Below are positions 1 through 64,000 of a DNA stretch of 64,000 nucleotides, in pieces (position 1 is the first letter of the stretch; each line of letters begins with the position of its first letter). Where the stretch lies: assembly GCF_032854445.1 (NCBI RefSeq), contig NC_088305.1, positions 2,483,001 through 2,547,000 of the forward strand, given 5' to 3'. This DNA comes from Liolophura sinensis (Eukaryota > Mollusca > Polyplacophora > Chitonida > Chitonidae). A program made the translations under genes and the position numbers. Below the pieces are notes generated by a model, which did not search any database, was not told the origin of the DNA, and saw only the letters and a list, made by a program, of their open reading frames with translations.

Positions 1-86
1 CATGAGCTGGACTTGAACTCACAGCGACCGCATTGGTGAGAGACTCCTGGGTCATTACGCTAACCAACTGAGCCACGGAGGCCTCC
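1..86 (-). mobile_element. SINE-A (tRNA-derived), head end, minus strand
   Basis: Only the tRNA-like head is present, cut by the window edge. On the minus strand it reads from ggaggcctccgtggctcag through the A box (TTGGTTAGCG) to the B box (GAGTTCAAGTCC). SINE-A is my label for the commonest family here: tRNA-like head, then a body with cgtacgtgggaaggtctg, gggctctgcccggtttcctc and gagtacggcgtaaaacacca, then an (AAAT)n tail. Confidence 0.8.
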
Positions 87-594
87 GCTTATTTGAATGT
101 CGTTTGATAATATGACACAGTCTAACATTTGATAACATGAATCTCCTACCTGGTCCTTACAATCTAACATTTGATAACATGAATCTCGCCGATGGTGTAT
201 ACAATCTAACATTTGATAATGTAATTTGAATCCCCATGTCCAATTATTTGACCCTTGATAAATTGACTCCGCTTAATCCTATTGTTAAACAGTTAATAAT
301 TCAAATCCGTTGTGTCGTAGTGTATGATAATCTGATTCCCCGGTGTCCTATTGTCCTATCAGCTGTGTATTCTTGTTTGACATTTGATCATTTGAATCCG
401 CTGTTTACCATTGTTTGACATTTGATAATTCGAATCCACTATGTCCTATTGTTAACATTAGATAGTTTAAATCCGCTACGCTACCATTGTTTGGCATTTG
501 TTATCTTCAATATACATATAGTCTCCCATTCGATTATTTGAGTCTTGTGAAGGCCTTGTCTCTGTGTTACCAAAACAATTTATAACCTATAATT
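87..594. other. AT-rich intergenic DNA with degenerate repeats
   Basis: From about 100 to 540 a degenerate unit recurs about every 40-60 bp (variants of acatttgataacatgaatc followed by tccttacaatcta-like bases), so this is an old, decayed tandem array. No coding region is supportable. Confidence 0.5.
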
Positions 595-913
595 TGTAGA
601 GCATGGTATAACCTCTAATCCGTAGAGCATGGTATAACCTATAATCCGTAGAGCATGGTATAACCTCTAATCCGTAGAGCATGGTATAACCCACAGAACA
701 TGGTATAACCCACAGAACATGGTACAACCCACAGAACATGGTATAACCTCTAATCCGTAGAGCATGGTATAACCCACAGAACATGGTATAACCCACAGAA
801 CATGGTATAACCCACAGAACATGGTATAACCTCTAATCCGTAGAGCATGGTATAACCCACAGAACATGGTATAACCCACAGAGCATGGTATAACCCACAG
901 AACATGGTATAAA
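595..913. repeat. Minisatellite of 15-33 bp units
   Basis: The core agcatggtataacc alternates with two linkers, cacaga and tctaatccgtag, making 18- and 27-33-bp units over about 320 bp. The reverse strand is open in several frames (GYTMFCGLYHVLW-like peptides), but this is a by-product of the repeat. Confidence 0.9.
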
Positions 914-1309
914 TGCATGCATAAATGGAGTAACCCATGGAATTATTTAGTAATGTCAAACCATTTTCAAAACGTAAAAGTGTTCCCTGCTTTCTTTCGT
1001 TTACAGCCACTGACAACATGGCCGCATCACTGTCTTCTGCTTATGGATAATAATGAATACGATAAGAAATCAATTCACAGGCTGTCATAGCCTGTCGGTC
1101 TAATCAATTGATTTAGATCTGATGTATAAAAGATGTCTGAAAAACTTATTGCGTGTTTTTATTTCATGCTTGTGTTTTTTTTACAAAAAGTTCTTACATA
1201 TTTATTTGTATAGTTCCTTTTTACTGTAGTCCAAAGTTATAATGAACATTTATTAAATGTTAACTGTCGTAAGCTGAACAGCTGGGTTCAACCTCGAGTC
1301 ATAAGTGTG
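914..1309. other. Unique intergenic DNA
   Basis: AT-rich sequence without an array, SINE or supportable gene. I see nothing functional in it. Confidence 0.5.
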
Positions 1310-2036
1310 TGGTATGAGTATATGGGGGTGTCATATCTGGTGTGTTCAGCATGATACTGTGAATCGATTGGGTGTCATATCTGGTGTGTTCAGCATGAAG
1401 CCGTTATTGTATGAGGTGTCGCATCTAGTGTGCTCAGTGCGATACTGTGACTGGATGTGGTGTCATATCAACTGTGGTCAGCATGATACTTTGAATCGAT
1501 GGGGTGTCATATTTGGTCTGTTAAGCACGATACTGTGACTGGATGAGGTGTCATATCTGGTGTGTTCAGCACGATACTGTGGCTGCACGAGGTGTCATAT
1601 CTGGTGTGCTCAGCACTATTCTGTGACTGGATGAGGTGTCATATCTGGTGTGTTCAGCATGATACTGTGAGCGTGTGAGGTGTCATATCTGATGTGTTTG
1701 GCACTATTCTGTGACTGGATGGGGTGAGACATCTGGTGTGTTCAGCATGATACTGTGAGCGTGTGAGGTGTCATATCTGATGTGTTTGGCACTATTCTGT
1801 GACTGGATGGGGTGGGACATCTGGTGTGTTCAGCATGATACTGTGAGCGTGTGAGGTGTCATATCTGGTGTGTTCATCATGATACTGTGAGTGTATGATG
1901 TGTGATATCCGTTGTGTTTAGCTCGATACTGTGAGTGAATGAGGTCTGTTATCCGATGTGCTCAGTGCGATACTGTGACTGGATGGGGTGTGATATCTGG
2001 CGTGTTCAGCACGAAACTGTAAATGTATGAAGTGTT
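1310..2036 (+). repeat. 44-45-bp minisatellite derived from SINE-B interior
   Basis: About 16 units of tgactggatgaggtgtcata then tctggtgtgttcagcatgatac. The unit matches the interior of the dispersed SINE-B family (compare 50210-50255: gtgactggatgaggtgtcat, gtctgatgcc, ggcatgatact). Some neighbouring pairs share private variants (for example gagcgtgtgagg), so larger blocks have also duplicated. Confidence 0.85.
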
Positions 2037-2140
2037 ACATATGTCAGATGAATGGAATTGTCCGCAGGGAAATAAGGTTGGATTTATTTGAAACATTTGA
2101 AAGTTTGGTGTCTTTGAGGGTTTTTCTCTCCATTTTGAAA

Positions 2141-2282
2141 TCAGTGACGTCACATCAGTATTTTGCCACTTCATACGCTCGGACTGCTACAGAATTCATC
2201 CTTTAAAATGCATTTACATAGAGGTCGATGGATGGATTTGTAGTGAAATATTTCAGGCAAAAATACTGATGCGACGTCAGTA
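2141..2282. mobile_element. MITE-like element with TGACGTCA in its terminal inverted repeats
   Basis: Left end tcagtgacgtcacatcagta (continuing ttttgcc) is matched in inverted orientation by the right end (ggcaaaaatactgatgcgac then gtcagta), about 27 bp with few mismatches around a ~90-bp unique centre. There is no transposase. A second member lies at 21499-21654. The left end holds a perfect TGACGTCA octamer; the right end has one change. Confidence 0.7.
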
Positions 2283-2477
2283 ATACCCTCACTACAGGTC
2301 AGTACAGGACATCAAGTAATCTGAAATTGAAATAAAAAAACATTTTACCAGCTTTGAAAAATTCAAGAGAAATAAGTCGAATTAATTTCATGGACAGTGA
2401 AGGATTTCACCATGCGAAAGGTTCTTCTAGAGGAGCTTCTCAAAGAGAGGAGTTTATCCGGGCCTTTCTGTCACGCC

Positions 2478-2768
2478 GATATACCATACAAATAATCGCT
2501 TTATTGCTTTATGCCATACAAATATCGCTTTATTGCTTTATACCATACAAATATCGCTTTATTGCTTTATACCATACAAATATCGCTTTATTGCTTTATA
2601 CCATACAAATATCGCTTTATTGCTTTATGCCATACAAATATCGCTTTATTGCTTTATACCATACAAATATCGCTTTATTGCTTTATACCATACAAATATC
2701 GCTTTATTGCTTTATACCATACAAATATCGCTTTGTTGCTTTATACCATACAAATATCGCTTTATTGC
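2478..2768. repeat. 29-bp minisatellite, about 10 units
   Basis: Units of taccatacaaatatcgcttt followed by attgcttta, nearly identical, repeat every 29 bp. The period is not a multiple of 3, so translated peptides cycle through three frames. That explains the open plus-strand frames here without coding function. Confidence 0.93.
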
Positions 2769-3059
2769 GGGGTGGAGAAGCCGCACCATCAAATATGTCA
2801 GTCACCATCAGATACTCTCTTAACGAAGGCGGTACAAGAAGTACAGCCAATTTGGGGAAAAGTACTTGTCGTGCAATTGCCAAACGTTCAGACGTCAAAT
2901 TGTATGTGGATTCTTAAACACTCCAAAAGTCTCTCTGAAGAATTACAGACTCTGAAATACACGTACCGTATAAGGACATCTCCACCTGTGGTTTCTCCAC
3001 TGAGTATACTACAATTATTCACAAGGATTTTATAGATAGAACTTTATCACTAATTCTAT

Positions 3060-4260
3060 CGGTGCTTAATAAAAGGCAAACAAAGCCTTCTTCGGGTCAA
3101 CAACATACAAAGGATACCATTCTTGGGTTGTTGCAATGTTCATCGAGTTGCTTGAATTTCTCATCGATAACATCTCACAGTGTGGATTTTTTGGAAACCA
3201 TATATCAACGGTGTATAGGTATTCCGATCGGTACAAACTGTACCCCCACGCCGGCACCTTTTGGCCGACCTATACCTGTTCTCATATGAATACGGCTATA
3301 TGCAGACACCATTAAGGAGTAGTCCTCTCCAGGCCAGACATTTCTCATTCACTTCACGGTGTATTGGTGACCTGCTATAGCTGTAAACAATCCGATTATA
3401 GAAAAGGCTGTGAAAGATAATATACCACCTTCGCTGGATTTAAGGGAAACCACAGACACCTTCGCTGGATTTAAGGGAAACCACAGACACCTTCGCTGGA
3501 TTTAAGGGAAACCACAGACTTTCCAGATGATAAATCTTATCAGGGCCTATATTTGTACAAAGCCAAAATGGTTTGCTCTCTGTCAGACTTTATGACAAGA
3601 GAGATAATTTAGATATACCTTACTTAGATAGCAATATAGATTTAAGGAAACCACAGACACCTTCGCTGGATTTAAGGGAAACCACAGACTTTCCAGATGA
3701 TAAATCTTATCAGGGCCTATATTTGTACAAAGCCAAAATGGTTTCCTCTCTGTCAGACTTTATGACAAGAGGGATAATTTAGATATACCTTACTTAGATA
3801 GCAATATAGATTTAAGGGAAACCACAGACACCTTCGCTGGATTTAAGGGAAACCACAGACTTTCCAGATGATAAATCTTCTCAGGGCCTATATTTGTACA
3901 AAGCCAAAATGGTTTCCTCTCTGTCAGACTTTATGACAAGAGGGATAATTTAGATATACCTTACTTAGATAGCAATATAGATTTAAGGGAAACCACAGAC
4001 ACCTTCGCTGGATTTAAGGGAAACCACAGACTTTCCAGATGATAAATCTTCTCAGGGCCTATATTTGTACAAAGCCAAAATGGTTTCCTCTCTCTCAGAC
4101 TTTATGACAAGAGGGATAATTTAGATATACCTTACTTAGATAGCAATATACCGAAGGATTCCGCATATGGCGTGCCCGTAGCCCGCCTTGTCGCATTTGT
4201 TAGATCGTTTTTTATGTGACGATTTCAATCAATGTCACAAGTTATTACTCAAACAATACT
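3060..4260 (+). pseudogene. Decayed Penelope-like reverse transcriptase remnant
   Basis: Read with frameshifts on the plus strand, pieces of one protein appear in order: MFIELLEFLIDNIS (about 3140-3175), IYQRCIGIPIGTNCTP (3200-3250), LADLYLFSYEYGYMQ (3260-3305), ETTDFPDDKSYQGLYLYKAK (3515-3570), SVRLYDKRDNLDIPYLDSNI (3575-3640), then PKDSAYGVPVARLVAFVRS (4150-4210). G-I-P-x-G-T-N-C, L-A-D-L-x-L-x-S-Y-E and L-Y-D-K-R-D are typical of Penelope-like element reverse transcriptases. Frameshifts and internal tandem amplification show it is dead. Class is from memory of the motifs. Confidence 0.72.
3424..4152. repeat. 171-bp tandem repeat inside the reverse-transcriptase remnant, about 4 units
   Basis: The segment from ccttcgctggatttaaggga to cttacttagatagcaatata recurs with a 171-bp period (cttcgctgga at 3661, 3832 and 4003). 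A 30-bp sub-repeat of aagggaaaccacagacacct is itself multiplied at 3424-3510. The unit includes the coding segment for LYDKRDNLDIPYLDSNI, so the array was made from the retroelement. Confidence 0.88.
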
Positions 4261-4429
4261 CGTCCCTGCTTCATTACTATGATTAATTCCGCTTACCCTG
4301 GGGCTATACATAGATATTTTATTATCGACAACTTATATGCTAGCATAGTACATGATTTGGAATACTGAATTCACTCATACGCCTGGAATGTTTTTTGTGT
4401 CTTTCCAACATCACTGAAAACTGTTGACT

Positions 4430-4925
4430 CTTTTTCCATGAATCTGTCCTATTTTCGTACTTTCGTAGTTTGTGTTAAACGTCGTTTTAGGAATTGGCCT
4501 TGCGAACATTGACCTGGAACGTCCTTCTTTGTTAACGGGTGGTATACGGATGTCTGCTTGGACACATAGGTTTCCAATATTAATGAAAACTGTTGTCTGC
4601 TTCTCTTTGCCTCATTCCGTCACTAATGTCGTACTTTACGGGACTATGCTTTCTTGGTTCATTGCTCCATCTTAGTTGCATGCTGGTATAAGAATGTGTG
4701 TTTCGACGCATTGACTTAGTTGTCCTTCATCTGGTATATATTTCATTTTAGTATAACTATTAATACTGTTCACTGCTTGTCTAGGCATGACTCCATCCTA
4801 ACTTCTTACCTTGAATACTTTCTCAGTTATTTGATGATTAGTGTTGAACACTTGATGGAAATCGGCGTAGTATTTCACCGGTTAGGTGCGACCATTTGCC
4901 AGTTTTATAGCTCTGGTTATACCTT
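4430..4925 (+). mobile_element. Dispersed repeat 'family C' fragments
   Basis: Two or three degenerate copies share gtgttaaacgtcg, ggaattggccttgcga, gacctggaacg, gggtggtatacg and tgtctgcttcgacgcatag. The same words recur at 5150-5350, 34995-35225 and, inverted, at 24556-25120 and 43786-44065. No coding capacity; class unknown. Confidence 0.55.
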
Positions 4926-5112
4926 CTATTTATTTATTTGATTGGTGTTTTACGCCGTACTCAAGAATGTCTCACTGATAGGATGGCGGTCAGTATTATG
5001 GTGGGAGAAAACCGGGCAGAGCCCGAGGAAATCCATGGCCATCAGCTGGTTGCTGCAGACCTTCCCAGGTACGGCAGGAGTGGAAGTCAGCATGAGCTGA
5101 ACTTGAACTCAA
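4926..5112 (-). mobile_element. SINE-A, minus strand, head truncated
   Basis: The (TTTA)n tail complement, then gattggtgttttacgccgta, catcagctgg and the start of the head (catgagctgaacttgaact) are present, but the A box is missing. Confidence 0.85.
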
Positions 5113-5149
5113 AAGTGATATCTCTTTCTCTATCTTTTTTCCTTTCTAA

Positions 5150-5352
5150 TTTCGTACTTGATGTACTTTCTTAGTTCTTTGGTGGTTTGTGTTAAACGTC
5201 GCCTTGGGAATTGGCTTTGCGATTATTGACTCTGAAGGTTCATTTTGATTAAGGACTGATATACTCATGTCTTGTCTGCTTCGAGTGAGTGAGTGAGTGA
5301 GTGAGTGAGTGAGTGCTTGGGGATTAACGTTGTCTGCCTCGACGCATAGATC
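5150..5352 (+). mobile_element. Family C fragment split by a 46-bp SINE-B tail insertion
   Basis: Family C words (gtgttaaacgtcg, gaattggctttgcgattatt) lead to tgtctgcttcga at 5273-5284. Then 46 bp (gagtgagt repeats, gcttggggattaacgt) intervene and tgtctgcctcga resumes at 5331-5342. The flanking 12-mers differ at one base and look like a target-site duplication around an extremely short reverse-oriented SINE-B 3' end. Confidence 0.6.
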
Positions 5353-5363
5353 CTAATCTACCT

Positions 5364-5523
5364 GGGGCCGTTTGCATGAAGGGATCGTAAACCTAAGTTG
5401 ATTGTAAATCACTAAGATCACGATCGTAGCCATAGTTACGACCGACACCCTCTTTCACGAAGGGATTGTAAGCTACGATAATCGTATCTTACGATCAGAA
5501 ATTACAATCTTATCGACCCTGTT
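5364..5523. mobile_element. Dimeric dispersed repeat with inverted cgatcgta motifs
   Basis: Two ~75-80-bp halves begin catgaagggatcgtaa and cacgaagggattgtaa and end near cgaccctc/cgaccctg. Each half holds short palindromes such as acgatcgt. It resembles non-autonomous elements found across molluscs, but I cannot assign a family. Confidence 0.45.
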
Positions 5524-5689
5524 GTAAATATTTACAGTTGAAGTTAAGTACAAATATTTGCCATAGGCAGACATAGGCAGCTGAATCATTATGAACTCTT
5601 TTGACATGAAGGCGAGGAAAAAGATTTGTTCTACATTTATGCAGATTTGGTTTAACGTCATTTCCGGCTAGTGGTATAACCCGTTCTAA

Positions 5690-6085
5690 TGATCACGTTA
5701 GACACCGAAGAGCTATTACACTGTCGTAGATGCTCTGGTTTTACTCTTTATGCCGTACACCTATCACAGTGTCGTCGCTGCTCTGGTTTTACTCTCCATG
5801 CTGTACGCCTATCACAATGTCGTCGCTACTTTAGTTTTACTCTCTATGCTGTACACCTATCACAGTGTGGGTGCTACTATAGTTTTACTCTCAATGCTGT
5901 ACACCTTTCACAGTGTCGTCGCTACTTTCGTTTTACTCTCAATGCTGTACACCTTTCACAGTGTCGTCGCTACTTTCGTTTTACTCTCAATGCTGTACAC
6001 CTTTCACAGTGTCGGCGCTACTTAGTTTACTCCCTATGCTGTACGCCTATCACAATGTCGTCGCTACTTTAGTTTTAATCCCAAG
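5690..6085 (+). repeat. 48-bp minisatellite, copy 1 of a family shared with 60.3-61.9 kb
   Basis: About 8 units of ctgtacacctatcacagtgt then cgtcgctactttggttttac and tctcaatg. The reverse complement is the unit of the array at 60345-61935, about 55 kb away, and also appears once within dispersed repeat D at 29585 and 63155. Peptides such as SMLYTYHSVVATLVLL arise because 48 is a multiple of 3. Confidence 0.9.
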
Positions 6086-6235
6086 ATGTAATATTTTATA
6101 CTGAAGAAAGAAAACTCTTATCATAAAAATATATAAATAAATTATATATAGAATGTTAAAAACGTCAGCTGCATGCAGAATTACTTGAACTTTGAACTAC
6201 ATTTGAATATAAAATTTGACCGACAGCAAGCCGGT
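6086..6235. other. AT-rich spacer between arrays
   Basis: Short AT-rich stretch with no visible feature. Confidence 0.4.
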
Positions 6236-6297
6236 TTGTTATTTAACGCCATAGTCAAGAATTTTTCACTTATGTACGATGGCGGTCGGTTTCATGG
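6236..6297 (-). mobile_element. SINE-A fragment, minus strand
   Basis: Only tttgttatttaacgccatag, tcaagaatttttcac and the cgatggcggtcgg block remain. The next array starts directly at its truncated end. Confidence 0.65.
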
Positions 6298-7822
6298 ATG
6301 AAAGACAAGTGGTTCTTGATGAAGGTACGTGTAAGACATGATGAAGACAAGTGGTTCTTGATGAAGGTACGTGTAAGACATGGATGAAAGACAAGTGGTT
6401 CTTGATGAAGGTTCGTGTAAGACATGGATGAAAGACAAGTGGTTCTTGATGAAGGTACGTGTAAGACATGGATTAAAGACAAGTGGTTCTTGATGAAGGT
6501 ACGTGTAAGACATGGATGGAAGACAAGTGGTTCTTGATGAAGGTACGTGTAAGACATGGATGAAGACAAGTGGTTCTTGATAAAGGTTCCTGTAAGACAT
6601 GGATGAAAGACAAGTGGTTCTTGATGAAGGTTCGTGTAAGACATGGATGAAAGACAAGTGGTTCTTGATGAAGGTTCGTGTAAGACATGGATGAAAGACA
6701 AGTGGTTCTTGATGAAGGTACGTGTAAGACATGGATGAAAGACAAGTGGTTCTTGATGAAGGTACGTGTAAGACATGGATGAAAGACAAGTGGTTCTTGA
6801 TGAAGGTTCGTGTAAGACATGGATGAAAGACAAGTGGTTCTTGATGAAGGTACGTGTAAGACATGGATTAAAGACAAGTGGTTCTTGATGAAGGTACGTG
6901 TAAGACATGGATGGAAGACAAGTGGTTCTTGATGAAGGTACGTGTAAGACATGGATGAAGACAAGTGGTTCTTGATAAAGGTTCGTGTAAGACATGGATG
7001 AAAGACAAGTGGTTCTTGATGAAGGTTCGTGTAAGACATGGATTAAAGACAAGTGGTTCTTGATAAAGGTACGTGTAAGACATGGATTAAAGACAGGTTG
7101 TTCTTGATGAAGGTACGTGTAAGACATGGATGGTAGACAAGTGGTTCTTGATGAAGGTACGTGTAAGACATGGATGAAAGACAAGTGGTTCTTGATAAAG
7201 GTACGTGTAAGATATGGATGAAAGACAAGTGGTTCTTGATGAAGGTACGTGTAAGACATGGATGGAGACAAGTGGTTCTTGATAAAGGTACGTGTAAGAC
7301 ATGGATGAAAGACAAGCAGTTCTTGATGAAGGTACGTGTGAGACATGGATGAAGACAAGTGGTTCTTGATAAAGGTTCGTGTAAGACATGGATGAAAGAC
7401 AAGCAGTTCTTGATGAAGGTTCGTGTAAGACATGGATTAAAGACAGGTTGTTCTTGATGAAGGTACTTGTAAGACATGGATGGAAGACAAGTGGTTCTTG
7501 ATAAAGGTTCGTGTAAGACATGGATTAAAGACAGGTTGTTCTTGATAAAGGTTCGTGTAAGACATGGATGAAAGACAAGTGGTTCTTGATGAAGGTTCGT
7601 GTAAGACATGGATTAAAGACAGGTTGTTCTTGATGAAGGTACTTGTAAGACATTGATGAAAGACAAGTGGTTCTTGATGAGGGTTCATGTAAGGATGGAT
7701 GAAAGAAAAGTGGTTCTTGATGAAGGTACGTGTAAGACATGGATGAAAGACAAGTGGTTCTTGACGAAGGTTCGTGTAAGACATGGATGAAAGACAAGTG
7801 CTTCTAGATGAAGGTACGTGTC
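6290..7822. repeat. 44-45-bp minisatellite, about 34 units
   Basis: Units of gacaagtggttcttgatgaa then ggtacgtgtaagacatggat and gaaa. Variants (ggttcgtg, cttgataaagg, ttaaagacaggttgtt) occur in runs, showing block duplication. A 44-bp unit read in one frame gives a 44-residue superperiod, which accounts for the long open minus-strand frames (SYTYLHQEPLVFHPCLTRTF). Each unit contains a donor-like GAAG-gtacgt, but no exon is nearby. Confidence 0.93.
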
Positions 7823-7898
7823 TGAAGTAAATAGGGAGGGGGTGTTCAGAATATATGGCACCCTAGTTTATAATGGTGTCTACTTCCGTGCACTGACC

Positions 7899-8260
7899 CC
7901 TTCGGTGGCCTAATGGCTAGATTGTCCACCTCGCAGTCTGGAGATCCCGGGATGCGTCGGGTCATACCAAACACTTTAAAAATGGTACTTGCTACTGCCT
8001 AGTTTCGTGCTCAGTAGTGAGAGGTTAGAGCAAGGAAACAGGGCTGGTTGTCCAGGTGTCAGTATAATGTGAGTGTGTGGGGTGTTATGTCTGGTGTTTT
8101 CGGCATGATGCTTCAGTGAGAGGAGTACTTTGGTGACATGGGCTCGCCCTGCCACAAGAAGACACAGTATATGTACACACACCTAAAAACTCCTCGTCGT
8201 CGTCATATGACTGAAAAATTGTTAAGTGCGACGACAAACCCCAAGCATACTTACATATGC
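7899..8260 (+). mobile_element. SINE-B (tRNA-derived), near full length
   Basis: A tRNA-like head (ggtggcctaatggctagatt ... gggatgcgtcgggtcatacc) is followed by the body: ctttaaaaatggtacttgct, agaggttagagcaaggaaac, tcggcatgatgcttcagtga, gacatgggctcgccctg, gaagacacagtatatgtac, actcctcgtcgtc and the end catatgactgaaaaattgtt, gacaaaccccaagcatac. SINE-B is my label for this second family. Confidence 0.82.
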
Positions 8261-10199
8261 ACACTTCCGACTCAACTCGGCAAATAGGGGCTGTATATGG
8301 TCACACTGGATATATGCACAGTTGCAATCAATGCACATAGTGAGATACATATACATCCTGTAAAGCGGTACGATACATGAGATTGATTAAATGCATGAAT
8401 GATGTCTCTATTAACGAAATCAATATTTGAACCGACATATGCGCAGTTTGAGATTTGCCTCCGAACTGAAGTGTGAAGGAGCACTGATTGGGTAAAAATC
8501 AGACATTTTAGGTTGTTGATACACTTAAGTTTCTGCACTGCCATTTTGCTACTGGTTAAAATATATATTAGTTTTGTCTGTTTTGGAAAGAAATGAAAAC
8601 TCAGTGCCCAGTTTGACTACCCACCCACATGAAGTTTATCAAGGTAACAAAATGCTGTGACTCTATTTTCACCAATCACCGCTCAAAAATTGTGGTCATG
8701 CTAAGTCGATTTTTTGATATGTTGTAGAGAAAGTGCCAGATGCATGTGGTGGTATGGCATGGTGCCACCCGAAAGTTAGGGGATAAATATTTTTGAGCTT
8801 GAAGTTGACAAATTTACTTAATAAATAGAAAGGAAAATCTATGTGCTCCTGTAACCTATAAGAGACGGCGTTGGAAGGGAGTTAACTCTTTCGAAATTGC
8901 GTAAAATCGATGGAGATAGTCAAAGCGCTGTTTGAAAGCCGAGCTCGTGTAACTGCGCAAGGCTGACACAGAATCACGATCACAAACACCGGTCGCCTTC
9001 AGCATAATGATAGCGAGACGCGAGACCACGTGACTACTTATTATTTAATGTCTCGCTGTGGCCTGCGCTGAGGGCTCGTGTCGAGACATAAGCACCTTTG
9101 CTGCGAGTGTGAGGGCTTGATAGCTGTGTGGTTAACGACTTTCGCCTAAACACTGGACTCTCGGGTCAGCCTATTGTCGTCTACAATAAGGGATCGGGGA
9201 AATCCGTGTGAGGACGCAATCCTTGGCTGTTTGAGGAGGGTAATCAGGCGCAACACTACATATCGACGGAGAGTTCACTTATTACTGAGTCTGTTCAAAA
9301 CACGGGCATCTGGTGTTCACGTCTCGAGAAAAGGACACCCGTCAAATCGGACGTTTTAGACTCCAATTTGGACGTGATTGGAATTGAAATAAAACACAGA
9401 CCCATTGTAAGCCCGTTCCAGGTAAGACATTTCCTATTTTTAATTGTTATGATAAGTTTTAAAATCATAATATCGTTACTAGTGAATTTACTTGATGGCA
9501 TTATAAGGGACCAGTGTCTGTATGCTAAGGATGTGTCCAAGGCAACGACCATGTTTTAATGAACTGAAAACGGCAATATGATATGGGATATATTTAAAAA
9601 GAACCTACGTCTGTGCCTTGAATTAGGAGGTGGAGGATGTGTGATAACTGCTACCGTGTACATGTATGTAGGTGTAAAGACGTATGAAAGGATTTTTTTA
9701 TCAGTGCCATATTCGGCTGCTTGTACGGGATCACTCGCAGGATGGCTGGAAATGTGGAACTATGTAAGGGTTGGCGTGGTGCACGGGAGGCTACTGGGGA
9801 AAGGGCAACGTTCCATTTGGAAAATTTGACTTGCCACATCGGAAAAGTGTTGTTTATTGGCCCAGCCTTTATCTGATCTCATTAGGCCTATTCTTATAGT
9901 CGTGCAGGGGTTGTCAAAGAGGACCGGTGCAAACCAGATTTCATTTGCGGAGCCGATACAATTCCTCACAAGACTGCCATTACTCTATATGTCTGATGCT
10001 AAAATAATCCTACCATATGACGTTGTTACATGTCCAGGATCTTTCTGCGTGCTTGATGCGAAATTGATGGCCGTTTGTGTTCGCTGTAGGCTCATAATGA
10101 ATTGATAACCGTCCATGATGAGCTCCTCGTGAATGTGGGGCATCTGGGACATTGATATTATAATTACATTTAGAGGCACATTATAGATATTTGTACACG
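8261..10199. other. Unique intergenic DNA without supportable genes
   Basis: Several short open frames occur (up to about 90 codons), but none has recognisable motifs, splice-consistent neighbours or biased codon use that I can see. A tRNA-like stretch near 9120-9180 (gtgtggttaacgac, ctcgggtcagcc) may be a decayed SINE head. Confidence 0.5.
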
Positions 10200-12152
10200 T
10201 TACCAGCCGTATACGATACAACAACTATTTGTCACCACACGTATAACGGTATGATGCCAAACACATAGAACTATGTGGTACCACATGATACCACATGTAT
10301 ATCTGTACGGTACCAAGTGTAACCTCGTAAGGCACCGCACATGTAGATGCCACATATAATTATATGGCACCACGTGTAAAATTGTAGGTATCACACGTGT
10401 AACTATATGATACTCCATATAACTAGATGGAACCCTGGGCAAAATTGTAGGTACCACACGTGTAACTGTATGATACCACACGTATAAGTGCATGGTGCCA
10501 CGTGTAAAATTGTAAGGTACCACACGTGTAACTATATGATACCACATATAACTATGTGGAACCACGTGCAAAATTGTCAGGCACCACACGTGTAAATGTA
10601 TGATACCACACATAACATATGGTACCACGTGTATTTATTTATTTGTTTATTTATTTGATTGGTGTTTTAGGCCGTACCCAAGAATATTTCACTTATAAGA
10701 CGGCGGCCAGCAATATGGTGGGAGGAAACCGGGCACAGCTCGGAGGAAACCCACGACGATCCGCAGGCTGCTATCAGACCTTCCCACGTACGGTATAACT
10801 GTATTGCACCACACGTATAATTGTATTACACCACACGTACAACTGTATTACACCACACATATAACTGTATTAAACCACACGTATAACTGTATGGCACCAC
10901 ACGTGTAATTGTATTACAGCACACGTATAACTGGATGGCACCACACGTATAACTGTATGGCACCAAACGTGTAATTGTATTACAGCACACGTATAACTGT
11001 ATCACACCACACGTATAACTATATGGCACCACACGTACAACTGTATGGCACCACACGTACAACTGTATTACACTACGGGTATAACTGTATGGCACCACAG
11101 GTATAGCGGTATTACACCACACTTATAACTGTATGGCACTACACGTATAACTGTATTACACCACACGTATATCTGAATTACACTACACGTATAACTGGAT
11201 GGCACCACACGTATAACTATATGGCACCACACGTGTAATTGTATTACACCACATATACAACTGTATTACACCACATGTAAAACTGTATTACACCACACGT
11301 ATAACTGTATTACACCACACGTATAACTGTACTACACCACACGTACATCTGCACTACGCAACACATATAACTTTATTACACCACACGTATAACTGGATGG
11401 CACCACACGTATAACTGTATTACACCACACGTACATCTGTACTACGCCACACATATAACTGTATTACACCACACGTATAACTGGATGGCACCACAGGTAT
11501 AACGGAATTACACCACACTTATAACTGTATTACACCACACGTATAGCTGTATTACACCACACGTATAGCTGTATTACACCACACGTATAGCTGTATTACA
11601 CCACACGTATAGCTGTATTACACCACACGTATAACTGCATTACACCATACATATAACTGCATTACACCACACGTATAACTGTATGGCACCACACGTATGA
11701 CTGTATGGCACCACACGTGTAATTGTATTACACCACACATGTAACTGTATTACACCACACATATAACTGTATTACACCACACATATAACTGTATTAAGCC
11801 ACACGTACAACTGTATGGCACCACACGTACAACTGTGTTACACTACAGGTATAACTGTATGGAACCACAGGTATGACTGTATTACACCACACGTATAACT
11901 GTATTACACAAACACGTACAATTGTATGTCACCACACGTACAACTGTACTACGCCACATGTATAACTGGATGGCACCACACGTATAACTGTATGATACCA
12001 CACGTACAACTGTATTACATCTTACATAAACTGTATTACACCACACGTATAGCTGTATTACACCACACACGTATAACTGTATTACACCACACGTATAATT
12101 TTATTACACCACACGTAAAACTGTATCACAGCACACGTATAACTGTATTACA
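10200..12152. repeat. ~20-21-bp minisatellite, about 90 units, with a SINE inside
   Basis: The unit is caccacacgtataactgtat with a ta insertion, very variable (ggcaccac, gtgtaattg, cgtacaact). 10200-10630 has a longer, related 28-60-bp form (taccacacgtgtaactatat, aaattgtaggtacc). A SINE-A at 10631-10796 interrupts it. It is one of the largest arrays in the window. Confidence 0.9.
10631..10796 (-). mobile_element. SINE-A inserted in the 20-bp array, minus strand
   Basis: tatttatttgattggtgttt, then ggccgtacccaagaatattt, ggtgggaggaaaccgggcac and gaccttcccacgtacgg. The array continues right after it (tataactgtattgcaccac), so the SINE arrived after the array existed. The tRNA head is missing. Confidence 0.85.
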
Positions 12153-14097
12153 CCACAAAAGGTCAAGTTCTGTGACGTTGCAACTGGGATAGGGTAATAC
12201 AATGTTAAGTCATAACTTAACACATGTGTTATCTTTATGTATCCCTGGACTTATGCATGGGCACAGCTTTTAAAACAGACCACAGTTTTGTTTGTTACTT
12301 TCCCTGGTCTTGTCGTTTTTAATGTTCTTTCTGTCATTTTATGACCAATAGAAAGCCTATACGAATATTGAAGCATTCACTGTTCTGCGTTCAAAGCCGT
12401 CTGTGCTCCTTGCGTTTCCTTGGTCTGAGATGGAATAAGCGACCACTCGTTGCACAAAAATGTTGATGGAGCTGATGAAAGTGACAGTATTTTAGTATTA
12501 ATGAAGCGTACCTAACTTGTAGCTCGTTGCAACTGTTCTCACATACGTACATTGACACTTTAAGGTTTGTTTGAAAATGCAGACCAGACAAGGTTTAGTT
12601 AAGTAGCAAGTCAGTTGAAATCGCCCTATACTTAACACCTTTACCCCAGGCTTACATTATACCACTAGCCTTCACAGAACAATCCTTTGGCGCTGATGTC
12701 CGCTGACCTGTCCTTATGCCCGTAACGTTAAACAACCTTTCCACCGCCATTCCACATGCGCGCCACGGGCACGCCAATAACAGGTATGTGGCGCGCTACT
12801 GCGTGGGAAACCCGCTAAGAACTTTTAACACGCCTCGTTTTGTAATACTGACAACTGAGATTTTCTTTTCATAAAATTCCGCCTATTATGGAGCAAGGAA
12901 TGCTTTACAGGGGAGAAAGATATTTCCCTTTGCAAAATCGATTCCCTTTCTGAAATGGGGTAACCTGCCTGCATTTGTTTCACAGTAATCACGGATTATC
13001 TCCCCGTGGTTGACCTATAAATTGCTGAAGACAGAACACCACCACATGTTCCCGAGACGAAGGGGCCTGTCACTAACTACGTCAGGCTTCCTGATCGATT
13101 TTAACTGTCACGGGCTGGATGTGGTACCGAATGAAGATCAATAAGTCGCCTGTAGATTCTTGACTGGATCCAACAGCCAATTCTGCGGAGTCGTGTTGAA
13201 GCGAAGAAAATGTCGCACCAGTTCTTGTTCAGGAATGCCAATATCGAAGCCACTCTCAGCTAGTCAGGTGATAAGCACGCTAATGGTCCATAAGTGTCCA
13301 AGGACGATATTGAGCTGAAAACTCATTTTGACGCCGTCAACAAAGCATTGAAGGATCCCTGAAATAATTTTGATGTCTTAATATGCATTTTTTGGTATGT
13401 ACAAGAAATTCTTTTAAATACATTTAAGCTGCAGCTTTCCTAAAGCTAAAAAACAAGTAGAGCTCTCAAAACAACTCAGTTTACAGAATAGTCCAATTGG
13501 GAGCGCTAACATGGTCCCAGTATGCCCACATTACAGCTCAGTTTTCACGTCATTTACAAAAATTGCCGACCATTGACGGAAAATCTGCATAAAATTCGGG
13601 AGTAATTTTGAGACATAAAATATGCCGCAAAAATGAAAATTGATATTTTTATTTATCTAATTTTTCTGGTTTGATTTTTTAAATTTCCCCACATAACCAT
13701 ATTATTCGCTTGAGAGCTATTTTTCATAAATGCTTAAAGACGACGATGCTTTTCTAAAGCGCGTATTGTCATTGCAGTAAAAGTAGTTAACTACAGTTAA
13801 ACAAACCATTACTTAGAGACAATAGTCAAAGAAAATAAGCTAAATACACCACATCATCCAGAAATGTGTGCAATTTAGGACAAAATAATTGTAAATAGTT
13901 CGTTAGTCAATATATTGACTTTGTCAGCAGATATGTACATGCGTAAAATTTTCCCTGTCGATATATTTCCCGTCGATCTGATCATTAAAGCCTCATATCA
14001 CCCCCTCCCCCACCCCCAATCCATAACAGATTCACAAACAACGTACCTTCAGGATTGAATGAACGATTACGAATAAACGCCACCTGTATTTCGCAAT
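12153..14097. other. Unique intergenic DNA
   Basis: No array, SINE or supportable coding region. There are scattered short open frames only, including one at 13210 that stops after 17 codons. Confidence 0.5.
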
Positions 14098-14160
14098 ATG
14101 TCAGCTCGTTTTTTTTTTGTTTTTTTTTGGGGTTTTTTTTTCTTTCTTTTTTTTTGCTTT
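14098..14160. repeat. Poly-T tract
   Basis: T-rich run broken by G and C (ttttttttttg, ttttttttgggg, ttttttttt). The hydrophobic peptide it can encode (FFFVFFWGFFFFLFF) is an artefact of base composition. Confidence 0.9.
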
Positions 14161-15379
14161 ATTTCATTGCTGTATTTTACGCAATTTTCGGGAATATTGG
14201 ACTTGCATGATATAACTGTCGGATTTATCAATAAGTCGAGTTATAAAGAGAAACAGAAAACCAGATTATTCCGCCTGCCGGTGGCATGTAACATCAATCA
14301 TTTAGTCGTGCAATCCTACGAAACGCATCACACGTAGCACGATCATATATAGGCCTGTACACGGGCCGCTCGTCTTTTGTCCAAATGGACCAATGAAATC
14401 CTGGATGGTGGAATTTGAATTTGAATTCGCATGTAAACACTCTCTTTACATGCTTGAAGAGGAGTAAACAAGATAACCAATTAAAGTATTAAGGTCACCT
14501 TTAAATGTGAAGGCCGTGGGGTCAATCCAAGCTGTGCTCTCGAAGCATCAAGAAAGGACACAAAATAGCACTGGAAGTGCACGCTCAATATAACCGCGGG
14601 TTGTTAATGGATAAAAAGGCCTAGAGCCTTATTTCTACTGTGATATGCGAGCTGTATGCGGTAGTGCGCATGCGGAACGGATTCCTAGCTCTCTAATTTA
14701 CACAGTATTTTCCATACAGGAGTTCTCACCCGTACGTATTGATCGATCAGAGCGACCAACGGGAAAACGGGACAACCTCACGTGGGCGTGAAACCACGTG
14801 ACAGTTAAAACAAAAGTAACGTCATCAGAATGAGAAAATAACTCATAATATGACTGCCCAGTTTTTGGACTTTATTGAGAGCTGGCCAGGGTTATGTGTA
14901 AAAACACTAACGTGCAGCAATCCATCATTCTTGCGGAAAGTAGTAGGCGGGGGTTGTGGGGGGGGGGGGGGGGGGCACTCGTGAAGGTCATCTTAGAACT
15001 AAAGTCAGGGTTTTGCTACTGTGGAAATCCAGTGGCGTTAGCACGGTTGGGTCAAAATGCCCTCTATTAAAACGCTAAATCCTGACCATTGAAGTCGTTA
15101 GGAAAAAAGGAAATAATCTCTTGTTAGATGGCGTCAAATTGTCCTAACATGAATACTTGAAATTGAAGCCGTTTCCAAAAGTGTTGATTGTGGCGAATAC
15201 ATTTATGAGCAGGCTCACATAGTTGAAGCGACCTAAATAGCAGCGATTATGGCTATAGTTTGTGAACCATGTTTGAGCTGCCGGTATTTGTAAAGCATTT
15301 TCCTAGGCACGTGTTGATGGTCGTTGATTGGCGTTGTGGATTTGAGTATTGCGTTTAGCAACAATCAAAATAAGTATTT
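14161..15379. other. Unique intergenic DNA with an 18-G run
   Basis: Nothing coding is supportable. Around 14958-14975 there is an uninterrupted run of 18 G, a likely length-variable or G-quadruplex-prone tract and a weak spot in sequencing. Confidence 0.55.
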
Positions 15380-15570
15380 AGCTTTATAGACCGGTCCAGT
15401 GCTCTGGATTGTATCGTATCCCAATATTTCCATGTAGAAATGAGCCCTTGTCCACTGAGGACGCGAGTTCAAATCCAGCTTTGGGCTATGAAGAATTTTC
15501 TTAGGTACGTGGGGACAGTCTGTGTTTACTAAGGGCACTCCATCGATACATCTTTACAAACAGCGTTGAA
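15380..15570 (+). mobile_element. Possible decayed tRNA-derived SINE
   Basis: A good B-box-like stretch, gcgagttcaaatccagc, is at about 15463-15479, preceded by tgagcccttgtccactgagg and followed by ttcttaggtacgtggg. It does not belong clearly to SINE-A or SINE-B. Confidence 0.35.
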
Positions 15571-15667
15571 CATCACTCAGTCAGTCAGATGTTCATCAGG
15601 ATTTTGAACTTTATTTCTAGAATAATTAGATACATCAATATGTTCTGAAAACTATTTTTTTGTATAG

Positions 15668-15706
15668 AGGAAGTCAGCATGAGCTGGACTTGAACTCACA
15701 AAGATC
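15668..15706 (-). mobile_element. SINE-A head fragment, minus strand
   Basis: gaagtcagcatgagctggac then ttgaactcacaaagatcgca, matching the head/body junction of SINE-A, isolated from the rest of the element. Confidence 0.65.
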
Positions 15707-16577
15707 GCACGTTGGCATTTTCTATAATGCTTTAGTTCGTTCTGTTGTTAAAACCCATCTGGAACTAAATTTCCGGAGTAACTGAGTAGGAAGTTTGTCC
15801 ATCAATGCCGTACATTACTCTGAACACAGGAACTGATTTTAATGGAATCCCTATGTGACTTTAATAATTATGTGTGTCTGTGGTTCACGTGGGAGTCCAA
15901 GTGCACATGCACCCTTTTGCGTTAATTTCTTTTAATATCTAATGCAGATATCAGATTTGTGCCAAAACAAACTTATCTCACAAGTTTTGGCTGTAATCGA
16001 TTATACGTCTGTGTTATGGTAATACAAAAATGTTAGTTGATACTAAGTGTTAAATATAGATCGAGCACGACCAGAATTGAAGTGCAGTGCAAGTGTTATG
16101 GCTTGTATCTCATAATGCATAGATATACATATACATTTAGCTGTTAAGTAAAGCTTGGTAGATTTGAAATGTATGTAAAACAGATTTTTTATGTGGTGCA
16201 CTTTAACCGCCATCTCTGAAAGGAAACGGTAATATTGCATGTGTTACCAGGATGCGCTTAGGTTGCCTAACAGGTACTCACAATGTCCGTGAGGCCTTGA
16301 CATAGAACGCTTGGCGACGTTTGCTGAAGGTCATTTGTGCTCCATCAACAAAGTGTGTACACATGTACGTCTGACGTGGGAAAGTTTGTCAGTGACTTGT
16401 CAAAGGCACTCCGATTTTCACAACCATGCATAAAACTGACCGCCATAGTATAAGTGCGGACACTTTCTTCAGTATGGTATGGAGCAGCAATTAAATAAAT
16501 AAATGATAATTAATGTCGTTGTTGAAGTTGTTCCGTGAAGCCACTTGTCTTCCACCAATATGGCTTTCAAGTCTGCA
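15707..16577. other. Unique intergenic DNA
   Basis: No supportable gene or array. Confidence 0.45.
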
Positions 16578-16686
16578 CTCCGGGGCTTTGCCCGGTTTCC
16601 TCCCGCTATAGTGCTGACTCGTCGTATAGGTGAAATATTCTGGAGTAAGGCGTAAAATACCAATCAAATAAATACATAAATAAATT
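16578..16686 (+). mobile_element. SINE-A, 3' half
   Basis: ctccggggctttgcccggtt, then cctcccgctatagtgctgac, gtcgtataggtgaaatattc, ggagtaaggcgtaaaatacc and an aaataaatacataaataaa tail. Confidence 0.85.
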
Positions 16687-17409
16687 CAAATCTGCATACC
16701 ACACACGCCGGAGATTTAAGTAACGTTTCAAACCTCCTTGGTTTTGTCCGGACAGTCAGGTTTTATCCAGCTATTAAACTGACCGGTATTCTGTGTGTGA
16801 AAAATGATTTGGTATAACGTTCAACAAGGGTAAAATAAATAATTATCACGTTGGCGTACAAAAAAAAACCAAAGAAAAAAAAACCCATAAAAGACCTCAG
16901 TGGATTAATACGATAAACATATATTGAGTATAAACCAAATGAAAAGTGCCTTAAGCAACTTGAATAATGGGTTGTGTATTTGTGTTTTATTTAGGCATAC
17001 ATGTTCACTAAGGTAATAAAATCATCTCGACGTGACATGGACACGCATGCGTGCTTCGTATAATTACATCACTGAACAAAGCGCTGTGCAAATATTGTCT
17101 TCTTTCATCGTAAATTTTATGACGTAGACTATTTTTTCTTATTTTCTTGTGCGCTTTCTTAGTCGGTGTGATAGCAACCACTAAATCTGATTTGTTGAGA
17201 TTGAGGATTAGGCCGACTTCTGACGGTTAAAAATCACTACTTCCATATTTTGTCTGGATTTAGTTCATCAAGAGAGGAGAGTAGTCAATGGTTAAAAGAT
17301 AGGATGTCCAAAATACAATAAATACAAGCATTTATGTAGCAAGGCTGATGAATTTATTGCTAAAACGGAGTAATTTAATGTTGGCAATGTATACGGTGAA
17401 CGTTATACA
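16687..17409. other. Unique AT-rich DNA
   Basis: No supportable feature apart from A-rich runs at 16860-16890. Confidence 0.45.
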
Positions 17410-17507
17410 GCGGGGCTTCCTCTCACCATAATGCTGGCCGCCATCGTGTAAGTGAAATATTCTTGAATACGGCGTAAAATACCAATGAAATAAATAAATA
17501 AATCATA
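17410..17507 (+). mobile_element. SINE-A, 3' end
   Basis: ggggcttcctctcaccataa, then gctggccgccatcgtgtaag, gaatacggcgtaaaatacca and an (AAAT)n tail. Confidence 0.85.
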
Positions 17508-18255
17508 AAGCGTCTTATTTCCAGTTGTTCGATAAACATGTTTAAGTATGTTACAATTAAACATTAAACACGTTTATTATCTGCCCAAAGATGTCTGTTT
17601 TATCATTGCAGTTATCTTTTATCGAAAAATTTCTTTATTTTTTAAATTATGTCTCAGTTTTTGGTTCATTTATATCTCAGTAATATTTAGACGTTTCAGG
17701 GAGGGTTGTTTTATTTCCCGGTTATTATCCATCTTTTGTGTAGCCAGTATAATGCTGAATTACATTATTTCTTGGATGAGGTTTAATGCCGCATTTCTTT
17801 ATATCTCGAACATGTTTTAATGACTTATTACCGCATGCATGGGACGAAAGAAAACAGGCTGCAGATATGAACTGCTGGAAGAGACGCGAACTATAGCATA
17901 TTACCTGCAGGGATGAAGGATGTCTCGTTCTTGTGCACTTAAGCTTGTTACATTCAGCGAGGTGATTTTCCCATGTACATGTGTTAAACGAGATTGTAGG
18001 GAGTCATATCTTACTGTGCACAATGTCTCCTGTAAACATACGTAGATGTTAACAGCGGGTGAGTTTGTTTTGACGTCCAAAAACGCTGCCTTGTTGTTCA
18101 AACTGAGCTAATACTAATCTGGTTGTTGGCTCTGGATTGGGGTGGTTCTCTCTCTCTGCCGTCAGATGGCGCTAATCTCTTCAGTCACATTCAAGATATA
18201 CTGCATAGGTCAGGGATCATGACTGGCTGTGAGTGAGTTCTTGGACGATATGGAA
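17508..18255. other. Unique intergenic DNA
   Basis: A 90-codon open frame at 17548 encodes a hydrophobic peptide without recognisable motifs in AT-rich sequence; I do not support it as a gene. Confidence 0.4.
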
Positions 18256-18482
18256 TTTCTGGCTTGCTGTTCATATTGAACACTTAACAATCTGTTGTTG
18301 ACGGCAAAGGAAGTTCTTAGACATTACCGAATTTCCGGCTTGCTGTTCATATTGAACACTTAACAATCTGTTGTTGACGGCAAGTGAGTTCTTCGACGAT
18401 ATGGAATCTCCTGCTTGCTGTTCATATTGAACACTTAACAATCTGTTGTTGACGGCAAGTGAGTTCTTGGACGTTACCATAT
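18256..18482. repeat. 75-76-bp tandem repeat, 3 units
   Basis: gcttgctgttcatattgaac then acttaacaatctgttgttga and cggcaagtgagttcttggac. The word cttgctg starts at 18263, 18339 and 18414. A weaker fourth half-copy follows to about 18600 (tgtgacgttgactgcgggtg). Confidence 0.9.
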
Positions 18483-18621
18483 TGAACTCCTGTCAGTGTG
18501 ACGTTGACTGCGGGTGAGTTTTTGTATGGTATACTGAAAACCACCTTTTAGTTCCCATTGAAACCATAACAGCCTGTTGTTGCCTGCATGCAATGAACTC
18601 TTTGACGTCACTTAAAAATGG

Positions 18622-18773
18622 AATTTTATTTAATTATTTAATTGGTGTTATACGCCGTACTTATGAATCTTTTACTTATAGTACGACGGCCCGCATTGGG
18701 AGGGAACCGGGCAGAGTAAGGGAGAACTTAACCCCATCCACAGGCTACTGGCAGACCTTCCCACTTCCTTCTT
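18622..18773 (-). mobile_element. SINE-A, minus strand, head missing
   Basis: tttaattggtgttatacgcc, gtacttatgaatcttttact, gggagggaaccgggcagagt and gcagaccttcccac are all present with several mutations. Confidence 0.8.
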
Positions 18774-19190
18774 CATTGTTGCTTTCATTTTTAGGTTGGA
18801 TTTTGTTTTACTGGAATTTAAAAATATGCCAATCAGAACAGCAAGAAAAGGAAATTAACTGCCTTTTGGCACTGTACTAAATACAACGCCAGTGAAAGTA
18901 TAATAATAACGAATATAAAATGTTTCTCTAAATTATCGATATTATGGTATATGCTCAATTTATACGCATATTCATTCGCTCATTCATTCATACGTGGGTT
19001 ATTTTCATCATGCTCGTTTAATCAGTGGCCACATCTGCAGGTCATATACATTACGCTCGCTTTATCCGTGGTTAGGTTGCAAGTCAAATTCATTACTCTA
19101 ACTTAATTAGCCGATACCTCTGCCAGTCACAAGATGCGAGGAGCTGATCAACTGTTGAGCGTTTTTATGGTCCTACATGTATATCGCTCA
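18774..19190. other. Unique AT-rich DNA
   Basis: Nothing supportable seen. Confidence 0.4.
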
Positions 19191-19290
19191 TCTTTATCAT
19201 TGGCTTAGGCGTTTCCCATGGACTTTCACTATTGAGATCCTGTGTTCGAATCCATCTTAGGCTGGCACGGCTGCAGATTTACCTGCTGAT
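19191..19290 (+). mobile_element. Possible tRNA-like SINE head
   Basis: A near-perfect B box (tgtgttcgaatccatc) at about 19240-19255 follows tcattggcttaggcgtttcc. There is no clean cloverleaf, so this is more likely a SINE head than a tRNA gene. Confidence 0.35.
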
Positions 19291-19496
19291 AACTATTCTA
19301 TTATGTTTCAATTTTTTTGTTTACGCTTTATTTTAATGAGTCACCAAGTGGGGAGAGATATCTATAATACATGCAACAAGTGCGATAATTAGAGTAGTTG
19401 CGAAATCCTTTAATAGTGCTAGTGACCTTATACGTCAACAACGTTGTATTAGTTTCTACTGTAACGGCGTTTTGTTTTGAATGTGATGTCGGGGTG

Positions 19497-19762
19497 AAGG
19501 GGGGCAGTTGGTTAGCGCGCTAGCGGAGCGTAATGACTCTGGAGCCTCTCACCAATGCGGTCGCAGTGAGTTCAAGTCAAGCTCATGCTGGCTTCCTCTC
19601 CGGCCGTACGTGGGAAGGTCTGCCAGCAGCGGATGGTCTTGGGTTTCCACCGGGCTCTGCCCGGTTTCCTGCCACCATAATGCTGGTCGCTGTTGTATAA
19701 GTGAAATACTCTTGAGTACGGCGTAAAACACGAATCAAATAAATAAATTAATTAATTAATGT
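19497..19762 (+). mobile_element. SINE-A, near full length
   Basis: Head with A box (agttggttagcgcgctagcg) and B box (gtgagttcaagtcaagc), body gtacgtgggaaggtctgcca, gggctctgcccggtttcctg, end gagtacggcgtaaaacacga and tail (aaataaattaattaatt). One of the best copies for defining the family in this window. Confidence 0.92.
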
Positions 19763-20147
19763 GATGTCAAAATGATGAGCTGGAAAGGAAGGTTTGACGT
19801 CCATTAAATGGCGCCAAGACCTTAATGGAGAACGGTTCGCCATTGGGTACAGTATAGGTCACGTTTAGCTTTGTTATGTATAAATGGCTCACAACAAACT
19901 TCGAAGTCCACTCGACTTGCGTCTTTTGCAGCTTGGTTTCAGATGGCTTGAAAGATCTTCTAGAAATGGTAAAGCCTCATTTAGTGGGCAGAAATTTACG
20001 AAAGGAAGCTTTAACATTTAACAACATATCACAATATATTGTTTTAGGCCAACTATATTTTAACAGAATTTCAAAATGAGTGATCATTTCGTATCATCGT
20101 TACATTTTTATATGCGTGCGTTTTTAAATGCTTGTTTATTCATTTTA

Positions 20148-20280
20148 CGGCGGCGGACCTGCAAATGGTCGTGGGTTTCCCCATGGGGTCTGACCGGTTT
20201 CCTCCTACCATAATATTGGGCGGGTCGTATAAGTGAAATATTCTTGAGTACGGTGTAATAAATCAAATCAAATACATTTA
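20148..20280 (+). mobile_element. SINE-A, 3' half, degenerate
   Basis: cggacctgcaaatggtcgtg, ggtctgaccggtttcctcct, tattcttgagtacggtgtaa and a short aaatcaaatcaaata tail. Confidence 0.8.
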
Positions 20281-21498
20281 CGACGGTGATCAGGTTTATG
20301 AAGGGAGGTACACCCCAAAAACACTTGTGTTGTTTGATTCAGTACATAAATGTGTTACCCCAACATAAACATGCGTTAAATAAATGTGACGTGCACATGT
20401 TTGTGTTAAAGAAAAGATAAATAAAGCACAAACAAGACACTTGTGTTAATTAAACACAAGATAAGAGTTATTCAAATATGACACAAGACTTTTGTTGGAA
20501 AGAACAGAAGTTTGTGTGTTTTTTGTGTGTAACAGTTGGGGGAAATCCACTGATAAATAAAGAACCACATGTACCGTATTTGATTAACATCATATAATCA
20601 TGTGAACAAATCTTCCGGGGTTAATGGCCTTAATTAAATAATTATTTATTTAGAGTAATTTAGAGTTAAGATTTTCACTTGTACAATGCTGGTCAGGCTT
20701 ATGCGTGTAGGAAGTAAACTACCACCCTCGGCAAGGTTCCTGACGGAAACGTCTGTTTGGGGTAAAATCGGGCAACTTGGGACGTTCGGGTGTTTAAGGA
20801 CAGATCACAAAGCAGCTCATCGGGATAATTTTAAGTAAAGTCGAAGTTCCATATAAAGTTCTAAACAAGAAGAGGCTTCATTTGTTGATGAGAACTGAAA
20901 GGCGAATCCGGCAAATATTATCCAGTTCTGGACTTGGATTTTTTTATAATTGTTAAAAAACAAAAGACCAGTCTAATATAACTATTTACATAAAGTCAAT
21001 TATTTTAAAAAAGTGTTCGAATGTACCTGACGTATATATGTCTGAAATTCGCCGAATATGATAACCTTGATAGTTCTCAGTCAATAAATGAAGTTTACGG
21101 AAAAGCTGTTTATAGCATGTGCTTGAAAATATGCTCAAATTCTCTGCTATTCCGTAGATTTCATATAAGAGCTATATACGGACAGAATATTTAGTATTTT
21201 GGCCCAGAGTGTTCAAAGTTCATCGACTCTAGCGACAGCTGAATTCGAGCCTGCGAATAAATAGTCCTCTTAACAACACAGTACGCCTGGCGAAACAGGT
21301 ATACATGTACCAAATTCCTGGTGTTCAAGAATCCGCTTAACCTTTTTCGTTAAAAACAAAGAAAACATTAAATGAAGAGCATACCAAGTGAAAGGCCATT
21401 AAACACTGTTCATGAGAATATCCTGATTTAGAATTCATCCAGCCGAGTAAAATGGTTCTAAAACATCAGAATCTATAGTCTGTAGTGACCCAGAGGGT
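20281..21498. other. Unique DNA with a cacttgtgtt-rich stretch
   Basis: 20300-20545 repeats the words acacttgtgtt and aacacaag on both strands (for example cacttgtgttaattaaacac), suggesting a palindromic non-autonomous element with unclear ends. The rest is AT-rich without a supportable gene. Confidence 0.4.
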
Positions 21499-21654
21499 AT
21501 CAGTGACGTCACATTCATATTTTCCCCTGAAACAGTGCGTTTCAAGGTCCATTCAGCGAGTGCATTCACAGATCTACATGTGCATGGGTTTATAACGATG
21601 GCATCAAGCTGTGTGTGTTTATTCAGTGGCAAAAACCGGATGTGACGTCACTGG
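21499..21654. mobile_element. Second MITE-like element with TGACGTCA ends
   Basis: Left end atcagtgacgtcacattcat (continuing attttcccctg) and right end agtggcaaaaaccggatgtg (continuing acgtcactgg) are inverted copies of each other and of the ends of the element at 2141-2282. Both ends carry a perfect TGACGTCA octamer. It has no coding capacity. Confidence 0.7.
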
Positions 21655-22002
21655 TCCGAAGTTGGTCAGATAGGACTATTTTGGTCGACAGTTTTGATGG
21701 GCTTTCATCTGCCACATATTTCATGTTAATGTTTTCTTTGCCTTCAAGGTCCAGTTGTACTCAGATCTATTTGCTCAGTCATTGTCAGGCTTTGTGTTTA
21801 CAGTGCAAAATATCAAATGAGGAGAAGTATGTAAATTCAGCCGATATGACGCGTTTAGTCAACACCTAGACGTTAATCAAAAGGATAACCAAAAGGATAG
21901 CCGTATTTATGGACACCGGGAAGATGCTATACATTCGAAAACCTTTTTCAATAATCGACTTTTGCACGTAATTATACTTTAGAATAATCTCTACATTATA
22001 AA

Positions 22003-22266
22003 TTTTATTTATTTATTTATTTATTTCATTGGTGTTTTGCGCCGTACTCAAGAATATTTCACTAATACGACGGCGGCCAGCATTATGGTGCGTGGAAGCC
22101 GGGCAGAGCCGGGGGAAACCCACGACCATCCGCAGGAGACCTTCCCACTTACGGCCGGAGAGGAAGCCAGCATGAGCTGGACTTGAACTCACAGCGACCG
22201 CATTGATGATAGACTCCTGGATCATTACGGTGCGCTAGCGCGCTAACCAACTGAGCCACGGAGGCC
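22003..22266 (-). mobile_element. SINE-A, full length, minus strand
   Basis: Complete from the (TTTA)n tail complement through tcattggtgttttgcgccgt, agccgggcagagccggggga and cttacggccggagaggaagc to the head, with gcgctagcgcgctaaccaac and tgagccacggaggcccc. Confidence 0.93.
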
Positions 22267-23487
22267 CCCAAAAATTATATTCTTGGTAAATACAGAAAAT
22301 TTGCTGTGATTAGCAAATATGAATAACCATGTACGAGATGATCGGGTGATGAGTCAGCGAAGGTAATTGTGTATTTTATTAATAGCTGCAAAACCTGAAG
22401 CAGCTATATTCAGTACAGTTTTCAAAAGAACATAAGGTGTAGAATCATCAGTACCCAAAGTTCGTCAGTTAGTTGCCAAATGCCGGTGGTTTACTAAAGG
22501 CGCTCTGCCGTGTGCGTCATATATATATAACACTGAATTCAGTGGCTATCTTAATGAAATAAATAAATAAATAAATAAAATATACATACAACTTTAATTG
22601 TAGGGAAACAATATAAGGCGGTCTATAGCATACAGCTGTGCCGAATGGAATTCTCATTACAATCCGCAATAACAGTGTAAGCCAATTTGACGTCTTTTCT
22701 GACTTACGTTTACCCTCAGGATGTTCCCATTGTACTGTAGCCCAACATCAACAACAGCTGTCTCAGCCTGCGGGGCATATGTATACACCCAGCACACGCT
22801 ATACTTAAAGTATTGCAATCTGAACGAGGGGGCCATCGATCTCGTACATTGTCGAGGTACACACACTTGTTTACTCTTCCTCCACGTTGACACACGGAGT
22901 CGGGCTATACTAAACAACTTAGAACTCAACTCATTCGTGTTATATTATTTTCATCGTCTGTTTCACGTGGCTGCACACAACACACAGCTTTACTAAGGAC
23001 TATCGGCTTAACTTTCAGTGTCGCCTGTAGGAAAGACAGCTGTTTATTAGGTATGTGATAACGTGTGGAAGAAAACAGGAGTCGGGCTAGTTATATTTAC
23101 TTTGATATACACCTTCCCGCCAGTTCAGGATTGCCCGAGACTTCAACTGTAAGCCCCTTATCTGGGATGGGTGTAATCGACAGTATGACACACGGAAAGA
23201 CTCTATGATACATATATATCCCCGTTGTATCCCGCCCTGAGTACCCTGAGTACATTGTTGGTGAATTAGTCCAGTGAATCCAGGTCTATTGCAATGCCAG
23301 CAATGTGGTGGGCTTCGTAAGCACCTGGTGAGTTCATTTGATTTTTTCGTTTAATTGGTTTGTATTTTTCGCCGGATTCAAAGGCACGTGCTTGTTGTAA
23401 TCTTGTAGTGTGGTAGGTGCTCCACGGAACTTTATTCCACAATAAAACACACGACTGCCATCTTTTAATTCAGTCATTGATAAATAC
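22267..23487. other. Unique intergenic DNA
   Basis: Short open frames on both strands (about 90 codons near 22660-22990) overlap each other and show no motif; not supported as genes. A short (ATAA)n microsatellite is at 22556-22580. Confidence 0.45.
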
Positions 23488-23647
23488 TATATTTATTTAT
23501 TTGATTGGTGTTTTACGCCGTACAGACCTTCCCACGTACGGCTGGTGAGGAAGCCAGCCAGAGGTTGAACAGCGACTGCATTGGTGAGACGCTCCTGGGC
23601 CATTTCGCTGTGCTAGCGCTCTAACCAACTGAGCCACGAAGGCCCCG
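23488..23647 (-). mobile_element. SINE-A with large internal deletion, minus strand
   Basis: The tail side gattggtgttttacgccgta joins directly to cagaccttcccacgtacggc, removing most of the body, yet the full head (gtgctagcgctctaaccaac, tgagccacgaaggcccc) is present. The clean loss suggests a deletion or template jump. Confidence 0.85.
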
Positions 23648-23974
23648 ATAAATACAATAAGTCAGCACGAAAAAGATTCAAGTGTCAGCAGCAAGTGTTG
23701 AACATGATCTGACGTACTTGGTCGTATCAAGGACAGTTACACTCCACTTGTAACGTACTCGTCTGATACTGATGAAGTGTAACAGGCACATTGCCGTATA
23801 CTGTCATCCAACAATTTAACTTCAATGTCACTTTTTTCTCACCCAAATAGATGTCAAAATGTAATTTAATTATATAATAAAATCCAAATCGCCTTTGTTC
23901 AATTCAAGTACATCAGCGTACAGTAATATGGCGTTACATGTACCCACAAATTGCAACGAAGCTGTGCATGACAT
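23648..23974. other. Unique spacer
   Basis: No supportable feature. Confidence 0.4.
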
Positions 23975-24340
23975 TTTCGGCATACTGTGTGTGGGTGTTA
24001 CATTTAAGCTGGGCCTTACATTATGGCTGATGTCTTCGGCATACTGTGTGTGGGCGTTACATTTAAGTTGGGCCTTACATTATGGCTGATGTCTTCGGCA
24101 TACTGTGTGTGGGTGTTACATTTAAGTTGGGCCTTACATTATGGCTGATGTCTTCGGCATACTGTGTGTGGGTGTTACATTTAAGTTGGGCCTTACATTA
24201 TGGCTGATGTCTTCGGCATACTGTGTGTGGGCGTTACATTTAAGTTGGGCCTTATATTATGGCTGATGTGTTCGGCATACTGTGTGTGGGCGTAACATTT
24301 AAGTTGGGCCTTATATTATGGCTGACGTTTTCGGCATGCA
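23975..24340 (+). repeat. 59-bp minisatellite, 6 units
   Basis: catactgtgtgtgggtgtta, then catttaagttgggccttaca, ttatggctgatgtcttcgg, starting at 23981, 24040, 24099 and on. The words ctgatgtcttcggcat also occur in SINE-B, so a SINE origin is possible, as for the 1.3-2.0-kb array, but the rest of the unit does not match. Confidence 0.9.
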
Positions 24341-24555
24341 TTCTTTGTCCTTAGGGTGTCTCCTTGTAAGATGCACAAGCGTTTATTCTCTACGGTCTAG
24401 TCTGTCATTTGCACAAATGTTTCGCTCTGCTATAGTTTCTGACCAGTAAAGGCTCCTGAACTCATGCGGTGGTGGTTAGACATAGCGACAAGGAGTAAGG
24501 ACACATTTCACGTGCGACTCAGCTTTGTGGAAAAGTCCGCAAGGCTAAGCCTAGT

Positions 24556-25122
24556 CTAGTCCGACACTCGTATACCACCCGTAAACCATAAAGGAATGTT
24601 CCAAGTTGATAATCGTAAGACCCAATTGAAAAACAACCTTAAACACCAATTCCCAAAAGAATATAAAACCGAAAATATATACATAGTGAATAAAGCTGGT
24701 AACATATAAGAAAGGATGTTGCTGCCTCGCTTGGCGGTCAGCACTGAGGGGTTAGAGCTAGGAAACAGGACAGACTGGCCCAGTGTCAAGATGATGTGAC
24801 TGGGTGAGGTGTCATCTCTGATGTCTTGGGCAGGACACTTCAATGTCGGCACCACTTTGGCGACGTGGACTCGCCTCACAACAACAACTATTTCTACACA
24901 CACCTAATGACTCGTCGTAGTCATATATGAGGAAAACATTGTTAGAACGTATGTGTGAATGCTCGGGGTTTAACGTCGTACTTAACAGTTTGTTAGTTCG
25001 ACGCAACACGCCAAAGTATACATATATACGTATATAAGTAAGAGGTATTCAGTAGTATTCATTGATGAAGGGATAGACGGTATTCCAGGCATGGGATCCA
25101 CTTCAAATTTTAAACTCGAAAT
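24556..25122 (-). mobile_element. Family C element split by a SINE-B insertion
   Basis: Minus-strand family C (cgtataccacccgtaaacca, ttccaagttgataatcgtaa, aaagctggtaacatataag) stops near 24712 and resumes near 25045 (attcattgatgaagggatag, attccaggcatgggatcca). Between them is SINE-B (tgctgcctcgcttggcggtc ... cacacctaatgactcgtcgt). The uninterrupted copy at 43786-44065 shows the two halves are normally joined. The word tataag on both sides may be the target duplication. Confidence 0.6.
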
Positions 25123-25429
25123 CCGTAACAAATTTCCAAGTCGAATACAAATATAGGTATCTCAGAAGCGCCATAAAAGGAAATGTGGATGTAATGCCAG
25201 CCACGATATGGCTGTGACATTGCCGATGTGACGTTAAGCCATAATCATTCATTCTTGTGCTTACATCCTGCTTAGCCCAGGATTGAGCGTAACCATGACA
25301 ACTATGACACAGATTGCCAGATGTACTGAACGCTCTGTCCATTTTTCATACAAAACTGAGACATTACGTTGCATTATGTGCCTAATGTGCACGTGCAGGG
25401 GATTGAATATGTTGAACAGTTTCAAGCAA

Positions 25430-25556
25430 CGGACAATCTGCAGAGGTCACCATGTGGGCTACCGTACACAGAGCCCCATCTCGGGGTTTATGTGCAATCT
25501 GCAGAGGTCATCCTGTAGGCTACCGTACACAGAGCCCCATCTCAGGGTTTATGTGT
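25430..25556 (+). repeat. 61-62-bp tandem duplication
   Basis: caatctgcagaggtcaccat, then gtgggctaccgtacacagag, ccccatctcggggtttatgt occurs twice in a row with a few changes. Confidence 0.9.
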
Positions 25557-25744
25557 AGAGCCTAAGTGTGTACAGCGTGTGACAGTTTCTCCCACTGAAT
25601 ACACTGAAGACAGTGTGCAGAAATGCAGCTGTTGTGGTATTTCAATTTTGTTTTCATACAAAGATGGATTTAGGCCTTTGGCAGAACTGGACCTGGACAT
25701 ACCAGTGGAGCATTGTTATGTGCCATTTTGATTCGCTGATCTGT

Positions 25745-25938
25745 GGAAATGTAAATACTTGTATGTCTATATAAATACATGCATATCTATGTAAATACTT
25801 GTATATCTATGTAAATACTTGTATATCTATGTAAATACTTGTTTATCTACGTAAATACTTGTATATCTATGAAAATACATGCATATCTATGTAAATACTT
25901 GTATATCTATGTAAACCCTTGTGTATCTATTGTATACA
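25745..25938. repeat. 20-bp minisatellite, about 9 units
   Basis: gtaaatacttgtatatctat with variants (acatgcatatctat, cttgtttatctac). Confidence 0.92.
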
Positions 25939-26384
25939 TGTTCTGTCCATTTGTTGGGTAATTTTTATTGAAATAAATGTTATTTCAGTACAAAACTGTC
26001 TAACTCTCATGTTAATGAAAAATAACAGATCTTGCGATTTGTATAGATGCCTTACCGATATGCAATAACCCAGATCACTCCCCTTGAATGCTGCAGGGTG
26101 TCCTACTCGTTATAGAATGTGATGTATTTAACATTAAGTATTTAGCCTATGTGTTTCTTGTTTGACGAAGACAGACCCATTACCCGATGAGTATCAATTA
26201 AAATATTTCAAATTTAAAATCAGATTGGTAATTATTTTATGCAGGAAAACTTTTGATACAAACATAGTCATTTATGGTCATTGTGGAAAATACAGAGCCC
26301 AAAGCTACCTGGAACGTTCCTGCCGTAACGCCCAGCTTTGGTCATATAGACTTCCACGCTGACGCTGAAAAAAACACATCTCAA

Positions 26385-26820
26385 ACCATACCTTATTTTT
26401 GCTATCCACCGTTTCCCTAAAACGCCCGAAATGTAATATGTCAAAGCCTACATTGGTAAACCACCTTTCAGTAGTAGTCCAGCCGTTCAAACTTTCGAAT
26501 CGAACAACTCAAATCAAAGTCTTCCATGTCTGGATTTGTTTTTCAAGGTAGTGGAAATTTTATCCCACCCATATTCTCTTTAGGAATTGCATGCCCTGTA
26601 AACGGAATATGGGGTGAGCTAAAATTTTCGTGGCCCATCACTCTGCACGAAGATGAAAAAAAAAATGTCCAAACAGACGTTGATTTTTTTTGCGTTGTCC
26701 GATTGGAAAGTTTAAACGGCTGAATTACTGTTGAAAGATGGTTTACCAGTGCTGGCTTTGACATATTAAATTTCTGGCGTTTTAGGGAATCGATGAATAG
26801 CAAAGATAAGGTAGGATTCG
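26385..26820. mobile_element. Long imperfect palindrome (foldback element), about 430 bp
   Basis: The left arm (ccttatttttgctatccacc, gtttccctaaaacgcc, atatgtcaaagcc, tggtaaaccacctttca, ccgttcaaactttc) is matched in inverted order by the right arm (gaaagtttaaacgg, tgaaagatggtttacca, ggctttgacatatta, ggcgttttagggaatcgatg, agcaaagataagg). Pairing continues inward to aaattttatcccacccatat against aatatggggtgagc. The centre is near 26600. It looks like an aging foldback or MITE-type element, about 320 bp upstream of transporter exon 1. Confidence 0.75.
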
Positions 26821-27140
26821 AGCCATTTTTTCTTTTTTTTTTGGTGAAATTATTCATTATAGACCAATGAATAATGCACAAAATATTGACAAACACAGAT
26901 CGATAAACACTGTAGTCCTAGTTGCCATTGCAATGGCTTTCAAGATTCAAACGTAGTTACACCCCTAACACGCCCAGTAGCCCATGCCGTCTTTAATTAC
27001 TGTATTTGGCTTCAAACTTCGCTCTAGGAAGCAGATTTTTCCAGGCAAATAAAACTCATAAGATAGTCTTTTTTGTGCGCAACATTTTTCAAATGAGAGA
27101 ATTCTTTCTCATACTCTTAACTTATTTGTTTCTACTTCAG
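26821..27140. other. SLC38A11: Region just upstream of transporter exon 1
   Basis: Unique AT-rich DNA ending in a pyrimidine-rich acceptor (tttctacttcag). It is probably part of an intron in the 5' UTR, so the promoter may be further upstream. I see no TATA box or CpG cluster to mark one. Confidence 0.4.
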
Positions 27141-27259
27141 AATTTCGGTACTAGAGCCGCCCCTTGAGGGAGCCACTAACCACCGTTACCATGGAGACGA
27201 CAGGGAAATCCCCCGACTCGGAGTCCACCTACATCTTGAAGGACAAGTCTCCGTCACAG
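27141..27259 (+). CDS. SLC38A11: SLC38A11-like exon 1 (start codon exon)
   Basis: The ATG at 27191 opens 23 codons (METTGKSPDSESTY...) ending in ACAG with donor gtccgt at 27260. This is a polar, probably cytosolic N-terminus, as expected before TM1 of an SLC38 protein. A pyrimidine-rich tract with acceptor cttcag ends at 27140, so bases 27141-27190 are probably 5' UTR and a further upstream non-coding exon is likely. The ATG context (ttaccATGG) is Kozak-like. The donor is weaker than the others in the gene, so this exon is less certain than exons 2-13. Confidence 0.7.
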
Positions 27260-30200
27260 GTCCGTTCTTACATCGTATTGATCGAACCACAGAAATGCTC
27301 ACCGTCCTAGTCTCTATATAAGTCAAATTTCTTATCTCCGATCAAATCAGTATATAAAACACAACTCTATATAGAGAGTTAAACCAGAACGTGCTGCTTC
27401 CTGTTCTAAGTCCTGGTGTCTGACCCCTTCTGAAGCAAGCTGTTCCCTTTCTAAGTCATGGTGTCTGACCCCTTCTGAAGCAAGCTGTTCCCTTTCTAAG
27501 TCATGGTGTCTGACCCGTTCTAAAGAATTCTGTCCCCTATTCTAAGTTATGGTGTCTGACCCTTTTCTCAAGCAAACTGTTCCCTTTCTAAATCATGTTG
27601 TCTGACGCGTTCTAAAGAATGCTGCCCCCTATTATAAGTCATGGTGTGTGACTCGTTCTAAAGAAAAGGGTCCCCTATTCTAAGTCATGGTGTCTGACCC
27701 ATTCTAAAGAATGCTGTCCCCTATTCTAAGTCACGGTGTCTGATCCGTTCTGAAGCAAGCTGTTCCCTTTCTAAGTCATGTATGGTGTCCGGCCCGTTCT
27801 GAAGGAAGCTGCTCCCTTTTCTAAGTCATGCGTGGTGTCCGGCCCGTTCTGAAGGAAGCTGCTCCCTTTTCTAAGTCATGCGTGGTGTCCGGCCCGTTCT
27901 GAAGCATGCTCTCCTCTTTTCTACATCATGGTGTCCGACATTAAGTAAAGTATGTTGTCCACTATTTCAAGTACTCCGGCCGTAAGTGGGAAGGTCTGTC
28001 AGCAACGTGCGGATTGTCGTCGGTTTCCTCGAGCTCTACCCGGTTTCCTCCCACCGTAATGCTAGCCGACGTCATATAAGTGAAATATTCTTGAGTACGG
28101 CGTAAAACACCAACCAAATAAATAAATAAAGCAGTAAATAAATGCATATTTTAAGTCATTTTGTCCGGCCCATTCTAAAGCATGCTGTCTCCTTTTCCCC
28201 AGGTACCCCATGGCTGGTAATCAGAACTACCGATCAAAGAAACAAAGTTACTTGTAGGCCTATTTAGTTGGTATAGATGAAGCATAAATGTCTTGGCTAT
28301 TTGTTGAAAACTGTTTCGCTTAATGACATGTCATTAAATACAAGCACTAGTTAGACGTCCTTTGACTTCAGAAGCTTTCTGGGTGACACATTGTTTTGAT
28401 CTTGCATCACGTATTACCACCATTCACCCCCAAAGTAGTGTCCACCCTATTGTCTATACGTTAACACGGCGGTCCCCTATTGAATACACAACCATCTTGT
28501 TTTCCCAAAAAGGGAATCCCTGTTAAGAGTCACGTCATATGGTCCATAGTTTCAAATTTGAATCATACGATCCAGCATTTGATTGGCCAGATTCCAGTTC
28601 CAGGTATGTTACGGCAAGAACAAAAAAAACACGTTAGATTTTTGCAGTAAAATGCTCGCATGAGATACATACTGAAACCAACTGCCTACAAACAGTGGAC
28701 TTTTTCCACTTCCGCTACCCAGATTACCAGGCAGCTCATTAAACATCTCCTCTCGGGTCGTAAGTGGGAAGGTCTTCCAGCATCCTGCGGATGGTAGTGG
28801 GTTTTCCCCGAGCTGTGCCCGGTTTCCACCCACCGTAATACTGACCGCCGTCGTATAATTGAAATATTCTTGAGTATGCCGTAAACGCCAATCAAATAAA
28901 TAAATAAATTAAACAGCTCACAGAAGTTTCTATAAGTGCCTCACGTTATACATTTAAGACGTTGTGGTTGTGATAAAAAATGTGGCACCCACGTAGGGGT
29001 CTATATTAGAACCTCAACCAAGGCAGCAGGTAGCCTATATTTTAGAATATTCCAGTGGTCACAAATATAGCTACTGTTATCTCTCACCTTATATGACGCC
29101 ACAGGACTCTGGTCACACCTCTCACATGACGGATGACTCACGCCACCTTGTGGAACCTGAATCAGACAAGAAGAAAATACAGAGTAACATACCCTTTACC
29201 AGCTTTAACTTCATTAACTCGATTGTGGGTTCCGGAATTATAGGTAAGGATCAAACTCTTACGAGTGCACTGCAGATGACGTCATTTTGTTATTTCATCA
29301 TGCATCACCGATTGTCGCGTGACGTCACTTCTTACCTAACTTAGTTATCAAGGGAAGTAGAGGGAACGTGAGCAAAAAATAGATGCCTATCCTTCTGAAG
29401 AGGATAATGCGTCTTTCCAAAATGGTTTCATGAACTCCAACGGACAGAAAATTGAAAAAGGAAACCGGCTCATGTTGGAGTATGATTTTATAACAGAAGG
29501 AAGCGTGTGGTTGTATTACCGACTGCAACAACCATCTTGCATTGTATCATACCAAACTTATTTCTGTGTCTAATGAAAAAGACTACATCATACAGAGTAA
29601 AACCAGATCAGCGACGACGGTGTGATAGTTGACTAATGGCCACACGTGAAATACGGCCTCTTGTCAATTTTACCTCGGCGTTTATCTAACATCACTTCCT
29701 GCCTTCTCCGTACCCTACTTCATCTCCGTGACCTCAGTCATTTGTCTCTGGATTTGACTTCCAATGCTAAAGGTTGATACGTTATGGTTTTGAACTCCAG
29801 AATTTCGAACTTATCTCTTCCTAACATTTTCGACGTTAAATAAATTTTGTAGCTATACTTATTACCTACACAATATGATTCGACCTCTTTCTATGTCCAT
29901 TACTGATTTAATGTAATTTTTAAAATAAGAATATATGATTGTGAATTCTTTACAGAACATTTCGAAAAGCTTCATAAATCTATAAATAAACGTCTTAAAC
30001 TTCATCATTTATCTCACGTCATTTTTTGTAGCAAAGTTCATACGCAGGAGGCAAATATAGTTTGCTTTTTAAATGAGAAAACCTTTATTAACATCATTTC
30101 CAAATGTTGCCATTTTGTGAGATAGGAGGGCTATTCGTGGATTCACGCTGCTATGCCTGACAATATGCCGTCAGCGTTTATTCGAATCTGCCTAACATTT

Positions 30201-33200
30201 ATGCAAAGAATGTTGTGTTTTTAAAATTTTATATTCAGAGTACGTTCACATCTCAGTAAAGTTCTTCGTTTTTCTAGGTATCCCTTACGCCATTAACCAG
30301 GCAGGGTTTGGACTCGGGATCCTGTTGCTCGTCCTCGTTGCCGTGGTTACAGGTAAGCTGCCATTTCATTGGTTAAGAGCGCCCGAAAATAGAATTGCCA
30401 ATAAGTAAACTTATGATTATATCATGGCAGTGTCTTTTCAAATGTTCCCTCCACGTGAATCGAATCAAAAATTTATTCATGGGCAGTTCTGTGGTAAGAG
30501 TTATTACTGCATATAAGTATATAAGATTTATGTGTTACTGGTACAACTCAGTTTTTATGAACTGATTATTAGTCATATTTGTGAAAATAAAAAAAAGTGA
30601 AAAAAAAGATAGTAAACAGCTTAGAGATAATCTGTAAATATTGTGAATTACTTGTTATATGCATGCCTTGACTTGGAAAAAATGCATGTCTTTATTGTAC
30701 ATAAAATCAAAGTAAACTTTCTCGGATTTTGACTTCATATATTTTCAGATAGTTAACCAGCTTTGGCAAATGTTGTTAGTATCGAAATGATGGAACAAAA
30801 TAAAACGAGGCCTTCATAGAGAAACACTTGAAGTATGTAGACGTAATACTTGCAGAACAAGGATCGAGCTAAACCAGCCTATAAATTACATACTCATTCG
30901 TTTGCTCTAACAACAGAAAAGGAAGCAAAAGATTTATGAGAACGTTTGTGTTCCAGATTGCTCAGTGCTGATGCTAATAGAAGCGGGTTACATTACCGGT
31001 CTGACGTCATACCAGGTAGGTGATGTCACGCACCGAGGTGACAGCAAACGTTTACACACTTACACACAGAAGATCACTATAGTCTGTTGCAAGAGTGGTA
31101 GGCCCATAGCTGTTACAGGATTCCTTCCAAATGTTTCTTCGAATGATTTGTTTGTTTTTTGCTGTTTGGAAAAGAATTCATTAGATGTGTGTTTCCGTGT
31201 AATCTGCAGCTTTTTTTCACTATATTTTCATTTTAAATGATACATGAAAAGGTACTCGGATATGATGAGTATAGTTTAGTTTCAGGAAAATGAAAAAAAA
31301 AAAGATATGTCAAAACATGCAGATTAGAACATTTTTTCATTTTCGAGGCATATTTTATATTTCATAATAACCCCTTTGTTTTAAAATGTTTTCCGTCAGT
31401 GACCTGGACTTTCCGAAATGACGTAATCGGTGAACATACAGGGAACGCGGATCGCTTAGCGCCCCCATTTCGGGTTTTCCTCCCAACGAAGTTATTTTCA
31501 CAGATATCACAGTTGACGTCACCACCGTAGGCTACTTAGTTCCGGACTGTTATTCCATATCCTAAAACTCCTTATTCAGAATTAAAAACAAAGCATTCCA
31601 TGTACCGTGTAACAATGTTTCATCCGTGTGCCTCAATTCACGGCTCTGTCCTGGCTCATTCGTTTACAGCGTTGGTCTCGCAGCAATCAATCGTCTCCTA
31701 ACCAACACGGCAGCTGTCTGAAACCGTTCCAATGGATAGGCTGCGATTTTAAGTTAGGATCTTTGTCATGTTCCTAGGGAAGGGCGGATGTTTCCTCTGA
31801 GCAATCTTGCCCCCCCCCCCCCACCCACTTTCACCGATCAGCCTCACTGCCGTCAAATCCCAGAAAAGTTGTCCAAGACTAGACCAATAAATGTTGGTTT
31901 TGTTCTTCCACTCCATGTTGTCATCAGTACACTACTTTCATTCCAGGATTCAGTCTTTAACCGTTATTTCATTACATAAATACTTACAATCTGTACCTTT
32001 TTTTTTGCATCATATGGACTTCAAGCAGTAACTTTTCAGAGATTTCCGTGTACGTTCTATTGAAAAGTCGATGGCTTTAAGTGGTCTTACTAACACTTCT
32101 TTTCTCAACGCCAGGATGTAGTGAGAACAGCGATGGGCAAGCCAGTGTTTTACATCCTTACCTTGCTACAATTCACCTACCCGTTTATCGGTATGTACAC
32201 ATGGTATTAGCTTACGTTATACCGTACAATTGCTGAGAACAGTTCTTTGGGAAACAACAGTACCGTAGAAAATACTGAGAAGTGCTATTGGAAAGCAACA
32301 GTTGGGTAAAGATAATGAGAACAGTGATGGAAAAACAATATTACGGCTCTATATAGTGTGAACAGTGATGGAAAACAATATTACGGTATTACATAGTGAG
32401 AATAGTGATCGAAAAACAACACTACGGTATTGCCAAGTGAGAATAGTGTTGGAAAAATAACATTACGGTATTAGATAGTGAGAATAGTGATGGAAAATAA
32501 CATGACGGTATTAGATAATGAGAATAGTGATGGAAAAACAACATTATTTTATTAGCTAGTGAGAACAGTGGTGGAAAAATAACATTATGGTATTAGATAG
32601 TGAGAATAGTGATCGAAAAATAACATTAGGGTATTAGATAGTGAGAATAGCAATGGAAAAATAACATTATGGTATTGGATAATGAGAATAGTGATGGAAA
32701 AACAACATTATTTTATTAGATAGTGAGAACAGTGGTGGAAAAATAACATTAGGGTATTAGATAGTGAGAACAGTGGTGGAAAAATAACATTAGGGTATTA
32801 GATAGTGAGAACAGTGGTGGAAAAATAACATTATTGTATTAGATAGTGAGAATAGTGATGGAAAAATAACATTATGGTATTGGATAATGAGAATAGCAAT
32901 GGAAAAATAACATTATGGTATTGGATAATGAGAATAGCAATGGAAAAATAACATTATGGTATTAGATAGTAAGAACAGTGGTGGAAAAATAACATTATGA
33001 TATAAGATAGTGAGAATAGTGATCGAAAAATAACATTAGGGTATTAGATAGTGAGAATAGTGATGGAAAAATAACTTTAGGGAATTAGATAGTGAGAACA
33101 GTGATGGAAAAACAACATTACGGCATTAGATAATGAGAATAGCAATGGAAAAATAACATTGTGGAATTAGATAGTGAGAACAGTGGTGAAAAAATAATAT

Positions 33201-36200
33201 TAGGGTATTAGATAGTGAGAATATTGATGGAAAAATAACATCGGGGTATTAGATAGTGAGAATGGTAATGGAAAAATAATATTACGGTCTGATGGACCCC
33301 ATTAATAGTCATATATAATATGGCATCCACGCACTTTTTTGTCTTATTTGTATACGTGTAAATTTGTTTCGGTTCAGAGAGGTTTCACATGGAATACACG
33401 ATCAGAGGGGTAGAACATGACATTTCTGGCATCACTTCACAGAGATATTGCCAGATCATCCACGGAATATTTATTTATTTATTTATTTGCATGAAGTTTT
33501 ATGTCGCTCTCAAGAATATTTCACTTATACGACGGCGAGCAGTTTTTTGGTGGGAGGAAACTGGACAGAGCCCGAAGAAAACCCACAACCATCGGTAGGT
33601 GGCTGGAAGACCTTCCCAAGAACCCATCGAATAGATCGCAATTGAATGGAAAGTTCACAGAAATGCCCTGAAGTAAATACACTATAATATGTGTGCTTTG
33701 TTTTCAGCGATGGTGAGTTACAATGTGATTATCGGGGACACCATCACCAGGCTGTTCGTGAGAATTGGCGGAGGTGAGACTGGGGCCTGAATTCAGATAA
33801 CTCAAAGTACCACCCATTTTAGGGTTAGAGGTTTGAATTTTGAATTGGGGAGGGGGCTGAAGGGGGGGGGGGGGGGGGCTGAAGGGGGGGGGGGGCATAA
33901 CTGACACAAAACTAAAATAAGTTGTATTCATATACACTGCAACTGTTTTCACCCGCCAGGGCAGTCTTTACACCTGGATCGTCATGAGTCTTCCATTCAC
34001 CCCCTGGCAAAGTTAAAAATTAAATCATAGATATGAACAGCAAAAAATGGAAAACTTAAAGGAAGACTATGGAAATCAATTGAATATTGAGAATATCAGA
34101 TGACAAATTCGAAAATTTCCGTGACGACTGGGAAAATTTCCGTGACAGATGGGAAAATTTCCGTGACAAATGGGAAAATTTCTGTGACAAATGGAAAATT
34201 CGCCTGACTATTAAAGGGTAAAGTTTGCTGAAAATGAAAAAATCACATAAAGAATATGACATCCAAATGACAAATGGGGAAATCAGATGAAACTGGTTAA
34301 AGTGGGCGAAAATATGAAATGAATTTTGGTTGAAGACGAAATATTACATGCCACATCCAAAACATTGTGGAGATCCGCTCCCGTTGATAAATCTGCCAAT
34401 TCAACAGTACAACCTGATAAATGGCTTCCACACCTCAGTGAAACTGCTCGCTCTTTCTTTCAGAATCCCTGAGTAACACTGTCCTCGGTAACCGTCAGTT
34501 TGTCATCCTCCTAGTCACTCTAGTCATCACCTTGCCCATCTCTCTCTACAAGAACATCGCCAGACTCAGCAAGGTAGGCCCTGGATCATGAAGCGGCCTT
34601 AGACTGAAGTCCAAATTTGTAGTCTTAACTTAAAATTGTGAGAACTGAGAGTTGTCTTGGTCCTTTATGACGAAAATGAAAATTAATGTTTAAGTTTAAA
34701 TTTAAGTTCAGAAGTAACACCACAGGTTAAGATTAAGTTTGACTGAAGCTCAAGTCGCTTCGTGATGCTGAGACCACAGTCACGATATGTATGGCCCTTT
34801 CTAGCTATACAGCAGGCGATCATTTGACTGTGTAGAGCACTGTAGCTACATGTAGTTCTCATTTACCACTGAATCTTAAGTAGCTCACTCCCATGGTATA
34901 GTGATGAGTTCAAAGCAATTTCTGTGTATGTTTGTTTGGGGTTTAACGTCGTACTGAACAATTTTTCAGTCATTTGACGACGAGGAGTCATTCGGTGTGT
35001 GTACACATACTGGGGCGATTATTGACCTGGAATTTTTTTATAGGTTGACAGCTGGTATGCGAATGTCTGTTTCGGTCTGGCAAGAACCTGCGGATGGTCG
35101 TGGGTTTCCCCCGGGCTCTGTCCGGTTTCCTACTACCATAATGCTAGCCGCAGTCGTATAAGTGAAATATTATTGAGTACGGTGTAGATCACCAACCAAA
35201 TAAATAAATGTCTGTTTCGACGCATATATTCTTGTGGCAGGATGAGTCCATGCCGTCAAAGTGCTGCAATCACTGAAATATCATGCTGAAGAGACTAGAC
35301 ATGACACCCCATGTAGTCACATTATACTGACACTGGGCCAACCAGTCATACTTTGCTCTAAACTCTCAGTGCTGAGCGCCAAGCGAATCAGCAGCAAGTA
35401 CCATTTTTTAAGTCTTTTGTATAACCCTATCTGGGTTTGATCCTGGGATCTCCCGAATTCGAAGCAATTCGTCAACCGCTAAATCAATCTACCCACCTCT
35501 TAGTCTATCGATCAACAAACCAATCAGCCAGTTCACTCCGCAGTGAACGAATAGACAAGTCAATCAGTCCTCCCCTCAATCAGTCAGTAAACTAATCAAC
35601 AGACGATCAAGACCTCCGTTAATCATTTAGCCCATCCGTTTTTCGTTTTCCCCATGCAGTGGGCCTTCCTGTCGATCTTCCTGGTCCTCGTCATCCTGGT
35701 CATGGTCCTCATCCGAATCCCAGATTTCGCACAGACTATGTAAGTGACTTCACACAGACTATGTAGGTGACTTGGCACAGACTATGTAAGTGACTTCATA
35801 CAGACTATGTAAGTGACTTCACACAGACTATGTAGGTGACTTGGCACAGACTATGTAAGTGACTTCACACAGACTATGTAGGTGACTTGGCACAGACTAT
35901 GTAAGTGACTTCACACAGATTATGTAAGTGACTTTACATAGACTATGCAAGTGACTTCACACAGACTATGTAAGTGACTTCACACAGACTATGTGACTAT
36001 GTAAGTGACTTCTCATAGACTATGTAAGTGACTTCATACAGACTATGTAAGTGACTTCACACAGACTATGTAAGTGACTTCACACAGACTATGTAGGTGA
36101 CTTGGCACAGACTATGTAAGTGACTTCACATGGACTATGTAAGTGACTTTACACAGAATATGTGATTTCACACAGACAATGTAGGTAACATACCACAGAT

Positions 36201-39200
36201 TGTATGCGTGATTTCATGCAGACTATACAAATGACTTCACGCAGACTACATGCATGTACATGAAAGTGACTTCACACAGACCATGTAAGCGACTTAGCAT
36301 CGTCTTTTGTTTCAGTCCAACCACTGCCGATTCCTTCACGTTTGCACGACCCAATGTGACCCAGGCTATAGGGATCATGGCTTTTGGTAAGTTTGTGATC
36401 TGTATATTTATGACCAGGTAATCAGTCTGTCTGGCTATCTGTCTGTATATTTATGTGTCTGTGTGTCTGTCTGTTTCTGCCGGTGTGTTTGTCCGTCTGA
36501 CTATCTGTCTGTCTCTCACTGTGTTGCTGTTCATCTGTCTCTCCAAGTGTATGTTTGTCTGTCTGTTTTTCTTCCCATCTTTATGTCTATCTCTTTGTCT
36601 CTTCATGTGTATGTTTTACCCGTCTGGCTTTTTGTCTTCCCATCTTTATGTCTATCAGGGGCCTCCGTGGCCCAGTTTGTTAGCGCGCTAGCGCAGCGTA
36701 ATGACCCAGGAGCCTCTCATCAATGCAGGCGCTATGAGTTCAAGTCCAGCTCATGCTGACTTCTTCTCCGACCGTACGTGGGAGTGAGTGAGTGAGTGCT
36801 TGGGGTTTAACGTCGTACTCTGCAATTTTTCAGTCATATGACGACGACCGTACGTGGGAAGGCCTGGCATAAACCTGCAGGTGGTCGTGGGTTTTCCCCG
36901 GGCTCTGCCTGGTTTCCTCCCACCATAATGCTGCCCGCCGTGGTATAAGTGAAATGCCTGTCTGCCTATCACCAGCGTCCATGTACCAACATAACGTGTC
37001 TATTTAACCGATGTCTGTTTGTCTGTCTGCAGCGAAAGTGCCTCCATAACGTGTCTAGTCAACCGCCTGTCTGTCCGTTTGTCTGTTCGTAGCGTTTATG
37101 TGTCTCCGTAACGTTTCTGTTTAACTGCCTCGCGGCATTCATGTGCCAGTTTAACCGCCTATCTGCAGCATTCGTGTGCGGCCTGACGTCTATTTAACCG
37201 CCTGTGTGTATGTGGTCAGCGTTCATGAGCCACCACAACGTGTCTATTTAACCGCCTGTCTATCTGTCCACAGCGTGCATGTGTCACCATAATGTGTCTA
37301 GTTAAGCGCCTGTCTGTCTGCCTCTGGCCAGCGTTCATGATCCACCACAACGTGTCTATTTAACAGCCTGTCTGTCTGCTTGTATTTCTGTTCGCAGCGT
37401 TCATGTGCCACCACAACGTGTTCCTGATCCACGCATCGCTGGAGAACAACACCTCGAAGCGCTGGAAAATCGTCACTCATTCCAGCTTTATCGTCTCTCT
37501 CGTCATTATGATGGTTATCGGCGTGGCTGGTTATGTTACCTTCAAGACCTACACACAAGGTAATAAACTATCTACCATCGCTGTGCCTTACGCAGGCTCC
37601 TATGGCGTCGTGGATAGGGCGCCTGCTTCCTATACGATAAGTCTGGGGTTCAGTTCCGAATAATAGTCATACTTAATACTTGTAAGATCAGGGAGAGATT
37701 GAACAAGGACGTCTCTGACTAAAGTAACAGTCTGAAATACGATCTTAAACTTTATTTTTCGGTTTTTATAAAGTAAAATTTTATCCGCCTCATCAGTCTT
37801 ATCTTAAGCCAAATGTATCCAAATTTCAACTTTCAGTTATGTTGAAAGTTACAAACAAACAAATCTTTTGTCTTTCTTGTTTCTCGTAGCAAAAAAATTT
37901 TATTACTTTTGAATTTTTTTTTCATTTTTGTTGAACTTTTCTCTTATACAATTGCCGTCGGTTTAAAGGTGAAGGTGCCTCGAGTAAACCACTGAGCTTT
38001 GGAAATTTACCTAGGGTGAGATAATGAACGTAAAATTGTGCCAAACTGTCAAACTATTAGCATCCATAAAATATCTTAATGCTTTGGACATTTGTTTGTT
38101 TGCTGTGAGTCGCATAAAAAAGGAAAGTGTCTGTCTATCTGTCACAACAGACACAAAAAATATGTAAACAGATAAATATTTGAAAAAACTCTATTTTTTT
38201 TTCTTTGACTTCTTTAGGTGGTTTTTTAAAAAAAAAATGAAAAAAAAAAAGGAAATGGACGACATATGTAAAAACTTTTTATTTGTTCCCGTGGCTACTT
38301 CAGGTGATCTGTTGGAGAGTTATTGTCACAGGGATGATCTGGCCAATACGGGGAGGTTTCTTTTCGCTGTCACCATCATGCTGACCTATCCAATCGAATG
38401 CTTTGTTACTAGAGAGGTGAGTGGAGGTTTCTTTTCGCTGTCACCATCATGCTGACCTATCCAATCGAATGCTTTGTTACTAGTGAGGTGAGTGGAGGTT
38501 TCTTTTCGCTGTCACCATCATGCTGACCTATCCAATCGAATGCTTTGTTACTAGAGAGGTGAGTGAACTCCATTCTCGTTGATAAATCTGCAAGAGCTTG
38601 CTTTATTGTGATATCCGCTGGTGCATACATTGTGAAAATGTACATTCCATCTCTATAATTGCATATTTTGTCTACTGCCTCCTGCAAGACTGAACGAATA
38701 TAACTTCTACTTCTGAAATTTCGCCTGAATCCTATAGCCAGTAAACATGTCTGCTTATAGGTTCATTCAACCCATGAACAAATTGGACGGTGTGAACCAA
38801 ATTCTAATCACCTAATCAACCAGCCAAATCAATCAGTCATTGTATCCAGCGGTTTTAATAATGAACAGTTGCAAAGATAAGATAGGATTTCATGGTCTAC
38901 AGAGAGAGAGAGTAACGCTTACCATACAATTCTTTAAAACATCACATGGCTGATGGTATTGACAATAAGTTAGATAGCGCTGTGCCCAGATTGCTTCGCC
39001 ACGGGACAAACAGATCCACTGGACTGTGATACTCGCCAATCGCAGTGCTTTCATGCGATATTCATTCTAGCGCGGAAAATAATTACGCCGTGAACAGAGC
39101 GAACACAAGATGCGACAGGCGGATCTTTCATCTGTCCCGAATTCAGTACATTGTTATATTACAATTTTCTACACAATTAAGCATAATTAGCCAGGACGGA

Positions 39201-42200
39201 AAAATAACCGAGATACCGGTAGTATTTGATGATATATTGTAGCCTTGTTAAACCTAACGTCCGCAGTTCCAAAGTACATGTAACTCGATTGTATCGTCGA
39301 CGTATATAGAGGCTGGTGATATTTTCTGGCGCCAGACAAGAGTCATAAATTGTACACAAACTGCAGGAAAGTTATTTATTAATTATCGCCTTACAAGTGG
39401 GTAAAATGAAGGAAGATAATTTTGGGGTGTGATATTGTGATACCCATTAAAATGACACACATGGCGTGAATGAAGCATTGGTGAAGTGCTCGGAAGGAAA
39501 TGATCACGGGTGAACGCACTAAGCTGGATAGCTGTTTCGTGTGGTGTGTCATTACGCATGCGCAGGACGGACCATACGTGGGATAATCAAAAGCACATTA
39601 TCCTTTATATCTATGTTACAACATTAGAGAAAAATTACCGCCACTTAATTGTATCAACGTAAACTAGGGATGCATTTGAAAATCACACTCATTAGACGTT
39701 AACAAGCGAGTCTGTATTATGTATGTTAGATAGTGTAGGTTGAATGGTAAAAATTGCTTTATACGATAACTTGTACTAAAGCGAATGTAATTACGGTTGA
39801 GAGAAAAAATATTTTAATGCCGGCATTAATTAATGTACCTGAAAAAAAAAATGCCATGAAATGCCTGTGATGAGATCATCATGGCCCATCAGGCACCGAA
39901 TAACGCTATTACACGAATGCTAGTTAATATGCGAAATGAACCACAAAAAATACTGCGAATACTTAACCCATGACATGAACCACTGAGAATACTGGGAATA
40001 CTTAACACACGAAACGAACCACTAAGAATACTGGGAATACAAGAGTACTGGTAAGACTTAATCCACGAAATGGGCCACTAAGAATACTGGGAAGACTTAA
40101 TCCACGAAATGGGCCACTAAGAATACTGGGAATACTTAACCCACGAAACTAACCACTCAGAATACTGGGAATACTTAACCCACGAAACGAACCACTAAAA
40201 ATACTGGGAATACTTAACCCACGAAACGAACCATTAAGAACACTGGGAATACTTAACCCACGAAACGAACCACTAAGAATATTGTGAATACTTAATCCAC
40301 GAAATGAGTCACTATGAACACTGGGATATTTAATCCACGAAATGGGCCGCTAAGAATACTGGGAATCTTAGAGTACTGGAAATACTTAACCCACGAAACG
40401 AACAACTAAGATTCCTGGGAATACTTAACCAACGAAACGAACGACTAAGAATACTGGGAATACTTAACCAACGAAACGAACCACTAAGAATATTGAGAAT
40501 ACTTAATCCACGAAATGGGCAACTGAGAATACTGGGAATACTGGAGTACTGGGAAGACTTAATCGACGAAATGAACCAGTAAGAATACTGGGAATACTTA
40601 ACCCACGAAACGAACCACTAAGAATATTGAGAATACTTAATCCACGAAATGGGCAACTGAGAATACTGGGAATACTGGAGTACTGGGAAGACTTAATCGA
40701 CGAAATGAACCAGTAAGAATACTGGGAATACTTAACTCACGAAATGAACCACTGAGAGTACTGGAAATACTTAACCCACGAAACGAACCACTAAGAATTC
40801 TGGGGATACTTAACCAACGAAACGAACCACTGAGAATATTCAGAATACTTAATCCACGAAATGAGTCACTAAGAATACTGGGAATACTTAACTGACGAAA
40901 GGAACCACTGAAAGTCATGGGAATACCTAACTAATGAAACGAATCACTAAAAATACTGGGAATACTTAACTCACGAAACGAACCACTAAGAATACTGGGA
41001 AACCCTCTGTCGTTATTTACAGGATTTATTCACATGTAACGGGGCATTTTCAGTTATTTTCATACGTTTTGCTATAACAAGGAAACCGGAGTGGTTGGCC
41101 CGGTGTTAGTATTATGTGACTGGGTGGGGTGTCATGTCAGATATCTTCAGCATGACACTTCAGTGGCGCCAGCACTTTGGTGGCATGGACTCGCCCTGTC
41201 GCAAGAAGACAGAGTACATGTGCAGACACCTTTTGACTCCTCGTCAACATGTGACTGAAATATTGTTAAGTACGACGTAAAAACCCAAGCATACATAATT
41301 TTTGCTAATTTTCTGGTACAATATGCGCTGTTATACCACGAAAAGAAATTTACAGCTTTCAACTTACATTGCTTTGATGAAGAAGTTTTAATCACCACCA
41401 AAGTCCCAAATTTGCATGTTGATATGTGCAATTACATGTACATTATGAGATATTGAATTGATTAGACGGTGTCCGAAAAGGGGAATAAATCTTGTAAATG
41501 ATAAATCGAAAGTTACATATCTGTGGAATGTCGAAGCGGAAAAAAGTTCTCAAAATAGAAATATTAATAATAAAGCTCCTTTCAAAATGACGAAATTTTT
41601 AGGTACAAAAATTAAAAACAACTTGATTTTTTATAGTTCAACGCGTATTTTATGATTTAAATAAACATCCTGAGGATCCATTCCTCCAATGATCTCCAGG
41701 CTCTTACAGGCGTCAACGTGGTTTTACATTCCCTGGCGATCACCTGTCTGTCACCAGTGGCGTACATAATAAGCTCGTTCGCACGTGGGAAAGTTCGTCA
41801 GCCCGATGATTCTCCATAGTCACACGAGGAAAAGCTGGTCAGGCCGGCGATTTTCCATGTTTACATGTGGGAAAGTTCTTAAGGCCGGTGAATCTCCATG
41901 GTCGCACGAGGAAAATTTCGTCAGGCCGGTGATTTTTCATGTTTACACGTGGGAAAGTTCGTCAGGCCGGCGATTCTCCATGGTCACAAGTGGGAAGGTT
42001 TGTCAGGCCGGCGATTCTCCATGGTTACACCTGGGAAAGTTCGTCAGGCCGGTGGGAAAGTTCGTCAAGTTCCTTGGCGATCACCTGTCTGTCACCAATG
42101 GCGTACATAATAAGCTCGTTCGCACGTGGGAAAGTTCGTCAGGCCGGTGATTCTCCATGGTCAAATGTGAGAAAGTTCGTCAGGCCGGTGATTCTCCATG

Positions 42201-45200
42201 TTTACACGTGGGAAAGTTCGTCAGGCCGGCGATCCTCCATGACTACACATGGGAAAGTTCGTCAGACCGATGATTACACGTGGGAAAGTTCGTCAGGCCG
42301 GGGATTCTCCATGTTTACACGTGGGAAAGTTCGTCAGGCCGGCGATCCTCCATGACTACACATGGGAAAGTTCGTCAGACCGATGATTACACGTGGGAAA
42401 GTTCGTCAGGCCGGGGATTCTCCATGTTTACACGTGGGAAAGTTCGTCAGGCCGGCGATCCTCCATGACTACACATGGGAAAGTTCGTCAGACCGATAAT
42501 TACACGTGGGAAAGTTCGTCAGACCGGGGATTCTCCATGTTTACACGTGGAAAAGTTCGTCAGGCCGGGGATTCTCCATGTTTACACGTGGGAAAGTTCG
42601 TCAGGCCGTCGATCCTCCATGACTACACATGGGAAAGTTCGTCAGACCGATGATTACACGTGGGAAAGTTCGTCAGGCCGGGGATTCTCCATGGTCACAC
42701 GTGGGAAATTTCGTCAGGCCGGTGGGAAAGTTCTTCAGGCCGGTGATTCTCTATGGTTTTACCACCCCGACAAAGAACTGACTGCTGTCCTACAAGAGAA
42801 CATCAGTGAAATGAGTGAATAAATTCATAGTAGGCCTACATCAAGTTTTATTACTTGGTAAAGTTGTACTCGATGACGCTACGTAAATGGAAGTGCCTTT
42901 GAGATCGTCAGATTACACCAGATGAATAAATGCAATCCAATCATCTATCTCCGTGTGACGTTTCTTTCAAACAAAAAACAAATGATAGGACAAATGAACA
43001 GCAGTCTGTCTGATAACAAGTAAATCTGGTTCTAAAGCGTGATTTTACCCCACATGAATTTCACGCTGTCTTATTTGCTGTGTATTTCATCAGGTCGTGG
43101 AGTTGTCTCTGTTCGCCAGCCGTCAGCCCTCTCCGACCCTCCGACACATCGCTGTCACCGTCACCATCGCCATTCTGGCCGCTGCCCTCTCCATTACCAC
43201 CGACTGTCTGGGCATTGTACTGGAGTTCAATGTGAGTAGCCATGAGTATGACCTTGTTTAATAACAGTATGTCTCAATATGACCTAGTTTATTGTGAGTA
43301 TGTCTGGGCATGCTCTACTTTAATACGGGTAGTTGTGAACATAACCTAGTTTAATGTGGGTAGATGTGAGCATGACCTAGTTTAATGTGAGTAGGTCTGA
43401 GCTTGGCCTAGTTTAATGTCGGTAGATCTGAGCTTGACTTACTTTTATGTGAACAGATGTGAGCATGAGCTAGTTTAATGTGGGTAGTTGTGAACATGAC
43501 CTAGTTTAAGGTGGGTAGATGTGAGCATGGTCTAGTTTAAGGTGGGTAAGTAAGAGAATCACCTTAGTTTAATGCGAGTAAATAACCTAGTTTAGTGTGA
43601 GTATGTCAGAGTATGACGTGGTTTAATCTGAGAAATTCTTGAGTACGGCGTAAAACACCAATCAAATAAATAAATAAGTTTAATGTGAGTAGGTGTGAGC
43701 ATGATTTAGATTAATGTGAGTAGATCTAAGGATGACTTAATTTAATGTGAGTAGCTCTGAGTTTCACCTAGTTGTCTGAGTATATATATATATATATGTA
43801 TATATATAAGCGTCATGTCCGACATTCGTATACCATTCGTAGTCTGTAAAGGGCGTTCTAAGTTGATAATCGCAAGATCCATTTCCAAAACAACGTTTAA
43901 CACTAGCTCCCAAAGACAAAGGTATGTAAGAAATTATACAAATAGGAAATAAAGCCGGTAACATACAAGAGAGAAGCGGCCATCAGTTTTCAATGATGCT
44001 GGGCAGGCAGTGGATATTCCAGGCATGATGTCCATATCAAAGTTCAAATTCGTAGTCCATGATCTAGCTTACTGTGGGTAGGTCTGAGTATGTCCTAGCT
44101 AAATATGAGTAGGTCTGAGCATGCCCTAGCTAAATATAAGTAGGTCTGAGCATGACCTATTTTAAGTGAGTAGTTGTTAGTATGAGATAGTTTAATGTGA
44201 GTATGCTAAAAATGTCGTTGTTAGATGCGAGTTTGACCTAGGTTAATGAGAGTATGTCTGGATGTGTTCTTGTTTATAAGAGTATATGAATATACATACC
44301 ATTGTCTGATGGGAATACATCTGAGAATGTTCTAGATTAACATGGGTGTATCTGAGTATCGCAAGTATATCTGAGTATGACCTAGGTTTGTGTGAGTATG
44401 TTTAATTAAGTTTAATGGGAGTATGTCGAAGTATGGTGTAGTTTAATGACATGAAAATGTCAGTGTGATCCAGATTTATTTGAGTATATCTGAGTATGGC
44501 CTTCTTTAATGCGAGTATGACTCACATTCATGTGAGTATATTTGAGTATGGTATAATTTTATGGGAGTATATCAGAGTACATGTATGTCATGTTTTATGG
44601 TGAATGTATGTTATTATGACATGCTGTAATGTGAGTATATTTGAGTATGGCCGTTTAATGTGAGTATATCTAAGCATATTTTACTTTTATGTGGAATATA
44701 ACTCAGTACGTCACAGTTTAATGTGAGTATATGCGAGTTGTCATGGTTAAATATGAGAATCATGTGAGTTTACCTGAGTATGACCAAGTTTAATGTGAGT
44801 TTATCTGAGTATGACCAAGTTTAATGTGAGTTTACCTGAGTATGACCAAGTTTAATGTGAGTTTACCTGAGTACGACCAAGTTTAATGTGAGTTTACCTG
44901 AGTATGACTAAGTTTAATGTGAGTTTACCTGAGTATGACCAAGTTTAATGTGAGTTTACCTGAGTATGACCAAGTTTAATGTGAGTTTACCTGAGTATGA
45001 CCAAGTTTAATGTGAGTTTACCTGAGTATGACCAAGTTTAATGTGAGTTTACTTGGGTATGACCAAGTTTAATGTGAGTTTACCTGAGTATGACCAAGTT
45101 TAATATGAGTTTACCTGAGTACGACCAAGTTTAATGTGAGTTTATCTGAGTACGACCAAGTGTAATGTGAGTTTACCTGAGTATGACCAAGTTTAATGTG

Positions 45201-46000
45201 AGTTTACCTGAGTATGACCAAGTTTAATGTGAGTTTACCTGAGTACGACCAAGTTTAATGTGAGTTTACCTGAGTATGACCAAGTTTAATGTGAGTTTAC
45301 CTGAGTACGACCAAGTTTAATGTGAGTTTACCTGAGTATGACCAAGTTTAATGTGAGTTTACCTGAGTACGACCAAGTTTAATGTGAGTTTACTTGGGTA
45401 TGACCAAGTTTAATGTGAGTTTACCTGAGTATGACCAAGTTTAATGTGAGTTTACCTGAGTATGACCAAGTTTAATGTGAGTTTATCTGAGTACGACCAA
45501 GTTTAATGTGAGTTTACCTGAGTATGACCAAGTTTAATGTGAGTTTACCTGAGTACGACCAAGTTTAATGTGAGTTTACTTGGGTATGACCAAGTTTAAT
45601 GTGAGTTTACCTGAGTATGACCAAGTTTAATGTGAGTTTATCTCAGTATGACAAATTAAGTTTGCTGTGAATATGCCGGCTTACTGAGATTATGATCTTA
45701 TTCACATGAACAACTCCTATCTTATTTTGTCGGTAGGGCGTGCTTGTGGCCTCCCCCCTGGCCTTCGTCATCCCCTCTATCCTGGTCATCAAGCTAAGGG
45801 GAGAGCCATACTTCAGCTGGAGGAATGTCGTCCCCACCCTCGTTTTTCTCTTCGGCGTCTTCGTCTCGGTGGTGGGCACTGTCATGGCCATCATGAACGT
45901 GGTACAATCAAATACGTGTAACCATGGCGCCGAGCCGGTCTATTGTTACCCGGAGGTAGGAAGGAACCACACCGTTCCATATTTCAGTTACTCTGTGTAG
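27191..46000 (+). CDS. SLC38A11: SLC38A11-like sodium-coupled neutral amino-acid transporter, 13 coding exons
   Basis: Exons joined at GT-AG sites: 27191-27259, 29105-29243, 30278-30352, 30957-31015, 32115-32190, 33708-33773, 34464-34573, 35660-35739, 36316-36386, 37398-37559, 38304-38416, 43094-43231, 45737-46000. They total 1422 nt, giving 473 residues plus TAG with every phase matching. Seen: a polar N-terminus (residues 1-52), then hydrophobic segments; the substrate-site motif GSGIIGIPYA at 65-74 in TM1; NQAGFGLGILLL at 76-87; ITLPISLYKNIARL at 183-196; FMCHHNVFLIHASLE at 250-264; TYPIECFVTRE at 330-340; TTDCLGIVLEFNG at 375-387. Known: these are hallmarks of the AAAP/SLC38 family, 11-TM carriers that move neutral amino acids with sodium; the pattern is closest to SLC38A11 as I remember it. 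Substrate is inferred. An acceptor-like site at 27140 suggests an upstream non-coding exon. SLC38A7/8-like is the main alternative. Confidence 0.87.
27395..28205. repeat. 40-50-bp minisatellite in intron 1, split by a SINE-A
   Basis: About 14 units of tctaagtcatggtgtctgac then ccgttctgaagcaagctgtt and ccctt. A SINE-A at 27972-28139 interrupts it; one more unit (ttaagtcattttgtccggcc) follows. Confidence 0.88.
27972..28139 (+). mobile_element. SINE-A inside the intron-1 array
   Basis: tccggccgtaagtgggaagg, gtttcctcgagctctacccg, gagtacggcgtaaaacacca and an aaataaataaataaa tail; head missing. Confidence 0.87.
28206..28756. other. Unique intron-1 DNA
   Basis: No array, SINE or exon-like sequence. 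Confidence 0.45.
28757..28915 (+). mobile_element. SINE-A in intron 1, head missing
   Basis: gggtcgtaagtgggaaggtc, ccgagctgtgcccggtttcc, cttgagtatgccgtaaacgc and an (AAAT)n tail. Confidence 0.86.
29105..29243 (+). CDS. SLC38A11: SLC38A11-like exon 2 (N-terminal tail and start of TM1)
   Basis: Acceptor ccacag ends at 29104 and donor gtaagg starts at 29244; the exon leaves phase 1. It encodes residues 24-69 and the first base of Gly70: an acidic/basic tail, then NIPFTSFNFINSIVGSGII. The GSG triplet (65-67) is the unwound part of TM1 that in this fold lines the amino-acid and sodium sites. Confidence 0.9.
29585..29695 (+). mobile_element. Dispersed repeat D (single copy of the 48-bp array source) in intron 2
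   Basis: tacagagtaaaaccagatca, gcgacgacggtgtgatagtt, then gactaatggccacacgtgaa and atacggcctcttgtcaattt. The same sequence occurs at 63155-63262. The first ~45 bp are the unit of the arrays at 5690-6085 and 60345-61935; the second part appears three times inside the latter. Confidence 0.75.
29696..30277. other. Unique intron-2 DNA
   Basis: AT-rich, no feature seen. Confidence 0.4.
30278..30352 (+). CDS. SLC38A11: SLC38A11-like exon 3 (TM1 end, TM2)
   Basis: Acceptor ttctag ends at 30277 and donor gtaagc follows. The exon completes Gly70 and encodes IPYAINQAGFGLGI then LLLVLVAVVT (residues 71-94). The N-Q-A-G-F motif between TM1 and TM2 is strongly conserved in SLC38 carriers. Confidence 0.92.
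30353..32114. other. Introns 3 and 4 (apart from exon 4)
   Basis: Unique AT-rich intron sequence around exon 4 (30957-31015). A run of 13 C lies at about 31810-31822 in intron 4. No array or SINE seen. Confidence 0.45.
30957..31015 (+). CDS. SLC38A11: SLC38A11-like exon 4
   Basis: Acceptor ttccag ends at 30956 and donor gtaggt starts at 31016. It encodes Asp95 to Gln114 (CSVLMLIEAGYITGLTSYQ). The segment corresponds to the end of TM2 and the G-x-x-(S/T)-Y-Q loop common to this subfamily. It leaves phase 0. Confidence 0.9.
32115..32190 (+). CDS. SLC38A11: SLC38A11-like exon 5
   Basis: Acceptor gccag ends at 32114 and donor gtatgt starts at 32191. Residues 115-139 (DVVRTAMGKPVFYILTLLQF then TYPFI) form the start of TM3. 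The first ~22 nt resemble the unit of the array that fills the following intron; see the finding on intron 5. Confidence 0.9.
32215..33290 (+). repeat. 40-41-bp minisatellite in intron 5, about 26 units
   Basis: Unit attagatagtgagaacagtg then atggaaaaataacattaggg, with variants. The part tagtgagaacag-t-gatgg matches the first bases of exon 5 (tagtgagaacag-c-gatgg), 19 of 22 positions, and the preceding attag aligns with the acceptor AG. This suggests, less strongly than for the other cases, that it came from an exon boundary. Confidence 0.88.
33466..33622 (-). mobile_element. SINE-A in intron 5, minus strand, head missing
   Basis: tatttatttatttatttgca, then tttatgtcgctctcaagaat, ggtgggaggaaactggacag and gaagaccttccca. 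Confidence 0.82.
33708..33773 (+). CDS. SLC38A11: SLC38A11-like exon 6
   Basis: Acceptor tttcag ends at 33707 and donor gtgaga starts at 33774. Residues 140-161 (AMVSYNVIIGDTITRLFVRI then GG) match the SLC38 signature M-x-x-Y-x-x-I-x-G-D-T at the end of TM3. A G-run-rich stretch follows closely in the intron. Confidence 0.92.
33846..33895 (+). repeat. G-run-rich tract in intron 6
   Basis: Two runs of about 17 and 12 G separated by ctgaa, preceded by ggggaggggg. Likely G-quadruplex-forming on the coding strand of the pre-mRNA, about 75 bp past the exon 6 donor. Confidence 0.85.
34112..34200 (+). repeat. 23-bp tandem repeat in intron 6, about 4 units
   Basis: tgggaaaatttccgtgacaa with small changes, four units, then decay. 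Confidence 0.88.
34464..34573 (+). CDS. SLC38A11: SLC38A11-like exon 7
   Basis: Acceptor tttcag ends at 34463 and donor gtaggc starts at 34574. Residues 162-198 include NRQFVILLVTLVITLPISLY then KNIARLSK: TM4 followed by the conserved P-(L/I)-S-L-Y-(R/K)-N-I-A motif. It leaves phase 0. Confidence 0.93.
34588..34780. mobile_element. MITE-like element just after exon 7
   Basis: Left end ggatcatgaagcggccttag then actgaagtc; right end gactgaagctcaagtcgctt then cgtgatgctgag. The ends are inverted repeats of about 26 bp with several mismatches. AT-rich centre, no coding. It begins about 14 bp after the exon 7 donor. Confidence 0.55.
34925..35500 (-). mobile_element. SINE-B (minus) interrupted by family C and a SINE-A, intron 7
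   Basis: Minus-strand SINE-B starts at ggggtttaacgtcgtactga, gacgaggagtcattcggtgt, is broken near 35015 by family C (gcgattattgacctgga, agctggtatgcgaatgtctg) and resumes near 35230 (tcttgtggcaggatgagtcc, aaatatcatgctgaagagac) to a tRNA-like head (gggtttgatcctgggatctc). The family C piece is in turn split by a SINE-A at 35075-35206. Confidence 0.7.
35075..35206 (+). mobile_element. SINE-A with 13-bp target-site duplication
   Basis: 5'-truncated SINE-A (ctgcggatggtcgtgggttt ... accaaccaaataaat) flanked by aatgtctgtttcg at 35062-35074 and 35207-35219. The exact 13-bp direct repeat shows it moved by target-primed retroposition. Confidence 0.85.
35660..35739 (+). CDS. SLC38A11: SLC38A11-like exon 8, whose donor seeds an array
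   Basis: Acceptor atgcag ends at 35659. Residues 199-224 (WAFLSIFLVLVILVMVLIRI then PDFAQT) are a very hydrophobic TM5. The exon ends ACTAT and the donor gtaagt starts at 35740. The last ~14 exon bases with the donor are the unit repeated about two dozen times in the intron, so splicing must pick the first of many near-identical donors. Confidence 0.92.
35721..36300 (+). repeat. 23-24-bp minisatellite made of the exon 8 donor site
   Basis: Unit cacagactatgtaagtgact then tca or tgg. The first unit is the end of exon 8 itself (CGCACAGACTAT, then gtaagtgactt). About two dozen units follow, most with an intact donor-like ACTAT-gtaagt or gtaggt. In the exon's frame each copy reads ATG TAA or ATG TAG, so use of any later copy ends translation at once. 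Confidence 0.93.
36316..36386 (+). CDS. SLC38A11: SLC38A11-like exon 9
   Basis: Acceptor tttcag ends at 36315 and donor gtaagt starts at 36387. It encodes Ile225 to Phe248 (PTTADSFTFARPNVTQAIGI then MAF), equivalent to the F-A-(K/R)-P-N-x-x-Q-A-x-G-x-M-(S/A)-F motif of SLC38A11 and related carriers. Confidence 0.93.
36426..36655 (+). repeat. (CTGT)n-rich degenerate microsatellite
   Basis: ctgtctgtctgt runs with interspersed ttcttcccatctttatgtct, itself repeated. The tract ends at the SINE-A. Confidence 0.85.
36656..36955 (+). mobile_element. SINE-A with nested 62-bp SINE-B end, intron 9
   Basis: Full head (gcctccgtggcccagtttgt, agcgcgctagcg, gagttcaagtccag) and body; the (AAAT)n tail is replaced at gtggtataagtgaaat by the next array. 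The element is interrupted at 36784-36845 by gtgagtgagtgagtgcttgg ... cagtcatatgacgac, the reverse-oriented 3' end of SINE-B, flanked by the 14-bp duplication gaccgtacgtggga at 36770-36783 and 36846-36859. Confidence 0.88.
36956..37421 (+). repeat. 51-66-bp array made of the exon 10 acceptor and exon start
   Basis: Decayed units of cgcctgtctgtctg...cag, then cgttcatgtgccaccacaac and gtgtctatttaac. AG boundaries matching the true acceptor (37397) occur at 36975, 37032, 37092, 37168, 37219, 37273 and 37331; an eighth copy near 37133 has lost the AG. Read in the exon frame, each of the seven AG-bearing copies runs into TAA within about 10 codons (usually at the end of GTG TCT ATT TAA). Confidence 0.9.
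37398..37559 (+). CDS. SLC38A11: SLC38A11-like exon 10, whose acceptor seeds an array
   Basis: Acceptor ttcgcag ends at 37397 and donor gtaata starts at 37560. Residues 249-302 start AFMCHHNVFLIHASLENNTS and continue through a TM segment to GYVTFKTYTQ. F-x-C-H-H-N is diagnostic for this subfamily. Seven or eight decayed copies of the acceptor plus the first ~24 exon bases lie upstream in intron 9. Confidence 0.94.
37597..37665 (+). mobile_element. tRNA-like sequence in intron 10
   Basis: gtcgtggatagggcgcctgc resembles an A box and ctggggttcagttccga a B box. The cloverleaf does not close convincingly, so it is more likely a SINE head than a working tRNA. Confidence 0.35.
37666..38303. other. 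Unique intron-10 DNA
   Basis: AT-rich with A- and T-runs near 37890-37930 and 38190-38250. No further feature. Confidence 0.4.
38304..38416 (+). CDS. SLC38A11: SLC38A11-like exon 11, 3' end triplicated with its donor
   Basis: Acceptor cttcag ends at 38303; donor gtgagt starts at 38417. It encodes GDLLESYCHRDDLANTGRFL to TYPIECFVTRE (residues 303-340), with the Y-C-x-x-D-D-L and T-Y-P-x-E-C-F motifs of the family. The last 63 nt plus donor are repeated twice more downstream (period 71), giving three candidate donors after 38416, 38487 and 38558. Only the first keeps the frame into exon 12. Confidence 0.93.
38354..38566 (+). repeat. 71-bp triplication of exon 11's 3' end with its donor
   Basis: aggtttcttttcgctgtcac starts at 38354, 38425 and 38496; each copy runs to tactagagaggtgagtg. 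Copies differ at single bases (copy 2 has tagtgag), so the event is recent or homogenised. Copy 1 is the real exon end. Extending into copy 2 meets TGA at 38453-38455. Confidence 0.95.
38570..39935. other. Unique intron-11 DNA
   Basis: AT-rich, no exon or SINE seen. Confidence 0.45.
39936..41010. repeat. 39-bp minisatellite in intron 11, about 27 units
   Basis: Unit ccactaagaatactgggaat then acttaacccacgaaacgaa. A larger block (tattgagaatacttaatcca ... gagtactgggaagacttaat) occurs near 40490-40580 and 40620-40710, so there is higher-order duplication. Confidence 0.93.
41082..41305 (+). mobile_element. SINE-B, 5'-truncated, intron 11
   Basis: aaggaaaccggagtggttgg, gtgactgggtggggtgtcat, catgacacttcagtggc, catggactcgccctgtcgca, gactcctcgtcaacatgtga and the end taagtacgacgtaaaaaccc-like bases. 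Confidence 0.82.
41306..41725. other. Unique intron-11 DNA
   Basis: No supportable feature. Confidence 0.4.
41726..42760 (+). repeat. ~39-bp minisatellite in intron 11 with nested block repeats, about 25 units
   Basis: Unit acacgtgggaaagttcgtca then ggccggcgattctccatg. A longer piece (tggcgatcacctgtctgtca, ccaatggcgtacataataag, ctcgttcgcacgtggg) occurs at 41731-41795 and 42073-42130. A three-unit block (gatcctccatgactacacat ... gaccgatgattacacgtggg) recurs from 42230 to 42700. Confidence 0.92.
43094..43231 (+). CDS. SLC38A11: SLC38A11-like exon 12, whose donor seeds an array
   Basis: Acceptor catcag ends at 43093; donor gtgagt starts at 43232. Residues 341-386 run VVELSLFASRQPSPTLRH, then TM and ITTDCLGIVLEFN. 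D-C-L-G-I-V-L-E-x-N is highly conserved in SLC38A7/A11-type proteins. The 31 bp starting at 43226 (TTCAAT plus donor) is the first unit of a 2.4-kb array in intron 12. Confidence 0.94.
43630..43680 (+). mobile_element. SINE-A 3' end inside the intron-12 array
   Basis: gaaattcttgagtacggcgt then aaaacaccaatcaaataaat. A 5'-truncated copy of about 50 bp; the array resumes at gtttaatgtgagtagg. Confidence 0.87.
43786..44065 (-). mobile_element. Family C element inside the intron-12 array
   Basis: After a (TA)n run, cattcgtataccattcgtag, ttctaagttgataatcgcaa, aaagccggtaacatacaaga, cagtggatattccaggcatg. This is the least interrupted family C copy in the window and serves to recognise the split copy at 24556-25122. 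Confidence 0.65.
45737..46000 (+). CDS. SLC38A11: SLC38A11-like exon 13 (C-terminus)
   Basis: Acceptor cggtag ends at 45736. Residues 387-473 start GVLVASPLAFVIPSILVIKL and contain the last two TM segments (FLFGVFVSVVGTVMAIMNVV) and a short tail with CNHGAEPVYCYPE, close to the C-H-G-x-E-x-x-Y-C-x-P pattern of SLC38A11. As read through, it ends at TAG 45998-46000. An internal donor (GAG then gtagga, after 45955) would allow a different last exon. Confidence 0.9.
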   Translation, partial: GVLVASPLAFVIPSILVIKLRGEPYFSWRNVVPTLVFLFGVFVSVVGTVMAIMNVVQSNTCNHGAEPVYCYPEVGRNHTVPYFSYSV

Positions 46001-46122
46001 ATGAAACGATTGGAGATCCCGAATACGAGTGCATGCTTCGGGATTACTCGGCAGTTGTCGGAAAATGTTTCCTTGTGAAGGTCACCTAAATCTGATATTT
46101 TCCGCTTTTGTGCTTGTTCCAG

Positions 46123-46167
46123 GATTTGGTCAGACGTAACTGGCTGAATGTCCTCCTCAGATCTTAA
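46123..46167 (+). CDS. SLC38A11: Possible alternative last exon of the SLC38A11-like gene
   Basis: A good acceptor (pyrimidine tract, then ttccag ending at 46122) is followed by 14 codons DLVRRNWLNVLLRS and TAA. It joins in frame to the donor after 45955 in exon 13, giving a C-terminus YCYPEDLVRR... in place of YCYPEVGRNH.... By coincidence both products have 473 residues. Which form is used cannot be told from the sequence. Confidence 0.4.
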   Translation, partial: DLVRRNWLNVLLRS

Positions 46168-49100
46168 AGTTCCACTGACAAATTATGACAATAATTAAGA
46201 CACTAGCCAATGGATTAGAATCACTGCTTTGCTAGTGTGGTCAAACGCTTCTGCTGTTTGGCTCATTTTCAAAAAACACAAAATTAATGTGTGAATTTAC
46301 AGTTCTTTGATTCAAACATACTAAGTAATTGACCAAATAAGTACTAAGTAATTGTCTACTGCTGAAATAATTGAAGTAATTATGGTTGGTCACCAAGTGG
46401 AGATCTAGATCCAATTTCAGGATAAGATCATGTCTGTAGTCTCCAATGCCAAGATCTACTTATTGTGAACTAAGCATAATGGATCAGTCGACCTCTGACC
46501 TGCTAGGTAGTTAAATCTCATTATCCAGCCACAGATGCTGCGTCTCATGCTTGGCTGTGACGTCACTCTGCAGCTGACAGTATTTCCTCTGGCGTAAATA
46601 GACGCCATCTTGATTCATGTGAGAAGAAATTTTCTCGAGATACGCAAGCGCCCAGATATTTCGTACATAGAGTTTGTCAAAAGTAAAAGAGTCGTGGTGT
46701 TCCAAGTAGTATTCACATGAATTCAAAAGCACGGGACCGGTGACGTCACTGTTGCTGCTACAAGTATATGTATACAGGTCTAAAGCGAATTCACTGGTAG
46801 AATGGTAATCAGTGACGACCTCCTACTTCAACGTCTGCTAATGACGGGAGATCTTTCTCCAGTCTTGCAGATTTTTTTCTTGTGATGGTTTTTATTTTTT
46901 CATATTTATTTATTTATTTATTTTGTTGTTGTTGTAAATGTCACGTATTGTGCTGATATACGCGTACTGTTAGCCTACTGTACAGGATTGCTTGGCACGG
47001 ATACGTGGAGGCCGACACAGCTTGTACGAAGGGGGAACTGTCTAGTATACACGACCGCTTAAAAGGATCCAGAACTGATTCTGATTGGCTGGTGTGAGAG
47101 ACAGGCCATCCATGATATGCCTTGCCTAAGTTGAATTTTAGGATGGTACATTTATTTAAGTGTGACCAAGGCTGCAAGATAGCAAACTCTATCTCCACTG
47201 TTAACCAATCAGCGTTGATCATGTATCTCTTTAAGACGCGCCTCAGTCAAATACAACAGCCATACAGAGTCTGGTCTGCGATTATCCTACTCATGTTTTC
47301 GTCACATCCCTTAGTTACTCGGGTCTCATCGATGAGTAATACTGTTACTCGATATTGACAGCTGAAACGGCTTAGAAGTAAATGCCAGACTATAGCTCTT
47401 GCCAGTATGTCTATCTTCCCTCTCGGTATTTGACAGTTTCTGGCAGTTATCTGTTGATATCCTATTATTACATTTGTGAAATATTATTATCCAGTCATGA
47501 CGTGACCCCTATTATTCACTGTTTCCATGGTGACTGAAAGTTGTAGTACCTGATTCCTAGTTGATTTATCCTGAAAAAATGGTGGGTATGATATGATCAT
47601 TTCTGGATATGTTACAGTGGGAAATATCAGATTTCTGACAGTATGTATGACTTTGATAAACCACTAATAGCTTTTGGAGGAATTCCGTGGAGAAAATGTT
47701 ACATAAATAGTAAAGCAATTTTAAAACTGTATAAACTGTACCGCCACCCGTCCTGAAATCTGACCCGTACCTTGCACAGCCCTCAGCATTCAGACGGCCA
47801 TTTTGACGGGGAGACACTGGTGGGTTGTAAGATAATGGCCTTTAGGAGTATACATAGTCTCGGCTGATTAAACCAAAATATCAAAGGGCGATGTAGGTCT
47901 ATGGTCCAGCTGACAATGGTGAACAATTATTTTTCTACGTCCTGATGACCACATAACGTATAAGGATATATCCGACAGATCAAAGGCTACCGTGCCTGGT
48001 AGTTTGACCGAAGAACTGGTGGCCATTTTCGCAAAACGTCGTATACCGTATACAATGTATCTTCGTACTGTAACGAAGCCTTTCGCTAAGGCGACATCAG
48101 GCTTTCCTACAACAAATCAAAAAAGTAATTTGGCCTCAAATTAAATAGCATAGAATTATGACAGAGGTCTTAAAATTAGGGCGTCATGGCGTCATAGCGC
48201 GATACTTACCAAGTGAAATTAAAACTCACAAGAAAAGGACACCAATATTACATATATATGTCATCGAATTGTTTTTATTTCATCGATTCAGTAAAACAAA
48301 CAAGAATTAAAGAATCAGGAATCGATTCACGGCCTCAGAAGTATAAATTGCCGTGGATCTATCTTACAAATCAAATTAAAAGAAGATTACATGTGCATGT
48401 GCCATGGTTCGAAAGTCCTTGATACTAACAAAAACATGACGCAAATAACACTAACTTGGCTAGCAAACCGTCACGAATTTAACGCTACCTCGATCTGGCA
48501 GGGGAAACGGAAGCTAGGCGCTTTTGTCACAAATAAAGATCAACGTCATTCAGGGCTAGTAAACATTCCGACTTTTGGCGGTGGTATGAGCTGCATGATG
48601 GGAAAGTGGCGCGAGGCTATTCTTAGGGTGAATGACCTTAGCCCTAGGTCCCTATTCAAATTCATATCAGGTCACAAATGAAAAGGGTTTTACAATCAAG
48701 TGCAAACTGATCTCAAATGGATCATAATTAATTGTTTGTTTGTTTATTTATTTATATGACGCATTATAAAGTGAATGTTTGTTTGTTTGCTTGTCTCAGG
48801 TTTCTTTTTGGTGCTTATTATTGCTACTCACAGCAACCAGTTATTTCCTGACCCGAATTGGTTGTTTCGGTATTCACGGATTGTATAATCTGAGATCAGC
48901 GAACTTCTGGTCTGCGTGTAATTCATTAATACACTGTTCTTTGAGGGTATAACATCTATTAAACCTTTGTAAAGGACAAGAGGGACGTCGGGTAATGTGA
49001 TGTTAGAAGCTATAATAACTGACACCCTTAAAAATAGTCTACCTAAAACGGATATTCGGATATATAGAAGAATAATGTAAAATATGTGAATTCTTACATG

Positions 49101-50038
49101 TTTGGGGATTGTGTAGTAGGCCTACTTAAGCCTATTGTTTGAGATTTAAATGTATTCATTCGGAAATTTTAGTATCTTGTAATTTGTCTTTTCTGAATCC
49201 GTATAAAAAGAGAGAACCATGTTTCTCGCCAACTTAGTAGAAAGCAGCAGATCTTCAGAGCTGTAAACATGTTTTAGATAACGAAAACTAACTGTTTGTA
49301 TCACAAATGAAATAGTACTTAATTTCACCTGGAACAATCAGTTGTGTCAAATTCAGTATTATGTCAAGCTCACAACTCCCTCACAATAAAACATACAATA
49401 TAACTGGTAATTTCAATCACTTTCAAAAATAACCATACATTTGCAATAATCGTCATAAGAATCACCGGCTTAAACGCATTTGCAACTGACGAACTTAGAT
49501 TCCTTTAACCTTAGATTCTGCATGAAAATCTGAATAAGTTTGATGCAGAACGCTGATATTCTGGGGTTAAAATGTTGCTCGTACGGGAGGGGAGGGAAGG
49601 GAAGGGAGAAAATACGCGGCAAATATTTTGCCCTGTTTACAAGGTTATTCAGGAATGGTAGGGCGACTTTTGCGCGAGATGGATGGAGTATGGGGGAGGG
49701 GAGTAGGGGGAGCAGGAGGGGGCAGAGAAGGGGAGAGTACATATTGGCATTGTGGTGTTTCCTTTGTGTGATATTGTAATGATGGTATGCCATAATACAG
49801 TGATGTTTGTGCGTATACATGTGTTGTTGAATTTCAAAGTTATATTCCAGAGTCTACATGTAAAACTATACAGATATATTTATTTAATCTATTAAGCGTT
49901 ATCAGATAATAAATGTTACTCTGCAGACCATCAACATTACCGAGTTGTGTTGCCTTTCTTGTTTTCGAGATAGTCATGAGGAATTTATTAACTTTCTTGT
50001 TCTTGTTTTCTTCGCATCTTTCAATATACGTCGACTGC
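46168..50038. other. Intergenic DNA downstream of the transporter
   Basis: AT-rich with no SINE or array. Candidate poly(A) signals for the transporter: attaaa at about 47868 and 48139, aataaa at 48532 and 49385; none is close to the stop. Two TGACGTCA octamers flank 46557-46750. Short open frames at 48213 and 48391 have no recognisable content. A purine-rich G-rich tract (gggaggggagtagggggagc) is at 49680-49730. Confidence 0.5.
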
Positions 50039-50039
50039 T

Positions 50040-50360
50040 TCGTGTCATAATGGTGAGAGCGTCCGCCTCTAAATCGGGAGGCCTGGGTTGAAACTCGGGT
50101 CGGATCATACCAAGGACTTTAAAAATGGTACTTGTTGCTGCCTCGCTCGGCGCTCAGCACGGAGAGGTTAGATCAAGGAAACACGACTGGCCGGCCCGAT
50201 GTCGGTATAATGTGACTGGATGAGGTGTCATGTCTGATGCCTGCGGCATGATACTTCAGTGGCCTCAGCCTTTTGTGGCATGGACTCGCCGTCACAAGAA
50301 GACACAATCAAGAAGATTGTTACGTACAACGTTAAACCCCAAGCATTCGTCCATTCAATA
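50040..50360 (+). mobile_element. SINE-B, full length
   Basis: tRNA-like head (aatggtgagagcgtccgcct, B box cctgggttgaaactcgggtc), then ctttaaaaatggtacttgtt, ctgcctcgctcggcgctcag, gtgactggatgaggtgtcat, cggcatgatacttcagtggc, catggactcgccgtcacaag and the end gttaaaccccaagcattcg. The segment between cctcgtcgtc and the end is partly deleted. It supplies the reference for the array at 1310-2036. Confidence 0.88.
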
Positions 50361-50431
50361 TACATCAGGCCTTATCATACTTCGTCATCACATGGTTAAA
50401 ATATGCAGGGTTGGAAAAAGGGAATCGGTCT

Positions 50432-50545
50432 GCAGTAACCTGCGGATGGTCGTGGGTTTCCCCCCACCATAATTCGTTCCATCGTCGAATAAGTGAAATA
50501 TTCTTGAGTACGGCGTAAAACACAAATCAAATAAATAAATAAAAC
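50432..50545 (+). mobile_element. SINE-A, internally shortened
   Basis: cagtaacctgcggatggtcg, tgggtttccccccaccataa, cttgagtacggcgtaaaaca and an (AAAT)n tail; the gggctctgcccgg block is lost. Confidence 0.85.
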
Positions 50546-51090
50546 ATTGTGCAGTTCACACCAGACGACACCATATATTTTAGTGCTGTCTCAGATGACA
50601 CCCGATGTGGCTCCCCCCCCCCACCCCACATTTTAATGCTGTCACACTGATACAGTGTACTTGACACTAGATGTGACACCACACCTTTAGCTGTCTAGCT
50701 GAGACGTGCGGTTGACACCAGATGTGACACCATACATTTTAGCGATCTCACTGAGACATTATGGTTAACACCAGATATGATACCACACGTTTTAGCGCTC
50801 TCATTGAGACATTATGGTTAACATCAGATATGACACCGCTCGTTTCAGCGCTCTCATTGAGGCATCAAGTGGTTGACCCCAGATATGACCAGACATTTTC
50901 ATGCGGTTTCCCTGGAACATAGTGCACTTGACACCAGACGTGACACCACACGTTTTGGCTCTGTCTCTCTTAAACATCGTGCAGACACCACCAGATGTGA
51001 CACACTACACGTTTTTGTCCTTTCTTTTTTATACAACGTTCGGGTATCACAACATGTGACACCACATTTTAACGCTGTTTCACGGACACA
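50546..51090 (+). repeat. ~60-bp degenerate minisatellite, about 8-9 units
   Basis: gacaccagatgtgacaccac then acgttttagcgctctcattg and agacattatggttaac. Unit lengths vary and divergence is high, so this is an older array. Confidence 0.85.
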
Positions 51091-51387
51091 TCCTTTATAT
51101 GGATACGGAACTGTGAGCCTACCAGCGTTCAAACAAATGTGGTATTGACTAGATGAATGTAACACTACGAAAACGTGAGCTTCAGAATCTCTGGCATTCT
51201 GCTTCATACCTTTGGGCTGTATTTATCATGAATTGGATCATGACGTTGGATATATGAGCGGTTGAAATCAAAGCGCAACTGAGTTACATATTTTGATTGA
51301 CGACAACCTATATAGTAGCATGATGCACGATTTGAATACCGATTTCATTTAATCGCGTGGAACATTCCTTCATACTCCTTGAAGTGT

Positions 51388-51755
51388 ACGGGCCCCGACA
51401 GCACAGTTGGTAGAGCTAACGCTTCGGGAGGAAGCGTTAGATCCAGGGTGAGTCCTGGGTCGAGTCTCACCTAAGACTTTAAAAGAGGAAGTTGTAACTT
51501 CCTCGCTTGGCGTTCAGCATGAAGGGGGTAATTCAACAACTGGTTGATCCGTATCAGTCTAATGGCTCGGGTGGTGCGGCATACTTGCCTTCGGTAAATC
51601 GTCTCAGTGAAGCAGCACTAGAGTGGTGGAAATCCGTCCTGCAAAAAGGAGGCACATTATATGCATTCTAAGGCTTCCTTCGTCGTCATATGACTGAAAA
51701 ATTATAAAGTACGACGTTAAACCCAAAGTACTCACTCACTCACTCACCGCTCTAT
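51388..51755 (+). mobile_element. SINE-B variant with a different body
   Basis: tRNA-like head cagcacagttggtagagcta (A box) and cctgggtcgagtctcaccta (B box), then aagactttaaaagaggaagt, actggttgatccgtatcagt, gcggcatacttgccttcggt, and an end shared with SINE-B (cgtcgtcatatgactgaaaa, agtacgacgttaaacccaaa) with a (cact)n tail. Confidence 0.85.
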
Positions 51756-51789
51756 ACGCTCGCTTTACATCACTGCCACCTCTAGATAA

Positions 51790-51985
51790 GCTTGGCATTT
51801 GGAGCCTGAGCGACACACGTGGGCTTGTTTACGCGTCCAATTTAGCTGAGGGCTGAGGTGCGAATGTCAAGCATGGAAGCTACAACTTCCTCTTTTTTAA
51901 GGTCTTAGGTGTGACCCAATCCCGGATTGATGCTGGATCTACAACCCCCGAAGCGGAAGCCCTACCAACTGTGCAACTTTAACAC
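51790..51985 (-). mobile_element. Head of the SINE-B variant, inverted
   Basis: On the minus strand it reads gcacagttggtagggcttcc, gcttcgggggttgtagatcc, cacacctaagaccttaaaaa, agaggaagttgtag, matching the head of the element at 51388. The two form an inverted pair about 400 bp apart. Confidence 0.75.
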
Positions 51986-51989
51986 ATCA

Positions 51990-53639
51990 AAAATGCAGGA
52001 AAAATAAAAACTATCGATGGTAAAACTGTTTTTATTGACACAAGTCTTAAATACAATTGCTATATACCTTCAACTAAGACAATGTTAAAAATACTTCTAC
52101 ATTACATCAAATTATTTATATGTTAACAAACACAAGAATTTAAAAACTGACGATTTTTTCCAGCTAGTTTGGACAATCAGCACAAAGGCACATGGACCCA
52201 TGATCAATGCCTTATTCATGCGAGCACATGGTACACTTTCGCTCATTACATTACGAAATGTTACGAACCTCCACTTTTCAACACATCAATGGCAGTTATC
52301 TCCCCTTTACAAAAAAATTAATGATTATTTTCATCCCATTTAAACAAAATATTATCCAAAACAATAATAACCCAAAAGTAAACTAAATATGCCTGGGATG
52401 CACTGAACTAAAAAATCTCCAGAAAAGCATGTTCTGTCTAGCCTATCAGAACAGCCAAGATACACGTACAGGTATTTTGCATGTAGCCCAGAGGTAATAT
52501 ATTAGGATACCATTTCTTTTGAACAGGTCTGATATATGTTTAGAGGGAGAACAATAGTTTCAAATGCAATACCTACAGATTATTTCCTCATTTTATTATT
52601 GAACTGAAGGCATTTGATTATTGTCATGGAAACTGGATCGGGGAAGGGAGGGTGATTCAGGTGGGTGGGTAAGTTTAGAAGGGATGGGTATGGAATGTTT
52701 GGAATTCACGATGCATTTCTTTGCTAACTTTCTGTAACAGTTGTCTTAGCCTACATCGAAGAGAACGACCTCCATTCCTTGTGGAAGGCGTCAAGATCCA
52801 GATATTAGTCTTTCTGTCAGTATTTAGTTTGCGATGCGAACCATGGTGTCAACAGTAATTACTGTACAACCCCAGCTTACCTGTACAACAGTTGTGGTTT
52901 TACCTCTGATCTGTAAGGTGACACCAACTTCAAATGTTGTATTACGGGCACATCAAATGTTTTTCTATTTTCCGAGGAGGGAATAATAAAAAAATTTTAA
53001 AATCTGCGGAAAGTGTAGGAAATCTTTATCGTGTTGACACATTTATATAACTGGAAAGCCTTGAAAAATAGGAAAATCCTAAAAAACAAAGTGCAAAGGT
53101 GGATTTTCAGTTTTATTGTCATTCATTTTGGTTTTTTTTAGAGTCACCTCACCTGCAAAATGCAACATAAAAACTGGTGTTGCCTAAGCTACATGAGACA
53201 TGTGAAAAGAAACCAGAAGCTCATCACAGCAAACATTCAGATGAATTCAATGGAAAATCCCTGTCCCCTCCCACACATCCCCTCCCACACACACAGAGTG
53301 TGATCCTCCCTGGGGAGTCAGACCTGGTAAGAGGTTTCAACACACGGAGTAAAACCAAGAACAGGTATGTTCCCCTTGATGATGAGCGCCTCAGTAGCTG
53401 TCATGTCAAATCAATTATCCGCCATCAGTGTAATTTTTTTATGACGCAAACATGGACGGAAAAATAAAAAGTTACATATTGTTGTCAACATGCCGTATTA
53501 AAAGTTTCTGAGCAAATTTTCCGAAAAGTGCAGCAGTTTTCTACAAATGAAACAGCCTATGTTTTGATATTTGTTAATACCAGCTCAGTCAAAATCATAT
53601 GCTACTTGATTAAACCCTAGAGTGTAGATGCGAACAAGA
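51990..53639. other. Unique AT-rich DNA, probably RIF1 3' UTR and flank
   Basis: No SINE or array. Minus-strand AATAAA motifs near 53113, 52592 and 52030 could end RIF1 transcripts. A 96-codon plus-strand frame at 53177-53467 has no recognisable domain, although a stretch within it is bounded by AG and gt (cacacacag, then gaacag-gtatgt). Confidence 0.4.
53113..53118 (-). promoter_or_regulatory. First canonical AATAAA downstream of the RIF1 stop
   Basis: TTTATT on the plus strand reads AATAAA in the RIF1 direction. I saw no earlier one between the RIF1 stop and here, including the 95-bp array, which lacks it. Further candidates lie near 52592 and 52030. If this is the real poly(A) signal, the 3' UTR would be about 3.3 kb and consist mostly of minisatellite. 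Position is seen; use is inferred. Confidence 0.3.
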
Positions 53640-56362
53640 GGTCTGAACACAGGTGTAGTAGCACAAGATCCACCCGAGAGCTTTGTCAACACTGAGTTTA
53701 AAAAATACTTGAGATCTTATTTGCATGTTCTATGTAAAACACAGCAGTTTACCACATCTCAAATGTACTTCCTTACTGTATCAAACGTACTTCCTTACTG
53801 CATCAATACCGCCTCAGTTGCCACTTATAATCTACATGTAAACAGGTAAGTAGCACAAGATCTGTTCTGGAATCTTCTGCAGGCAATTCTAACCTGCTAG
53901 TTACCTGCTCTGTTGAAACGTCACCTGATAATCTAAACAGGTAAGCAGCACAAGATCTGTTCTGGAATCTTCTGCAGGCAATTCCAACCTGCTAGTTACC
54001 TGCTCTGTTGAAACGTCACCTGATAATCTAAACAGGTAAGCAGCACAAGATCTGTTCTGGAATCTTCTGCAGGCAATTCTAACCTGCTAGTTACCTGCTC
54101 TGTTGAAACGTCACCTGATAATCTAAACAGGTAAGCAGCACAAGATCTGTTCTGGAATCTTCTGCAGGCAATTCTAACCTGCTAGTTACCTGCTCTGTTG
54201 AAACGTCATCTGATAATCTAAACAGGTAAGCAGCACAAGATCTGTTCTGGAATCTTCTGCAGGCAATTCTAACCTGCTAGTTACCTGCTCTGTTGAAACA
54301 TCACCTGATAATCTAAACAGGTAAGTAGCACAAGATCTGTTCTGGAATCTTCTGCAGGCAATTCTAACCTGCTAGTTACCTGCTCTGTTGAAACGTCACC
54401 TGATAATCTAAACAGGTAAGTAGCACAAGATCTGTTCTGGAATCTTCCGTAGACAATTCTAACCTGCTAGTTACCTGTTTTGTTGAAACGTCACCTGATA
54501 ATCTAAACAGGTAAGTAGCACAAGATCTGTTCTGGAATCTTCTGCAGGCAATTCTAACCTGCTAGTTACCTGTTTTGTTGAAACGTCACCTGATAATCTA
54601 AACAGGTAAGCAGCACAAGATCAGTTCTGGAATCTTCTGCAGGCAATTCTAACCTGCTAGTTACCTGCTCTGTTGAAACGTCACCTGATAATCTAAACAG
54701 GTAAGCAGCACAAGATCAGTTCTGGAATCTTCTGCAGGCAATTCTAACGTGCTAGTTACCTGTTTTGTTGAAATGTCACCTGATAATCTAAGCAGGTAAG
54801 TAGCACAAGATCAGTTCTGGAATCTTCTGCAGGCAATTCTAACCTGCTAGTTACCTGCTCTGTTGAAACGTCACCTGATAATCTAAACAGGTAAGTAGCA
54901 CAAGATCTGTTCTGGAATCTTCTGCAGGCAATTCTAACCTGCTAGTTACCTGCTCTGTTGAAACGTCACCTGATAATCTAAACAGGTAAGTAGCACAAGA
55001 TCTGTTCTGGAATCTTCCGTAGACAATTCTAACCTGCTAGTTACGTGCTCTGTTGAAACGTCACCTGATAATCTAAACAGGTAAGCAGCACAAGATCTGT
55101 TCTGGAATCTTCTGCAGGCAATTCTAACCTGCTAGTTACGTGCTCTGTTGAAACGTCACCTGATAATCTAAACAGGTAAGTAGCACAAGATCTGTTCTGG
55201 AATCTTCTGCAGGCAATTCTAACCTGCTAGTTACCTGCTCTGTTGAAACGTCACCTGATAATCTAAACAGGTAAGCAGCACAAGATCTGTTCTGGAATCT
55301 TCTGCAGGCAATTCTAACCTGCTAGTTACCTGTTTTGTTGAAATGTCACCTGATAATCTAAACAGGTAAGCAGCACAAGATTCGTTCTGGAATCTTCCGT
55401 AGACAATTCTAACCTGCTAGTTACCTGTTTTGTTGAAACGTCACCTGATAATCTAAACAGGTAAGTAGCACAAGATCTGTTCTGGAATCTTCTGCAGGCA
55501 ATTCTAACCTGCTAGTTACCTGTTTTGTTGAAACGTCACCTGATAATCTAAACAGGTAAGCAGCACAAGATCAGTTCTGGAATCTTCTGCAGGCAATTCT
55601 AACCTGCTAGTTACCTGCTCTGTTGAAACGTCACCTGATAATCTAAACAGGTAAGCAGCACAAGATCAGTTCTGGAATCTTCTGCAGGCAATTCTAACGT
55701 GCTAGTTACCTGTTTTGTTGAAATGTCACCTGATAATCTAAGCAGGTAAGTAGCACAAGATCAGTTCTGGAATCTTCTGCAGGCAATTCTAACCTGCTAG
55801 TTACCTGCTCTGTTGAAACGTCACCTGATAATCTAAACAGGTAAGTAGCACAAGATCTGTTCTGGAATCTTCTGCAGGCAATTCTAACCTGCTAGTTACC
55901 TGCTCTGTTGAAACGTCACCTGATAATCTAAACAGGTAAGTAGCACAAGATCTGTTCTGGAATCTTCCGTAGACAATTCTAACCTGCTAGTTACGTGCTC
56001 TGTTGAAACGTCACCTGATAATCTAAACAGGTAAGCAGCACAAGATCTGTTCTGGAATCTTCTGCAGGCAATTCTAACCTGCTAGTTACGTGCTCTGTTG
56101 AAACGTCACCTGATAATCTAAACAGGTAAGTAGCACAAGATCTGTTCTGGAATCTTCTGCAGGCAATTCTAACCTGCTAGTTACCTGCTCTGTTGAAACG
56201 TCACCTGATAATCTAAACAGGTAAGCAGCACAAGATCTGTTCTGGAATCTTCTGCAGGCAATTCTAACCTGCTAGTTACCTGTTTTGTTGAAATGTCACC
56301 TGATAATCTAAACAGGTAAGCAGCACAAGATTCGTTCTGGAATCTTCCGTAGACAATTCTAA
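53640..56362. repeat. 95-bp minisatellite, about 26 units, with a 950-bp higher-order repeat
   Basis: Unit gtaagcagcacaagatctgt, tctggaatcttctgcaggca, attctaacctgctagttacc, tgctctgttgaaacgtcacc, tgataatctaaacag. Clean units start at about 53845; a degenerate one lies at 53640-53690. Ten-unit blocks at about 54440-55390 and 55390-56340 match base for base at every private variant I compared. The right edge is 22 bp from the RIF1 stop codon. Confidence 0.95.
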
Positions 56363-56384
56363 TCCACTACTCACCAGAACCTGA

Positions 56385-56716
56385 TCAAGATTGAGAATCT
56401 GGTGAAATACACTTTGGTCTGAGCGCAGAGGCCGTCGCGTTCAACAACGTCATCAGGTGAGAGTGAAGCTGCAGAATCTCGCAGGAACGATACCGACTGA
56501 TCTCAGCACTCGTGAAGTTTTTACTGAACATTTCTATGTGTCTGAGAAAACTGTCCTTGTCGACTGTAATGCTCTGGTGGTTAGACTCGATCTCTGCCAC
56601 TGACTGTTCCTTGGTGACGTTACTGCTCTCCTCCATCACATCGTCATCTGCGTTTGCTTTGGCAACATCACACTCATCATCTACACCATCAATACTGGTG
56701 TTCATCAGAAGTTCAC
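56385..56716 (-). CDS. RIF1: RIF1 terminal coding exon
   Basis: Acceptor tttcag lies right of 56716; the reading frame enters in phase 1 and ends at TGA (56387-56385). After an acidic part (DGVDDECDVAKANADDD) come predicted helices FLRHIEMFSKNFTSAEISRY and LQLHSHLMTLLNATASAL, corresponding to the last conserved region of RIF1. The stop lies only 22 bp from the edge of the 95-bp minisatellite, so the array is probably transcribed in the 3' UTR. Confidence 0.87.
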
Positions 56717-59700
56717 CTGAAAATTATAAAAAAAAGAATAATAACGGGATAATTCAGAGGATTTGTATAACAGGCAAAAAATGCAACAATTATACGTGGA
56801 TTGAACAGGGTTTTGAGCCTGACCTAAAATGTGTCATCACATTTAACATGCAAAATCATGGGTTTTGAACCTGGCCTGAAATGTGTCATCACATTTAATA
56901 TAGAAATCATGGGTTTTGAGCAAGACCTGAAATGCATCATCACATTTAACATACAAAATCATGAGTTTTGAACCTGGCCTGAAATGTGTCATCACATTTA
57001 ATATAGAAATCATGGGTTTTGAGCAAGACCTGAAATGCATCATCACATTTAACATGCAAAATCATAGGTCTTGAACATGGCCTGAAATATGTCATCACAT
57101 TCAACGTACAAATCATGGGTTTTGAACCTGGCCTGAAATGTGTCATCACATTTAACATACAAAATCATGGGTTTTGAACCTGGCCTGAAATGTGTCATCA
57201 CATTTAATATAGAAATCATGGGTTTTGAGCAAGACCTGAAATGCGTCATCACATTTAACATACAAAATCATGAGTTTTGAACCTGGCCTGAAATGTGTCA
57301 TCACATTTAACATACAAAATCATGGGTTTTGAACCTGGCCTGAAATGTGTCATCACATTTAACACACAAAATCATGGGTAAACAAAGAAATAATCACCAT
57401 CGCCCACAATTTTGGTGAGAAAATAACCAAGCATCCAGCCATACCATTAAACTTCCAGCTTACCCTTGGAGGGAGAAAGTTCCGAGAGGGCATCCTCAAC
57501 TGCTGGCAAAACATCATCATCGTCTGTCTCCTTAGCAACTGTGTCCATGACAATGGGTTCCCCATCTCCTTGGGCCTGACTTTTGTCAGCAACATCTTGA
57601 TTGGGAGTCATGTGCATTTTAGTCTCTGATTGGACAGTTTGGTCACATATCAGACTACTCACAGTGTTTGTATCCGGAGGGGAGCCAGGTGGTGTATGGG
57701 AAGAGTCCATTGCCAAATCTACAACAGGATGAAGAAAGATAACTCAATCCAATGATATTCTGACAATTAGGCCTTGCTGGTCAAGCAAACAGCAAGGATG
57801 GGAATTTTCTTCCACTCAGAAGTCTTAACTGATATTGCACGGATACACTGCAACGTGCAGAATAGAATCCAAACTGAACCATTCGATGTTTGTCAACCAT
57901 ATTTCTAATGATCCACTATACAACTGGCCAGTATTTTACTAGTCATAAGAGGATAATGGGTTTTATTGAAAATTAAGCAACGACTATTTTGCAATAAAAC
58001 CTTGTCATCAGCTTGAATCCACGTTGTACACAAAATCCACAATTTTACAGTTAATTTTCACCCTACGATCTTGAATGTGTCCAACTTTCCTTAATAAAGA
58101 GGTGCCATATGGCAAAGCCAACATTGAATCTACTACATATATAGTTACATGAAAAAGCTGTAACGAAATAGCAAAGAATACCTTTCTCTTCAGCAGAAGT
58201 GGATTCCACTGTCTCAATATTGCGTCCAGAAACTCCAGGGACACCCTTGCCTCCCCCTGAAATCCCACCGCTGCCACCAGAAACAGCAGTCTTTCGGTCA
58301 GTTCTGTCCTCAAACTGTTTCAGGACTTTCCGTAACGTGGGCACTTTTGGAGAGCGTATAGGAAGATTATGCACTTCATATTCACTGAGGTTACACAAGT
58401 CACCAACAGTGCGAATATTACGTGATCGCACAAGCTGTTCCAAGCCACGAGACCTACAATGTGGAGAAGTATTCACAACATGTATCACAAACAAAAACTT
58501 CTATAATCTTATAATTTACCCGTTGCCAACAAGACTATTCATAATGTAAAAACTTCTACACTTTGCAACATAATCACAGTACCCTAAAGTACAGCTTGAA
58601 ATTAATTTCACCACAAAAAAATTGATATATTCTCTTTTTTTTTGTAGGAGTGAGAGGAGGAGGAAAAGGTTAAGGTTAGTGACCACAGTACAATATCATT
58701 CAACATTATCACATGCTTTTATGGGGGTCTATTGTGATTTGAATTAATAAATGGTTGGATTTTAGGGTACAGCTAAAGGGAGACTACTCTACCTCAGGAG
58801 GGTATGAACTACTGTGCTCAACAAACACGCAAAGCCAGATGTGTGGCCAAGTAGTACTGAGAACCACACACACCTAATACAAAGTTTGCTATGGTGAAAT
58901 TAATAGAAACATAGATGGATGGGAGTTGAACTGAAGCGTTACACTAGACCTTCCTGAATGAATGCCAAACTTGTCCTACCAAAAGCTAAAGTTGTTCTGT
59001 ATACTGGTCACCTGCGCATTCTGCCCATTGGTTACCTGGGCATTCTGCACACTGGTCACCTGGGCATTCTGCACATTGGTCACCTGGGCATTCTGCACAC
59101 TGGTTACCTGGGCATTCTGCCCATTGGTCACCTGGGCATTCTGCACACTGGTTACCTGGGCATTCTGCCCATTGGTTACCTGGGCATTCTGCACACTGGT
59201 CACCTGGGCATTCTGCCCATTGGTTACCTGGGCATTCTGCACACTGGTCACCTTAGCATTCTGACCATTGGTCACCTGCGCATTCTGCCCATTGGTCACC
59301 TGGGCATTCTGCACACTGGTCACCTGGGCATTCTGCACACTGGTCACCTAAGCATTCTGCACACTGGTCACCTGAGCATTCTGACCATTGGTCACCTGCG
59401 CATTCTGCCCATTGGTTACCTGGGCATTCTGCACACTGGACACCTGGGCATTCTGCACATTGGTTACCTGGGCATTCTGCACACTGGTCCCCTGGGCATT
59501 CTGCACACTGTTTACCTGAGCATTCTGACCATTGGTCACCTGCGCATTCTGCCCACTGGTTACCTGGGCATTCTGCACACTGGTTACCTGGGCACCCTGC
59601 CCATTGGTTACCTGGGCATTCTGCACACTGGTCACCTGGGCATTCTGCCCATTGGTTACCTGGGCATTCTGCCCACTGGTTACCTGGGCATTCTGCACAT

Positions 59701-62700
59701 TGGTCACCTGGGCATTCTGCACGCTGGTCACCTGGGCATTCTGACCATTGGTCACCGGGGCATTCTGTCCATTGGTTACCTGGGCATTCTGCACACTGGT
59801 TACCTGGGCATTCTGCACACTTGTAAAACATGCTAGGTACTACTTTCAGATTATACAATGGCTTTCACCAAAAGAAGGAATAATAGGATCCAAAGACGGA
59901 GTTATGGAACATCGAGTGGCACTTTGTCACACCTCACAGGTGAAATACTTCTACATTCTGGCTATTGTTAGTCCCCAACCAGTTCCCCATGGGCCTACTA
60001 AAATTTTACAACAAAATTATAACCATTTTCAAGGCTTTTACTCTGAATTTAAACTTGGTACATGATATACCAAGACAACTTTACAATAAACTGTATTTCA
60101 CACAAGGTTTAGCGTGGGAAGGTCTGCTAGCAACGTGCGGATGGTCGTGGGCTTCCACCGGGTTCTGCCTGGTTTCCTCCCACCATAATGCTGGCTGCCT
60201 TCATATAAGTGATATACTCTTGGGTACAATGTAAAACACCATTCAAGTAAATAAATAAATCCGTAAGTCCAGTTCAGGTTTTTGTTTTGCTTCTGAAAGT
60301 GCAGTTTCACGTACCAAATTTTAGGTGAAATAAAGCATTATAAGGCTTACAGCATAGAGAGTAAAATCAGAGCAGCGACGAAAGTGTGACAGGTGTACAG
60401 CATAGAGAGTAAAATTAGAGCAAAGACGAAAGTGTGATAGGTGTACAGCATGGAGAGTAAAATCAGACCAGCGACGACAGTGTGATAGACGTACAGCATG
60501 GAGAGTAAAACCAGAGCAGCAACGACAGTGTGATAGACGTACAGCATAGAGAGTAAAACCAGAGCAGCGACAACAGTGTGATAGACGTACAGCATAGAGA
60601 GTAAAACCAGAGCAGCGACAACAGTGTGATAGACATACAGCATAGAGAGTAAAACCAGAGCAGCGACGACACTGTGTTAGCTGACAAATGGTCATACAAA
60701 ACCGGTGAAATACGGCTACAGCACAGAGAGTAAAACCAGAGCAGCGACGACAGTGTGATAGATGTACAGCATAGAGAGTAAAACCAGAGCAGCGACGACA
60801 CTGTGTTAGCTGACAAATGGTCATACAAAACCGGTGAAATACGGCTACAGCACAGAGAGTAAAACCAGAGCAGTGACGACAGTGTGATAGACGTACAGCA
60901 TAGAGAATAAAACCAGAACAGCGACGACAGAGTGACAGACATACAGCACAGAGGGTAAAACCAGACCAGCGACAACAGTGTAATAGACGTACAGCATAGA
61001 GAGTAAAACCAGAGCAGCGACGACACCGTGATAGACGTACACCATAGAGAGTAACACCAGAGCAGAGACGACAGTGTGATAGACGTACAGCATAGAGAGT
61101 AAAACCAGAGCAGCGACAACAGTGTGATAGACGTACAGCATAGAGAGTAAAACCAGAGCAGCGACAACAGTGTGATAGACGTACAGCATAGAGAGTAAAA
61201 CCAGAGCAGTGACGATAGCGTGACAGACGTATAGCATAGAGAGTAAAATCAGAGCAGCGACAACAGTGTGATAGACGTACAGCATAGAGAGTAAAACCAG
61301 AGCAGCGACGACACTGTGTTAGCTGACAAATGGTCATACAAAACCAGTGAAATACGGCTACACCACAGAGAGTAAAACCAGAGCAGTGACGACAGTGTGA
61401 TAGACGTACAGCATAGAGAATAAAACCAGAACAGCGACGACAGAGTGACAGACATACAGCACAGAGGGTAAAACCAGACCAGCGACAACAGTGTAATAGA
61501 CGTACAGCATAGAGAGTAAAACCAGAGCAGCGACGACACCGTGATAGACGTACAGCATAGAGAGTAACACCAGAGCAGAGACGACAGTGTGATAGACGTA
61601 CAGCATAGAGAGTAAAACCAGAGCAGCGACAACAGTGTGATAGACGTACAGCATAGAGAGTAAAACCAGAGCAGCGACGACAGTGTGATAGACGTACAGC
61701 ATAGACAGTAAAACCAGAGCAGTGACGACAGTGTGATAGACGTACAGCACAGAGAGTAAAACCAGAGCAGCGACGACACTGTGATAGACGTACAGCATAG
61801 AGAGTAAAACCAGACCAGCGACGACAGTGTGATAGACGTACAGCATAGAGAGTAAAACCAGAGCAGCGACGACAGTGTGATAGACGTACAGCATAGAGAG
61901 TAAAACCAGAGCAGCGACGACAGTGTGATGATTGGTAAATGAGTCTTCCGTGAACTAAGTCTGTTTTCAATAAGTTATGTCTGTTCTGTTGTGGACTGAC
62001 ATTCTGTCGCTCAACTCGGTTTTGAAAGCAATACTTTCAGACTGCTTGTTCCAACTGTTTCAGAACAGTGTATCATTTTGTTTTCAGTGGCCATTAGCCA
62101 GAGATCACACTGTCATCCCTTCTCTCCATGCTGTACGTCTTTACTTTCATATTTCAGCACAACATTCATATTTCAGCGCAACAGGAGAAAGTAATGTTGT
62201 AATAATGTCAATATAGGAAGGCTCACCACATGGATGATGTCAGCTGTGACAGGACATTCTCCACAGGCTTGGTACACTGCTGTAGTTGAGGGTAAACAGG
62301 TTCTGTGCAGTTCAGCTGAGACTCCTGTGTGCTGCCACAGCTACTCTGAGACTGGCTCTGACTCACCCCTTTCTGGAGAGCAAAATGAACTCATCCATAC
62401 TAAAACAGTCACATGGTACAATATTTATTTATTTGATTAGTGTTTTATGCCGTACTAAAGAATATTTCACTTATACGATGGCTGCAAGCTTTCTGGTGGA
62501 AGGCAAGCAGGTAGAGCCAGGGGAAACCCACGACCATCCTCGCGTTGCTGGAAGACCTTCCCTTTGTACATGGCAGGACATGGTGAAGGTGACAAAGCAC
62601 ATTGTTAGATGCTAAACTTTACCGAAGTATGGAAAATATACCACAGTATTTTTCACTTAAATACCCTTCTTCAACAAGCCAGTAAAATAGCTAGACAAAT

Positions 62701-63643
62701 AGCTAGACAACCATCAATCCTCAAAATTTATACCCACTCCCCTTTCCAACATATCCAAAATCTCCGTATTTAGATCTTTCAATTTTACACATCCATATTA
62801 TCAGCAATTTCTTTCACATTACATTTCGTAATGACGGTCAGAATTATGGTGGAAGAAAACCGGGCAGAGTCTGGAGGAAACCCATGACCATCCGCCAATG
62901 AATTCAGAGCGAATGCATTGGTGAGAGGCACCTGTGTCATTGCGCTGTGCTGGCGCGCTAACCCCCTCGACCAGGGCACCCAGCTGGAAAAAAATCCGAG
63001 GTGAATTGACAAAGAGGCAGTACTTCATTGGTAATAAGGGTGACCACTTGACAACTATCACTCATCACTCTATGCGATTATTTTTCATATTAGTTTGCCA
63101 AAATAATTTGACTTTGAATGCACTGAGGTGAAATGTCTAACAATAAAATAAAAACCTTACAGCACAGAGAGTAGAACCAGAGAAGCAACAACAGTGTGAT
63201 AGTTGGCAAATGGTCACACGTAACCAGTGAAATATGGCCTCTTTGTCAATTTCTGGGTTTTATTCTAACTGTTCATGTAAATGCTCAAAAAGTTGCAAAT
63301 TACACGGTACCTAACATCATGGCTTAAGCATCCTCAGGTAAAAAAAATGCAGTGACTGGAATTAATTAGGCACCACTGGCCTAAATCTTCTCAAAATGCC
63401 ATGATGTCTTATAAACATTTAACATATAATAATATTAAAATACAAACGTAGAGGCCTAACATTTCCCATCAAAGTATACCTATGCTTAGCCAGGGTGAGA
63501 CTTACCTTGTGAGAGGTGGAAGAGGTGGAAGGGGACCCAGGGGTGGGTAGGTCCAGGCATCGGTTCACTTGAGTCGTCCTCAGCGGGGAGGATGGCGCTT
63601 CTTCAGCCATGGAAATCGGCTCTGCAAAAGAAACTCGCCGTTG
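56385..63643 (-). CDS. RIF1: RIF1, C-terminal five exons (5' part beyond window)
   Basis: Exons on the minus strand, in transcript order: 63643-63506, 62372-62227, 58453-58182, 57718-57464, 56716-56385. They sum to 1143 nt (380 residues and TGA), and all phases match. Seen: QRRVSFAEP at the first exon, an RVxF-type PP1-docking motif; PVYPQLQQCTKPVENVLSQL then TSSMW; SRGLEQLVRSRNIRTVGDL, LPIRSPKVPTLRKVL; an acidic linker; and a helical end FLRHIEMFSKNFTSAEISRY. Known: vertebrate RIF1 has this order of conserved C-terminal regions: PP1 docking, a DNA-binding part likened to the bacterial RNA polymerase alpha CTD, and a final helical part. RIF1 brings PP1 to late origins and acts with 53BP1 at breaks. 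The large N-terminal HEAT repeats lie outside the window. Confidence 0.88.
56845..57378. repeat. ~51-bp / 103-bp dimeric repeat in the last RIF1 intron
   Basis: acctggcctgaaatgtgtca, tcacatttaacatacaaaat, catgggttttga alternates with a version carrying gcaagacctgaaatgcatca and aatatagaaatcatg. Adjacent pairs form a 103-bp dimer. About ten 51-bp units. Confidence 0.93.
57464..57718 (-). CDS. RIF1: RIF1 exon, acidic/Ser-Pro linker
   Basis: Acceptor ttgtag lies right of 57718; donor gtaagc reads from 57463. It encodes a low-complexity hydrophilic linker (DLAMDSSHTPPGSPPDTN..., later KETDDDDVLPAVEDALSE) between the DNA-binding segment and the last helical region. It is weakly conserved in sequence, so the call rests on phase and position. 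Confidence 0.8.
57719..58181. other. RIF1: RIF1 intron, unique
   Basis: No feature seen beyond the splice sites. Confidence 0.5.
58182..58453 (-). CDS. RIF1: RIF1 exon with conserved DNA-binding (alpha-CTD-like) segment
   Basis: Acceptor ttgtag lies right of 58453 and donor gtattc reads from 58181. It encodes SRGLEQLVRSRNIRTVGDLC, NLSEYEVHNLPIRSPKVPTL and RKVLKQFEDR, followed by a Gly/Ser-rich stretch. The NIxTVGDL and LPIRSPKV blocks are the most conserved part of animal RIF1 C-termini and are the main reason for the call. Confidence 0.92.
58454..58990. other. RIF1: RIF1 intron, unique part
   Basis: AT-rich, with a purine tract (gagaggaggaggaaaagg) near 58650. No other feature. Confidence 0.45.
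58992..59826. repeat. 24-bp minisatellite in a RIF1 intron, about 35 units
   Basis: Unit ctgggcattctgcacactgg then ttac or tcac. Because 24 is a multiple of 3 and no frame has a stop, several frames on both strands stay open (plus: LGILHTGH; minus: NAQVTSVQ and ECPGDQCA). It lies wholly within the intron between RIF1 exons ending at 62227 and starting at 58453. In RIF1's direction each unit reads cag-aatgcccag-gtaacc, an acceptor-like and a donor-like word 9 nt apart. Confidence 0.93.
59827..60109. other. RIF1: RIF1 intron, unique spacer
   Basis: Nothing seen. Confidence 0.4.
60110..60262 (+). mobile_element. SINE-A in a RIF1 intron
   Basis: agcgtgggaaggtctgctag, ggatggtcgtgggcttccac, gggttctgcctggtttcctc, cttgggtacaatgtaaaaca and an aaataaataaat tail. 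Confidence 0.86.
60345..61935 (-). repeat. 48-bp minisatellite, about 32 units, with a 513-bp higher-order repeat
   Basis: Unit agcatagagagtaaaaccag, agcagcgacgacagtgtgat, agacgtac. Three units are replaced by a longer version (actgtgttagctgacaaatg, gtcatacaaaaccggtgaaa, tacggctac) starting at 60671, 60800 and 61313; the latter two, and private variants at 60901 and 61414, are 513 bp apart. The longer version matches the downstream part of dispersed repeat D. Long minus-strand open frames (CSGFTLYAVRLSHCRR) are a by-product. Confidence 0.94.
61936..62226. other. RIF1: RIF1 intron, unique part
   Basis: Short stretch beside the exon ending at 62227. No other feature, apart from one isolated ctccatgctgtacgtct near 62125 resembling the neighbouring array in the opposite orientation. 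Confidence 0.4.
62227..62372 (-). CDS. RIF1: RIF1 exon preceding the DNA-binding region
   Basis: Acceptor ctccag lies right of 62372; donor gtgagc reads from 62226. It encodes KGVSQSQSQSSCGSTQESQL, then NCTEPVYPQLQQCTKPVENV and LSQLTSSM, ending with TG of the Trp codon that the next exon completes. The pattern P-V-Y-P-x-L-x-x-C-x-x-P-V is shared with vertebrate RIF1 just before the DNA-binding segment. Confidence 0.88.
62419..62572 (-). mobile_element. SINE-A in a RIF1 intron, minus strand, head missing
   Basis: tatttatttgattagtgttt, tatgccgtactaaagaatat, aagcaggtagagccagggga and gaagaccttccct. Confidence 0.84.
62830..62986 (-). mobile_element. SINE-A in a RIF1 intron, minus strand, tail missing
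   Basis: cggtcagaattatggtggaa, gaaaaccgggcagagtctgg, then directly to head sequence (gaatgcattggtgagaggca, gctggcgcgctaacc). The tail end and the catgagctgg block are lost. Confidence 0.78.
63155..63265 (+). mobile_element. Dispersed repeat D, second single copy
   Basis: cagcacagagagtagaacca, gagaagcaacaacagtgtga, tagttggcaaatggtcacac, gtaaccagtgaaatatggcc, tctttgtcaattt. Matches 29585-29695 and supplies both parts seen in the 60345-61935 array, which is less than 1.3 kb away in the same orientation. Confidence 0.78.
63506..63643 (-). CDS. RIF1: RIF1 exon with PP1-docking RVSF motif
   Basis: Acceptor gtttcag lies just right of 63643 and donor gtaag reads from 63505 leftward. The 46 codons start QRRVSFAEPISMAEEAPSSP and are rich in Ser/Pro/Thr. 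RVSF is the canonical PP1-binding motif of RIF1. The companion SILK-type motif is not in this exon and would be expected in the preceding one, off the window. Confidence 0.88.
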
Positions 63644-63663
63644 CTGAAACAAAAGTGAAGAAT

Positions 63664-63832
63664 ACTTTATTTATTTATTTATTTGATTGGTGTTTTACGC
63701 CATACTCAAGAACATTTCACTGATACGAAGGCGGCCAGCATTATGGTGGGCGGAAACCGGGCAGAGCCCAGGGGGAAACCCACGACCATCCACACGTTGC
63801 TGACAGACCTTCCCACTTACGGCAGGAGTACT
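63664..63832 (-). mobile_element. SINE-A in a RIF1 intron, minus strand, head missing
   Basis: tatttatttatttatttgat, tggtgttttacgccatactc, ggtgggcggaaaccgggcag, cccagggggaaacccacgac and cagaccttcccacttacggc. It starts just upstream (in RIF1's direction) of the RVSF exon's acceptor, about 20 bp away. Confidence 0.9.
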
Positions 63833-64000
63833 TGAAATAGTGGACAACATACCTGAGTAATGTTGGTATTACCATAACCACAACCTACAGTTCTCACATG
63901 ACGAGCAAGATTTGTGCTGACAAATAGACTAACTACCAATAGCAAATATGAATATACACAGGTGTCTGAAGGCATCTCATGCATAAGATTAAATTAACTT

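Follow-up and report, generated by a model that had tools for sequence, protein, structure and literature searches.

Minisatellites spanning splice junctions in a chiton genome resemble the mirages of amphioxus

In a transporter gene of the chiton Liolophura sinensis, the acceptor of exon 10 and the donors of exons 8, 11 and 12 each fall within the outermost unit of a tandem array. That four splice junctions are so placed had been read from the sequence before. The phenomenon is general in this genome, since 13 more arrays of this kind were found in 57 other gene regions, at approximately one in 40 exon ends (judged by eye), in myosin, SNF-transporter and kinesin genes. The anatomy of the arrays, their recurrence and their retention of decoy splice signals are documented below. 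We consider them, with fair but not full confidence, to be mirage-like minisatellites, seeded by chance in a minisatellite-rich genome and tolerated since the exon-proximal splice site still works.

The window analysed is a stretch of 64,000 nt from assembly GCF_032854445.1 (NC_088305.1, positions 2,483,001-2,547,000, forward strand). The assembly was first published under the name L. japonica (PMC11068029), later corrected to L. sinensis (PMC12441733). The gene occupies 27191-46167 of the window on the plus strand and has 14 coding exons: 27191-27259, 29105-29243, 30278-30352, 30957-31015, 32115-32190 (exons 1-5), 33708-33773, 34464-34573, 35660-35739, 36316-36386, 37398-37559 (exons 6-10), 38304-38416, 43094-43231, 45737-45955 and 46123-46167 (exons 11-14). 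All 13 introns are GT-AG, giving 26 splice junctions where 24 had been counted earlier, and the exons join into one open frame of 473 aa. The predicted protein matches Pfam Aa_trans (PF01490, E = 6.6e-64) over residues 55-438, and its relatives in the PDB are the proton-coupled amino acid transporter 1 and the sodium-coupled neutral amino acid transporter 9; the name "SLC38-type amino-acid transporter" is our own reading of the sequence.

Junction-spanning copies in this gene were detected by local blastn, and all arrays named here are on the plus strand of the gene. Array 1 (35723-36299) has a 23-bp unit made of the last 17 nt of exon 8 plus the donor and fills nearly the whole of intron 8, which shrinks from 576 to 113 bp once arrays are collapsed to one unit; GT is kept in 17 of 20 aligned copies. 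The acceptor of exon 10 belongs to Array 2 (36955-37420), whose unit of about 54 bp combines the intron end with the first ~23 nt of the exon. Its copies lie upstream in intron 9, and the four that could be aligned all keep AG and are all weaker than the true acceptor. Array 3 (38352-38565) consists of three 71-bp copies, each with the last 65 nt of exon 11 and the first 6 nt of intron 11; these are 98% alike, and Array 3 is considered recent because of this near-identity. A 301-bp probe across Array 3 has a single matching place in the genome (one haplotype). Array 4 (43224-45652), at the donor of exon 12, has a 31-bp unit containing the last ~8 nt of the exon plus the donor. It is old and diverged near the exon and homogeneous at 44762-45652; its copies mostly have 65-78% identity to the junction copy, and 35 of 42 aligned ones keep GT. 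Tandem Repeats Finder (TRF) alone reports two of the 14 arrays in the gene as spanning, and the other two spanning arrays require more sensitive alignment. A single weak match at acceptor 11 (70% over 50 bp), accepted at a looser cut-off only, was left out of the count.

Other arrays in the gene touch no junction. The 46-bp array in intron 1 (27404-27939) lies 144 bp from the donor, and three arrays in intron 11 (39932-41001, 41782-42052 and 42118-42745) are ordinary intronic minisatellites. A 41-bp array in intron 5 (32310-33288) is weakly like the start of exon 5 and was not counted; exon 5 was rejected as its seed, with 16 of 18 bases shared, a window-based P of 0.01 uncorrected for many comparisons, and a position on the wrong side of the exon.

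Several other repeats in the window were noted, all but the last of them by eye. The 41-bp unit at 41782-42745 is similar to a section of a recurrent SINE-like element (~27980-28130, 28757-28912 and 35085-35210), and this array may have been seeded from a mobile element. The 48-bp arrays at 5713-6084 and 60348-61929 apparently share one unit in opposite orientations, and a single degenerate copy of it lies in intron 2 of the transporter gene (~29590-29640); the unit appears to be a dispersed repeat family going tandem. The units at 1325-2035 and 50664-50889 likewise have a common core in opposite orientations, again like a dispersed repeat going tandem. At 53839-56362 a 95-bp unit with donor- and acceptor-like motifs is repeated 26.6 times and adjoins a possible minus-strand exon (~56355-56600).

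For the sample of other genes, the genome was searched with PF01490, PF00083, PF00063, PF00209 and PF00225, which gave 24, 11, 81, 109 and 132 matches, respectively. Stretches were picked by density of exon matches with the repeats unseen, 44 initially and a further 13 once an initial result had been obtained, a selection biased towards compact genes. The resulting 57 regions cover 299 kb and contain 218 of the 357 Pfam matches (188 + 30), 87 arrays, and 265 exons with 530 ends. The exon figure is that after merging and includes 50 intervals added by paralogue comparison; two intervals, one of these 50 and one of the 188 matches, were removed as copies inside arrays. In the sample, exon ends were derived from profile matches, paralogue comparison and splice-site weights. 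Twelve exon intervals were placed manually at a stage when the arrays were already known, and one in stretch L046 likewise later; these settings mostly push the spanning count up, though L019 was lost through them. Separately from this sample, eight matches to PF14830 (Haemocyan_bet_s), presumably a molluscan domain, were seen in one cluster of the genome; they agree with a chiton as the source and were among the grounds for rejecting amphioxus.

Among the sampled stretches, donors are spanned in L005 (121-bp unit), L006 (two donors, with 25/66-bp and 31-bp units), L010 (140 bp), L029 (73 bp, kinesin), L037 (71 bp) and L046 (34 bp), and acceptors in L004 (32 bp), L009 (95 bp), L015 (53 bp), L016 (70 bp), L027 (27 bp) and L031 (54 bp). 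Together with the transporter gene this makes 17 spanning arrays, ten at donors and seven at acceptors. Three kinds of candidate were dropped: L019, which is spanning by the automatic rule through a profile read-through; an exon-internal 18-bp repeat at 2171-2209 of L006; and exon copies inside arrays at L009 1004-1072 and L029 7709-7831. The last of these is a longer partial exon copy within the L029 array itself (5984-8160, units of kinesin exon end plus donor), which may be a raw instance of the gain of an exon or intron. In L002 the same myosin exon occurs twice in tandem (596-700 and 1692-1787), both copies open; the pair probably represents mutually exclusive exons in a gene for muscle myosin.

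In all 17 arrays every aligned copy lies on the intron side. The original prediction saw in this sidedness, which leaves the exon intact, a possible sign of selection. It is forced by geometry and gives no evidence of selection: whenever a junction-spanning segment is duplicated in tandem, the outermost copy stays joined to the original exon, and with exons set by homology the extra copies read as intron. The state of the copies was counted in 16 of the 17 arrays, L037 being excluded (its junction had been entered one base off). As in mirages, many but not all copies keep GT/AG (203 of 232 aligned copies, a count biased towards retention, as the copies were found by similarity); 128 of these 203 equal or exceed the true site in score, and use of 163 of the 232 (70%) would shift the reading frame. 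Such retention, scores and frame shifts would be expected of unselected copies of a functional site. In four arrays (those at acceptor 10, in L010, in L015 and at the second donor of L006) every decoy scores below the true site, which could reflect some selection against decoys.

A general origin of intronic arrays by decay of junction arrays finds no support. The best splice-like motif lies mostly on the sense rather than the antisense strand in the 17 spanning arrays (donor 15 vs. 2, acceptor 13 vs. 4). In the 65 non-spanning arrays it shows no such bias (donor 32 vs. 33, acceptor 34 vs. 29), and most of them are therefore not former junction arrays, despite motifs passing fixed thresholds in eight sense and four antisense cases.

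The original prediction held that chance seeding in about 19 kb would rarely hit junctions this often. This understates chance, with 33.7% of the intron DNA of the transporter gene (5,923 of 17,555 bases) already in TRF arrays. By TRF, two of the 14 arrays in the gene are spanning, compared to 0.86-0.94 expected. Four of its 26 junctions lie in local repeats by more sensitive alignment, compared to 169 of 520 random intron points. For 66 sampled introns with profile-continuous ends, local repeats span 4 of 132 junctions, 162 of 1320 intron points drawn at random and 26 of 940 points in exons; junctions lie in such repeats less often than random points of introns do. The share of spanned junctions in the transporter gene exceeds that elsewhere (4/26 vs. 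13/530 exon ends, P = 0.0035), in a comparison where the gene had been chosen for its arrays among the ~28,000 genes of the published assembly (PMC11068029).

It had also been proposed to compare array frequencies at junctions with those after shuffling of array positions. Piloted on the 57 regions, this comparison yields an excess (1.5-2 times, 12-13 arrays vs. 6.4-6.9) that is small and uncertain (P = 0.007-0.11, depending on the null). In the null model each array was reduced to a single unit, and its seed could fall anywhere with equal probability except wholly within an exon. With raw matches the automatic count gives 10 spanning arrays of 81 (4.85 expected, P = 0.016), one of the ten being the L019 read-through; with hand-set exon ends it is 12 of 80 (5.92 expected, P = 0.013), and over all 57 stretches 13 of 87 (6.74 expected, P = 0.013). 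Raising the score cut-off to 100 gives 13 of 69 (6.35 expected, P = 0.007). Restricting placement to within 400, 200 or 100 bp of exons yields ratios of 1.64, 1.85 and 1.52 (P = 0.045, 0.014 and 0.054), and combining the cut-off of 100 with placement within 400 bp yields 1.73 (P = 0.027). When an exon share of at least 12 nt is demanded, 10 arrays remain against 5.69 expected (P = 0.050), or against 6.69 with local placement (P = 0.11). After correction of the L037 junction 12 arrays rather than 13 are spanning, because L037 then shares only 6 nt of exon (6.77 expected, P = 0.031). Weighting placement by GC moves this expectation only to 6.92 (P = 0.036), and GC content was rejected as an explanation for the surplus; in pooled form it is 0.408 in non-spanning array units, 0.369 in the background and 0.455 in exons, and taken array by array it is 0.385 vs. 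0.375. With hand-set ends, seeds 0-50 bp from exons number 9 (10.9 expected), those at 200-400 bp 25 (17.7 expected) and those beyond 400 bp 12 (22.3 expected). The excess of junction-spanning arrays is weak and unproven, and it gives no more than a hint of a junction-specific mechanism.

Such a mechanism would make splice junctions preferred birth sites of minisatellites, with R-loops, paused polymerase or splice-signal motifs leading to slippage or breaks. We regard this as unlikely. In its favour are the excess in stretches not chosen for arrays (13 vs. 6.74, and 12 vs. 6.92 when weighted by GC) and its focal character, with 12 spanning arrays where 6.0 are expected and only 9 seeds at 0-50 bp where 10.9 are expected. 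The numbers are small, however, with P = 0.045-0.11 in four of seven other settings; the dozen hand-set exon intervals were set with the arrays in view, the automatic excess includes the read-through, and the involvement of both donors and acceptors argues against a single sequence motif. If this explanation were true, introns would be lengthened from their ends. There is a small chance that junctions are true hot spots of minisatellite birth in animals as distant as amphioxus and chitons, where a process linked to transcription or splicing would feed duplication. A regulatory load of decoys, in which splicing to array copies would give frame-shifted, degraded transcripts and thereby tune expression, is much less credible. 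The retained GT/AG signals and the frequent frame shifts would suit it, and alternative transcripts are frequent where human repeats lie at exon-intron boundaries (PMC2812944); this human report led us to rate the regulatory explanation slightly higher and chance seeding slightly lower than before. On the other hand, 70% frame-shifting copies is close to the two thirds expected if the frame were not under selection, neither the kinds of gene hit (transporters, myosin, kinesin) nor their repeat units are related to one another, and the amphioxus reports take mirages to be spliced normally (PMC3087553, PMC3902484). We give hardly any credence to an artefact of assembly or exon prediction. The three nearly identical exon 11 copies might conceivably stem from a duplication made in assembly, and the exon ends of the sample were derived from profiles, paralogues and splice-site weights; against this stand the PacBio HiFi reads of the published assembly (PMC11068029), a transporter protein that stays open across 13 introns with its PF01490 match, and the diverged copies of Arrays 1, 2 and 4, which are unlike assembly copies.

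Chance seeding with tolerance is the explanation that we favour. Short segments would be tandemly duplicated all over the genome, some seeds including an exon end with its splice site, and the arrays would grow by slippage or unequal exchange. The exon-proximal copy would keep the original exon and splice site, and the extra copies would become intron as long as the spliceosome uses that site. Selection would remove seeds inside exons and arrays that cause mis-splicing, and the arrays that persist would be neutral. A spanning count within about twofold of uniform seeding is consistent with this account. Against it are the 1.5-2-fold surplus over the uniform null in stretches picked without sight of repeats and the lack of such a surplus among seeds 0-50 bp from exons. 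The high share of spanned junctions in the transporter gene (picked for its arrays), the four arrays whose decoys all score below the true site, and the eight sense against four antisense motifs over fixed thresholds in non-spanning arrays also weigh on that side. By analogy with the amphioxus data, splicing at the chiton arrays is probably correct. In human segmental duplications, by contrast, 66% of the intron changes made by repeats are accompanied by transcripts in which the repeat stays in the exon (PMC2812944), and splicing neutrality is therefore not assured.

It had been stated that no named system of this kind was known; there is one, and human boundary repeats have also been published (PMC2812944). 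Minisatellite-like duplications of intron-exon boundaries in amphioxus globin genes were called mirages after the Adh3 case, other amphioxus loci were said to have them, and intron gain from mirages was proposed (PMC3087553). PGBD5 was added later, with troponin C cited (PMC3902484), so that the known mirage genes in these two papers are Adh3, troponin C, the globins BflGb6 and BflGb9, and PGBD5. Adh3 data and globin RT-PCR were taken to mean that mirages leave regular splicing undisturbed (PMC3087553). Like the chiton arrays, mirages are tandem repeats across exon-intron boundaries, at donors and acceptors, and many but not all of their copies keep AG/GT (PMC3087553, PMC3902484). Their units measure 10-72 bp in Adh3, 150-160 and 157 bp in the globins, and 60 and 108 bp in PGBD5 (PMC3087553, PMC3902484); the chiton units, of the same anatomy, measure 23-140 bp. 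The systems differ in host, a mollusc here and a cephalochordate there, and in scale, with 13 of 530 exon ends in the chiton sample and single genes in the amphioxus reports. Common descent of the two is not expected, because the units differ from junction to junction.

In human, minisatellites at exon-intron boundaries of recent segmental duplications make new introns (PMC2812944). These variable internal tandem repeats lengthen introns, as the chiton arrays do, but they create novel introns via cryptic splice sites and are described for recent paralogues only (PMC2812944). Intron gain by tandem duplication, with a potato (RdRp) and a fission-yeast case, resembles the chiton arrays in that a duplicated splice signal adds intron sequence (PMC4974935). 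The chiton arrays lengthen existing introns, whereas gain of the Rogers type makes a new one. The Rogers model is said to be one of intron gain by tandem duplication, Zhuo et al. in 2007 reportedly dealt with introns from tandem arrays, and Gao and Lynch in 2009 reportedly dealt with intron gain of this kind. Ordinary intronic minisatellites share the tandem growth within introns; the chiton units add an exon end and splice site. A full-text literature search, in which subscription journals are thinly covered, found, among the papers listed, no mollusc report of junction-spanning minisatellites, and the available parts of an abalone calmodulin paper (PMC6171432) and a cone-snail paper (PMC3862624) held nothing relevant.

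The chiton arrays thus belong to a known kind, the mirages, and are common in this genome; chance seeding with tolerance is their most likely origin, and a junction hot spot is less likely. What is new is the mollusc host and the frequency, about 13 in 530 exon ends. The two amphioxus papers, in the parts available, treat mirages as a matter of amphioxus or cephalochordates (PMC3087553, PMC3902484). The frequency of junction arrays is a quantity measurable genome-wide, by which chance seeding can be weighed against a junction hot spot. These arrays are also a warning for gene annotation, and they provide natural cases in which the spliceosome must pick one of dozens of near-identical splice sites in a row. 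The occurrence of the same anatomy in a chiton, at about one in 40 sampled exon ends, suggests that minisatellite-rich genomes make junction arrays as a matter of course.
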